This document shows positions 1 through 50,202 of a stretch of DNA of 50,202 nucleotides, in pieces. This DNA comes from a virus. A program made the position numbers and the translations under genes. A model generated the notes under the pieces. The model did no database searches. It worked only from the letters and a program-made list of their open reading frames with translations, and was not told the origin of the DNA. Location: positions 1-50,202 of IMG/VR virus record IMGVR_UViG_3300006802_000133, one strand, 5' to 3'. Positions within the stretch are counted from its first letter, which is position 1; each line of letters opens with the position of its first letter.

Positions 1-2
1 AC

Positions 3-71
3 CTTGCGAAGATGTACTACAAGCTCGCGGATCAGTGGGATCTCGAACCCGCTGCCGTCTTGGAAATATAG
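3..71 (+). CDS. 3' end of an unknown protein (partial)
   Basis: The third forward frame is open from the left edge to a TAG at 69-71 and gives a 22-residue C-terminal tail (LAKMYYKLADQWDLEPAAVL, then EI). The other two forward frames give a less protein-like composition. The tail is too short to assign. A pair of hairpins follows the stop, so this gene probably closes an upstream transcription unit. Confidence 0.5.
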   Translation, partial: LAKMYYKLADQWDLEPAAVLEI

Positions 72-76
72 TCGAA

Positions 77-114
77 ACCGCCTCTGGCGGTCTGCATCGA
101 TTGGCCCCGATGCA
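77..114 (+). terminator. Two tandem hairpins in the first intergenic gap
   Basis: Bases 77-82 ACCGCC pair with 86-91 GGCGGT around a 3-nt loop. Bases 93-99 TGCATCG pair with 108-114 CGATGCA around an 8-nt loop. No T-run follows, so this is at best a weak terminator, a processing site or a stability element. The lead-in TCGAAAC (72-78) recurs before a second hairpin near 2551. Confidence 0.4.
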
Positions 115-157
115 CTGATGATGACAGGCCAAACTTAAACTTTTAGGAGAACGTGCG

Positions 158-1096
158 ATGCGCGATGTATATCAGGAAATCACCGACCGAATCGTGGCTC
201 AGATGGAGTCTGGCGACAGTAATTGGATCAACCCGATGGCAGGCTCTGGCCTTGGCGGAGGCTGGCCTACAAACGCTACCACCGGCAACCGATACAACGG
301 TATCAACGTGATGCTGCTGATGGGCCTCACGGTATTCAATGGCAAAGAACATGTACCCGCCGCCAGCCAACAATGGGCGACATTCAAGCAATGGGAGTCC
401 AAGGGCTGCCGAGTCGTGAGTGGCAAGCGCAGCGGCAATATGATCGTCTTTTTCAAGAAGCTGGAAGTGAAGGATCGCAAAGACCCTACCGGCGAAACCA
501 AAATACATATTCCATATCTCAAGGCATCCACTGTCTTTTCTGCCGAGCAGGTCGAGGGCGAGTATGCCGAGCAGTTCAAGGTCGAGCGCAAGCCGCTGAC
601 TGAGGTCGAGCAGATCGCAGCCGTCAACGACTGGGTGACCAACTACGTCAATGGCACCGATCTGACAATCGACTACAACGAGACAGGCCGTGCGTTCTAC
701 CGCCCAATCACCGACTCGATCCACATGCCACCCGCCGATGGATTCGAGGCTACCGCAACGTCAACCGCTACCGAGTGCTTCCACTCGACCCAGCTACACG
801 AGTTGACTCACGCCACTGGTAACAAGGCGCGTCTGAACCGACTCGACATCAAGAACAACGACGGCTACGCCTTCGAGGAATTGGTGGCTGAACTGGGGGC
901 TGCGTTCCAATGCCTGACGCTGGGAGTCAGCGCCGAGCCACGCGAGGATCACGCCAAGTACCTCAACAATTGGATCGCCGCGCTGAAGAATGACAAGCGT
1001 CTGATCTACAAGGCCGCCAAGCTTGCACAGCAGGCTGTCGATCACATCGCGGAGCACCAACCCTCCGCAGAACAATCAACTGAAGAGGCCGCGTAA
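158..1096 (+). CDS. ArdC-like antirestriction protein with zincin motif
   Basis: The 312-residue protein has the two-part layout of ArdC-type proteins. The N-terminal domain of about 130 residues begins MRDVYQEITDRIVAQME and contains the NRYNGINVMLL segment typical of the ssDNA-binding ArdC domain. The C-terminal metallopeptidase-like domain carries HELTH (His214, Glu215, His218) and a downstream ELVAELGAAF helix whose Glu245 is the likely third zinc ligand. ArdC proteins protect incoming DNA against restriction, which fits a first-expressed phage gene. The start is ATG 158 with AGGAGA 10 nt upstream. The stop lies in the loop of a hairpin that leads into the next gene. The family call is firm; antirestriction activity is inferred. 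Confidence 0.85.
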   Translation: MRDVYQEITDRIVAQMESGDSNWINPMAGSGLGGGWPTNATTGNRYNGINVMLLMGLTVFNGKEHVPAASQQWATFKQWESKGCRVVSGKRSGNMIVFFKKLEVKDRKDPTGETKIHIPYLKASTVFSAEQVEGEYAEQFKVERKPLTEVEQIAAVNDWVTNYVNGTDLTIDYNETGRAFYRPITDSIHMPPADGFEATATSTATECFHSTQLHELTHATGNKARLNRLDIKNNDGYAFEELVAELGAAFQCLTLGVSAEPREDHAKYLNNWIAALKNDKRLIYKAAKLAQQAVDHIAEHQPSAEQSTEEAA

Positions 1097-1102
1097 GCGG
1101 CC
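1087..1102 (+). promoter_or_regulatory. Stop-codon hairpin GGCCGC-GTAA-GCGGCC
   Basis: A perfect 6-bp GC stem (1087-1092 with 1097-1102) holds a 4-nt loop containing the TAA stop of the ArdC-like gene at 1094-1096. The next gene's ribosome-binding site (GAGGG) follows immediately. The same element, with one loop base changed, sits over the stop of the next gene. It may insulate or couple translation between neighbours. Confidence 0.55.
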
Positions 1103-1115
1103 CGAGGGCATCGAA

Positions 1116-1502
1116 ATGAAAGTACATGTATTCCAATTCAACCTGACAGACATGGAACGAGTCGAGCTAGAGCACCTTGGCTGGGAAGCCACGGATCGCA
1201 TCAGCCAGTGGGGTGAAAAGCGCCTGCTTCAGATCGCTGGCGACGAGGCAGTGGCAGAGTTCGCCGCCGCGAACATCGACGAGTACGAGTTGGTCGTAAC
1301 CGTCGAAATGCCAGACACCGACGAATGGACTGCGCTGGAGTTGGCCTACGGTGAGATGAATCACTGGGCTAACCCAGACAACATCACCCGTCACCGGATG
1401 TGCGCCAGCATGTCTGTCGGTGACATCTGCGAGATCAACGGGCAACTGTTTGTCTGCGCCACGTTTGGATTCGATAAGTTAAATCTAGGAGAGGCCGCAT
1501 AA
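1116..1502 (+). CDS. Small acidic protein of unknown function
   Basis: The 128-residue protein begins MKVHVFQFNLTDMERVELEH. The frame stays open further upstream (in-frame ATG at 1023), but ATG 1116 is preferred: it follows GAGGG at a suitable distance and lies beyond the previous gene's stop. Composition is acidic and soluble, with no signal peptide or membrane segment. Visible parts are an N-terminal stretch resembling a beta-alpha unit and a central helix rich in Ala and Glu (GDEAVAEFAAANIDEYELVV). I do not recognise the family. The C-terminus GEAA resembles that of the preceding ArdC-like protein because both genes end in the same hairpin sequence. Confidence 0.7.
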   Translation: MKVHVFQFNLTDMERVELEHLGWEATDRISQWGEKRLLQIAGDEAVAEFAAANIDEYELVVTVEMPDTDEWTALELAYGEMNHWANPDNITRHRMCASMSVGDICEINGQLFVCATFGFDKLNLGEAA

Positions 1503-1508
1503 GCGGCC
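1493..1508 (+). promoter_or_regulatory. Second stop-codon hairpin GGCCGC-ATAA-GCGGCC
   Basis: This copy of the element at 1087-1102 has the same 6-bp stem (1493-1498 with 1503-1508), the TAA stop (1500-1502) in the loop, and a strong ribosome-binding site (AAGGGGAT) just after it. Two near-identical elements at consecutive stops argue for function or recent duplication. Confidence 0.55.
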
Positions 1509-1521
1509 CAAGGGGATCAAC

Positions 1522-1905
1522 ATGTTAGTGACACTGAACGATTCGCCAATCTTTGACGGGATCTGGCACTCACGAAACGGCGATGCTCACGTCATCCCTG
1601 AGGTCTGGGTGGTATGCCCGAAGTGCAGCGGTGAGGGCACCACCGGCAACCCTGCCTTCGACGGCATGAGCCTGTCAGAGATAGACGATTGTGACCGAGA
1701 CGATTTCATGGATGGCTACATGTCAGGCCGATACGACGTGGCCTGCTCCCGATGCAAAGGGCGCACCACCGTCAGAGGGTATGACCTGTCGCAGCTAACG
1801 CCAGCACTGCTCGATGAGTACTGGGCTGACGCACGGGAGATGGAAGAACAACGAGCCGCTGACTGGCGGACACATCAAGCAGAGATGGGGATAAGAGCAT
1901 GGTAG
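1522..1905 (+). CDS. Zinc-ribbon protein, unknown function
   Basis: The 127-residue protein has two CxxC knuckles: CPKCSGEG near residue 34 and CSRCKGRT near residue 76. Their Gly pattern resembles the DnaJ-type zinc-binding CxxCxGxG motif, so one zinc site is likely. The rest is acidic with a C-terminal helix (EMEEQRAADWRTHQAEM). Phages often carry such single-ribbon adaptors, but the partner cannot be told from sequence. ATG 1522 follows AAGGGGATCAAC, and the stop overlaps the start of the next gene (ATG 1899), indicating coupled translation. Confidence 0.75.
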   Translation: MLVTLNDSPIFDGIWHSRNGDAHVIPEVWVVCPKCSGEGTTGNPAFDGMSLSEIDDCDRDDFMDGYMSGRYDVACSRCKGRTTVRGYDLSQLTPALLDEYWADAREMEEQRAADWRTHQAEMGIRAW

Positions 1906-2306
1906 AGACAGTCGAAACATGGGAGGTGGTGGACGGCGATGACCGACGCCAGTTCAGCAGCAGATTCGACGCGCTACGCTTCGGCGTCAGATCGGAGGGC
2001 ATGGTGAAAATCAAACTGTGGCACCACACAGGTGAGAGGCTAGCCAATGGCTTTGCTTACAAGGGTGAGCACAGCCTCAAGATGGTGGAGTCGGTGACTC
2101 TCTATGAGTATGCCGACCACCCGTGGCTGCAATTTGGATTTGATGGGTGGCGTGATCTGCAAGAGCAGGTAGCTAAGGACATTGCGCGTGGCGAGGGTGT
2201 TATCCGTGACCCAGCGCGTGGATGGGCCGGTGTCGTGCTATTGGATTACATGCTACAGGCCCAGCAGCTAATGGATGAATCAGGAATCAGGAGGATCGAT
2301 CTATGA
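1899..2306 (+). CDS. Unknown protein (135 aa)
   Basis: The protein starts inside the end of the zinc-ribbon gene and its own stop overlaps the next ATG (ATGA), so it is part of a coupled chain. The first third (WEVVDGDDRRQFSSRFDALR) reads like a small alpha/beta domain, the middle contains several aromatic residues, and the C-terminal part is helical (YMLQAQQLMDESG). No catalytic motif, signal peptide or membrane segment is visible. I do not recognise it. Confidence 0.65.
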   Translation: MVETVETWEVVDGDDRRQFSSRFDALRFGVRSEGMVKIKLWHHTGERLANGFAYKGEHSLKMVESVTLYEYADHPWLQFGFDGWRDLQEQVAKDIARGEGVIRDPARGWAGVVLLDYMLQAQQLMDESGIRRIDL

Positions 2307-2530
2307 ACGCATTGTATACCGATGGCGACGGGCGCTGGCACTCCCAGTACATAGCCATGACCAAGGGCATGAGCCTCGACTCACTGCTCCACGTCATGCA
2401 TGACTGTGCCGAAGCGATGGCTGCCAACCCAGACAATCCTAAGTGTGGTCAGTATGCCGACGAGCGCCACTACTGCGCGATGGAATTAGAGCGCCGACGC
2501 AAGGCATTCAATGCCAAATTTTCCAACTGA
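2303..2530 (+). CDS. Unknown small protein (75 aa)
   Basis: The ATG overlaps the TGA of the previous gene in the arrangement ATGA. The protein begins MNALYTDGDGRWHSQYIAM and contains a helix with Cys and His residues (SLLHVMHDCAEAMAANPDN), ending in a basic helix (AMELERRRKAFNAKF). Cysteines are spaced too widely for an obvious zinc finger. Function unknown. Confidence 0.6.
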   Translation: MNALYTDGDGRWHSQYIAMTKGMSLDSLLHVMHDCAEAMAANPDNPKCGQYADERHYCAMELERRRKAFNAKFSN

Positions 2531-2549
2531 TGAGACCAGATGGTGACTG

Positions 2550-2569
2550 GTCGAAACGCCGCGAGGCGT
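2550..2569 (+). terminator. TCGAAAC-led hairpin between small genes
   Basis: ACGCC at 2556-2560 pairs with GGCGT at 2565-2569 around GCGA, preceded by TCGAAAC. The same lead and a similar stem are present at 72-91. There is no clear T-run, so this is more likely a processing or attenuation element than a strong terminator. Confidence 0.35.
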
Positions 2570-2595
2570 CTTGGATAACCAACATAGGAGACGTA

Positions 2596-2763
2596 ATGGA
2601 AACGGATCAGTGGCTAGAGCGCCGAGAGTTCTGGCAAACACAATACAGGGGCGACAACGACAGCGAGTACCAGATCTATCTGGGCTGCGCTGACGATGGT
2701 GAGGGCAACGACTTCACCACGGGCAAGCCCCTAAAGACATACGAGGAATGGCTTAACAGCTAG
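2596..2763 (+). CDS. Unknown mini-protein (55 aa)
   Basis: ATG 2596 has AGGAG 5 nt upstream and gives METDQWLERREFWQTQYRGD, followed by an acidic middle and a C-terminal TYEEWLNS. The frame is open further upstream, including an ATG at 2530 that overlaps the previous stop (TGATG), but that extension runs through the hairpin at 2550-2569 and is less protein-like. The high Trp/Tyr/Asp/Glu content resembles small phage inhibitors, but no function can be assigned. Confidence 0.6.
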   Translation: METDQWLERREFWQTQYRGDNDSEYQIYLGCADDGEGNDFTTGKPLKTYEEWLNS

Positions 2764-2770
2764 ACCTCAG

Positions 2771-2792
2771 TCTCGAACCCTGCGGGGGGTTT
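2771..2792 (+). terminator. Probable transcription terminator or attenuator
   Basis: AACCC at 2776-2780 can pair with the GGGTTT region ending near 2792. The stem follows TCGAA, as in the two hairpins upstream, and a short T-containing tract (TTTGTTACT) comes after it. It lies in a 103-nt gap (2764-2866), one of the few gaps in this operon, and may separate two transcription units. No convincing promoter was identified in the rest of the gap. Confidence 0.4.
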
Positions 2793-2866
2793 GTTACTCA
2801 ACCCCGCTTCAAATACTACGTGAGTCGTGGTACGCTGCACTCACATTATCAATCAGGAGACGGACT

Positions 2867-3205
2867 ATGAATTTCACAGAAGACAATTACTGGAGCAGCC
2901 GAGGCCGGTATCAGAGCTTGGCAAACAGGCTTGTCGATTTGATCCCATCAATGGGCGAGGTCGAGAACGCCGAACAGCGACCAGAGCTAGAGCTATTCCG
3001 ACTGGCGCAGAACTACTACTACGACATCTTCAACAACGGCGTATGCAATTACGAGGAAGAGATCTGGGAGATGTTCCGTGTCACACCGAAAGACGCTGAC
3101 ATCGAGTCAGACGATGAGAATCTTTTCAAACGAACCGAGCCAGTCATGGACTCAATCATTCTTGATGCATACGCAGCGGAGTTCACCAACAAGGGGGGTC
3201 TGTAA
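2867..3205 (+). CDS. Unknown acidic protein (112 aa)
   Basis: ATG 2867 follows a good ribosome-binding site (AGGAGA). The protein is acidic and looks all-helical: an aromatic N-terminus, a helix RLVDLIPSMGEVENAEQ, and a Tyr/Asn-rich centre (AQNYYYDIFNNGVCNYEEEI). The C-terminal region is also acidic. The stop overlaps the next ATG (TAATG). No known motif was found. Confidence 0.65.
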   Translation: MNFTEDNYWSSRGRYQSLANRLVDLIPSMGEVENAEQRPELELFRLAQNYYYDIFNNGVCNYEEEIWEMFRVTPKDADIESDDENLFKRTEPVMDSIILDAYAAEFTNKGGL

Positions 3206-3708
3206 TGACTATCAAATCAAAGCGCGGCCCTAACGTGACACCCGACGAGCACAAGCTCGTTGTGAAGTTTGCAAAGCAGTGCCTGCGGGAGATCTGCAAG
3301 AAGCAATATGAGGTCGAGTATCAAGGCAAGCCTGTCGTGTATGCCGAAGCTATCAAGCGGCTTCGGGTAAAGACAAAGCATAGCGGTCAAAGAAGTTACG
3401 GCTTCAGTGATCTCATTTCCATCGACATGGGTGAATACCGCCGAGGCTTAACCTCGTTCACTGAGTACCGCTCGTTTGCTAATGACCCAGTGATCGGCAA
3501 CATCAACGACTGCGATGACCGTGAACTGCTGCTCAAGTGCTTGGTTGCCCATGAGGTGGCGCACCACATCCAGATGAAGTACGGGCTGTACACCCGCTAT
3601 CTCAAGAACACTTTCCACAAGCCGCATGGCGATGCGTTCAAGACGATCTATCGTGAGCTAAGGCGCACGTTGATCAACCCATACATCGAGAGCAGGGAGG
3701 CTGCGTGA
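3205..3708 (+). CDS. SprT-like zinc metallopeptidase-type protein
   Basis: The 167-residue protein has a zincin signature LVAHEVAHHIQ: His116, Glu117 and His120 form HExxH. The following HKPHGDAFKTIYRELRR segment (His138 or His141) supplies the expected third ligand in the pattern seen in SprT/Wss1-like proteins. The N-terminal half is basic (MTIKSKRGPNVTPDEHKLV) and may bind DNA or RNA. Such proteins cleave DNA-bound proteins in cells; here a role in removing host or blocking proteins from DNA is only a guess. The start is ATG 3205 in a TAATG overlap, and the stop overlaps the next gene. Confidence 0.7.
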   Translation: MTIKSKRGPNVTPDEHKLVVKFAKQCLREICKKQYEVEYQGKPVVYAEAIKRLRVKTKHSGQRSYGFSDLISIDMGEYRRGLTSFTEYRSFANDPVIGNINDCDDRELLLKCLVAHEVAHHIQMKYGLYTRYLKNTFHKPHGDAFKTIYRELRRTLINPYIESREAA

Positions 3709-4904
3709 TGGAAGGAGATCTATACCAGCATGTCATGCATGCCCTTAGGAACCCTGAGAAGCGCATTCTTGGGGCCACCAAGGGGACACATCCCGATGGC
3801 CCAAGGGTATTGTCTAAGACCTTTGGCAATCGTCTGAAGGTGGCTCGAAAGTTCGACATCGATGACGCTCTGCTGGAGCGGGTGTTTCAAGAGCCTAGCT
3901 GGGCCGAGTTGACTAAGGACAACGGCAACCTGCCGATCAAGACGATCACCCGCAACGTGGTGGAAGCCGAGCAGGAACTGAGACTGCCGTTCAAGGATTG
4001 TTGGATTGAGTTCAATGCGAAGACGTACAACGCGCATGTATCTGATTTCGACTGGGCGACGGGGCTTGTAGGCGTTAGCGGTACCGTTGACAGGCTCTTC
4101 GAGTTTGAGAAGGCGGGTATATTCTTGACCGAGAAGTTTGATGGTCAGATAGATATGCATCTGTTCTTTAGTCTTGACGGCGACAATAGAATATACATGG
4201 CGATTCTGGGCCGGAGCGTCAGGAATGGGCCAACCGAAAAGCCGTTGAGTGAGGTGGGCATTCGGCACGTTTCGCTATTGATGTACGGCGTAGACTTTCA
4301 AAACGAGCCATTGTCTGAGGCTTGCAGCGACTACCTTGACTTGCTCCACAACTCTCGCCTCCATCAAATAAGAGAGGTGTTTGGTAATGAATACACCGAC
4401 AAGGCATTCGAGAATTTTGTCGAGCCGTGGGCACCGTACTATGTGCGGATCTCATGGGAGATACTGCGCGTTCTGAACTACCCGTGGGTAGTCAGAGAGC
4501 AGGCCCGATTCGAGAGATCAAAGAAGGGCCGCAGTCCAAAGGTCACGCCCCGTGATTCGTATTACCGCTGCAAGATCAAGCTACCCAAGCCTAATGGCGT
4601 GGAGACTCGGCAGCTAGAGCCACGCGACGAGGCATACGGCAAGCGCCTGCATCAGGTGCGTGGGCACTGGCGTGTGTACCGTGATGAACACGGCGACTTC
4701 GTCAAGCGTACATGGATCAGAGAGCATAGGCGTGGCGATGCCAAGCTAGGCGTAGTGCTAAAGGACTATGTGCTGACCGGCGAAGGTACGTCTTCCGCCC
4801 AAAAAGGTACATCTTGCGCCCAAAAAGGTACGTCTTGCGCCCAAACTGGCGGCAACGTATCATCAACAAACACATCACAACCAACGGAGAACGTGAATGG
4901 ATAA
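3708..4904 (+). CDS. Large unknown early protein with C-terminal heptad repeats
   Basis: The 398-residue protein starts at ATG 3708, overlapping the previous TGA (TGATG); an in-frame GTG at 3705 is possible. The N-terminal 150 residues include a possible helix-turn-helix-like part. The middle is a mixed alpha/beta region. The C-terminus is basic and aromatic (RGHWRVYRDEHGDFVKRTW), ending with three 7-residue repeats GTSxAQK. It is the longest gene of the left operon, and replication or regulation roles are possible, but I do not recognise a family. The 3' end overlaps the next start by 8 nt. Confidence 0.65.
   Translation: MEGDLYQHVMHALRNPEKRILGATKGTHPDGPRVLSKTFGNRLKVARKFDIDDALLERVFQEPSWAELTKDNGNLPIKTITRNVVEAEQELRLPFKDCWIEFNAKTYNAHVSDFDWATGLVGVSGTVDRLFEFEKAGIFLTEKFDGQIDMHLFFSLDGDNRIYMAILGRSVRNGPTEKPLSEVGIRHVSLLMYGVDFQNEPLSEACSDYLDLLHNSRLHQIREVFGNEYTDKAFENFVEPWAPYYVRISWEILRVLNYPWVVREQARFERSKKGRSPKVTPRDSYYRCKIKLPKPNGVETRQLEPRDEAYGKRLHQVRGHWRVYRDEHGDFVKRTWIREHRRGDAKLGVVLKDYVLTGEGTSSAQKGTSCAQKGTSCAQTGGNVSSTNTSQPTENVNG
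4785..4847 (+). repeat. Three 21-bp tandem repeats inside a coding region
   Basis: Units at 4785-4805, 4806-4826 and 4827-4847 differ by one to three bases each and keep the reading frame, encoding GTSSAQK, GTSCAQK and GTSCAQT. Copy number probably varies between related phages through slippage. Part of the repeat (GCGCCCAAAAAGGTAC) could also act as a DNA-level binding site. Confidence 0.85.
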
Positions 4905-5370
4905 TGTAATTAAGCTCCCGACAAGGGACATGTGGAGAAATGCCGTCGAGATCTGGGACGGCTACCGGATGACACTTGATCCTTGCCAGCGGTGGATACC
5001 CATGCTGACAGGCACCGGCCTGTCTGAGGCTAAGGCCGAGAAGCATCTGCGAGAGATGGTCGGGATCATCCCTGACTTCTATCAAACGGCAGTGATACAC
5101 ACTGATCGCAACGGCACCATTGAAGAGTTCGCTCGAATCATGGACGAGTGCTATGGCTGGGGTGGATTCAACGACTCTGTGTTCAACGGCACGGTGACCG
5201 ATAGCGGCGTTTACACCAGCGAGTATGACGAGGACGAGGATCTATACCCGCTAGCCCATCTCATCATGTCAACTGAAAGCGAGGCTGACGTTGAGTGTTA
5301 CATCTACGAGTATGGGATCGTCGCTCTGATTGATGCTTGGGGTGAATCAAAAGTAGCGAGGTTCGACTAA
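4897..5370 (+). CDS. Unknown acidic protein (157 aa)
   Basis: The protein starts at ATG 4897 with GGAGA 6 nt upstream, inside the end of the previous gene. The first half contains a helical segment with KAEKHLREMVGIIPDFYQ. The second half is very acidic (YTSEYDEDEDLYPLAHL) and ends with an aromatic/acidic domain. It has no membrane segment and no cysteine cluster. The acidic surface would suit a DNA mimic or a protein-binding factor, but this is speculative. The stop overlaps the next start (TAATG). Confidence 0.65.
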   Translation: MDNVIKLPTRDMWRNAVEIWDGYRMTLDPCQRWIPMLTGTGLSEAKAEKHLREMVGIIPDFYQTAVIHTDRNGTIEEFARIMDECYGWGGFNDSVFNGTVTDSGVYTSEYDEDEDLYPLAHLIMSTESEADVECYIYEYGIVALIDAWGESKVARFD

Positions 5371-5696
5371 TGAACTACAATACTTTTGAGGTGATCCATG
5401 AAGAGATCGAAGAGAAGATCGATCAGCTAGAGAAGGCGCAGTATACCCTTGCCTCCGTCGAGTCGAGCTTCAAGTCTTACGAGGCATCAACAAAGAAGGC
5501 TTACATGGACGCTGGCATGAGCGCCGTGGCAGCCGAGACTGAGATGAGGGCGGTAGAGAAAGGCTGGCGAGACATCTACCTGAACGTTCAAGAACATTCC
5601 AGCCGAGTAGAAAAGATCAAGCGCACGATCAAGCTGCTAGAGATGCGGCACGACGCGCTTCGATCTGCCAAGGCTGACGCAAGGAGAGTGGTGTGA
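5370..5696 (+). CDS. Coiled-coil protein (108 aa)
   Basis: The protein is predicted by eye to be nearly all helix: EEIEEKIDQLEKAQYTLASV near the N-terminus and a second long helix RVEKIKRTIKLLEMRHDALR. Hydrophobic heptad spacing in both suggests a dimeric coiled coil or helical hairpin. The central AGMSAVAAETEMRAVE could be the turn. Function unknown. It is translationally coupled on both sides: ATG in TAATG, and the next GTG overlaps its stop. Confidence 0.7.
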   Translation: MNYNTFEVIHEEIEEKIDQLEKAQYTLASVESSFKSYEASTKKAYMDAGMSAVAAETEMRAVEKGWRDIYLNVQEHSSRVEKIKRTIKLLEMRHDALRSAKADARRVV

Positions 5697-5929
5697 CAGG
5701 GAACGAGAAGAACAAGTTCAGAGATCTGCTTGCGAACAAGAAGAATGTCTCTGAGATCCAAGAGATCCTGCTGAACAAGGCGACGATGATGGTTGCGTAC
5801 CCAGATGCATCAGCAGATGAAAGTGATATGTGGGACTGGCAGGTTAGCGCCTGTCGAGTAGAACTGAGAAGGCGGTGGCAGGCCATGCACCCGCTAACAA
5901 CCGTAATGCCGAAGGAGATAGTGCAATGA
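5693..5929 (+). CDS. Unknown small protein (78 aa), GTG start
   Basis: The start is GTG 5693, overlapping the previous TGA, with AAGGAG upstream. The protein begins MTGNEKNKFRDLLANKKNVS and contains a helix and an acidic stretch (DASADESDMWDWQVSACR) followed by a basic helix (VELRRRWQAMH). It resembles the short helical proteins common in phage early regions. No function can be assigned. Confidence 0.6.
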   Translation: MTGNEKNKFRDLLANKKNVSEIQEILLNKATMMVAYPDASADESDMWDWQVSACRVELRRRWQAMHPLTTVMPKEIVQ

Positions 5930-6150
5930 GTTTACTGAAGACCCAGTACATACAACTGACCAACGAAGAGGGGGCGCTGCTGAACAGGCTCCTGTCTAGC
6001 TCTAAAGATGATCCCCGATTGCACGGACTGATTGGCACCTGCCTATGGGACATGGGGCACAGTCCAGAAGAAGAGGCCAACGCGAAAGCCTTGTGGACTA
6101 GCTTGCAATCAAAGGTTAAGGAGGCGTTCAATGACAAGTCTGATGGATGA
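5926..6150 (+). CDS. Unknown small protein (74 aa)
   Basis: The start chosen is ATG 5926, which overlaps the preceding TGA (ATGA) and is preceded by AAGGAGAT; the frame is open further upstream but that part lies wholly inside the previous gene. The protein begins MSLLKTQYIQLTNEEGALLN and has helical character with leucine-rich stretches. It overlaps the next gene by 20 nt. Function unknown. Confidence 0.6.
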   Translation: MSLLKTQYIQLTNEEGALLNRLLSSSKDDPRLHGLIGTCLWDMGHSPEEEANAKALWTSLQSKVKEAFNDKSDG

Positions 6151-6358
6151 TATGGTTGAGATCATGGAACTAGCTGATGAGATTTTGTCAAGTGGTCGAG
6201 GTGATGACTACGAAGTTACAATAGTGTATCGACAAGACCACGGGTCAAAGACAGAGACCCAAACCTTTAGAGGTGTGCGTCTTGAGGAAATCTCTGGACT
6301 CGCGCCGATCAGTGATGGCTGGCTGATCGACTCACTAACCGCAAAAAAGTTTAGGTAA
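6131..6358 (+). CDS. Unknown small acidic protein (75 aa)
   Basis: ATG 6131 is preceded by AAGGAGG at ideal spacing, the best ribosome-binding site in this stretch, and gives MTSLMDDMVEIMELADEILS. A helix is followed by what look like three beta strands (DYEVTIVYRQDHG, TQTFRGVRLEEIS). Upstream in-frame codons are rejected because they lie in the body of the previous gene. Function unknown. Confidence 0.65.
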   Translation: MTSLMDDMVEIMELADEILSSGRGDDYEVTIVYRQDHGSKTETQTFRGVRLEEISGLAPISDGWLIDSLTAKKFR

Positions 6359-6402
6359 TACTGAGCCTCACGTTGTGCAGGTCAGCGGCGGGGTCAGTGC
6401 AA

Positions 6403-6513
6403 ATGCGCTCTATAGGGGCGCACTCCAAAAGTGAAATAGATGCGATGAAGTGGATGGCTCAAGTTCTTGGAAGATCCGAATCGCATCAACCGCCGCACCA
6501 TGAAACTCAATGA
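6403..6513 (+). CDS. Possible mini-gene (36 aa)
   Basis: The open frame ATG 6403 to TGA 6511-6513 reads MRSIGAHSKSEIDAMKWMAQ, then VLGRSESHQPPHHETQ. It fills most of the gap after 6358 and its end overlaps the next mini-gene by 14 nt, as coupled genes here do. No good ribosome-binding site precedes the ATG, and a possible hairpin (AGTGC...GCACT, 6396-6424) spans it. It may be real or chance. Confidence 0.35.
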   Translation: MRSIGAHSKSEIDAMKWMAQVLGRSESHQPPHHETQ

Positions 6514-6604
6514 CGAAGAAACAAAGATAGGGATCAAGGTTGGCATAGGGATTGTCGTGACAACCTATGCGCTATCGTTTCTTCTGCCTTACATTATCGG
6601 ATAA
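6500..6604 (+). CDS. Mini membrane protein (34 aa)
   Basis: ATG 6500 to TAA 6602-6604 encodes a soluble N-terminus MKLNDEETKIGIK followed by one hydrophobic span (VGIGIVVTTYALSFLLPYII) and a terminal Gly. This is a textbook single-span small protein, N-terminus inside and charged. It sits 3 nt before the oxygenase gene, in a gap otherwise empty. The ribosome-binding site is weak. It could be a superinfection-exclusion or membrane-signalling peptide; that is a guess. Confidence 0.5.
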   Translation: MKLNDEETKIGIKVGIGIVVTTYALSFLLPYIIG

Positions 6605-6607
6605 CTT

Positions 6608-7318
6608 ATGCTCGACTTTACAGATCTTATCGGCTCAATGTCTATCGTTGAGTTCGAGGCAAACCATCGTGGCAAATCCTTTGCCGTGTTCCCCCAAACC
6701 GAAGCCCGAACAGAACTGTTCGACAACATCATTGACTGGCAGCAGTTCAACAGCTATCTGAACAATGACCGCGCCACCGCTGGGATGCAGGCCATAACGC
6801 CTGAGGGTCGTAAGCTTTGCATGGAGCGGGGCAACCTTGAGCGAGAGAGCAGGCCCAACTGGAGTCGCAAGGACTACTACGAGAAGAAGTATCTGCATGA
6901 TATCTGGAATCAAGGCGGGTCTATAATCATGACCAAGGCATCACTGCTTACGCCTAGAATCAGCATGATCGCTGGTGCGATTGAGCAATACTACATGGGC
7001 GCAGCCGACGCACACTTCTATTGCAGCGGCAAACCCAACTCATCTACCTTTCCCTTTCATATCGATCAGGACGATAACTTCTTGGTGCATGCACAGGGAG
7101 ACGTTAGCTGGGAGATAGCGAACACTTTCGAGAATGACGATGATGATGTCACGTCACTGGATCTGACCGTGGGAGATCTCCTATACATTCCCAAGGGTCT
7201 CATGCACAGAGCCATACCTAAGACCAAACGAATCTCTATCTCCGTGCCAGTGGCAGAGCGCAAAGCAAACGAAGGCGCACTGAAGACGCAAGACAGAACG
7301 TACTACGACTTTGCATAA
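6608..7318 (+). CDS. JmjC/cupin-type Fe(II)/2-oxoglutarate oxygenase
   Basis: The 236-residue protein carries the metal-binding layout of the cupin-4/JmjC hydroxylase family. FPFHIDQDDNFLVHAQG contains His151-x-Asp153. LTVGDLLYIPKGLMHRA supplies the distal His200 within the typical GDxLYIPxGxxH motif. These enzymes hydroxylate proteins (for example ribosomal proteins) or act on small molecules. Its substrate is unknown; protein modification is the most likely role. It is the last gene of the left operon and is followed by a structured non-coding segment. The length is short compared with YcfD-type enzymes, lacking an obvious dimerisation or winged-helix tail. Confidence 0.75.
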   Translation: MLDFTDLIGSMSIVEFEANHRGKSFAVFPQTEARTELFDNIIDWQQFNSYLNNDRATAGMQAITPEGRKLCMERGNLERESRPNWSRKDYYEKKYLHDIWNQGGSIIMTKASLLTPRISMIAGAIEQYYMGAADAHFYCSGKPNSSTFPFHIDQDDNFLVHAQGDVSWEIANTFENDDDDVTSLDLTVGDLLYIPKGLMHRAIPKTKRISISVPVAERKANEGALKTQDRTYYDFA

Positions 7319-7322
7319 GAGG

Positions 7323-7392
7323 GTTGCCCCGCACAGGTAGAAGGAGATACCTGCGCGGGGCGGGGGCAACGTCAAGGAGAGACGAGACGTTG
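7323..7392 (+). ncRNA. Structured 3' region with two AAGGAGA-loop hairpins
   Basis: The first hairpin pairs CCCCGC/GCGGGG (7327-7332 with 7355-7360) and CAGGTA/TACCTG (7334-7339 with 7348-7353), one mismatch between them, around a loop containing AAGGAGA. The second pairs CAACGTC 7367-7373 with GACGTTG 7386-7392 around a loop beginning AAGGAGA. The gap 7319-7444 holds nothing else I can support. It may end the + transcript. GGA in hairpin loops is also how CsrA/RsmA-type proteins are bound; that is only a possibility. Confidence 0.5.
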
Positions 7393-7444
7393 TAGGGATT
7401 CTAGTGGACGTATGTGGATAGCGCAAGACAGCATACGAATCATG

Positions 7445-7933
7445 TCAATCATCAGATCTGATGTTGATGTAGTCCTTATCGATTGCCTGAAGACCCATGC
7501 GAAACATACCCAAGTGCTCCGGTGGCGGCCTATTATCTGTCGCAATGCACTGGATAATTATCCCTGTTGATTCTTCTCCAACAATCTCTTCCAGCAAGTT
7601 ACATATGTCTCTCAACTTCAAAAGACTATGCGTAAAAGTATTTCTTTTGAATCTACCTGAGGCGCTTGGCGCGGACTCCAAGTCAATGCCCCTTACAAAT
7701 GCGCCAGCATCTACCATAACCTGCAACAAATACTCCGCTGCCTTGTGCTCCATGTCTGTGATCAAGCCAGTAATCAACAATTTATCGATCATTAACTGAT
7801 CGGTAACCCGCGCTCTTGATACTACCTCGCCATCATCCTTCTCAAGGACAACACGATGCCGCTCATGCAGCATTGGGTTGCCCACATCATTCACAACGTC
7901 TTTACTAGATGTCCCAGTCACTTTCTCTTTCAT
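7445..7933 (-). CDS. Unknown protein after primase-helicase (162 aa)
   Basis: The start chosen is ATG at 7933, preceded by GGAGGACGTAAGGATTATC; the frame extends upstream to a TTG at 7966 inside the primase-helicase gene, which I do not favour. The protein begins MKEKVTGTSSKDVVNDVGNP. The central part is helical (DKLLITGLITDMEHKAAEYL), followed by RFKRNTFTHSLLKLRDICNL. It overlaps the upstream gene by 29 nt, so it is translated from the same message. No motif is recognised; a DNA-replication accessory role would fit the position. Confidence 0.65.
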   Translation of the reverse strand: MKEKVTGTSSKDVVNDVGNPMLHERHRVVLEKDDGEVVSRARVTDQLMIDKLLITGLITDMEHKAAEYLLQVMVDAGAFVRGIDLESAPSASGRFKRNTFTHSLLKLRDICNLLEEIVGEESTGIIIQCIATDNRPPPEHLGMFRMGLQAIDKDYINIRSDD

Positions 7934-9731
7934 GATAATCCTTACGTCCTCCGTATCTGCTGGCAAACGACTTCGTTTCTACCTGCTCTTCCCAGTCCTC
8001 ATAGTCTTTGTATCTCCCGTTCACTGGGTCATACGATAGCTTTGCACTCCCGACTGTACCAATCCACTTGAATCGGCACTTCCAACTGTGAACCTCTATG
8101 TATTCACCCAACCTATGGACTGTGATTCCGCAGTCAGCCTTGGCAAACCACGCCGCACTCCCGCTGATATGGTTGCCGTTGGGCACCGGCATTGTGCCGT
8201 TCTCGTTGGCCCTCATCTTTGCAGGGTGTGCGATGAACCAGATGTGCAGATCACATGACCGTGCGAACTGAACCATACGAGTCAGCATGTCGCTGATCGC
8301 CTGATGCTCCTGATCGTTAGTGTTCTGCGCTATGTAGTTGTAAGGATCGATCACTAACCCACGACATCCCAGCCTCATCACTGCCTGCTTGGTACGGTCT
8401 ATGATGTTATCGATGGTGGCGGCCTCGCCGTCTTTGCTGTCGAGGAATGCAAAGTGATCGTTGACCCAGCCCCTAGCCTCAGTCATCTCAGCCTCAGTCA
8501 TACGCTCTGTCTGTCCCTCAAAGAAGGGCTTACGCATACGCTTCTCAGCAAGCTTAATGATGTGCATCGCTGGCGGGTTCTCAAAGCTAGCGATAGCAAA
8601 CTTCCAATCGTGTTCTTCAGCGAGGTTGACCATCACAGAGTCAATCCATTCGCTCTTTCCTGATCCCGGCAGGCCGGTGACCACCGTCAACTGCCCCTCC
8701 AAGATCGTGTAAATACCGTCCAGTCCAGCGTAACCAGTGGACTTACCGTTCATCAGCCCCCTGTCATACAAGAACTGCACGTCATCTGAGTAATCGTCTG
8801 CCGAGTACACGCCCACCAATGGTGTCGGTGTAGCCTCCTCTACCAGATCTGCAAGGTACTCAGGGCCGTGCTTCATCAGCACATCATTAGCATCCTTGCA
8901 GCCTTCAGGGATCTCAAGGTGGTAGCACTTGGCTCTACCCACGCGACGCATGATCTCTTCACCCAGAGCCTCTCCCGGCTCATCGGTGTCCATCGCTAGC
9001 ACAATCTTCTCTGCCTTCTCAAAGATGTCTTTACTCTTCCACAGGTAGGCGAACTTGCGATCTTCTTCTGGATCTACCTTGCGGTTACTGACCTTCTGAG
9101 GCGCACCGTTTGGGACTGACACCACCAATGTATCATCCCGTTTGCCTATGGCATCAACGATTGATACAGCATCCATCTCACCCTCAGTGATGATCACTGT
9201 GGTAAGGGTATCGCCGGGGTCGTTCTCTATATTCCAGAGGGTTTGTGCCGCTCCATCTTGAATAAACTTCTTCCCCTCCGTGCTACGCCATTTCGCTGCG
9301 GTTGTTGTGGATAGGCCATTAGATCCCCTGTCTCCGTACCCGAACCCAACCGCTGGCAAGTCTCCAGCACCATGAAAGTAGTGATGCCCACCCATGATCT
9401 TGAGATGTACAACCCTATCGGGAGTAATCCCACGGGACACAAGGAAGTTGTTGAGTATGAGAGGATCTAGCTTGGCCTTGTTGGTGATCGGCCTTACCTT
9501 TACAGGCTCATCAATATCGAAGTCTCTGTCCACCGTATCCCGATGCCTCACCTTGCCCGACATATCGCAGTGCCAGCAGTTATACAACAACCCTTCGCCG
9601 TCTTCCGTAATGCTTAGTGTTTTCTCTCCCTTCTTCTTTCGATGCGGCCCACATTCTGGGCATTGATGCCTGCCATCCCCTAGCTGGCGAATAGAATAGT
9701 CAAGATCCCCATCGTTCATTTGTGGTTCCAT
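7905..9731 (-). CDS. Primase-helicase (T7 gp4/Twinkle-like)
   Basis: The 608-residue protein has the full bifunctional architecture. A zinc-binding domain has Cys24/Cys27 and Cys52/Cys55. The TOPRIM primase core has VIITEGEMDAVSI (Glu183) and VLAMDTDEPGE (Asp248, Asp250). The DnaB-like helicase domain has Walker A GLPGSGKS (353-360), SFEN with the likely catalytic Glu near 384, Walker B LVIDPYNY (from about 459) and the AHPAKM sensor. It would unwind the replication fork and lay down primers, acting as a ring-shaped oligomer. ATG 9731 has AAGGAGA 6 nt upstream. A four-box repeat array lies just upstream. No polymerase gene is in this window. Confidence 0.93.
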   Translation of the reverse strand: MEPQMNDGDLDYSIRQLGDGRHQCPECGPHRKKKGEKTLSITEDGEGLLYNCWHCDMSGKVRHRDTVDRDFDIDEPVKVRPITNKAKLDPLILNNFLVSRGITPDRVVHLKIMGGHHYFHGAGDLPAVGFGYGDRGSNGLSTTTAAKWRSTEGKKFIQDGAAQTLWNIENDPGDTLTTVIITEGEMDAVSIVDAIGKRDDTLVVSVPNGAPQKVSNRKVDPEEDRKFAYLWKSKDIFEKAEKIVLAMDTDEPGEALGEEIMRRVGRAKCYHLEIPEGCKDANDVLMKHGPEYLADLVEEATPTPLVGVYSADDYSDDVQFLYDRGLMNGKSTGYAGLDGIYTILEGQLTVVTGLPGSGKSEWIDSVMVNLAEEHDWKFAIASFENPPAMHIIKLAEKRMRKPFFEGQTERMTEAEMTEARGWVNDHFAFLDSKDGEAATIDNIIDRTKQAVMRLGCRGLVIDPYNYIAQNTNDQEHQAISDMLTRMVQFARSCDLHIWFIAHPAKMRANENGTMPVPNGNHISGSAAWFAKADCGITVHRLGEYIEVHSWKCRFKWIGTVGSAKLSYDPVNGRYKDYEDWEEQVETKSFASRYGGRKDYHERESDWDI

Positions 9732-9773
9732 AAGTTTCTCCTTCTTGTGAACCGTTTCTGATTGTGATATTTA

Positions 9774-9844
9774 TAGAACGTTCCACTGTAGAACGTCCTA
9801 TTTAACCGAAGGTTATTTAGAACGTTCTACGATAGAACGTTCTA
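9774..9844. repeat. Four TAGAACGTTC-type boxes upstream of primase-helicase
   Basis: Boxes lie at 9774-9785, 9789-9800, 9818-9829 and 9833-9844, so each pair has a 15-bp start-to-start spacing. Each pair also forms a dyad GTTC-N7-GAAC (9780-9794 and 9824-9838) with centres 44 bp apart, about four helical turns. A short inverted repeat AACC-GAA-GGTT lies between them. On the minus strand a TATAAAT-like -10 overlaps the boxes nearest the primase gene. The array covers the 3' end of the upstream gene. Operator or replication-origin iterons are both plausible. Confidence 0.7.
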
Positions 9845-10085
9845 TTGCCCCCCTCAGTTTTAGCACGGCATCTTTAGCAGTCTTAGTTCGTCTCGCACCA
9901 AGATCCGCCTTCGCCACCGCATAACTAATTTCTACAAAGTCCTCTTTTAACAATCCCGCTTCTTCCCAGAGATCAAACTGATCGATGTTGATCAGCCATC
10001 TAAATGCTTGCGCCCTGATCTCTTCATCTTTATCTGCCATATCCAACAGCGTTTGCTCCAGTACTGACTGGGCTAAGTTACGCAT
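9813..10085 (-). CDS. Unknown helical protein (90 aa)
   Basis: ATG 10085 is inside the end of the resolvase gene (8-nt overlap), the normal coupled arrangement here; the longer frame up to 10190 is rejected because it is entirely inside that gene. The protein begins MRNLAQSVLEQTLLDMADKD and is rich in acidic and aromatic residues in the middle (RWLINIDQFDLWEEAGLLKE), with a basic C-terminus. The final residues (IERSIVERSK) are encoded by two of the GAACGTTC boxes, so the repeat array is constrained as protein too. Function unknown. Confidence 0.65.
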   Translation of the reverse strand: MRNLAQSVLEQTLLDMADKDEEIRAQAFRWLINIDQFDLWEEAGLLKEDFVEISYAVAKADLGARRTKTAKDAVLKLRGAIERSIVERSK

Positions 10086-10440
10086 CGATCTGCTCAACCA
10101 ATATCTCAGACCGAGGGTTCTCTTTGTCGAGGCCGTGGAATATGTGCTTCTCTTTGACCTGTCTATCGTTGGTGTAAGCATGACCCTCAAGACAATCCAA
10201 GATCACAGACTCATCTAGGTCTGGCCTTCGCGTCTTGTAGTAGATAGTCATTGTCACCCGCACGTCTCCCTCAAGCAGCACATCTAGTGTTGGGCACTGC
10301 TTCTCAAACTCAGCGACATAGTCACGAGCCTTCTGGCTCTTGATGAATCTCGGCCTGCCACCAAACGTAACCAGCTTCCTGCTGTTCGCCTTCGATGCAG
10401 GTTCTCCGTAAATCGTTGTGTGAAAGGTGTTGTTCTTCAT
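10078..10440 (-). CDS. RusA-like Holliday junction resolvase
   Basis: The 120-residue protein matches the RusA family in length and pattern. Near the N-terminus is YGEPASKANSRKL. The acidic active-site segment is RRPDLDESVILDCLEG (Asp74, Asp76, Asp82), followed by YTNDRQVKEKHIF with Asp92. The C-terminus is ENPRSEILVEQ. RusA dimers cut four-way DNA junctions, so this protein would resolve recombination or replication branches before packaging. The start ATG 10440 is chosen because the longer frame would overlap the divergent gene. It is first in the short minus-strand replication operon. Confidence 0.88.
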   Translation of the reverse strand: MKNNTFHTTIYGEPASKANSRKLVTFGGRPRFIKSQKARDYVAEFEKQCPTLDVLLEGDVRVTMTIYYKTRRPDLDESVILDCLEGHAYTNDRQVKEKHIFHGLDKENPRSEILVEQIDA

Positions 10441-10458
10441 GTCGATAGTCGTTATACT
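10430..10458 (+). promoter_or_regulatory. Candidate sigma-70-type promoter for the recombination operon
   Basis: TATACT at 10453-10458 (five of six matches to a -10 box) is preceded after 17 nt by TTGTTC at 10430-10435 (a weak -35). It sits in the 41-nt gap between divergent genes and points to the + operon, whose first gene has a strong AGGAGG at 10470-10475. The control of the minus-strand operon is not apparent. Confidence 0.4.
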
Positions 10459-10481
10459 CTCACGCCAGAAGGAGGAACACA

Positions 10482-10754
10482 ATGAGTAAAATCACTGATT
10501 GGATTATTGAGCAGGAGGAGAGCGGAGAGATCGCCTTCAACGAAGAGGACAACTTGTATGAACCTAGAAATCAAACGCGACGTAAACATGGACGTACCCC
10601 AGCCCGGAGAACCAATGCCCAAGATACCATTCGGGGAGATGTTTCTGAAGGACGCAGTGGATATTCCGGTGACCGAAGACGAAGTAGTCAGACGGTTGAG
10701 CGCCGTAAGGAGCGCCTACAGACGCTGGCAAGATCGATCTGGGGCAGGAAGTGA
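10482..10754 (+). CDS. Small leading ORF of the recombination operon, overlapping the next gene
   Basis: ATG 10482 has an excellent ribosome-binding site (AGAAGGAGGAACACA). The first 28 residues (MSKITDWIIEQEESGEIAFN, then EEDNLYEP) look like real protein. After about residue 30 the reading becomes Arg-rich (RRKHGRTPARRTNAQ), as an out-of-frame reading would, and it overlaps the more convincing frame that starts at 10558. Either it is a genuinely overlapping gene, or an ancestral short gene that lost its stop, or the two frames are joined by a +1 frameshift. Confidence 0.45.
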   Translation: MSKITDWIIEQEESGEIAFNEEDNLYEPRNQTRRKHGRTPARRTNAQDTIRGDVSEGRSGYSGDRRRSSQTVERRKERLQTLARSIWGRK

Positions 10755-10893
10755 GAGGGAATTTTACATTGGTAAGCACCAACAGGGTGATCAATTAAGT
10801 ATCCGCGTCTATTGCAAGAAGGGGCCAGAGCGAAATGAAAGTAACGAACAACCACAACCTACCGCCGACCATAGTTTCGGCTCTCAGTCGTGA
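10558..10893 (+). CDS. Unknown phage protein (111 aa)
   Basis: ATG 10558 follows GAGGAC in the end of the leading ORF. The protein begins MNLEIKRDVNMDVPQPGEPM and continues KIPFGEMFLKDAVDIPVTED, then a basic helix VVRRLSAVRSAYRRWQD and a FYIGKHQQGDQLSIRVYCKK strand pair. Short phage proteins with the same order (a PFGEM motif, an acidic linker, a basic helix and a final strand pair) are common next to recombination genes and may bind DNA. The 3' end overlaps the nuclease gene by 59 nt. Confidence 0.65.
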   Translation: MNLEIKRDVNMDVPQPGEPMPKIPFGEMFLKDAVDIPVTEDEVVRRLSAVRSAYRRWQDRSGAGSEREFYIGKHQQGDQLSIRVYCKKGPERNESNEQPQPTADHSFGSQS

Positions 10894-11707
10894 TGACTAC
10901 ACCCGTGGTAAGAGCCATCGTTCTGTCACCCAGCTAATCGATTCCCCTCAGGTACGCATCTTACGAGAGCGTCACTGGGACAGTCTTACTGAGGATGTCA
11001 GTGAAAAGATGTGGTCTGTACTGGGCACTGCTGTTCACAAGGTGTTCGAGGATCACACTGAAGGTGATGTCATTAGCGAAGAGAGACTCTTCGTTGAGGT
11101 AGATGACTGGGTCATCAGTGGCGCTATTGATCTGCAAGATGCACGAGGCATCGTGGACTACAAATGCACCAGCGTGTGGTCAGTAATCCATGACAAGATC
11201 GAATGGGAGCTTCAATTAAACGCATACGCTTGGCTGATGCGACATGCCAAGAACGTCAACCCGCAAGAGCTACGCATTGTGGCAGTCATGCGGGATTGGA
11301 ACCGCAGACAGGCTGAGAGCGATGTCACCTATCCGCAGGCACCCATCGCTGAGTTGCCTATCACCCGATGGTCAGACGGTGATCAGGATGCCTACATGGA
11401 AGAGCGTATTGCTTTGCATCAGGACGCAGAGTTCCGAAGCTTCAGCGACGAACCCCTGCCTCCATGCACAGACGTTGATCGCTGGACACGTCCAACAACC
11501 TATGCCGCCAAGAAGACAACAAACAAACGTGCGTTGAAAGTTTTCGATTCGATGGAAGAAGCCGAGTCTTTTCTTGAGAAGCGTGGACACGCCGACAGCA
11601 AGTGGCATGAAGTAGAGGTGCGGCAGGGAACGCATGTGAGATGTGATCAAAACTGGTGCCGTGTCGCTGAGTTCTGTGAGCAGCACCAAGGGAGACCTAA
11701 TGATTGA
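10835..11707 (+). CDS. RecB/Cas4-like PD-(D/E)XK exonuclease
   Basis: The 290-residue protein shows the RecB-family nuclease order: His68 in GTAVHKVFE, Asp99 in ISGAIDLQD, Asp108-x-Lys110 in GIVDYKCTS, and the QxxxY motif Gln127/Tyr131 in LQLNAYAWL. Four cysteines (Cys211, and Cys270, Cys275 and Cys281 near the end) bracket the core as in Fe-S-cluster nucleases such as Cas4 and AddB. It would resect DNA ends to feed the Sak3-like annealing protein encoded downstream, a classic phage recombination pair. The stretch MKVTNNHNLPPTIVSAL fits other phage members of this type, supporting ATG 10835. Confidence 0.85.
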   Translation: MKVTNNHNLPPTIVSALSRDDYTRGKSHRSVTQLIDSPQVRILRERHWDSLTEDVSEKMWSVLGTAVHKVFEDHTEGDVISEERLFVEVDDWVISGAIDLQDARGIVDYKCTSVWSVIHDKIEWELQLNAYAWLMRHAKNVNPQELRIVAVMRDWNRRQAESDVTYPQAPIAELPITRWSDGDQDAYMEERIALHQDAEFRSFSDEPLPPCTDVDRWTRPTTYAAKKTTNKRALKVFDSMEEAESFLEKRGHADSKWHEVEVRQGTHVRCDQNWCRVAEFCEQHQGRPND

Positions 11708-11981
11708 GAATGACCGAGAGGTGTACGAAAAGATGGTAGCCATCTGGTCTATCACTCGGATACCACAGTTGCAGATGAATCCCACCGTCGCAAATGTTTC
11801 ATTTAAGTGGGAACGAGGAGAGATCGCTGCCATACCGTTCACCATGTTTGATGAACTGGCACCGATAGAGATCGTGATTCTTTTAGAAAAACAGATGGAG
11901 AAAAACTATGGCATCAACGCCACAAAATTCAGAGCCGACCTTTCAGGATATTTGGCAGACCCTTTCAGCAGTCAACGTTGA
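11700..11981 (+). CDS. Unknown small protein (93 aa)
   Basis: ATG 11700 overlaps the nuclease stop and gives MIENDREVYEKMVAIWSITR; the longer frame is rejected since it lies within that gene. A beta-rich middle (LQMNPTVANVSFKWERGEIA) is followed by a helix ELAPIEIVILLEKQMEKNYG. The 3' end overlaps the next gene by 74 nt, a large overlap for this genome. No family is recognised. Confidence 0.6.
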   Translation: MIENDREVYEKMVAIWSITRIPQLQMNPTVANVSFKWERGEIAAIPFTMFDELAPIEIVILLEKQMEKNYGINATKFRADLSGYLADPFSSQR

Positions 11982-12600
11982 ATCTTTCGTAGAGACCAAG
12001 ATGGGTCTTCGCTACCTGTCATGGGCGCACGGGTGGATGACCCTGATGGATCATTACCCCAACGCGATCATGGACTTCCCTCACAACGAAGTGCATGAGG
12101 ACGGCAGCGTCACAGTACATTGCTCAATCGTGATAGGAGCGTTGGCTCGACACATGTGGCTGCCAGTGATGAACAACAAGAACCAAGCCATCGTCAGACC
12201 TAACGCACGGGACATATCCGATGCCAAGATGCGGTGCCTAGTGAAGTGCATGGCGCTGTTTGGTCTGGGCATGTACGTCTACGCTGGCGAGGATCTTCCT
12301 CAGGCAGAGCAGCCTGTTGCCGAAGTCAAAGGCAAGCCAGCCAAGAAGCCTGAACCGAAGAAGCCTGAACCTGATGAGGACGGCATCGACTATAGCCAAG
12401 AGCCTCATGCTCAAGCGTTCTTAAAGATTTGGAATGATTGGCTACCCGAACATTCTGATGTGGCGGGTCTGTACCGAAACAACAAAGGCACAATCACCAC
12501 CATTCAGAACCATCACCCTGCGATCTATGAAGAGATCAAGCAGGCTTACCAACGGCGCAAGGCTGAGATTGCTACCGCCAACACAGAAGGAGAAGGCTAA
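11908..12600 (+). CDS. Sak3-like single-strand annealing protein (DUF1071-type)
   Basis: The 230-residue protein has the conserved core of this phage recombinase family: LRYLSWAHGWMTLMDHYPNA near residues 34-53, IGALARHMWLPVMNNKNQA near 76-95, and AKMRCLVKCMALFGLGMYVY followed by AGEDLP near 106-130. The family promotes annealing of complementary DNA strands, working with an exonuclease and SSB. Both partners flank it here. The C-terminal part has a Pro/Lys linker (AKKPEPKKPEPDED) and a helical tail. ATG 11908 lies inside the previous gene, preceded by GGAGAAAAACT. Confidence 0.85.
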   Translation: MASTPQNSEPTFQDIWQTLSAVNVESFVETKMGLRYLSWAHGWMTLMDHYPNAIMDFPHNEVHEDGSVTVHCSIVIGALARHMWLPVMNNKNQAIVRPNARDISDAKMRCLVKCMALFGLGMYVYAGEDLPQAEQPVAEVKGKPAKKPEPKKPEPDEDGIDYSQEPHAQAFLKIWNDWLPEHSDVAGLYRNNKGTITTIQNHHPAIYEEIKQAYQRRKAEIATANTEGEG

Positions 12601-12935
12601 TGCCTGACTATTCACTCGCTGAAAAAAGCAAAGGAACGCTCTACAACGAGGGCGACAAGCGCAAGTCTGACAAGGCTCCGCACTTCCGTGGCAAGGTCGT
12701 TGTCACCAGAGAGCAGGCGAAGCACATTGCGGCGCACTTTAAGGGAGATCCTAACCTTGAGTCCGTAGACTTCCGCCTCGCGGCTTGGAAGAACCAAGGA
12801 GACAGCGGGGTTTACCTCAGTCTTAGCGGAGAGACCATGCCGCCTGACGGCGCACAGGCCGCACCACCGCCTGTCGCAGCCCCGCAACCAGTCAGCGATG
12901 GCTTGGATGACTTCGAGGATGACATTCCGTTCTAG
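12600..12935 (+). CDS. SSB-like single-stranded DNA-binding protein
   Basis: The 111-residue protein has a short folded part (HFRGKVVVTREQAKHIAAHF, then VDFRLAAWKNQGDSGVYLSL), a Pro/Ala linker (AQAAPPPVAAPQPVSDG) and an acidic tip DDFEDDIPF. This tip closely copies the SSB C-terminal tail that recruits repair and replication partners. The position directly after the annealing protein (TAATG overlap) supports a recombination role. The core is shorter than bacterial SSB and typical of phage T7-like or minimal OB proteins; the OB fold itself is inferred. Confidence 0.75.
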   Translation: MPDYSLAEKSKGTLYNEGDKRKSDKAPHFRGKVVVTREQAKHIAAHFKGDPNLESVDFRLAAWKNQGDSGVYLSLSGETMPPDGAQAAPPPVAAPQPVSDGLDDFEDDIPF

Positions 12936-12937
12936 TC

Positions 12938-13354
12938 ATGAGACCAGTATACGAAAGTCAAAGCGACATCGATTACGAAAAGCATGTCGCTGATGTCTTT
13001 GCCAGCAGGCATCGGATGGATTGGGTGCGGAACCCATCGAAGTATCCGATAGACATCAGCTTCATGCGAGGCGATAGCATCGTGCTATTCGGTGAGATCA
13101 AGTGCCGCAAGGTGAACAAGGATACCTATCCCACCTACATGATATCGGTGTCAAAAATAATGGCGGCTAGGGCGCTCACGAATGCAACGGGTGTTGAGTG
13201 CCTGTTGATTGTGAAGTGGAGAGATAACTGTGGCTACATAAACCTAAACAAAGATCCCGACAGCGTCGGGTTTGGCGGGAGGGTGGATCGTAATGACAAT
13301 CAGGACTTGGAGCCTGTTGCCTACTACGAGATCAGCCGATTTAAGGGATTTTAA
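12938..13354 (+). CDS. Small PD-(D/E)XK nuclease
   Basis: The 138-residue protein has the minimal nuclease motif: Asp39 in KYPIDISFMRGD, then Glu53-x-Lys55 in IVLFGEIKCRKV. The N-terminal DYEKHVADVFASRHRMDWV supplies the first helix with its acidic residue. This layout resembles Hjc-, VRR- or restriction-type single-domain nucleases that act on branched or single-stranded DNA. It is the second small DNA junction-type enzyme in this phage beside the RusA-like protein, so a different substrate is likely. No strong ribosome-binding site precedes ATG 12938. Confidence 0.7.
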   Translation: MRPVYESQSDIDYEKHVADVFASRHRMDWVRNPSKYPIDISFMRGDSIVLFGEIKCRKVNKDTYPTYMISVSKIMAARALTNATGVECLLIVKWRDNCGYINLNKDPDSVGFGGRVDRNDNQDLEPVAYYEISRFKGF

Positions 13355-13356
13355 TT

Positions 13357-13857
13357 ATGGAAACTAAAAGCACACAACGTGGCAAGAAGGTTAGTCGAAA
13401 GATCGTTAACCATTTGGAGTCGATGGTTGGATCAAGTGTATCTGACTGGGGCATGTCTAGAACAGCAGCGATCACTGAACTTTCCAAGAAGATTGGAGTG
13501 ACGTTCAACACACTAAAGAAAGTGTTGGAGAATGATCGCAGTCGTGTCTTTGCAAAGACATATGAACGCATCATTGATTGGTACGAAATCGATACGGACG
13601 AATCGTTGGACGTACTAGAGTTGACGCCTCACGACATAGCAAACAGCCCCGCACACTACACCGACAGCGGTATCGAATGTATCGATGCTATGGTCGCAGT
13701 GTTTGGTGAACAGCGCGTCATGGAGTATGCAGAGATCTCTGCGTTCAAGTACAAGTGGAGGGCTGGGAAGAAGGGCAGCGAGTCGGACGCTCTGTTGGAT
13801 AAGGCCAAGGACATCTGGTACACCCGCTACTCAATGGGTGACGATCCACGGAAATGA
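13357..13857 (+). CDS. DUF3310 protein with N-terminal helix-turn-helix-like domain
   Basis: Residues about 94-155 match the DUF3310 (SaV-like) domain: SPAHYTDSGIECIDAMVAVF, then YAEISAFKYKWRAGKKG and LDKAKDIWYTRY. The domain is widespread in phages and sometimes labelled nucleotide kinase, though its function is not established. The first about 75 residues are an additional basic domain with MSRTAAITELSKKIGVTFNT, which reads like a DNA-binding helix-turn-helix. This could be a regulatory fusion. The stop overlaps the next start (ATGA). Confidence 0.75.
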   Translation: METKSTQRGKKVSRKIVNHLESMVGSSVSDWGMSRTAAITELSKKIGVTFNTLKKVLENDRSRVFAKTYERIIDWYEIDTDESLDVLELTPHDIANSPAHYTDSGIECIDAMVAVFGEQRVMEYAEISAFKYKWRAGKKGSESDALLDKAKDIWYTRYSMGDDPRK

Positions 13858-14039
13858 AAACGTTAACCGCCACGCTGCTAATGTTCGTTGCGATGTGCGC
13901 TTACGCGCACATCCATCAGTGGGAGTTTGTAAGTAGCTACAATGGCGCGAGTGGAGACCAGATCTGTGTCTGGTCTTGCACTTTCTCAGGACAGGATCAC
14001 ACGATTCAAACAGTCGGCTGCTGGAACCCTAACGACTAG
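13854..14039 (+). CDS. Small exported cysteine-containing protein (61 aa)
   Basis: The protein begins MKTLTATLLMFVAMCAYAHI: a charged start, a hydrophobic core and a possible AYA cleavage site, so export to the periplasm is likely. Cys15 also allows a lipobox-like reading (FVAMC), which is weaker. The mature part of about 43 residues has three cysteines near 38, 42 and 56 and several Trp residues. It is the last gene of the + operon, and the convergent late operon ends 1 bp beyond its stop. A role at the cell envelope, such as exclusion of other phages, is a guess. Confidence 0.65.
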   Translation: MKTLTATLLMFVAMCAYAHIHQWEFVSSYNGASGDQICVWSCTFSGQDHTIQTVGCWNPND

Positions 14040-14040
14040 G

Positions 14041-17000
14041 TCACCGCAGCCCAGACCCCACATCAAATGCCGGGATCTCTATCTGCTGCCGCATCAATGG
14101 CACAACCTCAAGGTATCGACGCTTGCGTATCTCCACCTCTCTGATTCGCTCCTGCTTCTCTTCAGGAGAGATATCCATGCGGCGTATCGCCTGTTCTTCT
14201 TTCCTGAGACGCGACAAGCCACGCCGGATCTCCGCCTGCTCACGATACATTGGCAGCAGGTATTCCCTACCAGCTATGTACCTTTCGGCCTGATCTAGCT
14301 TGCCATCTTTACGCAGCTTGCTGTACGTCTTGTACACCTGATCTACATAGGTAGCCATGTCGTAGAACTCTTCAGTTCTCCCTGCGCCAAACTCTCTTGT
14401 AAAGAATCGCCGCAGCAATGGGCTGTCGTATACAGGACGCGCCGGTAGGATTTTGGTTTGATCTCCAGTGAGAAGCTCTGACCTCAATGCTGCGTCAGAC
14501 ATTGCCAGCACATAGCTACCAATCGTCCCGGTGTACCCCCTAATAAGGTGATCCATCTTGATTGGGCTGAGATCGAATGGCGCAAACTCTGCCGCCAGCT
14601 TTGCGACCTCTGAGGTGCTGCTAAGAACCTGAGCTTCTCCAGCTAAACTGCTGCTCATGTATTGAGGAACAATAGCTCTGCCAGTGAAGCCATTGTAGTT
14701 TGCTATTGTCTCAATCAACGGTGCAACTATCTGTGGCCCCGTCACAGGAACTTCCAGTGTGCTAACAATAGCCCTTTGCAGTGACTCACGAGTCTGTCTG
14801 CCGGTTGTATCGCCGGTCATCTCGCGCATCATGCGCTCTGGCAGGGTCTTAAACAGCAAGCCAACTTCAAATGGGATCGGATATTTCAATGCAGGGATGT
14901 CCCCCGGCATTGGGATGATCCAGTTGTTGTCTCGCTCTTCTTCTGTTGCCTCTTGGTAGTCCTCTGAATCGCTCACCAGCAGGTAGTACATTGCACTAGC
15001 GCCAGCAAGGATGCCTGCTCGTGCAACGAAGGAACCAAATGCTTTGCGTCTGCTCAACTCTTTGTTCGAGCTTCTGACTCCAGTCGCTGCATTCAGCAGA
15101 AGATCCAGACCTTGAATCCTTGCATTCAGGAACGGCACCGCCGTAGTCAATAGCCGCATCACGGGGTGTGAGCCACGGCGACCAAAGTTCATTACTTCTA
15201 ATGCTTGGAACTCTGCCTCTGCCCTGTCCCCTGTACGCGCAAGCACATCATCATGGACTGCCTTGCGGGTGGCAAAGTCCGATCTGGTTGTCACATCACC
15301 TAGACCATCCCAGATTTTCATCAACAACTTCGTTGTGATGGCCCTGTCATCCTTGATTGCGCCCTGATCTCGCAGTTGCTTGGTCATAAACTTGCCGATG
15401 TCGGCTGGATCTTTCGAGAAGTCGTAACCGCCGACAACACCAGACCGCTCAAGCTCTGACATATCTTTTGCAAACGCCCCGAGAGTGTCCGCAATCGGAA
15501 TAAAGCTTGCTCCAGAGGTTTGATACGCGGACAGCGTGTCTCGCATCATGTTAGCAGCAACAAACGGCGGTGCCCTTGTAACAGTTTCGCGCAAGATGTT
15601 TGCAGGAACGCCGAAGATGGTGTTGAGGAAGTCGTAGCCAGCACCACCTTCCATCGGTTGCAGAGACGTAAAGACAAGAGGGTCTTCGATAACGAACTTC
15701 CTGTCTTTGCCTTGAACCCTGAAGGTAACAACGTTAAGACCCTTACCTGACTTGCCCTTTGGCAACTCGTAAGCAAGGCCATAACGTACCATATTCCGTA
15801 CCACTCGCTGCTGGGCCACGTTGTTCATGCCCATGCTGATTGCGGCAGCCATGTTGGTCGTGATTGCATCAAGTAACGGTACGTTGAGCGCGGTATCAGT
15901 GCCTGTTATCCCCTTGAAGCTGCCTGCTGTGGTCAGACCGCCGAACATATTGGGCGCATTGGGCACATCCCTGCCCTCTGCTTGACGATAGAACGGCACG
16001 TAGTCTGACTGAGCAGCCCATATCTCTGCCATCTCTGCATCAAGAACGCCTGTGTCTCGCATGAACTGGATGGTCTTTGCATTGTATGCCTGCCAAACCT
16101 CATACCAGTCCTTAATCTCTGGATGGTTTCGCTCTACATACTGGATGATTTGTAGCTGTTCTTCTGGAGTGCCGGGAGAATCTATCCCTCGTTTACGCAG
16201 CCCCTCTGCTCGTCTTGCAATGGCATAAGCTTGGGCATCTTTCTCTAGTGAACCCTTGTCGTTGAACAGTAGACCCATGACTCCCGCCAGTCCCCTGAAC
16301 TGCACGGTCTCTCCGGGCCTGCTTGAGTCTGCTGAGAAGGTGTGGCTGAAGTCCTCTACCGTGGTACGCCCATCCTTGTACACGGCGTTGCCGTACTTGA
16401 TCGCAGCACCAGCGATAGCATTAGATCTGTCGGCTGCCATCAGCGCAGGCAGGGCAGCAGAGCTTGCCATGACATCTCTATCAAGCGTCTTCTCAAGCGC
16501 CTCAAACTGTGCGTACCGGAATACCGTTCCTTGCTTCAAGGCAGTAATGAAGTTGCGTATCGGCCCACGCTCAAGAACGTTTAGATATGTCTCGCCGGGA
16601 GTGATGTTGGCTGGGTTGGCAACCAGCTTGTCCATTGTCCTCTGCACATCGACGGGTCTCTCTGGCTCGTTGCCACGAGAGAACATGATCTGCTGCTCAC
16701 GGGACAGCTTCTGCCCTTTGTCTGGATCAGCAGCGACAGCCTGTGCGTATGGATCTGCGCTTGGGTTTATCTTTGGAGCGTAGCCAGAGGCAAAGTCTTT
16801 CGCCTTCTCTGCGTTAGCCTCGACAGTAGCCTTGACCTGTCCGTCAGGTATGCGCTTACGAGCTAGATCTGTATCTGCTCTGGAAGCTCCGCTTCTTCTT
16901 CGGCTGAAAGCTGGCCCTCCAGCTTCTGGTCTGGATACGCTAGCGTAAGATACGTTGTCCTCGTAAGTGGGAGGTTGCTGGCCTTTAGATACTGCATCAC

Positions 17001-20000
17001 GGGGTCTATCGGCCCAGTCTGGGTTGGGGATTTGTCCTGCTGACGCATGTAATAGTACCTCTTGCCTAGCTTTATCTAAGTCTATCAGTCGTTTGTTGTA
17101 TTGTCGCCATACGTTATCCACAAACTTAACGTTTTCTTCGTTGTTCTTGTAGCTTGGGCTGAACACCCCACGGATAGCTTCCCACGTAATCGACTGCATC
17201 TCTCTGGCTAATACGCCACGCTCCGCTGCCGCCCTGCGGTACGCCTCTTCAAACAGGGAGTAGGTGCCATTGATCCCGGTAATCTTAGAGCTTGACGCGC
17301 CAGTCTTACCTACCACACCACCACCGAAGTTGTGTATGACAGGCTCCGACTTGCCGCTCAAAGGCTGCAACAGCCCTGCCGCTACAGCGTGGGTATCAAT
17401 CGTGACAAACCCAAGATCCGACTGTGGATCAAAGATGTTGTTGTAGAAATTACGAACCTTGTTCTGGGTGCCCAAGGATGAGGAGATCACGTCGATGTCG
17501 TTTGACCTCAAAGCAACGACAGCCTTGGCGATCTCGTTCATAGACCCCCAGCCAGCGCCAGCGTCTTCGCCTTTGACCGTCTTGACGTAGTCCATGATCG
17601 TGCCGTCAGGAGATATGATCCTGTGGGCGCGGCTGTTGTATGTCTCGTCATACGTCCTGATGTAGTACGCAAGCTGCAAGTTAGTCTTGTCTGAATCGCC
17701 AGCAAGAATCTCATTGATGGTCTTGCCATCTATCTCTGGCAGGATCTTGGATGATATCGCCCTAGACTTAGCTGACGCACCCTCTTTGAGATACAGCCGC
17801 TTTGCAGTGTCCATCATCTCGCCATTGAACGGGGTGTTTGCCTGCTCAAAGAATATGTCTGCGGTGCGCTCACCCAGAGAAGCATTCATGTACCAGTCTT
17901 TCTGAGGCGATAGGTTAGCTAGCACGGCGGAAGCCTGCTCTAAGCTTATGTTGTGCTTGCCTGCCATTCGTTGGGCTAGCTTGTTTGCACCCTCGTACCA
18001 GAGCTTGGATGTTTCTCTGATAGATGGGTCAACCATGTCGTAGATGTACAGCAGGTTGTCCTTCACTGTCTCGACAAAGCTCTCTGCTTTCTGCTCGTCT
18101 GTTCTAAGAGCGCGATCCTTTCGCAGGATTGGGTATATGCTGGCGTCCTTGATCAGCGCCATGTTCTTTGTGAAGACTGGCTTGTCGCCTGTGAACGCCT
18201 GATAGTCGTTGACCAGCAGATCATCTAGCGGATCTTCTGTCCTTCGCACAGCAGTTGGGAACCGTGTGCTTACCTGACCCTTTGCTTTACGAGAGAACAC
18301 CGGCCCTGTGTAGTCCCTGTCCTTGAGAACGGGTCTCGAATCGAACATCGGGATGCCGTCTTCCGTAAAACCATACAAGTCAAACGGTATGGTCTTAGGG
18401 AACTGTAGCTGCACTTCCTCAAGAACTGACGGATCAACCTGACCGGCGGTGACGCCCTTGCTAACCAGCCCTACATAAGCCCTATCATCTTCTTTGTATA
18501 GGGCGCTCGGTCTTGCGTCTGACTCACCAAATCTCAACTCACCAGCCGTGCCACCAGCAGATGTCAAGGTCACTGGCATCAGCGTGTCGCCATAGCCTTG
18601 CGAGGCATAGTATCTGGCTCGGTGCCTGCCCTCGTGCCCAGTAATGCTGGCAGCGCCACGCTCATTAGCGGTGAACTGTAGGAAATTTGGTTGAAACTTC
18701 TGACCCGCAGCAGCCATTGCATCAACGCGCTCAGTCTTAGATTGGTCTACGCCTGTGGCTGCAAGCTTTAGAAACTCATTCGGGGTCATCATGGTCACGG
18801 TTGATCGTGACGATGGGTCTACAGCGTCTCTGAACTGGTAGTCAACCCTCTCTGGGTCTAAGAACTGCTGCGTTATTGGCGACGAATCCATCAACTCTCT
18901 GACCTGTGAGGTCTTGATGTCGCGCCCTCTTGAGAAGACAGGCTGTTCAATGAAGTCAGCCATCCTTGGGCCGCCTTGCTTGCCAACCCTTGACGGATCA
19001 TCTTCAGCGCCTGCTGTAGGCAGCACCTGACTGGGAGCAGTGGCGGATACACCAGCCTCTCGCTCGGTAAGTTGTAACGTGCGGACTTGATCTCTCGGTC
19101 TAGAACCAACCCGACCAGATGAGATGTCATCAATGATGCCCTCAAACGATCTGAACCCAGAGCCATCAAGAGCATTCTTCATTGCTGACATAAAGCGTGT
19201 AGATCGACGCAGCAGGTTGGCAGGCTTGCCTGACACCAAGCTAGGGTTGGCTCGTTGATCTCGCACCATCTCAGCGACAGCTTCTTCCATCTGCTGAACT
19301 GGATTGTACTCGGCATACTCTTTAGCAGCCCACTCCGTGTATGTTTGGTTACCCTTCTTTAGCACCGCAGCCCTGTTACTAAGGATCGTCCACTCGGTCT
19401 TTGTGAATAGATCCATCATCCGCATGGCGTGAATCATCTCGTGATTCAGGACATCAGCTAGTCGAGCTTCTACCTGCTGATCCGTAAGCGTGGGATCATT
19501 AGCCACTGCATCAACAGACAAGAAAATCTGATTCATGTCAGGGTGGTAGTACCCTTCAGTAACCTGACCCTCTTGAGCATCAGGATCTACAACGTCATCC
19601 CTGACGAACCGCTGCGAACCCATAGTCCCGCCTACAACAAGCTCTGGATCTATCTGTTCGCCTCTTTTTATCGGCCTAATTCCATACACTAGGTTACCGT
19701 CTGCGCCCCTCACAACGTTCCTGAGGGCGTGTGAGACGTTTACTGGCACATCCCCTACGCTCAAGCCCTGCATCTGCTTGGCTAACGCAGACTCAAACTG
19801 CTGAATCTCTATGTCTTGACGCTGATCTATGGATGGGCCTTCCAATAGCAAAGGCTCTTGCTCTGTCTTGGTAATGCCCTGCGCCTTTGCGTCTTCGAGC
19901 AGGCTGTCGAGTGCAGTAGGGGATACGTCGCCGTCAATCTGGAAATCACCGATGGCATCGCCTAGCTGCATTGGCCCCATGTCTGGGTTTTCTTTGAGTG

Positions 20001-22284
20001 CCGCTACCGCCCTTCTAAATTGATCACCCGTGTATGGCTTGAGCTTGAATAATGGGAGTCTAGTCGGCTTGTCGAACCTTGGGAGGGAGCGCATCTTCTG
20101 CGCGAACATCTTAAATTCACCATCAGTCATATCGCTCAAAGCCGTGCCGGGAGAAACCCCGGCAAACTTCTCAGCCAAGAACTGTAACTCTGGTGAGTCG
20201 ATAGGAGATATTACGTTCTTTGCATCTAGAATGTTCTGCAAGAACTGCCGCGCAGGGAACTTGTCTCGGTATACAGACTCATCAACTCGACCAATGCCTG
20301 TGTTCGCATTTAGCTGATTAGCAAAAGCTTGAGCCTCTCCAGCATCGCGCCCGAACCTCTTGATTCTAGGCATGTTTTTCTTGTCAGCGCCTGTCTCAAG
20401 ATACTCTTGCTTCTCTTTATAGTTCAGCTTCCTGCCGCGAATTACTTCGCCTGCACTGCTGACTACAACATAGTCAGGCACCGTAGCGTTTTTCTTTCTG
20501 CGATCTTCTATGCGATAAGACTCAGTCTCAACCAATCCGTTGAGTCTTGTATCAACTATGTTAGGGAACTTATCGTTAAGCTCTTCTTTAACTTCCTCTA
20601 GGGTGAAGTTGTTTGATAGCGGTAACCCCTGCTCCATGCGCCTGCGATTGATCCGCTGCGATGCAGTCATCCTAGCTTCTGGGCGCACACCATTTGCAAC
20701 ATCACGAATGACAGAGACTGTGTCTTCGCCCTCGTAAAACCCACGGTCAACGGTGGTCTCTGCGGCAGCATCTACAGATGGCCCAATGAACGTCATCTGT
20801 TCAGGGTCGTTAGCAGCAATGTTGTATCGCCTTAGCGTCTTCTTCTGCTGATCGTCGTAATAATTTGAGGATGATTCGACTACAGCTTCGCCAGCATCGT
20901 ATACGTTGCTCAACTCCACCTGTCGATTGAGGGCACCAGCTAGTGCTGCGGCATCGCCACGACTCTCAACTGGCTGGCTGTATGCATAGCCCTCTGCATC
21001 AACAACAGAGAAGCTGTCGCCGTTGTCTTGTATTGAGAAGGTATTTCTCTTTGACGGGAACGCTCGTCCCATCTGGCGTGATATCTCAAGGGCCGTCTCA
21101 TCAACAGTGCCTCTTGGCGTTATAGTTGATGCTCTGTCTCTTGCTGCGGCAGATACGTCAGCCTCTATATCAACGTCTCGTCGGCCTTCTAACTGCTGCT
21201 GCGCTTCTATGTCAGCGGCAATCTCATCTATCAGGGCGGCACCGCGCTCCATGTCGAGATCTGCGGAGAGATCAGCGTCTTGTTGCGCTATAAAGTCTTC
21301 TCGTTCCTTAATCTTTGCCTGCTCTTTTTCTAGAGCAGAGTCATAGTTGGCCTTGTTTCTGCGACCAGCAATAGCGTTAACAACTAGGTCTGCACCGGCA
21401 CCAACAGCGCCACCAACAGTAAACTCATCGTATAGTGTTGGCCCAAGTAACTCGGCGTCCTCGTTGTATACGCCTTTCTCAATGGCATTCTGCGCGATAC
21501 TAGCCAAGACTTCTTGAGTAGCCTCGACGCCGCCGGTTCTCAGGGCAGAGCCTAAGACTTCTCTGTATCCCTTAGGCAGCTTGATGTTTCCATCAGCGTC
21601 AATCCTCTTGAGTAGTCTTGTTGGAGCAGCTAGTTCGCTGAGTCCGACAACGCCGCTAAGAATAGCAGCGGTGTCTTCTTGATCTTCTGAGACATCAATG
21701 CCTCTTGCTCTTGCAGCTTCTACCTGCTGCATCTGTGTGCCCGTACCAGAGCCAACAGCTAAGGTTCCCGTGGCACCAGCCCCAAGAATCTTTGCGCCCT
21801 TGCCTGCCAAGCCTGCCAAACGTAACGCTGCTGCTGGGGTAAAGAACGTGGCAAACGAACCTATACCTTCACCGAACTTGGTGATCCATGTGTCTCGGTA
21901 AGCCTCATCAGCCCCAAGGTATTCGTCTATTGCCTGTCTGCCTTCGCGTGAGGCCGCTACAAGGGCGTTCTCATCGCCATCGTCTATGACATCCTCAAAC
22001 CCAGCGAGGTTTGTGGCGGCGTCAGATAGCTCTCCAACGCCCTCTCCAGCAGAGACAAAGGTGTTACCGAACCCACGAGCAATAGCTTTACCGAACTCAA
22101 AGGTCTGACCACCAACCGTGCGCTCATCTGCTAGCGGGTCTTCGTCTTGCGCGGCGACTTGATTCAGCGCCTCGTCAGGAAACTCCTGAGCAAAGATCCG
22201 ATCTAGATCCGCATCTGTAGGCGGCGTATCACCAGTAAGCTTTAGCTTGCGCCCTTTAGGATCGGTAACCAGATATGTAGGCAT
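14041..22284 (-). CDS. Giant polyvalent internal virion protein (2747 aa)
   Basis: The protein is one unbroken frame of 8.2 kb. Visible parts are: an N-terminal motif (YLVTDPKGRKLKLTGDTPPT), hydrophobic helices near 150-190 and 280-305, and a coiled coil near 315-360. A zincin-like motif NHEMIHAMR lies near 945, and a HEGRHRARYY segment near 1215 resembles domains of polyvalent proteins. A long globular region follows near 1345-1730, then helical regions near 1900-2500 including LPD38-type sequence (TTAVPFLNARIQGLDLL), and a charged helical tail. Such proteins are packed in the capsid and injected with the DNA, delivering several activities and helping cross the envelope. The ATG follows the previous stop directly. 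Assignments of single domains are tentative. Confidence 0.8.
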   Translation of the reverse strand: MPTYLVTDPKGRKLKLTGDTPPTDADLDRIFAQEFPDEALNQVAAQDEDPLADERTVGGQTFEFGKAIARGFGNTFVSAGEGVGELSDAATNLAGFEDVIDDGDENALVAASREGRQAIDEYLGADEAYRDTWITKFGEGIGSFATFFTPAAALRLAGLAGKGAKILGAGATGTLAVGSGTGTQMQQVEAARARGIDVSEDQEDTAAILSGVVGLSELAAPTRLLKRIDADGNIKLPKGYREVLGSALRTGGVEATQEVLASIAQNAIEKGVYNEDAELLGPTLYDEFTVGGAVGAGADLVVNAIAGRRNKANYDSALEKEQAKIKEREDFIAQQDADLSADLDMERGAALIDEIAADIEAQQQLEGRRDVDIEADVSAAARDRASTITPRGTVDETALEISRQMGRAFPSKRNTFSIQDNGDSFSVVDAEGYAYSQPVESRGDAAALAGALNRQVELSNVYDAGEAVVESSSNYYDDQQKKTLRRYNIAANDPEQMTFIGPSVDAAAETTVDRGFYEGEDTVSVIRDVANGVRPEARMTASQRINRRRMEQGLPLSNNFTLEEVKEELNDKFPNIVDTRLNGLVETESYRIEDRRKKNATVPDYVVVSSAGEVIRGRKLNYKEKQEYLETGADKKNMPRIKRFGRDAGEAQAFANQLNANTGIGRVDESVYRDKFPARQFLQNILDAKNVISPIDSPELQFLAEKFAGVSPGTALSDMTDGEFKMFAQKMRSLPRFDKPTRLPLFKLKPYTGDQFRRAVAALKENPDMGPMQLGDAIGDFQIDGDVSPTALDSLLEDAKAQGITKTEQEPLLLEGPSIDQRQDIEIQQFESALAKQMQGLSVGDVPVNVSHALRNVVRGADGNLVYGIRPIKRGEQIDPELVVGGTMGSQRFVRDDVVDPDAQEGQVTEGYYHPDMNQIFLSVDAVANDPTLTDQQVEARLADVLNHEMIHAMRMMDLFTKTEWTILSNRAAVLKKGNQTYTEWAAKEYAEYNPVQQMEEAVAEMVRDQRANPSLVSGKPANLLRRSTRFMSAMKNALDGSGFRSFEGIIDDISSGRVGSRPRDQVRTLQLTEREAGVSATAPSQVLPTAGAEDDPSRVGKQGGPRMADFIEQPVFSRGRDIKTSQVRELMDSSPITQQFLDPERVDYQFRDAVDPSSRSTVTMMTPNEFLKLAATGVDQSKTERVDAMAAAGQKFQPNFLQFTANERGAASITGHEGRHRARYYASQGYGDTLMPVTLTSAGGTAGELRFGESDARPSALYKEDDRAYVGLVSKGVTAGQVDPSVLEEVQLQFPKTIPFDLYGFTEDGIPMFDSRPVLKDRDYTGPVFSRKAKGQVSTRFPTAVRRTEDPLDDLLVNDYQAFTGDKPVFTKNMALIKDASIYPILRKDRALRTDEQKAESFVETVKDNLLYIYDMVDPSIRETSKLWYEGANKLAQRMAGKHNISLEQASAVLANLSPQKDWYMNASLGERTADIFFEQANTPFNGEMMDTAKRLYLKEGASAKSRAISSKILPEIDGKTINEILAGDSDKTNLQLAYYIRTYDETYNSRAHRIISPDGTIMDYVKTVKGEDAGAGWGSMNEIAKAVVALRSNDIDVISSSLGTQNKVRNFYNNIFDPQSDLGFVTIDTHAVAAGLLQPLSGKSEPVIHNFGGGVVGKTGASSSKITGINGTYSLFEEAYRRAAAERGVLAREMQSITWEAIRGVFSPSYKNNEENVKFVDNVWRQYNKRLIDLDKARQEVLLHASAGQIPNPDWADRPRDAVSKGQQPPTYEDNVSYASVSRPEAGGPAFSRRRSGASRADTDLARKRIPDGQVKATVEANAEKAKDFASGYAPKINPSADPYAQAVAADPDKGQKLSREQQIMFSRGNEPERPVDVQRTMDKLVANPANITPGETYLNVLERGPIRNFITALKQGTVFRYAQFEALEKTLDRDVMASSAALPALMAADRSNAIAGAAIKYGNAVYKDGRTTVEDFSHTFSADSSRPGETVQFRGLAGVMGLLFNDKGSLEKDAQAYAIARRAEGLRKRGIDSPGTPEEQLQIIQYVERNHPEIKDWYEVWQAYNAKTIQFMRDTGVLDAEMAEIWAAQSDYVPFYRQAEGRDVPNAPNMFGGLTTAGSFKGITGTDTALNVPLLDAITTNMAAAISMGMNNVAQQRVVRNMVRYGLAYELPKGKSGKGLNVVTFRVQGKDRKFVIEDPLVFTSLQPMEGGAGYDFLNTIFGVPANILRETVTRAPPFVAANMMRDTLSAYQTSGASFIPIADTLGAFAKDMSELERSGVVGGYDFSKDPADIGKFMTKQLRDQGAIKDDRAITTKLLMKIWDGLGDVTTRSDFATRKAVHDDVLARTGDRAEAEFQALEVMNFGRRGSHPVMRLLTTAVPFLNARIQGLDLLLNAATGVRSSNKELSRRKAFGSFVARAGILAGASAMYYLLVSDSEDYQEATEEERDNNWIIPMPGDIPALKYPIPFEVGLLFKTLPERMMREMTGDTTGRQTRESLQRAIVSTLEVPVTGPQIVAPLIETIANYNGFTGRAIVPQYMSSSLAGEAQVLSSTSEVAKLAAEFAPFDLSPIKMDHLIRGYTGTIGSYVLAMSDAALRSELLTGDQTKILPARPVYDSPLLRRFFTREFGAGRTEEFYDMATYVDQVYKTYSKLRKDGKLDQAERYIAGREYLLPMYREQAEIRRGLSRLRKEEQAIRRMDISPEEKQERIREVEIRKRRYLEVVPLMRQQIEIPAFDVGSGLR

Positions 22285-24516
22285 TTATGGCACTCGCTCC
22301 ACTTGATACTTGGAATCGCCATCCTTAGCAGGCGGCTTACCAATCTGGCTAAACTTTGGGCCTTTGTATATAACGCCCATCATTGATGTTGCTTGTTGTA
22401 TCAAGAAGTCCGCTATGTCTGTCTTCTGATCTGGGGTCATTCCGTCTGAGATCAAATCATCCATAGCAGACGTGACGTATTGCAGAACCGCCCTTTCGTT
22501 AAGAGCTTCCCTATCAAGCCTGTCACCCTCTTCCTTATCAACCTTGAGCAAGAACTCTTGGAGGTTGGCCTGCATTCCAAGAACAGTCTTTTCTGCTGCG
22601 GCTTGACTGACATTGTAGTCCTTCAGCCCAGCGATCCGAACTTTCTGAGCCTCGACCTCACGCTTCTGCTTGTCTATCTCAGAAGCAAACGCCGCGTCCA
22701 TCTCTGATTTCTTCAGGCCGAGTCTGGCTGCACGATCCTTAGCTTCAACTGCACGTTTCTGCGCGTTGGATGCCGCAACAACCTTGCCTGCCTCAGACAA
22801 TCCTTCACCCAACTTGCCACGAGCAATGCCTGCGCCTAACGCAATCAACGACTGAGCACCTCGCTCACTCTTGATGTCTGCTAACTGCTTCTGAGTCTCT
22901 GCTTCGTACTCATCTACCAAGGCTTTGTATGATAGCGTTGGACGCTTCTGATTTTCTATCAGATCAGCCAAGCCCAATGCTTCGCCGTATAGATCTGACG
23001 CATTAAAGATGTCATCGCCAGCAGCCTTCATCTGCTGCTCGACTATCTTTTCATAGTTCGACTTTAAGCCTGTGGCCCCTGTGCCTTGAACACTGGTGCC
23101 TGCATCGCCACCTCTGTTTCTGTCCTTTGTCTCTGTGTAGTCAGTCAGGTTTATGCCGAACTGTTGGTTGAAGGTTTGCTGCGGGGCGTTACCAGCGGCA
23201 TTCGGAGCCAAGATTGCACTGAGAGCGTCAGGAGTTAAATCCTCAGGTTTGACTCTGCTAGCGTCAGTTTCCTGAGCATTCGTGGCGACTGGCTTTGGCG
23301 ATGCAGAGTCAACCAAAGCTTCCTGCTCTGCCCTGCGCCGAGCCATTATCTCTTGCTTGGTTCCGCTCAAGGTAGGGTTTTGTTTTCTTTCGGCTATCCT
23401 GTCCATCATGGCTCTCATTTGAGCCTTAGGCGTATCACCAATAGCAGGGCCAGCCACCTCTGCATCCCGTCTTGCTTGGGATTGCTGACGCAACAGATCC
23501 CCGTATTCGTTTAGCTGCAACTGTCTAGTACGCGCTGCCAGCTTAGGATCTGTACCCTGAGGAGTCACTGTCTCGCCAGTCATCTTGGAAAGCTCAGACG
23601 CATACATACGGTCAACGTCCGTGACCGGGAACGGCTTGATGTCAGGGTATTGGCTTGGGTCTTGATCCACTACGTTCCTGAAACCACCAACGTTCTCGTC
23701 ATACATCTCTTGCGTGTATGCGGTTTGTGGTGCGCTAAATGTGCCCACTGCTTCACTAGGCTGTCTGTTACGCCTTTCCCTAGAGCCAGCGGACAACTCA
23801 TCTAGGAACGCCTGAGACGGTTTAACAGCCAGTGCTCGGTCAACCATCCGCTGCCTCATTGCTGGGCTTGTATTTGGATAAAACCTTCTATTAGTGTCGT
23901 ATTCTTCGGGGTCTCGTGGCGTAGGCTCGAAGTCCCCCATAGCGTCAACAACAGGAGCTTGACTACCAAAGACCTGTTGTAGCGCATCGTAAGCAGCGTT
24001 ACCCGGACGCACGATATCTGTCATGGGGATGTTCTCCATGACGCTGCCAACTCCCTGCGTGTTAGGAGGCATAACCGTAGAAGTTGGCTGGTCAGTGACG
24101 CTTTGCACTGAAGCCTCACCAGCGGTGTTGTAGTACATACCGCCGAGCCGCCTCATAACTTCATCATAAGTGACTCCTTTATCCTTTAGCTGCTGCAAGT
24201 ACTGCATCCTTGGGTCATCAGCGGCAAACGGTACGCCTCGACCAGCAGCCATCGGCACAGGAGCGCCCATAGCAGCCTGCATCTGAGGATCTGGAGGTGC
24301 AATAGCAGCTATACCCTGCTGAACAACCTGATCCTTGACCGTGCCTTGAGGCGCTTGCTGCTGCTGATCAGAGAAACGTTTACGCATATCTGTGCGTCTT
24401 TGTATCTCTGAGATCACAAGGAACTGAGGCACCTGACCAGTAGGAGCTTGAGCTTCCTGCTGTAGCCTTTGATCTGGCAGTCCCTTAACCATGTCTTCAA
24501 CATCAAGTATGTTCAT
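22285..24516 (-). CDS. Large internal virion protein (743 aa), Gln/Pro-rich and coiled coil
   Basis: The protein begins MNILDVEDMVKGLPDQRLQQ. The N-terminal half is rich in Gln, Pro and Ala and largely disordered-looking (QQQQAPQGTVKDQVVQQGIA). Residues about 480-700 are helical with coiled-coil character (KDRAARLGLKKSEMDAAFAS). It shares no recognised enzyme motif. Position directly before the giant polyvalent protein, ending where that gene begins, suggests a co-packaged ejection protein. Such Gln-rich internal proteins are typical of podovirus late operons; the precise role is inferred. Confidence 0.6.
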   Translation of the reverse strand: MNILDVEDMVKGLPDQRLQQEAQAPTGQVPQFLVISEIQRRTDMRKRFSDQQQQAPQGTVKDQVVQQGIAAIAPPDPQMQAAMGAPVPMAAGRGVPFAADDPRMQYLQQLKDKGVTYDEVMRRLGGMYYNTAGEASVQSVTDQPTSTVMPPNTQGVGSVMENIPMTDIVRPGNAAYDALQQVFGSQAPVVDAMGDFEPTPRDPEEYDTNRRFYPNTSPAMRQRMVDRALAVKPSQAFLDELSAGSRERRNRQPSEAVGTFSAPQTAYTQEMYDENVGGFRNVVDQDPSQYPDIKPFPVTDVDRMYASELSKMTGETVTPQGTDPKLAARTRQLQLNEYGDLLRQQSQARRDAEVAGPAIGDTPKAQMRAMMDRIAERKQNPTLSGTKQEIMARRRAEQEALVDSASPKPVATNAQETDASRVKPEDLTPDALSAILAPNAAGNAPQQTFNQQFGINLTDYTETKDRNRGGDAGTSVQGTGATGLKSNYEKIVEQQMKAAGDDIFNASDLYGEALGLADLIENQKRPTLSYKALVDEYEAETQKQLADIKSERGAQSLIALGAGIARGKLGEGLSEAGKVVAASNAQKRAVEAKDRAARLGLKKSEMDAAFASEIDKQKREVEAQKVRIAGLKDYNVSQAAAEKTVLGMQANLQEFLLKVDKEEGDRLDREALNERAVLQYVTSAMDDLISDGMTPDQKTDIADFLIQQATSMMGVIYKGPKFSQIGKPPAKDGDSKYQVERVP

Positions 24517-24525
24517 AATTACTTA

Positions 24526-26397
24526 CTAACCCCGGTTAGCGTTATATAGACCGACGCCGCCAATACCAGCGCCAAGCAAACGTTCAGTCTCGCTAGGGCC
24601 ACCAAAGCTTGTCGTGGTCGTTCCCGGCGTGACGGGGAGACCTTGAAGCATGGAGTTGTAGAACGCTAACTGCTCTCTTGGGAATGCCTGTTGACGCAGG
24701 AAGTCCTGATAACCCATATCCATGCCGCGCTGTCCCATCATGCGCTCAATCTCACCGGCAGCTTGCAGGTTCCTAAGACGCTCGATCTCCATGCGCTGGG
24801 CATCTACGCCTAGCTGACCTAGCAGACGGGCTGAATCTAGCTGCTGCTGGCGGTCTGATCTGTCGCTTGCAATGCTAGATAAACCCAGCCTCGCTCGTTG
24901 CTCTTCAATTGCAGCGTTCTGCTGACGCGCAGACATACGAGCCTGATTCTCTGCCTGATTGACCCGCTCTTGAATCTCCTGTGCAGACAAACCAAGCCGT
25001 GCAGCTTGCTGCCTAGCGGCCTCACCAGCCTGATAGACGGCACGTTCTTCTCGCTGCTGCTCAAGCCGCAACTGCTCGTTGGTCTTGAACTGTGTCTGTT
25101 CAAACTTCTCACGCGCCTGCATGAGTTGCTCGTTGGTAGAGAACTGTTGTTGCCTGAACGTCTCTTCTGCTCGTTTTGCTGCATCTTCCTGCTGCTGTGC
25201 CGTGAGTCCAAGCTTCGCAGCTTCCTGCTTTGCCTGCTCTCCTGCTTGAAATGCTGATTGATTCAGCTTCTCCATCAGCGCCTTACCAGACTCAGACTGG
25301 GCAAACGCATCTTGCTTAAACTTCTCTTGCGCTTGCTTTGCCGCCTCTTCCTGCTGCGCGGCATTGAGTCCAAGCTTCGCAGCTTCTTGTCTGGCAGACT
25401 CGCCAGCATTGACTGCGTTCTGCGTAAACTGCTCTGCTTGTTGTAGAGCCTGTTGCCGCTGACCGGCGGCCTCTAGCCCGAATTTACCTTCGGATAATCG
25501 CGCTGATCTGTCAGCTTCAAACGCAGCTTGAGCCTGCTGAAACGCCGCCTGATCACCTGTGGCTTGAATCTCATCAAGCTGTTTTCTGGTGTCAGACCCA
25601 AGCTCTGCGGACAGTATGGCCTCTCTGTAGCCCCCTAGACCCCCAGACTGGGCAGCTTGCTGCTCTATCTGAGACTGGGATATATCAGCCTGCTTCTGGG
25701 CCTCCTGCTTACGCATATCCGTAACCAACTGGGTGTACGGATTCATGTATTTTTCTAGTGTCGCTGGGTCTGCAATGGTGCCTGCTTGGAATCCCGGCCC
25801 TTGATCAATCTCACCTGTATACTGCGACTCACGAGTGGTTGCCTGATAGCCGGGGTCAAACGTGCCAGCCATGTAGTCAGACGATATATCGCCAGCTTGA
25901 TACCCTTGCTCTCTGCTTCCTGCTTGGTAGCCCGGATCAAACGTACCGGCCTCATAGCCTACATCACGCTGTCCCGGCATGTAGCCCACACCGCGCTGAT
26001 CTGCTTGATATAAGTTGCTGATATTCCCAGCGTCATAGCCAGAATCAATGTTGCCTGCATTGTATCCTGAGTACTGCATAGGCGGCCTGTAGCCCTGCAT
26101 TACGTCTTGTCCTGACATGAATGGAGTAGAAGAACCTACCTGTGACGCAATGTTGGAGGCATCAGTAAACTGCTGCGGCCCTCCTCTTCGAGCCATATCC
26201 TCGAAGCCTTGCATCCCAGCAATCTCTCGGTTGGTAAACTCGGCAAGTCGCTGTCCGGGGTAAGCTTCGTATGGACGGGTACTCTCAAAGACAGTACGCC
26301 CCATAAGCTCTTCAAAATAAGGACGGGCATACTCAGGGATATTTGTTTGTGTAACCTTGCTTTCTTGAACGCCGCTACTGCCTTTACTCTTTCCCAT
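24526..26397 (-). CDS. Repeat-rich internal virion protein (623 aa)
   Basis: There are three parts. Residues 1-100 (VTQTNIPEYARPYFEELMGR) resemble the start of many marine podovirus internal proteins. Residues about 110-215 hold about ten Tyr-Gly-Ala repeats such as GYQAGTFDPGYQAGSREQGY. Residues about 220-560 form a very long charged coiled coil with repeated AAKLGLxAAQQEEAAKxA units. The C-terminus has a Gly-rich tail (LLGAGIGGVGLYNANRG). A role in forming the ejected channel or core would fit. The stop region of the upstream gene overlaps its start by 14 nt. Confidence 0.65.
   Translation of the reverse strand: MGKSKGSSGVQESKVTQTNIPEYARPYFEELMGRTVFESTRPYEAYPGQRLAEFTNREIAGMQGFEDMARRGGPQQFTDASNIASQVGSSTPFMSGQDVMQGYRPPMQYSGYNAGNIDSGYDAGNISNLYQADQRGVGYMPGQRDVGYEAGTFDPGYQAGSREQGYQAGDISSDYMAGTFDPGYQATTRESQYTGEIDQGPGFQAGTIADPATLEKYMNPYTQLVTDMRKQEAQKQADISQSQIEQQAAQSGGLGGYREAILSAELGSDTRKQLDEIQATGDQAAFQQAQAAFEADRSARLSEGKFGLEAAGQRQQALQQAEQFTQNAVNAGESARQEAAKLGLNAAQQEEAAKQAQEKFKQDAFAQSESGKALMEKLNQSAFQAGEQAKQEAAKLGLTAQQQEDAAKRAEETFRQQQFSTNEQLMQAREKFEQTQFKTNEQLRLEQQREERAVYQAGEAARQQAARLGLSAQEIQERVNQAENQARMSARQQNAAIEEQRARLGLSSIASDRSDRQQQLDSARLLGQLGVDAQRMEIERLRNLQAAGEIERMMGQRGMDMGYQDFLRQQAFPREQLAFYNSMLQGLPVTPGTTTTSFGGPSETERLLGAGIGGVGLYNANRG
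25790..26085 (-). repeat. Approx. 10-residue Tyr-Ala-Gly protein repeats
   Basis: The coding strand contains about ten degenerate units of the form (G/D)Y-x-AG-x(5-6) inside the 623-residue virion protein. Copies differ in DNA sequence but keep the Tyr, Ala-Gly and the length. A few units (DPGYQAG, twice) are almost identical, so recent duplication by slippage is likely. Coordinates are approximate. Confidence 0.6.
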
Positions 26398-26905
26398 CTT
26401 CTAGGCTCCTTTCATATACAACATAAGATCTGGAAAACTCGTCTTGCTCAAGCCACTTCCAGAATCCCATACGCGCAGTGGCCTCTATGCCAGTGCAATT
26501 TTCATCTTTACCAAACTCTTTGAAACGATCCAGCATGTCCCATACCCAACCGTTGAAATTGTCTCCCCCAAGAAACTGTATCGCTAGCATTTTTTTCTCT
26601 GGATACTGATAAATCTCAGTGGTTCCAACGCCTTCGATACGTTTCTCTTCGTCAAAGGCAACCCACAACTGCTGGCTACCGTTGAGTATCGCAGCATAAA
26701 GAAACTCTAGATTCCAACGCCCATGAGACCTATCAACCGCCCTTGCCAACTGAGGCTTCACCTCTACCCAAAGCGTGTTCAGGTAGTTAGGGGGGATCAT
26801 TGTGATCGTATGGGTCACCTCTCTAGGCTCATCCCTACGCCTAACCTTAGGCTCTCTGGAGATGTCCTTGAACTGTGATGCGTCGAAGTCTAGTAGTTTA
26901 TTCAT
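26384..26905 (-). CDS. GNAT-like acetyltransferase-fold protein
   Basis: The 173-residue protein has the strand-helix order of a GNAT domain: NTLWVEVKPQLARAVDRSHG, a beta pair around QQLWVAFDEEKRIEGVGTTE, then MLAIQFLGGDNFNGWVWDML and a final CTGIEATARMGFWKWLEQDE. The usual acetyl-CoA loop R/Q-x-x-G-x-G/A is not clear, so activity is uncertain. Such proteins occur in marine podovirus late operons next to internal virion genes. The gene overlaps both neighbours by a few nt (ATGA-type junction upstream). Confidence 0.55.
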   Translation of the reverse strand: MNKLLDFDASQFKDISREPKVRRRDEPREVTHTITMIPPNYLNTLWVEVKPQLARAVDRSHGRWNLEFLYAAILNGSQQLWVAFDEEKRIEGVGTTEIYQYPEKKMLAIQFLGGDNFNGWVWDMLDRFKEFGKDENCTGIEATARMGFWKWLEQDEFSRSYVVYERSLEDGKE

Positions 26906-28797
26906 GCTGGTAGTATACCCCCTGCTTTAGCTTGAATCGGTGCTGGCTGCCTTGTTGTGCCAGTCCTCTCCATGCGGACTCTATCCATCATGCCCTCAAG
27001 CTCTTGTGCTCCAGCAGAACTGTCGCCGTCACCCAGCCCAGATACAACATCACCGGGAACAATAAACTCGCCGGGAGACACCGCTACAGGCTGCTGATCA
27101 CCAATCATTCCGGGGATCATGTCATCCATACCGCCGCCTTGACCCTGAATCAACCCCTCTTTCTGAGATCCGGGGACAACTCCCTCAAGAACCTCAGACC
27201 TCAGAGCTTGGAAGGCTTCAATACCAAACTCATCGATGAACCGCTTGATGACAAGGTCTGTCTCTTCTTCTGACAAACGACCCATCAGGGCCATTGCCGT
27301 CTGATCAAAAAGCATCTTCTCCATTCCGGCGTTAGTCTCACCGCCTGCCTGCATGCCGTAAGCTTCCCCATACCGCATACCGGCTATGTCGGTCTCAGTC
27401 GTTTCATCAAAAGGATTTGCGTCAAGGTAGTCTTGAGCGGCCTTGCGCTTTCGCCCACCTACAGACTGCCTGTTCACAATCTCTAAAGCTTCAGCGCGTC
27501 TCGATGGATCTGCTGCCGCTATAAATGGATTATCTGACATGCTTGATGCCATGACCGCAGCGGTATCAGTGCTTGCCGTGCTTGTCCCTGTTTCTGCTGG
27601 TTCAGGGTTACGGAAGTACATAATCTCTGGATCTATGCCGGGACGGTAACCCTCAAGATCTGCTGGACTGATAACCTCAGTACCCCTCAAGCCTCTCTGC
27701 GCCGCAGCGGGGCCGCCAAGTCCTGAACCCAAACCAAAGTTGAGTCCTCCACCGGGGTTAAAATTGCCGGGATCACTAGATGGGCCGCCACCCATCATCA
27801 TCTTTACTGGAGGCGCTTCGCCTGCCAGACCGTAAACGCCTGACACTGTGTCCATGTAGTTCTGTGGATTGATGCTTGTTATGCCACCCTCTGCCAGACC
27901 GCCTACACCGCCAGATGTGCTGCCGTACCTGCTTGCCTCTAGGCCAGCCTGATTACGTCGATAGTCCTCTTCTCGCTCTTCCGCAGACTGCCCGAACATG
28001 CGCTCCATCTCGTTTAACCGATCTATTTCTGCGCGTTGACCTTCGCCTACTGCGATAGGGATCGCGGCGCTAGGAGTCAGCAAGCCCTTACCAATATCGG
28101 CAAGCCCCCCGTCTTTTACAACATCAAAAGCAGACATGTCGGATGCGAACTTTTTAGCTGCATCGGCACCTGCTCTAGCAGTCTCCGCTTGAGCTATAAA
28201 AGGATTGTTTGCTGCGGTTAAAGCGTCAGGAGTTGCTCCCGCTGCTATCTGTTGAGCTTTAGATAGATCTGCTAATTTGCTGGCATCAGTCGCTGCCTGC
28301 TCAAATCCTTGAACACCTTGCAGGCTTTCGGCCCCAGCCTGCACCGCCTTATCTACACCAAAGGTCGTTGCGGCAGAGGTAAGAGCCTTCATTGGGTCAA
28401 AGTCTTCGCCCATCAAACCAGAGCGGATACCCTCTGTTGCCAAGCCTTTGCCAGCCATCATTGCCGCTTTCCCTACCAGTCCACCACCGAGGCCGCCCAG
28501 TGAAGTCAGAGCGCCAGTAAGAGTACCGCCAAGAGCGCCACCAGTTAGAAAGCCACCAATACCAGTGGCTAATGCGCTACCACCAAGGCTGCTAGCAAGT
28601 GCAGCCAAAATAGGAAGGAACGCCTCAGGCTGCCCCGTTTCAGGGTTGATGGTTAGCTCCCCTGTAGGCGACAGTGATGCAAGACCTTCGACCTCAATCG
28701 GGTTCATGTGAACCAGCATTGAATCTCCGTATCGTCCCTGTCGGGCCATCTCTTCAGCCATTGGCTGCATTGGGTAAGGGGCTTGTTGCATATTCAT
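26902..28797 (-). CDS. Virion protein with Gly/Ala-rich hydrophobic domain (631 aa)
   Basis: The protein begins MNMQQAPYPMQPMAEEMARQ. Residues about 58-115 are strongly hydrophobic and Gly-rich (LAALASSLGGSALATGIGGF, then LTGGALGGTLTGALTSLGGL), able to span a membrane. The middle is acidic and helical, and the C-terminal quarter carries Gly-rich linkers and an SPGEFIVPGDVVSGLGDGDS motif often found at the end of phage tail or ejection proteins. I favour an ejected pore-forming protein. No lytic domain is visible. Confidence 0.55.
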   Translation of the reverse strand: MNMQQAPYPMQPMAEEMARQGRYGDSMLVHMNPIEVEGLASLSPTGELTINPETGQPEAFLPILAALASSLGGSALATGIGGFLTGGALGGTLTGALTSLGGLGGGLVGKAAMMAGKGLATEGIRSGLMGEDFDPMKALTSAATTFGVDKAVQAGAESLQGVQGFEQAATDASKLADLSKAQQIAAGATPDALTAANNPFIAQAETARAGADAAKKFASDMSAFDVVKDGGLADIGKGLLTPSAAIPIAVGEGQRAEIDRLNEMERMFGQSAEEREEDYRRNQAGLEASRYGSTSGGVGGLAEGGITSINPQNYMDTVSGVYGLAGEAPPVKMMMGGGPSSDPGNFNPGGGLNFGLGSGLGGPAAAQRGLRGTEVISPADLEGYRPGIDPEIMYFRNPEPAETGTSTASTDTAAVMASSMSDNPFIAAADPSRRAEALEIVNRQSVGGRKRKAAQDYLDANPFDETTETDIAGMRYGEAYGMQAGGETNAGMEKMLFDQTAMALMGRLSEEETDLVIKRFIDEFGIEAFQALRSEVLEGVVPGSQKEGLIQGQGGGMDDMIPGMIGDQQPVAVSPGEFIVPGDVVSGLGDGDSSAGAQELEGMMDRVRMERTGTTRQPAPIQAKAGGILPA

Positions 28798-29126
28798 TAG
28801 GTGGTCTCCACGCCAAATATGTTGAAGCTTATATCTCCAGAACTAGCGTAGACCTTCACGACATCTGCCTGAGACAGGCACATGCCAATCACAACAGTCC
28901 TCGCGGTACTACCAGCTATTGCTTCGTTGAAAAAAATGAATTGTTTGTCATCTGCACTAGCACCAGCTACGTGAATGCTGACTCTGAACGAGCCAACCAA
29001 AGCGTTCTGATTGCAGATGACGAGGGAACTTACTGTAGTCTGGGCAAGATTGGGCACCGTGTACAACGTCGTAGTGGTTGTTGCGCTAGGGTTTACCTGT
29101 CCCAAAACCTTGATTACGTCTGTCAC
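28797..29126 (-). CDS. Small beta-rich virion protein (109 aa)
   Basis: MTDVIKVLGQVNPSATTTTT followed by alternating strands (SSLVICNQNALVGSFRVSIH, DDKQFIFFNEAIAGSTARTV) looks like a single beta-sandwich, the usual fold of phage decoration or fibre-accessory proteins. There are no transmembrane segments. Its start overlaps the stop of the following small gene, and its stop the start of the 631-residue protein, so it is co-translated with tail and ejection proteins. Exact place in the virion is unknown. Confidence 0.6.
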   Translation of the reverse strand: MTDVIKVLGQVNPSATTTTTLYTVPNLAQTTVSSLVICNQNALVGSFRVSIHVAGASADDKQFIFFNEAIAGSTARTVVIGMCLSQADVVKVYASSGDISFNIFGVETT

Positions 29127-29317
29127 GAGGCACCCATTAGAAGAAACTGATGTCTACGCATAGACAGTGAACCTTGCTTATCACCCTGCGTCTTTGCGAT
29201 ATTGATATCGTTCTCGACTCTATTCAGGGCAAGCTCAAGAGCACGACGGGTGTACGCCTCATTTTCTTGTCGGTACTGTGGATCTGGGACAGGCAGAGGC
29301 TGTTCAAGTATGCTCAT
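29123..29317 (-). CDS. Unknown small helical protein (64 aa)
   Basis: The protein begins MSILEQPLPVPDPQYRQENE and continues as one long helix (AYTRRALELALNRVENDINI) with a short basic end (SLSMRRHQFLLMGAS). Length and pattern match small assembly chaperones or connectors between nozzle and decoration genes. It is coupled on both sides by overlaps. Function unknown. Confidence 0.55.
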   Translation of the reverse strand: MSILEQPLPVPDPQYRQENEAYTRRALELALNRVENDINIAKTQGDKQGSLSMRRHQFLLMGAS

Positions 29318-31173
29318 TAGCGTCTACCGTCCTGTCTCATGTCAAACCTCAAATCACCAAGCCTCCAGCCATAACCTAAGCCGTTGCTTTCTACACGTAC
29401 TTTTGTGTGTCTAGCTCTGGCGCGAACATGAGACTGCTTTGTTGTGTTACTGATCGTTGACGTGGTCAACGTGCTTGCCTCTTCCAAGGGGAAGTCACTG
29501 CCCTTGAGGGTAAGATCTATCGAGGCATCACCTTCTTGTCCTGTAAACGCGAAGTCAGGGATGATCCGTTTAATAAACATGAAGCTATCGCCATCCCCAA
29601 TCTCAAGGTCACCAGACTCAACAAACGCATTCATCGCTGATCCGTCATCGTCAAACCCGACTTCATGCTCGTACAAGATGTTTGACTTGTCAGGAGTATC
29701 AATCGCACTCGTCGCCAGCGGCCTATTCTCAATTGACCGACCACCGTATGCGCCCCTAGCAAGAGTGCCAACTGCCCACAGGTTCTCTGCATAATTGTAC
29801 GAGACGTAGTTCGTTACGTCTGTGTTGCCCTCTCCGACTGGATAAAACCAGATTACCTCAGAGTATTCATTGTTCTCGGCAGCAAAGACTTTGAATCGTT
29901 GAGATACATTCAGATTATCGAACACATGCTCTAGCACGGAACATGGCAGCGGTTGAACAGACCCGTTGTAAAGATAAAAACCGCCTTGATCCATGAAATA
30001 AACAGAGCCTCTGGCGTTCACAGCCGCCTTAGGCGATATCATGGATATGTCTGTGCTAACAGTAGAGAACTGAAACGTAAATGGTGCCCCGACAAATCGC
30101 ATGGAGTGAAGGCTCACGTCAGTCCAGATCAGTATCTCTTGCCTAGCTTGAACAGCGCCAATAATTTCAGATCCTGAGTTAATCCGAACACCGCCAGCAG
30201 TGTTGGTCGCTGTAGGAGTCCAATCTGCTGCATTTTGTTGATCAGAGAATCGAACAAACAACGGGTCAACTGCTGCGCTTCCAATTGGGTTGGAGCCAAA
30301 AGCGATGACGTGCTGATCGACATCTGACACCATAACCTGCAAGGCAACCGTTGGAACATCAGATGCCCCGGACAAGGATGTTGCGTTAACTGCTCTTGTT
30401 CCCACACCAACTGACTCGTCCCAGTAATAGATCCCGCCACCACGAGCATTAAAAATAAGATCTTCGCCAAAGTTATCTTGGCTCCACAAACGCAATTGAC
30501 CGGCAGCAGAGATAGAGCTTGCGCTACCAAACGTGCTTACGCCCCACGCCTCAGAACCCCATCCCGTGCCGGTAATGAAAGCGTTCAATCCAGAATTTAT
30601 TTGATATGCAGCTACAGTAGAACCGCCGCCGTTGCCGGTGTCACTAGAGTTTGCCGATACAGAAGCGCCTAAAGTGTCTAATGCTTCTATTGTAAACGTG
30701 TCAGTTGTGGGTACTGACGTAATCTGATATTCCTGATTCAGGACGGCGGCTGTTATATTTCCACCCAAAGTCGCTGCGCTTGTAAAGGTGACAAAGTCGT
30801 TTAAGGCAGCGCCGTGTGCGGCCTCTGTCACAGTGATCGTTGATGATCCATCTGTTGCTGCAAACGTTGCGTCACCAGCGCCAGCGGTCAATCTCAGGGG
30901 CGTTACATCATTGAACGTAGAGCCTTCATTCACATAAAACTTCAGATTGGTTCCAAGACCAAGATATCGCGTTCCTTCAAGAGATGACCAAGAGTGCAAC
31001 GATCTTGCTATGCCGTAAAACGTATCTGTTACAGACTTGACCCATCCGCCAATCTTCTCAACGCGCCCCTTACGGAACCGTATCTTGTCGGAGTCAAACC
31101 ATCCAGCGTCTGCCGTGTACTCAGTACCCTCTTTGTTTACGCCGGGGCTGAACTGAATCTTGGCGAGAGGCAT
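29317..31173 (-). CDS. Tail nozzle / DNA-stabilisation protein (P22 gp10-like)
   Basis: The 618-residue beta-rich protein has a start typical of this group in podoviruses: MPLAKIQFSPGVNKEGTEYT followed by WFDSDKIRFRKGRVEKIGGW. Repeated short strands and Gly turns continue through the middle (TRYLGLGTNLKFYVNEGSTF), consistent with the hexameric nozzle that plugs the portal after packaging. The C-terminal part (HVRARARHTKVRVESNGLGY) ends in a basic tail. The call rests on the characteristic N-terminus, size and neighbours (with the gp4-like gene upstream); it is not a strict homology result. Confidence 0.7.
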   Translation of the reverse strand: MPLAKIQFSPGVNKEGTEYTADAGWFDSDKIRFRKGRVEKIGGWVKSVTDTFYGIARSLHSWSSLEGTRYLGLGTNLKFYVNEGSTFNDVTPLRLTAGAGDATFAATDGSSTITVTEAAHGAALNDFVTFTSAATLGGNITAAVLNQEYQITSVPTTDTFTIEALDTLGASVSANSSDTGNGGGSTVAAYQINSGLNAFITGTGWGSEAWGVSTFGSASSISAAGQLRLWSQDNFGEDLIFNARGGGIYYWDESVGVGTRAVNATSLSGASDVPTVALQVMVSDVDQHVIAFGSNPIGSAAVDPLFVRFSDQQNAADWTPTATNTAGGVRINSGSEIIGAVQARQEILIWTDVSLHSMRFVGAPFTFQFSTVSTDISMISPKAAVNARGSVYFMDQGGFYLYNGSVQPLPCSVLEHVFDNLNVSQRFKVFAAENNEYSEVIWFYPVGEGNTDVTNYVSYNYAENLWAVGTLARGAYGGRSIENRPLATSAIDTPDKSNILYEHEVGFDDDGSAMNAFVESGDLEIGDGDSFMFIKRIIPDFAFTGQEGDASIDLTLKGSDFPLEEASTLTTSTISNTTKQSHVRARARHTKVRVESNGLGYGWRLGDLRFDMRQDGRR

Positions 31174-31772
31174 TACCTAAAAAACCCCCCAAGACCTTGA
31201 TTTGTGGCTTGCATCATCTGACGCGGCATCTGATTCGTCTGACGCTCAGGCTGCATGAAAGGTATGTAATCTCTTCCGGGCTTCATCTCCATTGTCCGCA
31301 TCATGCCTCTATCGCCCAGCGGGTTTTCTTGCATAGGCATTCGGTATGGCTGGACTTCATTTCGGGGATATCTCGGCACACTCATGCCGCCACCCTTTGA
31401 TCCACCCTTGCCCGGAGAGGGGGCGCGGAATGGCATAGGTTGGTATTGAGGCTGATTGTAGCCGCCAAAACTTTGATACATGGGCTGCTGATATCTCATG
31501 GGCTGGCGAAACGGCTGGGGCTGCTGAAACGCTTGCTGTTGCAATCCTTGATAGCCACCAACGTTCTGGTTATATCTCATGTCACCCATGATTCTACCGA
31601 CGCTAGAGCCAAGGCTGTTTCCTGCCCCGTAAGGGTTTGGGCCGTCAGCTACAAAGCTATTCTGGGGTATGGGCTGTGGCTGTTGGAACCTATTGTTTCC
31701 AACGTTTCCGCCCCCGTAAGGGACGGTCTGTCCGCCGCCTTTGCTGCCGCCGCCTGATCCGCCTCTGCTCAT
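31173..31772 (-). CDS. Low-complexity Gln/Pro/Gly-rich protein (199 aa)
   Basis: The sequence is almost entirely Gly, Gln, Pro, Met, Tyr and Arg (MSRGGSGGGSKGGGQTVPYG, RYQQPMYQSFGGYNQPQYQP) with no predicted fold. An internal SKGGG motif recurs. Such disordered proteins in phage late regions may act as flexible virion linkers, and the Arg/Tyr/Gln mix is like that of condensate-forming proteins. Located between endolysin and nozzle genes. No known family. Confidence 0.6.
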   Translation of the reverse strand: MSRGGSGGGSKGGGQTVPYGGGNVGNNRFQQPQPIPQNSFVADGPNPYGAGNSLGSSVGRIMGDMRYNQNVGGYQGLQQQAFQQPQPFRQPMRYQQPMYQSFGGYNQPQYQPMPFRAPSPGKGGSKGGGMSVPRYPRNEVQPYRMPMQENPLGDRGMMRTMEMKPGRDYIPFMQPERQTNQMPRQMMQATNQGLGGFFR

Positions 31773-31775
31773 AAC

Positions 31776-32225
31776 CTATACCTCTTCCCAATTTTGGCCT
31801 AAGAACAGGAGGGCTTCTGCCTCTCTGCGCCTTACAAGACCGTCTAGCACTTTACCACCTGCTTTATTCCATCGGCGTATTTGCGTTGGAACGTCGTTAT
31901 AATCTTCTTCATTCAGCCTGATCAGCAAAGTAGATTCCCTCAGGTTAGTTGGCCCTAGGTTGTATGTCCATGCTACTAATGCATCAAATTGATTCTGCTC
32001 AAGAGGGCACTCAACGATGTCATTGACGTACCCTTCAAACTCTTCAAGATCCTCAACGAGCATTCTCTCAGCGTCTTCCTGAGAGCAAGAATCGCCATCT
32101 TCCACGCCACGAGTATGACCGTACCCAATCGTCCAGACGTTAGCGGAACACTGATAAGCCTCTAGTTCGCACCCTTCAAACTTCTTAATGAGAGCCACGC
32201 CCTCTGCGCTTGTTTGTTTACTCAT
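31776..32225 (-). CDS. GH24-type endolysin with Cys in the catalytic triad
   Basis: The 149-residue protein is a T4/P22-type lysozyme: IKKFEGCELEAYQCSANVWT followed by IGYGHT gives Glu17-x8-Cys26-x5-Thr32, where Cys replaces the usual Asp. The remainder (QNQFDALVAWTYNLGPTNLR) is the second lobe. It cleaves peptidoglycan glycan strands. ATG 32225 (ATGA-type overlap with the upstream gene) is preferred to a further upstream in-frame start. There is no signal anchor, so release depends on a holin. Asp-to-Cys at this site is known to retain activity in T4 lysozyme. Confidence 0.9.
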   Translation of the reverse strand: MSKQTSAEGVALIKKFEGCELEAYQCSANVWTIGYGHTRGVEDGDSCSQEDAERMLVEDLEEFEGYVNDIVECPLEQNQFDALVAWTYNLGPTNLRESTLLIRLNEEDYNDVPTQIRRWNKAGGKVLDGLVRRREAEALLFLGQNWEEV

Positions 32226-32718
32226 AGATATTTTGCACCTCAAACGACACGTCATGCTTTTTCTGATATATGTTCAGTGTAAACCTAATCTCTTGCTTCG
32301 TATTCCGATACATGTGTCTTTGACCAGCATTCTTCCATGTAACTAATCGATTCGGGAGCCACACAACCTCTTCAAAAAACAATCTTGTCCCCTCAATTTT
32401 CTGTAGAAAAAGTGTTCCGTCCCCCGTTTCTGGAGCAAGGTAGAGTACAGTGCTGACAATCTTATCTGGATGATCGGCGTGAAGGTCGTACTCGTACCCC
32501 GGATCGCACTTGGTAATAGACGCTTCAAAAACTCCGACAGGATCTGCAACCTTGTCGGCATAACAACTTCTAATCCTACCCACTGTTTCTGCATCCAGCA
32601 GTGCCTCAGACTTCTCTATGCCGTTGTATGAATCAACGTGCGTATATCTTAAATCGTTGAGATCTCGGACTAAGTCTTGATAAAGATCGTCGTAAAGAAA
32701 ATCATCTACTACTTTCAC
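32218..32718 (-). CDS. 2-oxoglutarate/Fe(II) oxygenase (prolyl hydroxylase-like fold)
   Basis: The 166-residue single-domain enzyme has YDLHADHPDKIVSTVLYL with His80-x-Asp82, then GDGTLFLQ, PNRLVTWKN, a distal His135 in AGQRHMYRN and Arg145 in EIRFTLNIYQ, which would hold 2-oxoglutarate. This full set predicts an active dioxygenase. Substrates in phages are known for only a few (hydroxylated proteins or nucleotides). Here it sits in a three-gene block with a COQ4-like and a radical SAM gene; a shared pathway is an inference. Overlaps both neighbours (17 nt and 8 nt). Confidence 0.85.
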   Translation of the reverse strand: MKVVDDFLYDDLYQDLVRDLNDLRYTHVDSYNGIEKSEALLDAETVGRIRSCYADKVADPVGVFEASITKCDPGYEYDLHADHPDKIVSTVLYLAPETGDGTLFLQKIEGTRLFFEEVVWLPNRLVTWKNAGQRHMYRNTKQEIRFTLNIYQKKHDVSFEVQNIYE

Positions 32719-33433
32719 GGGTAGGACTCTTTGAAGCTCTTAGCTTGTACATCAACTCGTGATATTTAATGGGCGACCTGATCTTCATGAGCGACTTAAC
32801 ATCGATTAGAGGCATCTCTAACAAAGCAGGCCAGTCCATACCGGCAAGCCACTCCGCCTTGCGCCCGTTCATGTACGCCTCAAAAGACGCAGCAAAAACA
32901 CCCCAGCCCTTTTTCCTAGCGTGGGTTATCGTCATGGGTATCGTCATTGCGATAATCCCGAAGTTTGCAAAGTTGCCATGCAAGAACCAGAGCAAGACAA
33001 CCTCGCCAAACGGGTTCCTCTCATATCCTGTAACGGTGTGAGTCAGATCATGCTGATCCCTATACCACCGGATATAACAGTTGAACGCCGACTCAGAGGG
33101 CTTCTCGCCTCGCTTCTTGGTGTCATCAGCAAATTGAGATGTAGATCGACTAGTATCAACTAAAAATCTAGAGTACTCGTGGCCTAAGCTACCTACCGGC
33201 ATAGCTTTAAGCTTATCAACATCATCCAGAATCCCGACTAACGACTCATCGTTATCGATGATCCTTGATCCTATTGGAGTACGGCGAAACGTTTCGTACT
33301 GTTTGCGGACAGAGCGCGAGGATAGCCAATTAAAAACAATGAAAGCGGCCTCAAGGTCGTTGGGATTCTTGTACAACCTACGCATAGCGCCTAACACGCT
33401 GCGTAATTGATTCTTTATCTTCCTTAGACCCAA
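32702..33433 (-). CDS. COQ4-like protein (ubiquinone biosynthesis family)
   Basis: The 243-residue protein matches COQ4 in length and key features. It has a GSLGHEYSRFL segment (about 81-91) like the COQ4 N-terminal motif. The diagnostic zinc motif is H-D-x2-H-x11-E: His128, Asp129, His132, Glu144 (DQHDLTHTVTGYERNPFGEV). The surrounding helices are LLWFLHGNFANFGIIAMT. COQ4 organises ubiquinone synthesis and removes the C1 carboxyl group of the ring precursor in eukaryotes and bacteria. A phage copy could modify host quinone metabolism, or be a binding scaffold. It is flanked by radical SAM and oxygenase genes with short overlaps. The family call is strong; activity is untested. Confidence 0.82.
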   Translation of the reverse strand: MGLRKIKNQLRSVLGAMRRLYKNPNDLEAAFIVFNWLSSRSVRKQYETFRRTPIGSRIIDNDESLVGILDDVDKLKAMPVGSLGHEYSRFLVDTSRSTSQFADDTKKRGEKPSESAFNCYIRWYRDQHDLTHTVTGYERNPFGEVVLLWFLHGNFANFGIIAMTIPMTITHARKKGWGVFAASFEAYMNGRKAEWLAGMDWPALLEMPLIDVKSLMKIRSPIKYHELMYKLRASKSPTRESSR

Positions 33434-34248
33434 TGTTTATACCTCTCAACAAACTCAGGCTTTGCACACTGCACATCGCACACACTGCAAGGCGGTGTCA
33501 CATCTCTATTACCATTAATAAGCTCAGTAGAGATTCGTTGTAACTCCTTGTTATCACGCCACTCTCTAAACAGATTAACATCTTTGACGTTAGCAAAGCC
33601 GATTTGATGCGACCAGTCGTTGCAACACATCTGCAACTCACCGTCGAAGTTAATGAATATCCCCCTCATGGGGTGTACACACGGGCCTTTCACGGCGGTG
33701 CCACCTGCGATTAACCCTGCCCTGTGATTAAAGACATGCTTGTATCTGAAGTTGCCACCCTTAGGGTCTGGGTAGTCAGGTAACACATTCACGTCTCCAA
33801 CCGAGCCACCGTCCGGCTTCCAGTAATCCTCAATCCGCTCACCGTTATCTAAGCGTGGATACTTCTTTCGTCTAGCCTTAAAGTCTTCTTCGGTGGTGTA
33901 GGTATTAAGGACTAGATTATCTAGCTGACGGTAGTAATCCCAGTAACGATCAAGCCGCCACCCATTCGTTGTCACCTGTGTACGGTATCTGTTGGGTTTA
34001 CGAAGCAACCGCTGAATTATCTTCTCGAACTGAGGATGATTTGTGCTTTCCCCTCGACCCGCCAAAATGACATTACCGCTGAATCGCCATTCTTCGATCT
34101 GATCCATGATCAGGTCGAACATTTCTAGCGTCATGTTCTGGTTGTTGTTGGGGTAAATAGATGCATCAGACCGTGGACAGAACGAACATGTGCGGTTGCA
34201 CAAGTCCGTAATGTTTATATCAATCTGAACTATCCCCTCCAGATCCAT
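33424..34248 (-). CDS. Radical SAM/SPASM-type enzyme
   Basis: The 274-residue protein has the [4Fe-4S]-SAM motif C-x3-C-x2-C (Cys17, Cys21, Cys24 in DLCNRTCSFC) and the later GRGEST/HP segment of the SAM-binding fold. The C-terminal Cys cluster (Cys190, Cys208/209, Cys254, Cys257, Cys261) resembles SPASM or twitch domains that bind auxiliary clusters and usually modify peptides or small metabolites. CVHPMRGIFINFDGELQMCC is the typical SPASM onset. It is first in the trio with the COQ4-like and 2OG oxygenase genes. The substrate is unknown. Confidence 0.88.
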   Translation of the reverse strand: MDLEGIVQIDINITDLCNRTCSFCPRSDASIYPNNNQNMTLEMFDLIMDQIEEWRFSGNVILAGRGESTNHPQFEKIIQRLLRKPNRYRTQVTTNGWRLDRYWDYYRQLDNLVLNTYTTEEDFKARRKKYPRLDNGERIEDYWKPDGGSVGDVNVLPDYPDPKGGNFRYKHVFNHRAGLIAGGTAVKGPCVHPMRGIFINFDGELQMCCNDWSHQIGFANVKDVNLFREWRDNKELQRISTELINGNRDVTPPCSVCDVQCAKPEFVERYKHWV

Positions 34249-34609
34249 TCGTATCTTCCGATAAGTCTTTGTAGTACTCGATTATAGACAAAGCCTGTCT
34301 AATATACCTCTTTACTTCTGCCATGTTAGAGGAAAGGTTTTCGTAACCCTTTGGCGACACTCCATAATATGCGTTTACTGGAGCGTTACCGGCCTCTAGA
34401 TCGTCTAGATATTCACGCATCGTGTCTGGGGTTAGCACCTTCCACTCAACAGGTGCCATCGAAACAGAGTTGGGTAAAGGCGGATGATAGACAGCCGCTT
34501 GCTGTACCACAGTCACAACCTCAACCTGCTTTGTTTCAGGAACGTATGGCTCACGACCTATTAGGCCGCAACCACTAAGAAGAAGTATTGGTAATAGCTT
34601 CCAGATCAC
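34220..34609 (-). CDS. Outer-membrane spanin lipoprotein candidate (Rz1-like)
   Basis: The 129-residue protein has a lipoprotein signal: MIWKLLPILLLSGCGLIG with Cys14 in the lipobox (LLSGC). The mature part starts acidic, then has a Pro-rich stretch (YHPPLPNSVSMAPVEWKVLT) as in o-spanins, and a C-terminal helix. The GTG start lies inside the end of the i-spanin gene in another frame (35-nt overlap), the classical spanin arrangement. Paired with it, the protein would fuse inner and outer membranes at lysis. The 3' end overlaps the radical SAM gene by 29 nt. Confidence 0.75.
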   Translation of the reverse strand: MIWKLLPILLLSGCGLIGREPYVPETKQVEVVTVVQQAAVYHPPLPNSVSMAPVEWKVLTPDTMREYLDDLEAGNAPVNAYYGVSPKGYENLSSNMAEVKRYIRQALSIIEYYKDLSEDTNGSGGDSSD

Positions 34610-34973
34610 TCAGCACCCCTTTCGTCCCGCGATTGATTATCTTCTCTATCAAACCCGGCTTCCGTAAAGAGAGAACAGTCATATCGTGCTTTGCGAACTT
34701 TTTTCTGATCGTCTCCACCTCACGTTGAGATTCTGCGTTGTCAATCTGCAACTGAGAAACACGCTCATACATTTCTTGCTGACGGGTTTCTGCCTTAACA
34801 ATTTGCTCGTTAAGATTTTTCACACTGGACTCTAGGGCCGCTTGGTTATCTGCCGCCACTCGAAGCTGAACAGACAAGGCTTCCTTCTCTGCCTCTGCCT
34901 TATCATGATACATCTTGAAAGCGCCACCAGTCAGAGCTAAAGCAACTCCAAGAACTCCAGCTAGCTGCCACAT
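34575..34973 (-). CDS. Inner-membrane spanin candidate (Rz-like)
   Basis: ATG 34973 begins MWQLAGVLGVALALTGGAFK, an N-terminal membrane anchor, followed by a long coiled coil (VQLRVAADNQAALESSVKNL and onward) and a conserved-looking C-terminal part with HDMTVLSLRKPGLIEKIINR. That is the normal i-spanin plan: type II topology with the coiled coil in the periplasm. The start is chosen because the longer frame extends far into the previous gene and this ATG is preceded by AGGAAATGAT. The total length of 132 residues fits Rz proteins. Confidence 0.75.
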   Translation of the reverse strand: MWQLAGVLGVALALTGGAFKMYHDKAEAEKEALSVQLRVAADNQAALESSVKNLNEQIVKAETRQQEMYERVSQLQIDNAESQREVETIRKKFAKHDMTVLSLRKPGLIEKIINRGTKGVLSDLEAITNTSS

Positions 34974-34974
34974 A

Positions 34975-35301
34975 TCATTTCCTATTTGACCAAGCTTGAG
35001 CGCCAAAAAACGCTGCAAGTATGCCTGCAACGGATACAAAATATACTGCTGCCATATCACCCAAGATGGTTGCTGCTTGATTCATCCCAAAGAACTCACT
35101 GATAACCACCAGTGACGGATATAACAGCATACCCCAGAGCGCGAACCACGACATAGCTCGTTGAGCATCTGCCCGTTCATGCTGTAGCCGCAGTTCCTGC
35201 AACTCCTTGCTCGTTTGTAGCTCTTCATCAGAGACGATGCCGTCACCATCCGTATCGAAGCTAGCATATTCAGAGCCTTCCTCTAATCGCTTTGCTGCCA
35301 T
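34975..35301 (-). CDS. Membrane protein with EF-hand loop, holin candidate
   Basis: The 108-residue protein has a soluble N-terminus with one canonical EF-hand loop FDTDGDGIVSDEEL (about residues 15-28), a charged helix (ELQELRLQHERADAQR), and two hydrophobic spans (AMSWFALWGMLLYPSLVVIS and AAVYFVSVAGILAAFFGAQA). Location directly before the spanin pair supports a holin. A calcium site on a holin could tie lysis timing to divalent ions, which is speculative. The stop (TGA 34977-34975) is 1 nt from the i-spanin ATG. Confidence 0.65.
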   Translation of the reverse strand: MAAKRLEEGSEYASFDTDGDGIVSDEELQTSKELQELRLQHERADAQRAMSWFALWGMLLYPSLVVISEFFGMNQAATILGDMAAVYFVSVAGILAAFFGAQAWSNRK

Positions 35302-35302
35302 A

Positions 35303-35509
35303 TCAGTCCCAAGTCTTTGTGTTCTCTGGAACCCGCTTCGGGATGCAATATGCTGTCACGTTTTCTTGCCTCTGATAGCGGTTGTTTATCTTTGTTTTGC
35401 CTGTGCTGACGTAGTAAGCAAAAGCGTTGCATCGTGTAATGTCGCGGAAGTAAAACTGATCTGCTATTGGCTCACCGTTTATCACCACAACCAATAAGAA
35501 CGCCATCAT
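35303..35509 (-). CDS. Small protein with hydrophobic N-terminus (68 aa)
   Basis: ATG 35509 (or the adjacent ATG 35506) overlaps the stop of the upstream gene, giving MMAFLLVVVINGEPIADQFY, a hydrophobic N-terminus that could anchor or export the protein. The remainder has two cysteines and a basic stretch (YYVSTGKTKINNRYQRQENV). Longer starts are rejected as they lie in the previous gene and use TTG. Position in the lysis region suggests an envelope role, not proven. Confidence 0.55.
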   Translation of the reverse strand: MMAFLLVVVINGEPIADQFYFRDITRCNAFAYYVSTGKTKINNRYQRQENVTAYCIPKRVPENTKTWD

Positions 35510-35955
35510 CGTGTCAACCAACCAAGTAGTAGCGCCAGCGTCATGGGTAGCAGAAATAGTAGTACGGTACCAATAACGGCGTATTCTTTAACTTCTTTCC
35601 AAAACTTCTTTTTAGCTGCCGCCTTCCTAGCCAACTCAAGCTGCTTTTGCTTACGAGCGTCTGCCATCGCCTGCATAGCTTCTTGGTACAACTGTCCGTT
35701 ACCACTAACGGTAAACAAATCCTTGATCTCACGCATGGTTTCTTGGATCTGCTTCTTTGCCAACGCCGCTTTCACAGCATCGGCCTCTGACAGCTTGCCA
35801 TCGTTTTGAGCGCGCTGTAGCTCTACCTCGGCACCACCTAACGCAGACAAAAACCCAGAGATAGACTGAATGTCATTAGTCGTTTCAGCGACCTGCTTGA
35901 TCGCACTGGTAGCCGCATTTACGCCAGCTACAATTGCAGCGATCTCGCCAATCAC
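35506..35955 (-). CDS. Membrane-associated coiled-coil protein (149 aa)
   Basis: The GTG start at 35955 gives MIGEIAAIVAGVNAATSAIK, followed by a long charged helical region (FLSALGGAEVELQRAQNDGK, then KKKFWKEVKEYAV) and a C-terminal hydrophobic span IGTVLLFLLPMTLALLLGWL. Topology is consistent with a tail-anchored membrane protein. Such proteins recur beside phage lysis genes and may be pinholins or regulators. I cannot assign function. The junctions with neighbours overlap or are 2 nt apart. Confidence 0.55.
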   Translation of the reverse strand: MIGEIAAIVAGVNAATSAIKQVAETTNDIQSISGFLSALGGAEVELQRAQNDGKLSEADAVKAALAKKQIQETMREIKDLFTVSGNGQLYQEAMQAMADARKQKQLELARKAAAKKKFWKEVKEYAVIGTVLLFLLPMTLALLLGWLTR

Positions 35956-35957
35956 AA

Positions 35958-36146
35958 TCAGCCACCCATAAACTGTGGCAGAGCCACCGCAACAATCACC
36001 GTCACATAAACGCCCCAGATCATCATTTCAAGACGATCAAATCGCTTGCTGCCATCTTGAAGACGCTTTTCGATACCCTCGTACCTAACCGCGCATTCAC
36101 GCTCGTGGGCTTCAATTTGCGCTATGGCCTTCTCTGTAGGGGTCAT
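35958..36146 (-). CDS. Small tail-anchored membrane protein (62 aa)
   Basis: MTPTEKAIAQIEAHERECAV starts at ATG 36146 with AGGGGTC upstream; a longer in-frame start lies within the preceding gene and is not used. Its N-terminal helix is charged and its C-terminus is one span (MMIWGVYVTVIVAVALPQF). The charged N-terminus plus single C-terminal span is like XhlA-type hemolysin/holin partners. It overlaps the previous gene by 4 nt. Function unknown, lysis-related by position. Confidence 0.6.
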   Translation of the reverse strand: MTPTEKAIAQIEAHERECAVRYEGIEKRLQDGSKRFDRLEMMIWGVYVTVIVAVALPQFMGG

Positions 36147-36331
36147 ATTTGTTTTGCCTTCATCATATCTTGTCTGTTTTCCTTCAGCATAGCTGCAACA
36201 GCATGCCACCACATGGGGCTAACCTTGCCCGTTACAACAACCGCAACGAAACCTTGGCTTTTAGCTTCTTGAATAGCTTTTCTAACGGCCTGATCGATAG
36301 CGCCAAAATCATAATCAATACTATCTGACAT
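36143..36331 (-). CDS. Unknown small protein (62 aa)
   Basis: MSDSIDYDFGAIDQAVRKAI is an acidic/helical start; the centre FVAVVVTGKVSPMWWHAVAA is hydrophobic and the end basic (MLKENRQDMMKAKQI). ATG 36331 has a weak GAGGTG upstream. Its first 100 nt overlap another plausible frame (36232-36402). Both frames give protein-like sequences. Function unknown. Confidence 0.5.
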   Translation of the reverse strand: MSDSIDYDFGAIDQAVRKAIQEAKSQGFVAVVVTGKVSPMWWHAVAAMLKENRQDMMKAKQI

Positions 36332-36402
36332 AAGAATAACAGCACCTCTAATCTAGAATCAGAGGCTTCTTCTCGCCATAACTCCGACTCTTCTTTTGTC
36401 AT
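36232..36402 (-). CDS. Mini membrane protein overlapping its neighbour (56 aa)
   Basis: This frame is not covered by any larger gene at its start: ATG 36402 overlaps the stop of the upstream gene in the ATGA form. It gives MTKEESELWREEASDSRLEV, then LLFLCQIVLIMILAL (one hydrophobic span), then a very basic tail SIRPLEKLFKKLKAKVSLRL. The acidic-span-basic order is a reasonable small membrane protein, perhaps holin- or antiholin-like. Coding is doubled with the 36143-36331 gene for 100 nt. Confidence 0.5.
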   Translation of the reverse strand: MTKEESELWREEASDSRLEVLLFLCQIVLIMILALSIRPLEKLFKKLKAKVSLRLL

Positions 36403-36605
36403 GCCAGCAGGTCTAGTGATTTTGAAGAAGCCAACTGCTCTACAGTAATCCTGCCATCCTGCATGGTATACACGGTAGGCATAACAGTCTCTATTGCCTC
36501 TCGAACCAACTCCCCTTCACCGCCGGTTTTCAAGACCTCCTGCTTCTGGATAGCGACCTGCTTCCAGCTAACCTGAGGCGCTCCTCCAACAGAACCAATG
36601 TCCAT
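36399..36605 (-). CDS. Unknown small protein (68 aa)
   Basis: MDIGSVGGAPQVSWKQVAIQ begins right after the stop of the gene before it. The sequence continues with a helix (EGELVREAIETVMPTVYTMQ) and a short end SSKSLDLLA. There is no membrane segment or Cys. Its stop is overlapped by the next mini-gene. No recognised family; co-located with other lysis-region genes. Confidence 0.5.
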   Translation of the reverse strand: MDIGSVGGAPQVSWKQVAIQKQEVLKTGGEGELVREAIETVMPTVYTMQDGRITVEQLASSKSLDLLA

Positions 36606-36830
36606 CTATTTAACAGGGCGTAGGTCAGGGATGCTTTCAGTGTTCATCGAACTCCAGTCCTGCACTCCATGAGCTATCTCGTCAGCAAGGGTATTGCATA
36701 ACCGTTCATACGCCTTTTGTTGAAGGGAGGCATTACAGTGCTCTACCAGCAGGTTCTGCAATTCTTGTGGCAGATCTGCAACCTTGTACTCAGTACCATC
36801 CACGTCAATCGTCTCAGGTATATACATCAT
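36606..36830 (-). CDS. Unknown small acidic protein (74 aa)
   Basis: ATG 36830 has AAGGAGAC 4 nt upstream, a good ribosome-binding site. MMYIPETIDVDGTEYKVADL then PQELQNLLVEHCNASLQQKA: a short beta hairpin followed by a helix, a layout common in phage helper proteins. The C-terminus QDWSSMNTESIPDLRPVK has no obvious motif. Function unknown. Confidence 0.6.
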   Translation of the reverse strand: MMYIPETIDVDGTEYKVADLPQELQNLLVEHCNASLQQKAYERLCNTLADEIAHGVQDWSSMNTESIPDLRPVK

Positions 36831-36836
36831 GTCTCC

Positions 36837-37415
36837 TTAATCATCATCAACAACAATGTTTGCGTTGCTGTTCATCGTGAGTGTTCTTGCATTACGACTA
36901 GAGTAGGCCGTGCCCGATAGATCTTCTAGCGTTTCTGATATTCCCCAGTCACCGCTTACATCTCTGATGCGCGTGTTACCGTCCTCGGTGAAGTCTTTGA
37001 GGCGACTACCTTTTTCAGAAACATGACTCTGGATGCTGGTGACCCCTTGTTCCTTTAGCCATGTGTGAAAGCTGACAACGTTGGCCTTATCGTATACATA
37101 ACTTCTGCTGCCATTAGCGTCAGCCGCACCAAGCCAAATCCACATATCTAACTGGCTATTAGCCACTGTTCCAAAAACCAAAGTTAGAATCAGCCCGTCA
37201 TCTTCCGTCTTGAAACAGAAAGCGTTATCTCTTGAAATGTATTGTTCAGCAATGGCGCGAAGGTGCGCTTTTTGATCATCGTATGTCGTAAGTCCTCTCT
37301 CAGCGAAAGGGAATGTACCTGTTGCTGCGTCTGTCATAATGGCTAACGAACCATCAAACACACGATCAAACTCAGCATCTACGATGGAGAATATGCGTGT
37401 ACGAACCAAGGCCAT
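36837..37415 (-). CDS. Unknown protein, possibly GNAT-like (192 aa)
   Basis: Beginning MALVRTRIFSIVDAEFDRVF, the sequence has an alternating strand/helix core (DGLILTLVFGTVANSQLDMW, then IWLGAADANGSRSYVYDKAN) that could be a GNAT-like fold, although no clear CoA-binding loop is visible. The C-terminal 50 residues (SGDWGISETLEDLSGTAYSS) seem extended and acidic. It lies after two fibre-adjacent genes (37415-38113 and the GT-like gene). Overlaps upstream gene in a TAATG. Confidence 0.45.
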   Translation of the reverse strand: MALVRTRIFSIVDAEFDRVFDGSLAIMTDAATGTFPFAERGLTTYDDQKAHLRAIAEQYISRDNAFCFKTEDDGLILTLVFGTVANSQLDMWIWLGAADANGSRSYVYDKANVVSFHTWLKEQGVTSIQSHVSEKGSRLKDFTEDGNTRIRDVSGDWGISETLEDLSGTAYSSRNARTLTMNSNANIVVDDD

Positions 37416-38113
37416 TAGTTACTCTCCGCTAAAGCTTTGATGAATCTTGACTGCGACTCGCATCGACCTATGTATGCTTCAGCTTGAGTCTTCTTTTCCT
37501 CGCTAAGGTTCCCTACGAATGGCGTAACACGATCAAGGGCATAAGCATACCTAGCTGCTCCATAGAGACCGTGAGTCAACACACCAACATAATTCAAGAC
37601 ACTAGCTTGATGACCAAGAACGCCGTACCTAGCTAGCTCTGCGGCAGGTAAGACCCTTTCTGCAACACGATCCACCCTATGATTCATGTAACGAGGCATC
37701 TTTAATATCTTCTTGTCACGCAACGCGCCTGCATCTTGCTCTGGAGTAACATCCCACAGGTCGGGATTGACTATGATGACATCTAAGTCCCATGTCCCGT
37801 GAGTGATGTTCGCACCGGCTAAGTTGTATATCTGATCGTGCTTTTCGCTGTCCACATAGACACCGCGCTTCGCTAAGGATATATGGAACGTGGAGAGTTT
37901 TTCGTCAGGGGGCAAGTCTTCTGGTTTTATATCAAGAACAATACCGCCTCGAACGCACATCGTGATGCCGTCTGCATTGTCAAGTGCAGTAGCAATGACA
38001 CCAGAAGCCCCCTTCTTGATCAAGACAGGCTCCCAATCAGGCATGTTCGCCTTGATAGAGTCTACTGTGATCGCGCTCCAAGCGTTCTCACGGACTAGTA
38101 TTTTTGGGTTCAA
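37415..38113 (-). CDS. Unknown protein next to glycosyltransferase (232 aa)
   Basis: I prefer the TTG start at 38113 because GGAGG lies 9 nt upstream; no ATG fits, and the longer frame is wholly inside the previous gene. The sequence begins with LNPKILVRENAWSAITVDSI. It shows alternating alpha/beta segments with VIIVNPDLWDVTPEQDAGAL and an acidic DLD before it, which might be a GT-A-like or nucleotide-binding fold, but no motif is decisive. Context (GT-like gene upstream, GNAT-like candidate downstream) suggests modification of a virion component. Confidence 0.5.
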   Translation of the reverse strand: MNPKILVRENAWSAITVDSIKANMPDWEPVLIKKGASGVIATALDNADGITMCVRGGIVLDIKPEDLPPDEKLSTFHISLAKRGVYVDSEKHDQIYNLAGANITHGTWDLDVIIVNPDLWDVTPEQDAGALRDKKILKMPRYMNHRVDRVAERVLPAAELARYGVLGHQASVLNYVGVLTHGLYGAARYAYALDRVTPFVGNLSEEKKTQAEAYIGRCESQSRFIKALAESN

Positions 38114-38963
38114 TGTGAGGAACCTCCGAAAACTGATTGAAAAATGAGGCAATACGATCTATCGCGTCATCGCTTTTGCCATTGATTATACCGCTAAACG
38201 GACTGTCAAATACTCTAATCAGATTATCCCGGTAATTACCACCGCTTAGTATGGCTTTGTATATAGAGGCGTATGTGTGATGGTTTTTGGATTTCAGATC
38301 TGTAAACAGATGAAACCCTTTACCTGCCGCTATTGCGGCTATTCCCATTTCGCTATTCCAACAACATCCCACGATATCTGCCGCATGCATAAGCTCATGC
38401 CCTGACTCCTTCTTGTTCAGGACATTATCTTCGCCATACAAGTTTTTAAGATGAACCACCAGCGACACGCTAGAGATTGGATGAGGCTTAATTACAGCGC
38501 CCTGATCGACCGCAGCTTTCACCAACGCCCAATCCAATACCTGTTTTATGCAGTTGGTTCCGGGCAGGAATATCACAAACTTGTGCTTGGACTTAGCACT
38601 TCTTAGCCTGTATTTGTCCTCAATACCCTGACCCATCTGATCGACTAGCTTTTCGCCATAGCCGGTTGGGTCAAGCTTTACACTTGCGTACATAGCCATT
38701 TCAGCAAAATGTACATTGGCGGGTTTTATGTACAGGTAGTCTTCAAGAGCGTCCGTATAAACGTAGCCGTGGATCTCTTTGTCACCGCCCATGTCATACC
38801 AAAGGTCGTACTCAAGATTAGTGTTATAAAGTCCGCGCTCAGGAAGCAAGCTGGCTAGATTTAGCGAGTTACATTTAGGGTTCCTAAGAATGTTCCCGCT
38901 TTTGAAGAAATGCGATCCTGTTTTCCCAAGACGATCATCGAGGGCTAACTGCTCAATCGCCAC
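38088..38963 (-). CDS. GT-B-like glycosyltransferase (capsule-polysaccharide type)
   Basis: GTG 38963 (GGAG 7 nt upstream) gives about 291 residues; a GTG at 38984 is possible. The C-terminal half carries the GT-B/KpsS-type signature: VIKPHPISSVSLVVHLKNLY with the KPHP motif, then HAADIVGCCWNSEMGIAAIA and a hydrophobic GKGFHLFTDL segment. A conserved FLPGTNCIKQVLDWALVKAA segment precedes it. These enzymes transfer sugars or sugar-phosphates from nucleotide donors. The gene follows the Thr/Ser/Asn-rich fibre gene with only a 55-residue gene between, so the fibre is a candidate substrate. The donor is unknown. Confidence 0.6.
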   Translation of the reverse strand: MAIEQLALDDRLGKTGSHFFKSGNILRNPKCNSLNLASLLPERGLYNTNLEYDLWYDMGGDKEIHGYVYTDALEDYLYIKPANVHFAEMAMYASVKLDPTGYGEKLVDQMGQGIEDKYRLRSAKSKHKFVIFLPGTNCIKQVLDWALVKAAVDQGAVIKPHPISSVSLVVHLKNLYGEDNVLNKKESGHELMHAADIVGCCWNSEMGIAAIAAGKGFHLFTDLKSKNHHTYASIYKAILSGGNYRDNLIRVFDSPFSGIINGKSDDAIDRIASFFNQFSEVPHIEPKNTSP

Positions 38964-39120
38964 CTTTGCTCTCCGCACCAACACTGCGAATATCAGAGAT
39001 CATCTTCTCTAACTCATCAAAGCGATCTTCTGCATCGCCAAAATGTTCAAGCACTATGTCGAGCATAGTCTCTATGCGCTTGTTAATAGCCTTTAGCTCT
39101 CGCTCTACGCTTCCGTCCAT
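38953..39120 (-). CDS. Small coiled-coil protein between fibre and glycosyltransferase (55 aa)
   Basis: Frame ATG 39120 to TGA 38953-38955 encodes MDGSVERELKAINKRIETML, DIVLEHFGDAEDRFDELEKM and ISDIRSVGAESKGGD: a charged helix with heptad pattern. ATG overlaps the end of the fibre gene by 16 nt and its end overlaps the GT-like gene start, as coupled genes do here. Likely a chaperone or trimerisation helper for the fibre; that is only inferred. Confidence 0.6.
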   Translation of the reverse strand: MDGSVERELKAINKRIETMLDIVLEHFGDAEDRFDELEKMISDIRSVGAESKGGD

Positions 39121-40283
39121 TGTGACCCATCGTGATATCTAGCGTTGTGTGCGCTACCAGACGTAACCTCAGTCTGGTTGCCGGTAGCGGTTAGGCGCTC
39201 AAATATAACAGTGTTTGTGTTGAAAGTCGTCGTTGTATTGAACGTCGTTGTAGTATTAAACGCTGTGTTGAATGTCGTTGTAGTTGACTTGCTTGTAGCC
39301 GTAGCAAATCCAGTCAATGTGTTAAACGTTGTTGTAGTTGATTTCGATGTTCCTCGGCTAGTTGCAAACGTTGTAGTCGTACTCCTGCTCGTTCCTGTCG
39401 CCCGTGAGGTATTGAAAGAAGTCAGGGTCGTTTTGGATGTTCCCCTGCTGGTAGCGGTTGCGAAAGCCGTATTATAGCTCGTCGTGGTATTCTTGCTGGT
39501 ACCGAATGTCGTATTAAACGCAGTGTTAAACGACGTTAATGTCGCCTTACTCGTTCCCCGACTTGTAGCAAATGTCGTATTAAACGCAGTGTTAAACGAC
39601 GTTGACGTGCTTTTGCTCGTGTTGAACGATGTATTATAGCTCGTGGTGGTTGCTGCCGGTTTTCCGCCCACAACAGTAAATGTTTGTTTGGAGGTACCCC
39701 TACTTGTAGCAAATGTTGTTGTAGTATTTTTACTCGTAGCCCTACTTGTACCGCGAGACGTATTGAACGACGTGTTAAAGCTAGTGGTCGTATTCTTGCT
39801 AGTGCCCCTAGACGTACCCCTCGACGTGTTAAACGACGTAACCGTAGACTTGCTAGTGCCCCTCGAAGTCGTGGTATTAAACGAGGTGTTGTAGCTAGTA
39901 GTCGTGTTCTTGCTAGTGCCAAACGTGGTTGTCGTGTTAAAGCTAGTGGTCGTAGCCCTAGTAGTATTGAACGCCGTGTTGAACGATGTAGTCGTGGCCC
40001 TAGACGTAGCCGTGGCAGATGTAGTCGTAGTATTAAAGGTGGTTGTCGTTGCCCTGCTGGTAGACTGGCTCGTCTGGGTTGCACGAGACGTAGCTGTGGC
40101 GCGTGTTGTCGCGGTAGCTCTGGTCGTGTTGTATATAGCGTTCCAGACTGTCGCCAACGTACCGCCGTTATTAACGACGATGAAGTTCACCTGATGAAGC
40201 GTATTGGCTGTAGCACGGACAGCAATCTGCGAGTCGGTGTCTAGTTCCTTCAGCGTACCATTGTCGTTAATAAATATAGCCAC
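39105..40283 (-). CDS. Thr/Ser/Asn-rich repeat fibre protein (392 aa)
   Basis: About residues 52-350 consist of short repeats of the tetrapeptide type xxxT and hexapeptides TTTxNT, for example TSFNTSFNTSRGTSK and TTTFNT, with nearly no charged acidic residues. The N-terminal about 50 residues (MAIFINDNGTLKELDTDSQI) form a small folded domain and the C-terminus ends GSAHNARYHDGSQWTEA. This resembles the shaft of fibres in marine phages; a thin beta-structured or triple-stranded shaft is likely. Dense Ser/Thr invites O-glycosylation by the nearby GT-like enzyme. The DNA repeats would recombine easily. Confidence 0.65.
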   Translation of the reverse strand: MAIFINDNGTLKELDTDSQIAVRATANTLHQVNFIVVNNGGTLATVWNAIYNTTRATATTRATATSRATQTSQSTSRATTTTFNTTTTSATATSRATTTSFNTAFNTTRATTTSFNTTTTFGTSKNTTTSYNTSFNTTTSRGTSKSTVTSFNTSRGTSRGTSKNTTTSFNTSFNTSRGTSRATSKNTTTTFATSRGTSKQTFTVVGGKPAATTTSYNTSFNTSKSTSTSFNTAFNTTFATSRGTSKATLTSFNTAFNTTFGTSKNTTTSYNTAFATATSRGTSKTTLTSFNTSRATGTSRSTTTTFATSRGTSKSTTTTFNTLTGFATATSKSTTTTFNTAFNTTTTFNTTTTFNTNTVIFERLTATGNQTEVTSGSAHNARYHDGSQWTEA

Positions 40284-40292
40284 TATTTGTTC

Positions 40293-40931
40293 CTAGCTAA
40301 TAACGTAGAACACATGCCCGTCTGGGAACCCAGAGGCAGATGTCGGATTCGAGCTAACAATCGACTGTGTTCCTACCGTTTTGCCGTTAGAAACTATGTC
40401 AGTAAACGTGCCAGCAGCGGCTGTATTTGCGCCGATTGTCGTGCCGTCAATTGATCCGCCGTTTATATCTGCTGTCGCAATGGTTGCGCTAGCTACATCA
40501 GCAAGCTCTAAGTCTATGAGTGCATCTGTGACCGCCGCGCCACTGCCAGCACCATCTAGGAAGACAACCTTAACGTTACCATTACCAATCGTTACAGTAG
40601 CGCCAGATCCTTGCTTAATAATTATGTTTTGCGACCCACTTGTTGCATTCTCAATGATATGAACGCGGGTCATTGTATTCGGCCCAATCGTGATAGTGCA
40701 GGCTGAATCTAAGGTGCCTGTGTACTTAATGTACATTGCACGAGCGGGATCGGTTGAGCCATCAGCTACCGTAGACGCGTGCGTATTTGCATTGGTTGTG
40801 ATCGCCTCAGTGCCATAGCCTAAAGCCTCACCTATAAGCTCAAGGTTGGTATTTGTACTGGTGCCCCATGTTCCGCTTTCATCGCCATTAGCGATTTCCT
40901 TTAATCGAAGGTCATTAACGTAAGTCGCCAT
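40293..40931 (-). CDS. Tail-fibre-type structural protein (212 aa)
   Basis: MATYVNDLRLKEIANGDESG starts the sequence; then WGTSTNTNLELIGEALGYGT, a segment shared by many marine phage fibre proteins. The rest consists of beta strands with Thr/Asn/Gly (DSACTITIGPNTMTRVHIIE, NIIIKQGSGATVTIGNGNVK), typical of a fibre shaft/knob. The C-terminal part (GTQSIVSSNPTSASGFPDGH) is a collagen-like or beta-helix end. It is followed by the repeat-rich fibre gene, 9 nt away, so both are probably fibre parts. Confidence 0.65.
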   Translation of the reverse strand: MATYVNDLRLKEIANGDESGTWGTSTNTNLELIGEALGYGTEAITTNANTHASTVADGSTDPARAMYIKYTGTLDSACTITIGPNTMTRVHIIENATSGSQNIIIKQGSGATVTIGNGNVKVVFLDGAGSGAAVTDALIDLELADVASATIATADINGGSIDGTTIGANTAAAGTFTDIVSNGKTVGTQSIVSSNPTSASGFPDGHVFYVIS

Positions 40932-42149
40932 CTATGCTACCTCTGTCCAATTTGCTGTCTGACTTGTATCGACAAGCCCCCATATGTTTATTGCGGTAAC
41001 CGCACCAGTTCCACTAACGCCTATCGGAGTAACCACTGCTTTAGCTATTACGGTCACAGAGCCAACAGAACCTGTCCCAGAGACGCCTGTAGCGGCCCCT
41101 GTAGCCCCTCCGGTAGCTGTAGATGCAGATGTAGCCCCTGTCGCAGAAACCCCAGCAACGCTTGTTGTAGCGTCTGCTGAGACGGTTGGGGCAGAAACTT
41201 GGCCTGTGCCCTCAACTCCCGTTAGGTTAGCGTCTGGATCTGCATCAACAGTTCCAACGCCTCCAGTAGCCTCAACACCTGTAGCATCGGCACGGATGCT
41301 AAGAAGAATCGCAGAAGTTCCAATCTGGCCTGTGGCCTCAACACCTGTAACCGGCAGTGTATTGTTGCTTATCGTGGAGACTGTGCCTGCTGATCCCGTA
41401 GCTTCAACGCCAGTAACAGAGGCTGTTGCACCGCCTGTCGCTGTCGCGGTGTTTGACTGACCAGTGCCAGAGACTCCGCTAACAGAAAAGTTTGCAAGGC
41501 CCGAAACCGTAGCCGTTGTAACAGCACCTGTTGCCTCAACACCTGTAGGAACTACTATAGCGCCTGCTGTGACTGTTGGCGCTGAAGTTGAACCAGTGGC
41601 TCCAACTCCCGTTACGTTAGCGTCTGGATCAGCGTCAATAGTTCCAACAGCGACAGTACCAGATACACCCGTGACACCTTGAACAATGCTCAGTGAGAAC
41701 GAAGGCGTTCCAATCTCACCTGTGCCTTCAACCCCGGTCTGGGGTATTACGTTAACGCTTGTGGTTGTAACCGTGCCAATACCGGATGTGGCATTAACCC
41801 CTGAGGGCGGGACAGTTACGCCCAGCCCGATGGCAACATCTCCTCCTAGCTGGGTCGTACCTTCAACGCCTGTAACAGGAAGGGTGTTGTTTGATACGGG
41901 TAACGGTACTGTAACTTCGCCAGTGCCCGAAACTCCTGTCGGCGTAACATTTGCTTCTGCGACAATGGAGACAGACCCAACTGCACCAGTGCTCGAAACA
42001 CCAGTGACAGAAAAGTTGGCATCGCCTGAGGCAGTAGCCGTAGTAACAGCGCCAGTCGCCTCAACGCCTGTGACGGTGACAGGGACACTTCCCTCGCCCC
42101 ACGCAAGGTCACCCCAGCCACCGCGACCCCAGCCGTTAATTATCGCCAT
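40932..42149 (-). CDS. TGVxxTG-repeat virion protein (405 aa)
   Basis: An N-terminal anchor segment (MAIINGWGRGGWGDLAWGEG) is followed by about 16 degenerate units of the form VTGVEATGAVTTATASGDAN with conserved TGV-x-(A/G)TG and an alternating Val/Thr strand. It is Val/Thr/Gly/Ala-rich, nearly without Cys or Arg. Each unit of about 22 residues would be a beta-strand pair, like a solenoid or adhesin. The C-terminus INIWGLVDTSQTANWTEVA matches small adapter domains. Likely tail appendage or capsid decoration. Confidence 0.6.
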   Translation of the reverse strand: MAIINGWGRGGWGDLAWGEGSVPVTVTGVEATGAVTTATASGDANFSVTGVSSTGAVGSVSIVAEANVTPTGVSGTGEVTVPLPVSNNTLPVTGVEGTTQLGGDVAIGLGVTVPPSGVNATSGIGTVTTTSVNVIPQTGVEGTGEIGTPSFSLSIVQGVTGVSGTVAVGTIDADPDANVTGVGATGSTSAPTVTAGAIVVPTGVEATGAVTTATVSGLANFSVSGVSGTGQSNTATATGGATASVTGVEATGSAGTVSTISNNTLPVTGVEATGQIGTSAILLSIRADATGVEATGGVGTVDADPDANLTGVEGTGQVSAPTVSADATTSVAGVSATGATSASTATGGATGAATGVSGTGSVGSVTVIAKAVVTPIGVSGTGAVTAINIWGLVDTSQTANWTEVA

Positions 42150-42159
42150 GTACTAAGTA

Positions 42160-42591
42160 CTAGGCTATTCGGATAATGGCGTTAGACGCATCCGCAGTAG
42201 GGAACTGAATGGTAAAGTCGCCTGCTGTTGAAGTCTTGTCTCCGCCAAAGTCCAACGCACAAACAGCAGGGTCTCCTGACGCGCTATCGTTAAAGATAAG
42301 TGCGCCTCTTGCAGTGACCGTCGCATTTGAAAACGTAAGATCTGCAAAGTCCGTAATTGCAGTTGTACCTGAGGTGGACGGATCTACACGAGTCAGGGCC
42401 GCACCCTTTGCTGTGTAGTTTGTACCTGACACCTCATTAGACGTGGTGTATGCGGTGGTGCCTGCGCCCAAAGAAGCACTGCTTGTATACAGTGCCAAGT
42501 TAAACGTGCTTCCGCCAGAGTTCTTAAAGTTGTGTACCGCTTCCAAAAGCTCTTTCTTGAAAGACGTACACATTGCAGTCGTGATAGCCAT
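42160..42591 (-). CDS. Small virion structural protein (143 aa)
   Basis: MAITTAMCTSFKKELLEAVH gives an N-terminal helix, then the rest is beta-rich and Thr/Ser/Gly-rich (GSTFNLALYTSSASLGAGTT, FSNATVTARGALIFNDSASG). Segments such as AVCALDFGGDKTSTAGDFTI are frequently seen in phage head or tail decoration proteins of environmental phages. It is next to fibre genes. Function beyond structural is not clear. Confidence 0.6.
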   Translation of the reverse strand: MAITTAMCTSFKKELLEAVHNFKNSGGSTFNLALYTSSASLGAGTTAYTTSNEVSGTNYTAKGAALTRVDPSTSGTTAITDFADLTFSNATVTARGALIFNDSASGDPAVCALDFGGDKTSTAGDFTIQFPTADASNAIIRIA

Positions 42592-42881
42592 TATAGACTC
42601 CTTATGATGTTCGCCATATCAGCATGGCCTTGGTTTTCAAATTCAGCGGCAAGAGTGACTCTGTCACTACGAATCGCTTCTTTGATATAAAAGAAGACCG
42701 TCGCCCTGACAGCCCTCTTGAATTCGTTTGCTTGTTCTGCAATTGCAGGATGGCAGTTTCCGCCAACACTAACAATCCTATCTGCGGCTGAATCAGCCCA
42801 GAAGTCTGGATCGTGACCCTTGTTATCTGTCGTTGAGACAAGGACGTTGCCTATGCCCATTTCTGAAGGTGTGATAAGCAC
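42591..42881 (-). CDS. Unknown small protein (96 aa)
   Basis: MLITPSEMGIGNVLVSTTDN is followed by NKGHDPDFWADSAADRIVSV, then a helix EQANEFKRAVRATVFFYIKE. It is typical for a small conserved phage protein in the tail-completion region. Directly before it in the operon is the 214-residue adaptor protein, and directly after, the 143-residue structural protein. No motif. Confidence 0.55.
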   Translation of the reverse strand: MLITPSEMGIGNVLVSTTDNKGHDPDFWADSAADRIVSVGGNCHPAIAEQANEFKRAVRATVFFYIKEAIRSDRVTLAAEFENQGHADMANIIRSL

Positions 42882-42885
42882 TCAG

Positions 42886-43530
42886 CTACATCCTTTCTGA
42901 ACGAACCATACCGGCTCTGTAATTATCCGTTGTGCTGTAACCCTCGCCCAAAGACTTGAGGTCAGCCAAAGCCGTCTCATATCTAGTGGCGTAAAGTTGC
43001 ATCATATCTTGTTCTGTCTTCAAAAACGTCCCAGCCTCTATCAGGCTTCCATAAAGCAAGGCTTCTTCTGCATTAGACCCTAGCCAGCTAGTGCCGTCTG
43101 ACGCCTCTGTAATTGATTGAGGCGCATAGAAATAATGAAGCTCTACGGTAATGTTATCATTGGGTGTTGGGCCTAGTATGAACGTCGTATCATCAAACAG
43201 TGCGTAATACTTTGGCGTTCCCGTAGTGCTTGCTACCGGATACGCCTGACGAATGAAGTTTACGTCTTTAATTATCAGATAGTCGTAACCAGACGTAGGC
43301 GTAATAGCTAGAGAATACGGAGATAAAAAGTCCGAAGGAGTCTCTAGGTACGAGTTGCCTGACGTTGTAACCCCGTTAACTGCTTTGCGAAAGTTAGGCA
43401 ACTGGACAGCTTTAAGTATTCTATCTTCCGCCTGCCGAATAATAAGCGGTAAGTTTGATACCAGCGTGGTCTCAGTGCTCTCCAAGTAGTCCTGAATAGC
43501 AGACTTGAGTGTAGTGAATGTAAGGGCCAT
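42886..43530 (-). CDS. Head-tail adaptor-type protein (214 aa)
   Basis: MALTFTTLKSAIQDYLESTE followed by LPLIIRQAEDRILKAVQLPN is the recognisable N-terminus of adaptor-type phage proteins found next to gp4-like genes in podoviruses. A beta-rich centre (NSYLETPSDFLSPYSLAITP) and a C-terminal helical end (LYATRYETALADLKSLGEGY) follow. Likely part of the connector between portal and nozzle. Exact correspondence with known systems is uncertain. Confidence 0.65.
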   Translation of the reverse strand: MALTFTTLKSAIQDYLESTETTLVSNLPLIIRQAEDRILKAVQLPNFRKAVNGVTTSGNSYLETPSDFLSPYSLAITPTSGYDYLIIKDVNFIRQAYPVASTTGTPKYYALFDDTTFILGPTPNDNITVELHYFYAPQSITEASDGTSWLGSNAEEALLYGSLIEAGTFLKTEQDMMQLYATRYETALADLKSLGEGYSTTDNYRAGMVRSERM

Positions 43531-43844
43531 CAGCTTGTTGCCACCGTGACTCGGCCTACATCACCCGTCATGCCCAAACCCACCTGACCCACAGGATCAA
43601 ATGACGATAGGATTCTGCTCTCATCCAAAGATCTGTCGGGTCTTGGGTTCAAGAGAGGCTTAGGATCGTCAAGCAAAAGCTTGCCAACCTGTAGCTGCGG
43701 CTGGTCTGGATCGACAACATCTTTGCCAATCAAGAACCCTGTAGGTCTTTGGTTAAAAATTTCAGGCACAAGATCTCTAAGCGGATACCTGAACCCAGTT
43801 CGATCACAATAGCCGTAAGCGTACTTGCCCTTTGCTCTACTCAA
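43530..43844 (-). CDS. Small virion protein (104 aa)
   Basis: MSRAKGKYAYGYCDRTGFRY opens the sequence. The segments YPLRDLVPEIFNQRPTGFLI and VDPDQPQLQVGKLLLDDPKP recur in short podovirus proteins encoded between gp4-like and adaptor genes. Basic N-terminus, Pro-rich middle; probably non-enzymatic. It is bounded by a 4-nt overlap and a TAATG-type junction. Role unknown. Confidence 0.6.
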   Translation of the reverse strand: MSRAKGKYAYGYCDRTGFRYPLRDLVPEIFNQRPTGFLIGKDVVDPDQPQLQVGKLLLDDPKPLLNPRPDRSLDESRILSSFDPVGQVGLGMTGDVGRVTVATS

Positions 43845-44533
43845 AAGGTATACCCTCCCGGCGAAACAAACAGAGAAGCCTTGTTGCGATCAGACTCAGA
43901 GGCAAGCTTCCATTGCTCCTCGTAATCCATCTTCAACGCTTGCGCTCTGGCCCCAGCTTGGGGGTACTTCATGCTTAACTGATACGCCAAACCGCTCACC
44001 AAGCAGGGTAAGAATCTAGCTGGAACGTCTATATTGTTCGACGCAGGGCTTCCTGCATCTTCAATCCGCTCCATGTAGTAATACCCAAACGAGTAGGTCT
44101 CTTGCGCGTCAGGCGTAGGCCACAGGTTGATCGTGATATTGTCTGCGTTTCGATCAACGAAGTACTGAAGAGGCTTGCTTTGCGACAGCTTGTTGGGAAG
44201 GTTTGAGTACTGACTCACCGAAATGCGGGTCATCGACTGATCAAACTGCGAGTTCGTATCGCCTGCATCTGTGCGTATGAACGCTTCGATGATGTCTAAA
44301 ACCTTGCCATCCAGTGTATAGGTGTTAGTACCGGCAGTGAGTGCTTGCGTCCCAAACTCAACAGTCCAGAGATTTAACCCTCTGTTCTGCCACTCAAGCA
44401 TCATCAGGTTTAGGCTGCGCCTAGCTGTCTTGTAGTCATACCCACTACGAAGCTCTAATCCTGCCCTCTCGAAAGCCTCTTCCATAGAATCGGATAGGTC
44501 GAGATTAAATGTAAATGTATTGCTAGTAGCCAC
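43841..44533 (-). CDS. Tail accessory factor (P22 gp4-like)
   Basis: The 230-residue protein begins MATSNTFTFNLDLSDSMEEA; FERAGLELRSGYDYKTARRS followed by NLMMLEWQNRGLNLWTVEFG is the typical N-terminal helical pair of gp4-type head completion/tail accessory proteins. The middle has FVDRNADNITINLWPTPDAQ, the C-terminal part is helical and basic. It would form the ring below the portal. The match is to the general phage family; no numeric alignment was made. Confidence 0.72.
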   Translation of the reverse strand: MATSNTFTFNLDLSDSMEEAFERAGLELRSGYDYKTARRSLNLMMLEWQNRGLNLWTVEFGTQALTAGTNTYTLDGKVLDIIEAFIRTDAGDTNSQFDQSMTRISVSQYSNLPNKLSQSKPLQYFVDRNADNITINLWPTPDAQETYSFGYYYMERIEDAGSPASNNIDVPARFLPCLVSGLAYQLSMKYPQAGARAQALKMDYEEQWKLASESDRNKASLFVSPGGYTF

Positions 44534-44536
44534 TTA

Positions 44537-44620
44537 CTACCTCCGATTCTTCTTAGCTTTTGGCTTCTTTGCCTTGGGCTTGTTAATTTGTTGTTTCTGT
44601 TGCGCTCGGCTTATTGGCAT
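44537..44620 (-). CDS. Lys/Arg-rich mini-protein (27 aa)
   Basis: ATG 44620 overlaps the TGA of the previous gene (TGATG), and the stop lies 3 nt before the gp4-like gene. The sequence is almost all Lys, Gln and Arg: MPISRAQQKQQINKPKAKKP then KAKKNRR. Its end carries GGAGG for the next gene. It completes a run of four basic proteins likely to act on packaged DNA. Confidence 0.5.
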   Translation of the reverse strand: MPISRAQQKQQINKPKAKKPKAKKNRR

Positions 44621-44952
44621 CAGCTTTTACCAAACTTCTGCTTCTGCGACTTAGGGGGGCTTTTCTTACTGCCACCTTTGCCAGACCAAAACATCTTGTT
44701 AGCCCAGTATGCGGCTGATGTCTTGCCCTTCTTAATGTTCTTTGCATGACGAGCCTTGAAGCTTTTACGAGCCTCGTCTGAGTAATTGTGGCCCATCTTC
44801 TGATCACCAAATCGGATGATCTTCATCTTGCCTGCATCACGCACAGCAACCACGCCTTTCTTTGTGGCGTGGCTTGGTGTCCTCTTGGGCTTATTCAGCC
44901 CCTGTAGACCGACCTTCTTTAGCCGGTTCTTTTCCGCATCGGTCAAGCTCAT
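44620..44952 (-). CDS. Basic virion-associated protein (110 aa)
   Basis: The sequence starts MSLTDAEKNRLKKVGLQGLN and has a central domain with IRFGDQKMGHNYSDEARKSF and AYWANKMFWSGKGGSKKS, with a lysine-rich tail. High pI. Related small basic proteins are common in marine phages, where they appear beside a major capsid gene and two more Lys-rich genes. A role in binding packaged DNA is plausible. Confidence 0.6.
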   Translation of the reverse strand: MSLTDAEKNRLKKVGLQGLNKPKRTPSHATKKGVVAVRDAGKMKIIRFGDQKMGHNYSDEARKSFKARHAKNIKKGKTSAAYWANKMFWSGKGGSKKSPPKSQKQKFGKS

Positions 44953-45203
44953 TTACGATGCCTCGCTGTTTTCTTGGCAATCTTCTTAGGCTGGCTTGAG
45001 TGCTGCTTGCCTTTTTTTGTGTCGGCTCGTTTCTTTCTACTTGTAGCAGCGTACTCCGCATCTGATAGAGCCGCTCTAGCCTTCTTCGGGAGATACCTTT
45101 CACCTGTCGCTTTCTTTCCTTGTGTCGATGGTTTGCCTGACTTGGTTCCCCATTCTTGCTTTGTCCACTTCTTCAGCGACTTTTGCGACTTCTTGAGAGG
45201 CAT
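44949..45203 (-). CDS. Basic protein, DUF5872-like (84 aa)
   Basis: MPLKKSQKSLKKWTKQEWGT, then GERYLPKKARAALSDAEYAA, TSRKKRADTKKGKQHSSQPK: this order matches a small phage and virus domain I recall as DUF5872 (KWTKQ...GERYLPKKA...). It is strongly basic. DNA-binding or virion role is inferred. It overlaps both adjacent basic genes (4 nt and 1 nt). Confidence 0.6.
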   Translation of the reverse strand: MPLKKSQKSLKKWTKQEWGTKSGKPSTQGKKATGERYLPKKARAALSDAEYAATSRKKRADTKKGKQHSSQPKKIAKKTARHRK

Positions 45204-45388
45204 TAGTTTTTGTAACCCCCGCCAGATTCCTTGTAACGTTTAGCCAGCATCTGCGCTTTACGCGCAGACCACTGCCCCGGCTTGCCGCCCTTGCCGCTTG
45301 CCTTTATAGAGTTGAACAGCCTCTTGCGTAAGGCTGGCTTCGTATAGTTGCCAGCCTCGTTTACGCAAGACTTCTTCTTCTCAGCCAC
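45203..45388 (-). CDS. Basic protein, DUF6321-like (61 aa)
   Basis: MAEKKKSCVNEAGNYTKPAL then SGKGGKPGQWSARKAQMLAK and a Gly-rich end YKESGGGYKN. The GKGGKPGQWSARKAQ motif recurs in short phage proteins recalled as DUF6321. Very basic; co-transcribed with two other Lys-rich genes directly upstream of tail genes. Probably binds nucleic acid in the virion. Confidence 0.65.
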   Translation of the reverse strand: MAEKKKSCVNEAGNYTKPALRKRLFNSIKASGKGGKPGQWSARKAQMLAKRYKESGGGYKN

Positions 45389-45792
45389 TAGAAGTGCTTC
45401 CTTACCTGCATAACGATAACGTACACGTTGCCCGAACTGGCACTGACAGTAGAGAACTGGATGTCTCCAGTAACGCCACTACCAGCGTTGTTAGGGATGC
45501 CTGTGAAGTCAGTGAAGTCAAACGTCCTAGCATCATCTGCCTTTAGCTGCCAAGCCAAGACATCACTCGAAGCGTCAAATAAGATCTTTACGCCCATCCC
45601 TACGGTGGTGTATTGGATCTTTTCAATCGATACCTTGGTGCAAGCCGCGCCCGTAACAGGGTCAGCGGCCAATGCAGAAACATCGATCTTTGTTACTGCC
45701 GATTCACCAGTGCCATCACTGACATTTGTGAACCGGAATATCGCAGTACTACCATTGTCTTGAATGGTTTGTGTTGCTACTGCATCAGCCAT
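45388..45792 (-). CDS. Beta-rich structural protein (134 aa)
   Basis: MADAVATQTIQDNGSTAIFR, then FTNVSDGTGESAVTKIDVSA and further strands (GVKILFDASSDVLAWQLKAD) with a short basic end (VQVRKHF-like: VIVMQVRKHF). It looks like one jelly-roll or immunoglobulin-type decoration domain. It stands between two other head-type genes and a basic cluster. Likely capsid decoration or head fibre. Confidence 0.6.
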   Translation of the reverse strand: MADAVATQTIQDNGSTAIFRFTNVSDGTGESAVTKIDVSALAADPVTGAACTKVSIEKIQYTTVGMGVKILFDASSDVLAWQLKADDARTFDFTDFTGIPNNAGSGVTGDIQFSTVSASSGNVYVIVMQVRKHF

Positions 45793-45804
45793 GACAACCT
45801 CCTA

Positions 45805-46326
45805 TTAGGAATCAGCAAACGCTGGAGCATCGGCTCCTTCAGCATAGCCCCAGACATACCAACTGTCGCCATCTTTAGCGACAAAGTTAATCTCGAAGAT
45901 GCCGAAGTCGGTCAACGTAAGCTTGCGATTTGAGTTTCCATCTGAGTAGACAGACACGTTATCTGCATCTGAATCCAGATGAACGATGCCGCCTTGGATG
46001 AAGTTAGACGTGGAACCAGTATCAAAGATAACGTTCTCAGTCTCTTCAGCAGCGCCGCCGTAGATGAACTTGAAATTGATACCGGCAACTGGTGCTGGCA
46101 GGGTCAAGGTTCGATTTGCTGTTACCGCAGGAACAACGATAGTGCGGCTGCCATGCTCTGCTGCCGTAATAGTAGTGTCTGCATCGGTCAGTAGTACCGG
46201 CGCAGCAATAAGTCCAGAGTTATCAAGCTGGAACGAGGTGGTTACCTCTCCAGAAGTTGAGTTCTTTGAAACAACCTTGAATCCATTTTGGGAGCGTACC
46301 GCTCCTGTGAAAGTCGAATTACCCAT
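45805..46326 (-). CDS. Beta-rich structural protein, capsid-fibre type (173 aa)
   Basis: MGNSTFTGAVRSQNGFKVVS is a short N-terminal attachment-like motif. ITAAEHGSRTIVVPAVTANR, TLTLPAPVAGINFKFIYGGA and FEINFVAKDGDSWYVWGYAE are typical of beta-sandwich modules in phage head fibres. It is preceded by the capsid gene terminator and a parS-like palindrome, and its start lies 29 nt from the palindrome. A promoter may exist there, but none is clear. Confidence 0.6.
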   Translation of the reverse strand: MGNSTFTGAVRSQNGFKVVSKNSTSGEVTTSFQLDNSGLIAAPVLLTDADTTITAAEHGSRTIVVPAVTANRTLTLPAPVAGINFKFIYGGAAEETENVIFDTGSTSNFIQGGIVHLDSDADNVSVYSDGNSNRKLTLTDFGIFEINFVAKDGDSWYVWGYAEGADAPAFADS

Positions 46327-46354
46327 TGTAGTCTCCTGTCTGGGTTAGTCCTTA

Positions 46355-46370
46355 TGTTCCACGTGGAACA
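46355..46370. promoter_or_regulatory. Perfect 16-bp parS-type palindrome
   Basis: TGTTCCACGTGGAACA reads the same on both strands. It equals the consensus centromere site bound by chromosomal ParB in many proteobacteria (for example pseudomonads). It lies in the 98-nt gap between the capsid gene and the next head gene, just past the terminator. No ParA or ParB gene is in the window. I saw only this copy by reading. Confidence 0.8.
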
Positions 46371-46379
46371 ATCGGTCAG

Positions 46380-46408
46380 GAAAAAGGGCGGCCCCCGAAG
46401 GGGCCACC
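46380..46408 (-). terminator. Rho-independent terminator after the major capsid gene
   Basis: On the minus strand the stem GGCCCC (46405-46400) pairs with GGGGCC (46395-46390) around a TTCG tetraloop, then GCCC and a run of five T (46385-46381). Strong GC stem with UUCG-type loop. Located 17-45 nt behind the capsid gene stop, it would end or dampen transcription after the most abundant protein. Confidence 0.85.
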
Positions 46409-46424
46409 AAACTCTTCCTAGCTA

Positions 46425-47333
46425 CTAGCTAGATCCGGGTGATCCATAGATACCCAGAGGGTCAGAAACGCCGAAGCTGTAACGTTCACGCGCTTTGTAG
46501 CGCACGTTGCCAGTATCGAAGTCACCGTCCATTGAAGTTTCAAGCGAAGTACGCTCGAAGTGCTTCATGCCATTTGGCACATCAGTGATCAAGAAGAAAG
46601 CGTTGCTGTCAGTCAGGTAGTGATTGACTGCATAGCCTTCTGGGATCGCACCCATGTTGCGGATAGCATTGATGTCGTTGTCGCTGGTCGCAACACGCTG
46701 AGTCGTTTCAAGCAGACGATCTGCCGTAAACATCAAAGCGGGTGGTACGATCAAACGGCGAGGACGCGCTGCAATAAGAAGACCACGCTCATCGGTGAAC
46801 GCAGCAATCTCAATGATCGCATTTTCCAGTGACGTTTCGTTCAAGTCAGCACCAGTGGACGGACGGTTGGAGTTAGTTCCACCGTTGACCAAAGGATGTG
46901 AAGCATTGAACAGAGTTACACCGTCTCCAGATTGGAAGCTGGTGAAACCATTGTTCAACAAGTTTGCCGCCTTCACCTGCTTGGTGTACGCCATAGCGCG
47001 AGAAAGCGCCTTGGTGTAACGAGCAGAAAGTGAATCGTACAAATTGTCTTCCATCGCTTCCTCGGTGATCGCAAAGCCCATCGAAATGGTCTCGTGATTG
47101 TACCGAGCGGTGTAAGACTCTTGAGCGGAGTCGTAGCTGGTAGCCGCGCCTTCTGCTTTCACAGGGGCAGCAGCGAAGCCAGACAACTTCACTTCTTCCT
47201 CGAAAGAACGATCAGAGCTTTCAGTCTCATAAATGAGAGTGTGCTCGTCCTCGTACTTTTCATACTCCAAACCAAAAAGAGCATTAAGCCCCGGCAGGAG
47301 TTCTTTAAGCATTTGCGCTCTTGAGATAGCCAT
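46425..47333 (-). CDS. Major capsid protein (Mu gpT-like, HK97 fold)
   Basis: The 302-residue protein begins MAISRAQMLKELLPGLNALF; the E-loop-like segment FEEEVKLSGFAAAPVKAEGA, NHETISMGFAITEEAMEDNL, then RRLIVPPALMFTADRLLETT and RNMGAIPEGYAVNHYLTDSN are the conserved pieces of the gpT-type capsid family. It forms the icosahedral shell. Strong ribosome-binding site AGGAGG before ATG 47333, the best in the late operon, and a terminator after the stop, as expected for the most expressed gene. Confidence 0.9.
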   Translation of the reverse strand: MAISRAQMLKELLPGLNALFGLEYEKYEDEHTLIYETESSDRSFEEEVKLSGFAAAPVKAEGAATSYDSAQESYTARYNHETISMGFAITEEAMEDNLYDSLSARYTKALSRAMAYTKQVKAANLLNNGFTSFQSGDGVTLFNASHPLVNGGTNSNRPSTGADLNETSLENAIIEIAAFTDERGLLIAARPRRLIVPPALMFTADRLLETTQRVATSDNDINAIRNMGAIPEGYAVNHYLTDSNAFFLITDVPNGMKHFERTSLETSMDGDFDTGNVRYKARERYSFGVSDPLGIYGSPGSS

Positions 47334-47345
47334 TGCCTAAACCTC

Positions 47346-47924
47346 CTATACGCCAGTGGTGGTAACGTACTGATGACCAACGTTAAATTTAACGATTACA
47401 TCAGTGAAGCTATCACCAGCCGAACTAGTTGGCCCATCTACAAAATCAATGATTCGCAGTGGGAGTGTGTTTGTTGTTGCAGCAGTGCTTGCGTCAACAG
47501 CGTTCTTGCTTCGACCAATAGAGGTAGAACCAGCGGTTTGAACAACCGCTGCGTTGTTACCCAGAGTAGTCTGAGCGAGAGACGCATCGCCTTGCATACG
47601 CATCAACACGTTGGGGTCATCAACCACATAAGCCACAATGTCACTTGCAGAAGTAGACGCTGGGTATGTTTGGCTGAAAGTCTTTTGGTTTGTGTTGGGA
47701 TCGGTGTACGCGCAACCAACAAAAACTCCTACAGGAGTCAAAGTTGCAGTACCCGTGTCCTTTTCAACGACACCATCAGACACCAATTTTACGAAATCTC
47801 CGTAAAAAATGGCGGTGCTATAACCACTTGCAATCTTGATGTGGCGAATCTTCCCGGTAAACGAGCCGCTCGCACTCAAGGTATCAACTGGTTCCGCACC
47901 TGTTGGGGCAGCAGAAGTAGCCAT
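47346..47924 (-). CDS. Head decoration-type protein (192 aa)
   Basis: Beta-rich, Thr/Ser/Val-rich protein: MATSAAPTGAEPVDTLSASG, GKIRHIKIASGYSTAIFYGD, then FVKLVSDGVVEKDTGTATLT. The segment ASDIVAYVVDDPNVLMRMQG resembles decoration proteins encoded next to capsid genes in environmental phages. It is directly upstream (12 nt) of the capsid gene with AGGAGG before its own start. Probably a capsid-stabilising protein. Confidence 0.7.
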   Translation of the reverse strand: MATSAAPTGAEPVDTLSASGSFTGKIRHIKIASGYSTAIFYGDFVKLVSDGVVEKDTGTATLTPVGVFVGCAYTDPNTNQKTFSQTYPASTSASDIVAYVVDDPNVLMRMQGDASLAQTTLGNNAAVVQTAGSTSIGRSKNAVDASTAATTNTLPLRIIDFVDGPTSSAGDSFTDVIVKFNVGHQYVTTTGV

Positions 47925-47948
47925 AATTGGCCTCCTAGTTAATAATAA

Positions 47949-47969
47949 CTAACCCCTGCTAAGGGTTAG
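47949..47969 (-). terminator. Hairpin over the stop of the 150-aa gene, before the capsid genes
   Basis: CTAACCC (47949-47955) pairs with GGGTTAG (47963-47969), a 7-bp stem, with the TAA stop inside it. On the minus strand it is followed by a T/A-rich stretch (TTATTATTAA) but not a clean T-run. May be a partial terminator or a processing site that raises the level of the downstream decoration and capsid messages. Confidence 0.5.
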
Positions 47970-48418
47970 CCTTTTCCAAAGGTAGTCCTAGTGCTTCGCT
48001 CTGGATTGAGCATCGGCATTCTAGGATCGTTTTCTCTGAGATAGTTATTGTCAACCGAAGCCATCTGATTTTCAGCAGCCTGCTGGAAGTGTCTTGATCT
48101 AGCTTCCATTGTTTCCGCAGGAGCCTTACACAACAGCAATCCGCCAACCTCAATGTTTCCTTGGAAACGTGAGCCTACATCAGACTCAAGCATCAGTTCT
48201 GGATGATCTTCCGCCCTTACAGGCTCCCATCCTTCCCTGAACATCTTGGAAACGTGAGTGTTGTCAGACTGACCTAGCAGTGAAGTCTTAACCCACCGGA
48301 ACACATAGCCGTCTTGCGGCTTTGGATCTGGCAGTATGGAAGCTGGCTTCCATGAATCACTTGGTCGTTCAATACTTTCACGAGATTTACTTTCTCTTGG
48401 GGTGCGCTCTTCAGACAT
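47966..48418 (-). CDS. Small head-region protein (150 aa)
   Basis: MSEERTPRESKSRESIERPS is a charged, disordered start; the central part (DGYVFRWVKTSLLGQSDNTH, VSKMFREGWEPVRAEDHPEL) is a conserved pattern in marine phages between scaffold and capsid genes. The C-terminal part is polar. It may bind the scaffold or help capsid assembly. ATG 48418 overlaps the scaffold stop (TAATG). Confidence 0.6.
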   Translation of the reverse strand: MSEERTPRESKSRESIERPSDSWKPASILPDPKPQDGYVFRWVKTSLLGQSDNTHVSKMFREGWEPVRAEDHPELMLESDVGSRFQGNIEVGGLLLCKAPAETMEARSRHFQQAAENQMASVDNNYLRENDPRMPMLNPERSTRTTFGKG

Positions 48419-49482
48419 TACGAGGTCTCCTTAGCGAGTTGCCTCGCGTACTGTTCCGGGGTTAAACCCAGTCTCTTAGCGAGAGAGATCTGAGTAGCCG
48501 TTAACCGTAATTTGCGCGGTTTAGCACCGTTACTCCTTGCGGAGGGTGCCACCACCGACGAGGGCTGACCGGCAGTCACGGATGCGTCACGGCTATATGA
48601 TTCGCCTTTATCCTGCCAGTCGTATTCTGGAAACGCGCTTCTTAGGCGCGAATCAATCTGTCTGAAGTACTCAGCACTATTGGGCTGAATACCTCTTTTA
48701 ATCAATGCTGCATGGGTTCCATACGCAAGGCTAGTCATTTCTTCATAGCCTTCCTGCATAAACCACGAGTTGCGACCCGCCCAATCTTCCGCTTCAGGGC
48801 TTACCTGAGGCTCTGGTTGAGCTTGCTGCGCCACGCTTTGTGCTGCTTGTTGTGCAATCTGTTGTTGTTGCCAAGCTTCTACCTGCTGCTCTCGCTGCGC
48901 TTGATTAGAGGCTAGGTTGTTCTCATACCTCTCTGCCTCGCCAAACTCAGCTTGTGCTCGATTTAGGCTTTCTTGAGCCGAGATAAGTCGATCTGTGTCG
49001 CCTTCCTCGTATGCCTGCTTGTAATTATTACGAGCATCTTGCAGTGAAAGTTCCGCCTTAGCCTTAATCTGAGCTACCAAGGCTGCTTCGCCTCGATTGA
49101 TTAGGGCTTCATTCTCTTGATTACGCTTGTTTAACTGCTCCGCGACCCGTACCGCTTCTTCCCGCATACGCTCTGCTGCTTCACGCTTCCTGCGCTCTTC
49201 ATGCTGCTCGTATCGAAGCTTGTTGATTCGCTTCTGTACCTTGTCGCTGTATCCAGCAAGCTCTTCATCATCATCGTCAATACCGACAGAAGTATCCGAA
49301 GCCTCTGCCTTTGGCGGCCTACGATCTTCTTCAGTCCTTTCATCAATGACTTCAAGCTCGAACTCACCCTGCTCTTCGGGAGACTCGCTAGATTTTTTAC
49401 CAATCTGCGTCTTGATGCCAAAGAACTTATCCTCAGAACTCATGGGCTGTTCTGGTTGTACGTCCATTTCTGCTTCACTCAT
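48418..49482 (-). CDS. Scaffolding-type protein (354 aa)
   Basis: The acidic N-terminus (MSEAEMDVQPEQPMSSEDKF, then GIDDDDEELAGYSDKVQKRI) is followed by a long charged coiled coil (ERRKREAAERMREEAVRVAE and beyond), a Gln-rich section (EQQVEAWQQQQIAQQAAQSV) and a basic C-terminus (GAKPRKLRLTATQISLAKRL). This matches the plan of capsid scaffolding proteins, whose basic tail touches the capsid. Position upstream of the capsid gene supports this. Start ATG overlaps the GroES-like stop (ATGA). Confidence 0.75.
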   Translation of the reverse strand: MSEAEMDVQPEQPMSSEDKFFGIKTQIGKKSSESPEEQGEFELEVIDERTEEDRRPPKAEASDTSVGIDDDDEELAGYSDKVQKRINKLRYEQHEERRKREAAERMREEAVRVAEQLNKRNQENEALINRGEAALVAQIKAKAELSLQDARNNYKQAYEEGDTDRLISAQESLNRAQAEFGEAERYENNLASNQAQREQQVEAWQQQQIAQQAAQSVAQQAQPEPQVSPEAEDWAGRNSWFMQEGYEEMTSLAYGTHAALIKRGIQPNSAEYFRQIDSRLRSAFPEYDWQDKGESYSRDASVTAGQPSSVVAPSARSNGAKPRKLRLTATQISLAKRLGLTPEQYARQLAKETS

Positions 49483-49856
49483 ACCTTAATAATCCCCCTT
49501 GGATCTTCTACGACGGCCTCTACGGAGTCATCGTTGATTAATCGAAACTCTTTTCCATGAACCTTGAATCTAGTTCCAGAGTAAGAGCGCATGATTATCC
49601 AGTCGCCCTCGTTACAGTAAGGGCCATTAGGGAACCGACTAGGGTCATTGTAAGCATCTGCTCCCATCTTGAGAACCATGCCGACAATAGACCCTACTTC
49701 CTCATCGTGCAGAGTGGTTGCAGCCTTTAGGATGCCGCCCTCAGTTTTTTCGTCGGGGTTTGGTAAAGCAATTAACAGTTTGTAGCCTTGCGGCTCAGGC
49801 AACTGATTAGCCTTGCGGGATTCATCTGTCCCGATATCTTCTAATGCTTCAGACAT
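49479..49856 (-). CDS. GroES-like co-chaperonin
   Basis: The 125-residue protein follows the GroES/Cpn10 order: QGYKLLIALPNPDEKTEGGI, mobile-loop region around LKAATTLHDEEVG, then GSIVGMVLKMGADAYN, NEGDWIIMRSYSGTRFKVHG and a final strand GKEFRLINDDSVEAVVE. A phage GroES can replace or adapt the host co-chaperonin to help fold the capsid protein, as gp31 does for T4. It sits right before the scaffold and capsid genes. No GroEL gene is in the window. ATG 49856 has AAAGGAAAGC upstream. Confidence 0.85.
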   Translation of the reverse strand: MSEALEDIGTDESRKANQLPEPQGYKLLIALPNPDEKTEGGILKAATTLHDEEVGSIVGMVLKMGADAYNDPSRFPNGPYCNEGDWIIMRSYSGTRFKVHGKEFRLINDDSVEAVVEDPRGIIKV

Positions 49857-49899
49857 TAGCTTTCCTTTCGCACTGGAAATTAGCGTCCAGAGTCGCTTG

Positions 49900-49916
49900 C
49901 GTTACCTGACGTAACG
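49900..49916. terminator. Inverted repeat CGTTAC-CTGAC-GTAACG
   Basis: A 6-bp perfect stem directly follows the stop of the 65-aa gene on the minus strand, in the 60-nt gap before the GroES-like gene. No T-run is seen. It may be a protein-binding dyad or a weak hairpin in the transcript. Confidence 0.35.
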
Positions 49917-50114
49917 TTATTCAGACTCGTACTTTTCAGCCAAGTCTAGAATCTCTCTCTCAGCGATGGCTAAACCTTCAATGATTCCACACAACTTAGT
50001 GTACTCACTGTAGTCTTTACACGCGCCACCGCTAATGAAGTCTGCATATTCGTTCATTTTTTCGCGCAGGTTACCCTGCATGTACTGGAATACGTTCTGA
50101 GAACTACTTGTCAT
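49917..50114 (-). CDS. Small conserved phage protein (65 aa)
   Basis: ATG 50114 is preferred: it overlaps the preceding gene's end and gives MTSSSQNVFQYMQGNLREKM. The protein is helical (CGIIEGLAIAEREILDLAEK) with Cys residues. Short proteins of this type often lie between portal and capsid genes in environmental podoviruses. It is not an enzyme as far as the sequence shows. Function unknown. Confidence 0.6.
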   Translation of the reverse strand: MTSSSQNVFQYMQGNLREKMNEYADFISGGACKDYSEYTKLCGIIEGLAIAEREILDLAEKYESE

Positions 50115-50202
50115 CAAGCGCATCCTGCACAAAATCAAGGCCAAGCTTGAATCCTTCTAGCTGCTGCTCACTTTCGTCTTGCGACAGCTTGACCGCGATT
50201 CG
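50104..50202 (-). CDS. C-terminal end of an unknown protein (partial)
   Basis: The minus frame from the right edge reads RIAVKLSQDESEQQLEGFKL, then GLDFVQDALDDK and TAG at 50104-50106. The tail is acidic. It overlaps the start of the 65-aa gene. The gene body lies beyond the window, where portal and terminase genes would be expected; no function can be given. Confidence 0.6.
   Translation of the reverse strand, partial: RIAVKLSQDESEQQLEGFKLGLDFVQDALDDK

Follow-up and report, generated by a model that had tools for sequence, protein, structure and literature searches.

The window examined here, a 50,202-nt marine phage contig (IMG/VR record IMGVR_UViG_3300006802_000133, positions 1 to 50,202), encodes a radical SAM enzyme, a Coq4-family protein and a small Fe(II)/2OG oxygenase in three intact, overlapping open reading frames between its o-spanin and endolysin genes (Table 1). 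These genes are probably best explained as a mobile phage cassette (a moron, or auxiliary module) in which the radical SAM and COQ4-like enzymes act in one pathway, with hydroxylation as an optional addition. A radical SAM-COQ4 cassette that often includes a hydroxylase suggests an undescribed, phage-run chemical modification.

Table 1. Cassette genes, flanking lysis genes and the JmjC gene of the window
Product and role	Position	Strand	Details and basis
Radical SAM enzyme with twitch/SPASM auxiliary-cluster domain; cassette gene 1	33424..34248	-	274 aa; Pfam, Cys motifs
Coq4-family protein, Zn motif intact	32702..33433	-	243 aa; TTG start; PF05019
Small prolyl-4-hydroxylase-like Fe(II)/2OG oxygenase; optional gene 3	32218..32718	-	166 aa; GTG start
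o-Spanin; upstream edge of insertion site	34220..34609	-	PHROG 812; empty-site comparison
Phage lysozyme (endolysin); downstream edge of insertion site	31776..32255	-	PF00959; PHROG 7
JmjC_2-type Fe(II)/2OG oxygenase; unlinked to cassette	6608..7318	+	PF08007 (E-value: 5e-11)

The radical SAM gene overlaps the o-spanin gene by 29 nt and the COQ4-like gene by 10 nt, and the COQ4-like gene overlaps the 2OG gene by 17 nt. The overlap between the 2OG and endolysin genes is 38 nt for the longest endolysin reading frame and 8 nt if translation starts at an inner ATG (position 32225), which agrees with the start in relatives and is likely the true start. The region is also flanked by an i-spanin (PHROG 739), and PHROGs and Pfam matches agree on the identities of the spanins and lysozyme. 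The original prediction had named the three enzyme genes, with their coordinates, strand and motifs, and had given the overlaps as 10, 17, 29 and 8 nt. The reading frames and the profile and model matches agree with the former, and the overlaps were recovered, the last of them presupposing the inner ATG.

As expected of a mobile auxiliary cassette, a given site is filled in some close relatives and empty in others (15 filled and 60 empty lysis sites; 4 filled and 15 empty polymerase sites). The lysis site was compared using the o-spanin as query, with 62 cassette-free contigs that have a lysozyme match being scored. In 60 of the 62, the lysozyme gene directly follows the o-spanin gene, with its start at -70 to +26 nt relative to where the o-spanin match ends. 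The second site, compared using the L036 polymerase as query, lies between a small gene (u88) and the DNA polymerase A gene. When this site is empty, u88 runs into the polymerase gene with the same short overlap as when it is filled; reading-frame overlaps with the upstream gene are kept at filled sites. Empty polymerase-site junctions read ...ACATGGACTTAATAACG, while filled ones read ...ACATGGACTTAGAGGGT. The start ATGGACTTA is common to the polymerase and radical SAM genes, and this shared stretch is possibly a microhomology. The L036 contig is related to the window in mosaic fashion, with common structural genes and a different replication module.

Because both sites are found filled and empty in related phages, the cassette is a movable unit rather than a lysis component. 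The genes had been described earlier as a unit wedged into the lysis cassette; they are indeed located there in the window, but this position is incidental, as a second lineage carries the cassette before its DNA polymerase gene and the lysis sites of 60 relatives are empty. A special tie to lysis was rejected on the same grounds, and the suggestion that the enzymes act late in infection is left unsupported, since the cassette of the second lineage lies in the replication module. Like other phage morons and auxiliary metabolic genes, these enzyme genes interrupt the core gene order at sites that are empty in relatives; the window differs in that its radical SAM and COQ4-like genes form a fixed pair and move together. 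Viral radical SAM ("ahbD"), P4HA and ubiG genes have been recorded as auxiliary genes in marine surveys (PMC9301287).

Searches of IMG/VR identified 15 contigs with the COQ4-like protein as query and 18 with the radical SAM enzyme. In each of these 18, the radical SAM gene has the COQ4-like gene immediately downstream, and the pair spans lineages with identities down to 82-89% (radical SAM) and 70% (COQ4-like). All three cassette genes are under purifying selection, with median pN/pS values of 0.12 (radical SAM), 0.21 (COQ4-like) and 0.38 (2OG), distant pairs being near saturation at synonymous sites. As the trio recurs in order in relatives with low median pN/pS, the cassette is not a chance product. 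The 2OG gene is present in both genomic contexts but is missing from L009-L014, L031 and L039, and so is an optional third gene. The claim of a joint system, for which a survey of co-occurrence and gene order had been proposed, therefore holds for the radical SAM and COQ4-like genes, which are always adjacent, conserved in order and found together at a second site; it does not extend to the oxygenase, which comes and goes.

Divergence of the cassette is uncoupled from that of a neighbouring structural gene. Between the window and L011, the radical SAM proteins are 88% identical and the neighbouring 618-aa structural proteins 53% identical; between the window and L007, these values are 85% and 94%. 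Genes inside the cassette also recombine separately, as judged from the pairs L036/L038 (radical SAM 92%, COQ4-like 73%) and L036/L031 (86% and 85%). Gene order has thus been kept despite exchange, although, given this separate recombination, part of the adjacency could reflect an inherited gene order. The differing divergence patterns within the cassette and the inconstancy of the 2OG gene would also fit unrelated auxiliary genes that hitch-hike together between recombination points, and phage auxiliary genes often occupy the same insertion points. Such chance association is improbable, however, as the radical SAM and COQ4-like genes are never apart wherever a contig permits the check, at both sites and with their overlap kept.

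The radical SAM protein has the conserved domains PF04055 (E-value: 6e-13, 49.7 bits) and PF13186 (SPASM; E-value: 2e-5, 25 bits), both above the Pfam cut-offs. Its C17-x3-C21-x2-C24 motif and further cysteines (C190, C208, C209, C254, C257 and C261) are invariant among the relatives aligned. BtrN is the only solved structure matched by the profile, and its auxiliary-cluster cysteines correspond. The protein thus shares the CxxxCxxC and auxiliary-cluster cysteine pattern of BtrN and other SPASM-twitch enzymes, but its identity to BtrN and to the "BtrN" proteins of Campylobacter phages is low (approximately 30% for the latter). It matches 24 NCBIfam equivalog families, none of them near the cut-off and no maturase model at it. 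Radical SAM homologues of other phages differ in having other radical SAM genes or aminotransferase genes as neighbours, and none of the neighbours tested matches Coq4. Campylobacter phage CP20 (L051:2720-5774) has three radical SAM genes close together, two adjacent and one BtrN-like, which adjoin a glycine amidinotransferase gene and form another unexplained phage radical SAM cluster.

The COQ4-like protein has the conserved domain PF05019 (E-value: 1.4e-12, 47.8 bits against a cut-off of 22.9) and the metal motif H128-D129-xx-H132-x11-E144. These four residues are invariant across phage and bacterial COQ4 relatives, and the motif is kept in 96 of the 96 COQ4 sequences of the tree, where a spacer of 11-13 residues precedes the Glu. 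A profile search with COQ4 matched the solved structure of Alr8543 (PDB 6e12; E-value: 8e-4), the alignment running through HDxxHx11E. A PDB profile match to a designer PPR protein (6een) was discarded as a repeat artefact. Because an AlphaFold2 model built from 6 sequences has a pLDDT of 42, the COQ4 fold assignment rests on sequence profiles. The phage COQ4-like proteins form a single clade (support 100/100), whose position among Kordiimonas sequences is weakly supported, and the polymerase-site copies are nested inside it. As the branch leading to the clade is long (2.5 substitutions per site), the function of the phage proteins may have changed. COQ4 was not found among 50,697 isolate-phage records at E ≤ 1e-3 (a partial match at E=4 was considered irrelevant), PHROGs gave no match for the protein, and no report of a viral COQ4 was found in the literature searched.

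The 2OG oxygenase has the residues H80-x-D82, H135 and R145 (2OG-binding), which are invariant among the relatives aligned. Its match to PF13640 (2OG-FeII_Oxy_3; E-value: 1.7e-4) scores 22.9 bits, under the cut-off of 27. The AlphaFold2 model (pLDDT 85) matches prolyl-4-hydroxylase structures, with a Foldseek E-value of 1.3e-8 to 4iw3. The best match is a Pseudomonas prolyl-4-hydroxylase crystallised with EF-Tu, and OGFOD1 is also listed. On the strength of this model, the cassette oxygenase resembles prolyl-4-hydroxylase-type enzymes (P. putida P4H, PHD2, OGFOD1) in predicted fold and HxD...H...R residues, but it is only 15-20% identical to them, shorter and below the Pfam cut-off.

A second Fe(II)/2OG oxygenase of the window, the JmjC_2-type protein, has the HxD...H residues. 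Contigs of three other cassette phages extend to its gene, and its conservation in these is 76-85%. The gene is thus present in 4/4 cassette lineages that reach it, as compared to 0/23 cassette-free contigs of 26-59 kb (naive Fisher p=6e-5, a value inflated by relatedness and incomplete contigs). The longest contig with the JmjC gene and no cassette (38 kb) belongs to the same species as the window and does not cover the cassette region. The JmjC oxygenase is a possible fourth member of the cassette. Its family, PF08007, includes ribosomal oxygenases, and the window protein is ribosomal-oxygenase-like.

These two oxygenases raise the question of a protein target. The radical SAM enzyme and the P4H-like and JmjC/ROX-like oxygenases could modify a phage or host protein or peptide, perhaps a component of the translation apparatus, and the COQ4-like protein would then be a divergent accessory. 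The EF-Tu-bound Foldseek match, the listing of OGFOD1 and the JmjC_2 family assignment are all consistent with this, and peptide maturation is the role of many SPASM radical SAM enzymes. Such modification is nevertheless unlikely: its main argument is the 2OG gene, which is dispensable, the COQ4-like protein is left without a role and all NCBIfam maturase models are below their cut-offs. In addition, no small gene is conserved beside the cassette across both contexts, and a conserved precursor peptide was rejected as the upstream gene is the o-spanin gene in one and u88 in the other. A small-molecule target is somewhat likelier than a protein or peptide.

COQ4 enzymes are known mainly from coenzyme Q synthesis. 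The cassette could accordingly remodel ubiquinone, with the COQ4-like protein entering the host pathway (in C1 decarboxylation or as a scaffold) and the radical SAM and 2OG enzymes carrying out anaerobic and aerobic ring oxidation, thereby sustaining respiration during infection. PF05019 membership and the intact Zn motif are in keeping with this. Animal COQ4 is a Zn-dependent C1 decarboxylase of the CoQ precursor whose Zn site is HDxxHx11E (PMC7615680), and by analogy is the best guide to the chemistry of the phage protein; ubiG has moreover been reported as a marine viral auxiliary gene (PMC9301287). The window protein shares the profile, Zn motif and length range of the Coq4 family (PF05019; COQ4, Alr8543 PDB 6e12, 3msq), but it is phage-borne, lies beside a radical SAM gene, has a very long branch and has no other ubiquinone gene alongside it in the set of window proteins compared with Pfam or PHROGs. 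We also know of no SPASM radical SAM enzyme in any ubiquinone step.

The bacterial relatives further weaken the case for ubiquinone. A second genome scan identified 80 bacterial COQ4 loci (best identity 38%, to an uncultured Pseudomonadales). Neither a radical SAM nor a 2OG relative was found within ±8 kb of COQ4 at 80+ loci (tblastn and profile search), and so the radical SAM-COQ4 pairing has been observed in a single phage family only. Sphingomonad and hyphomonad COQ4 copies lie inside catabolic acyl-CoA dehydrogenase/P450/OB-fold clusters. UbiG is above cut-off in 0/7 Myxococcota-type or unclassified COQ4 carriers as compared to 6/6 proteobacterial ones; judged by UbiG, and with the caveat that MAGs may be incomplete, the subfamily of the phage protein is not confined to ubiquinone-making genomes. 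UbiD is absent from 10/16 bacterial COQ4 carriers, which would suit a role in ubiquinone synthesis, but in a wider alphaproteobacterial sample it is absent from 6/8 carriers and 59/107 genomes (p=0.46); COQ4 as a UbiD replacement was rejected for want of a significant contrast. Given the catabolic-cluster copies, the carriers without UbiG and the non-significant UbiD link, ubiquinone is a possible rather than the default substrate. The quinone remodelling proposed in the original prediction is thus not favoured, and we consider it quite unlikely. On the Novosphingobium plasmid pNL2, two divergent genes of the Coq4 family (L058:4704-5522 and L058:8182-9060) adjoin genes for a TonB receptor and for AtuA (acyclic terpene utilisation), and the Coq4-family products apparently act outside ubiquinone synthesis.

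The preferred reading, a mobile cassette with a common pathway, can be set out as follows. The core would be the obligatory radical SAM and COQ4-like pair, in that order, made from one coupled message; the P4H-like oxygenase would be an optional third component and the unlinked JmjC oxygenase a possible fourth. The radical SAM enzyme would oxidise or rearrange the substrate, using a [4Fe-4S] cluster to cleave SAM together with an auxiliary cluster of the BtrN/SPASM type. The resulting intermediate, probably hydrophobic or aromatic, would then undergo a decarboxylation or lyase step catalysed by the COQ4-like protein, with Zn(II) in HDxxHx11E. Finally, the 2OG oxygenase may hydroxylate the product or a protein partner. 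A shared pathway is likely; this order of steps is a proposal. A broader reading, in which the obligatory pair and the two Fe(II)/2OG oxygenases (cassette and JmjC) make up an undescribed phage-encoded modification pathway, making or altering a molecule that lies outside known pathways and extending COQ4-family chemistry beyond coenzyme Q, is tentative and somewhat doubtful.

The COQ4 step was long an orphan in coenzyme Q synthesis and, to our knowledge, bacterial COQ4 relatives are nearly unstudied. A phage COQ4 that is under selection and fixed to a radical SAM partner offers a compact, testable system for the capabilities of this family. If the pathway exists, it means that marine phages introduce a novel type of redox chemistry to the cells they infect; should the broader reading also be correct, COQ4-family enzymes would be shown to be active beyond coenzyme Q.

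Contig G168 (99.9% identical) links positions 42530-50202 of the window to positions 1-23593 via approximately 7.2 kb absent from the window. As this contig joins both window ends, the window falls short of the whole genome, which is approximately 57 kb. Upstream of the spanins, a 108-aa holin-like protein (34975-35301, - strand) has an EF-hand-type loop, DTDGDGIVSDEE, that is conserved in relatives (DADGDGIVSDAE in L011); it is possibly a calcium-responsive lysis protein. Positions 158-1096 (+ strand) encode an anti-restriction type protein with an ArdC N-terminal domain and a zincin-like metallopeptidase domain (PF08401, PF18818). Positions 14041-22284 (- strand) encode a large polyvalent/virion protein of 2747 aa with LPD38 and DUF7178 domains.
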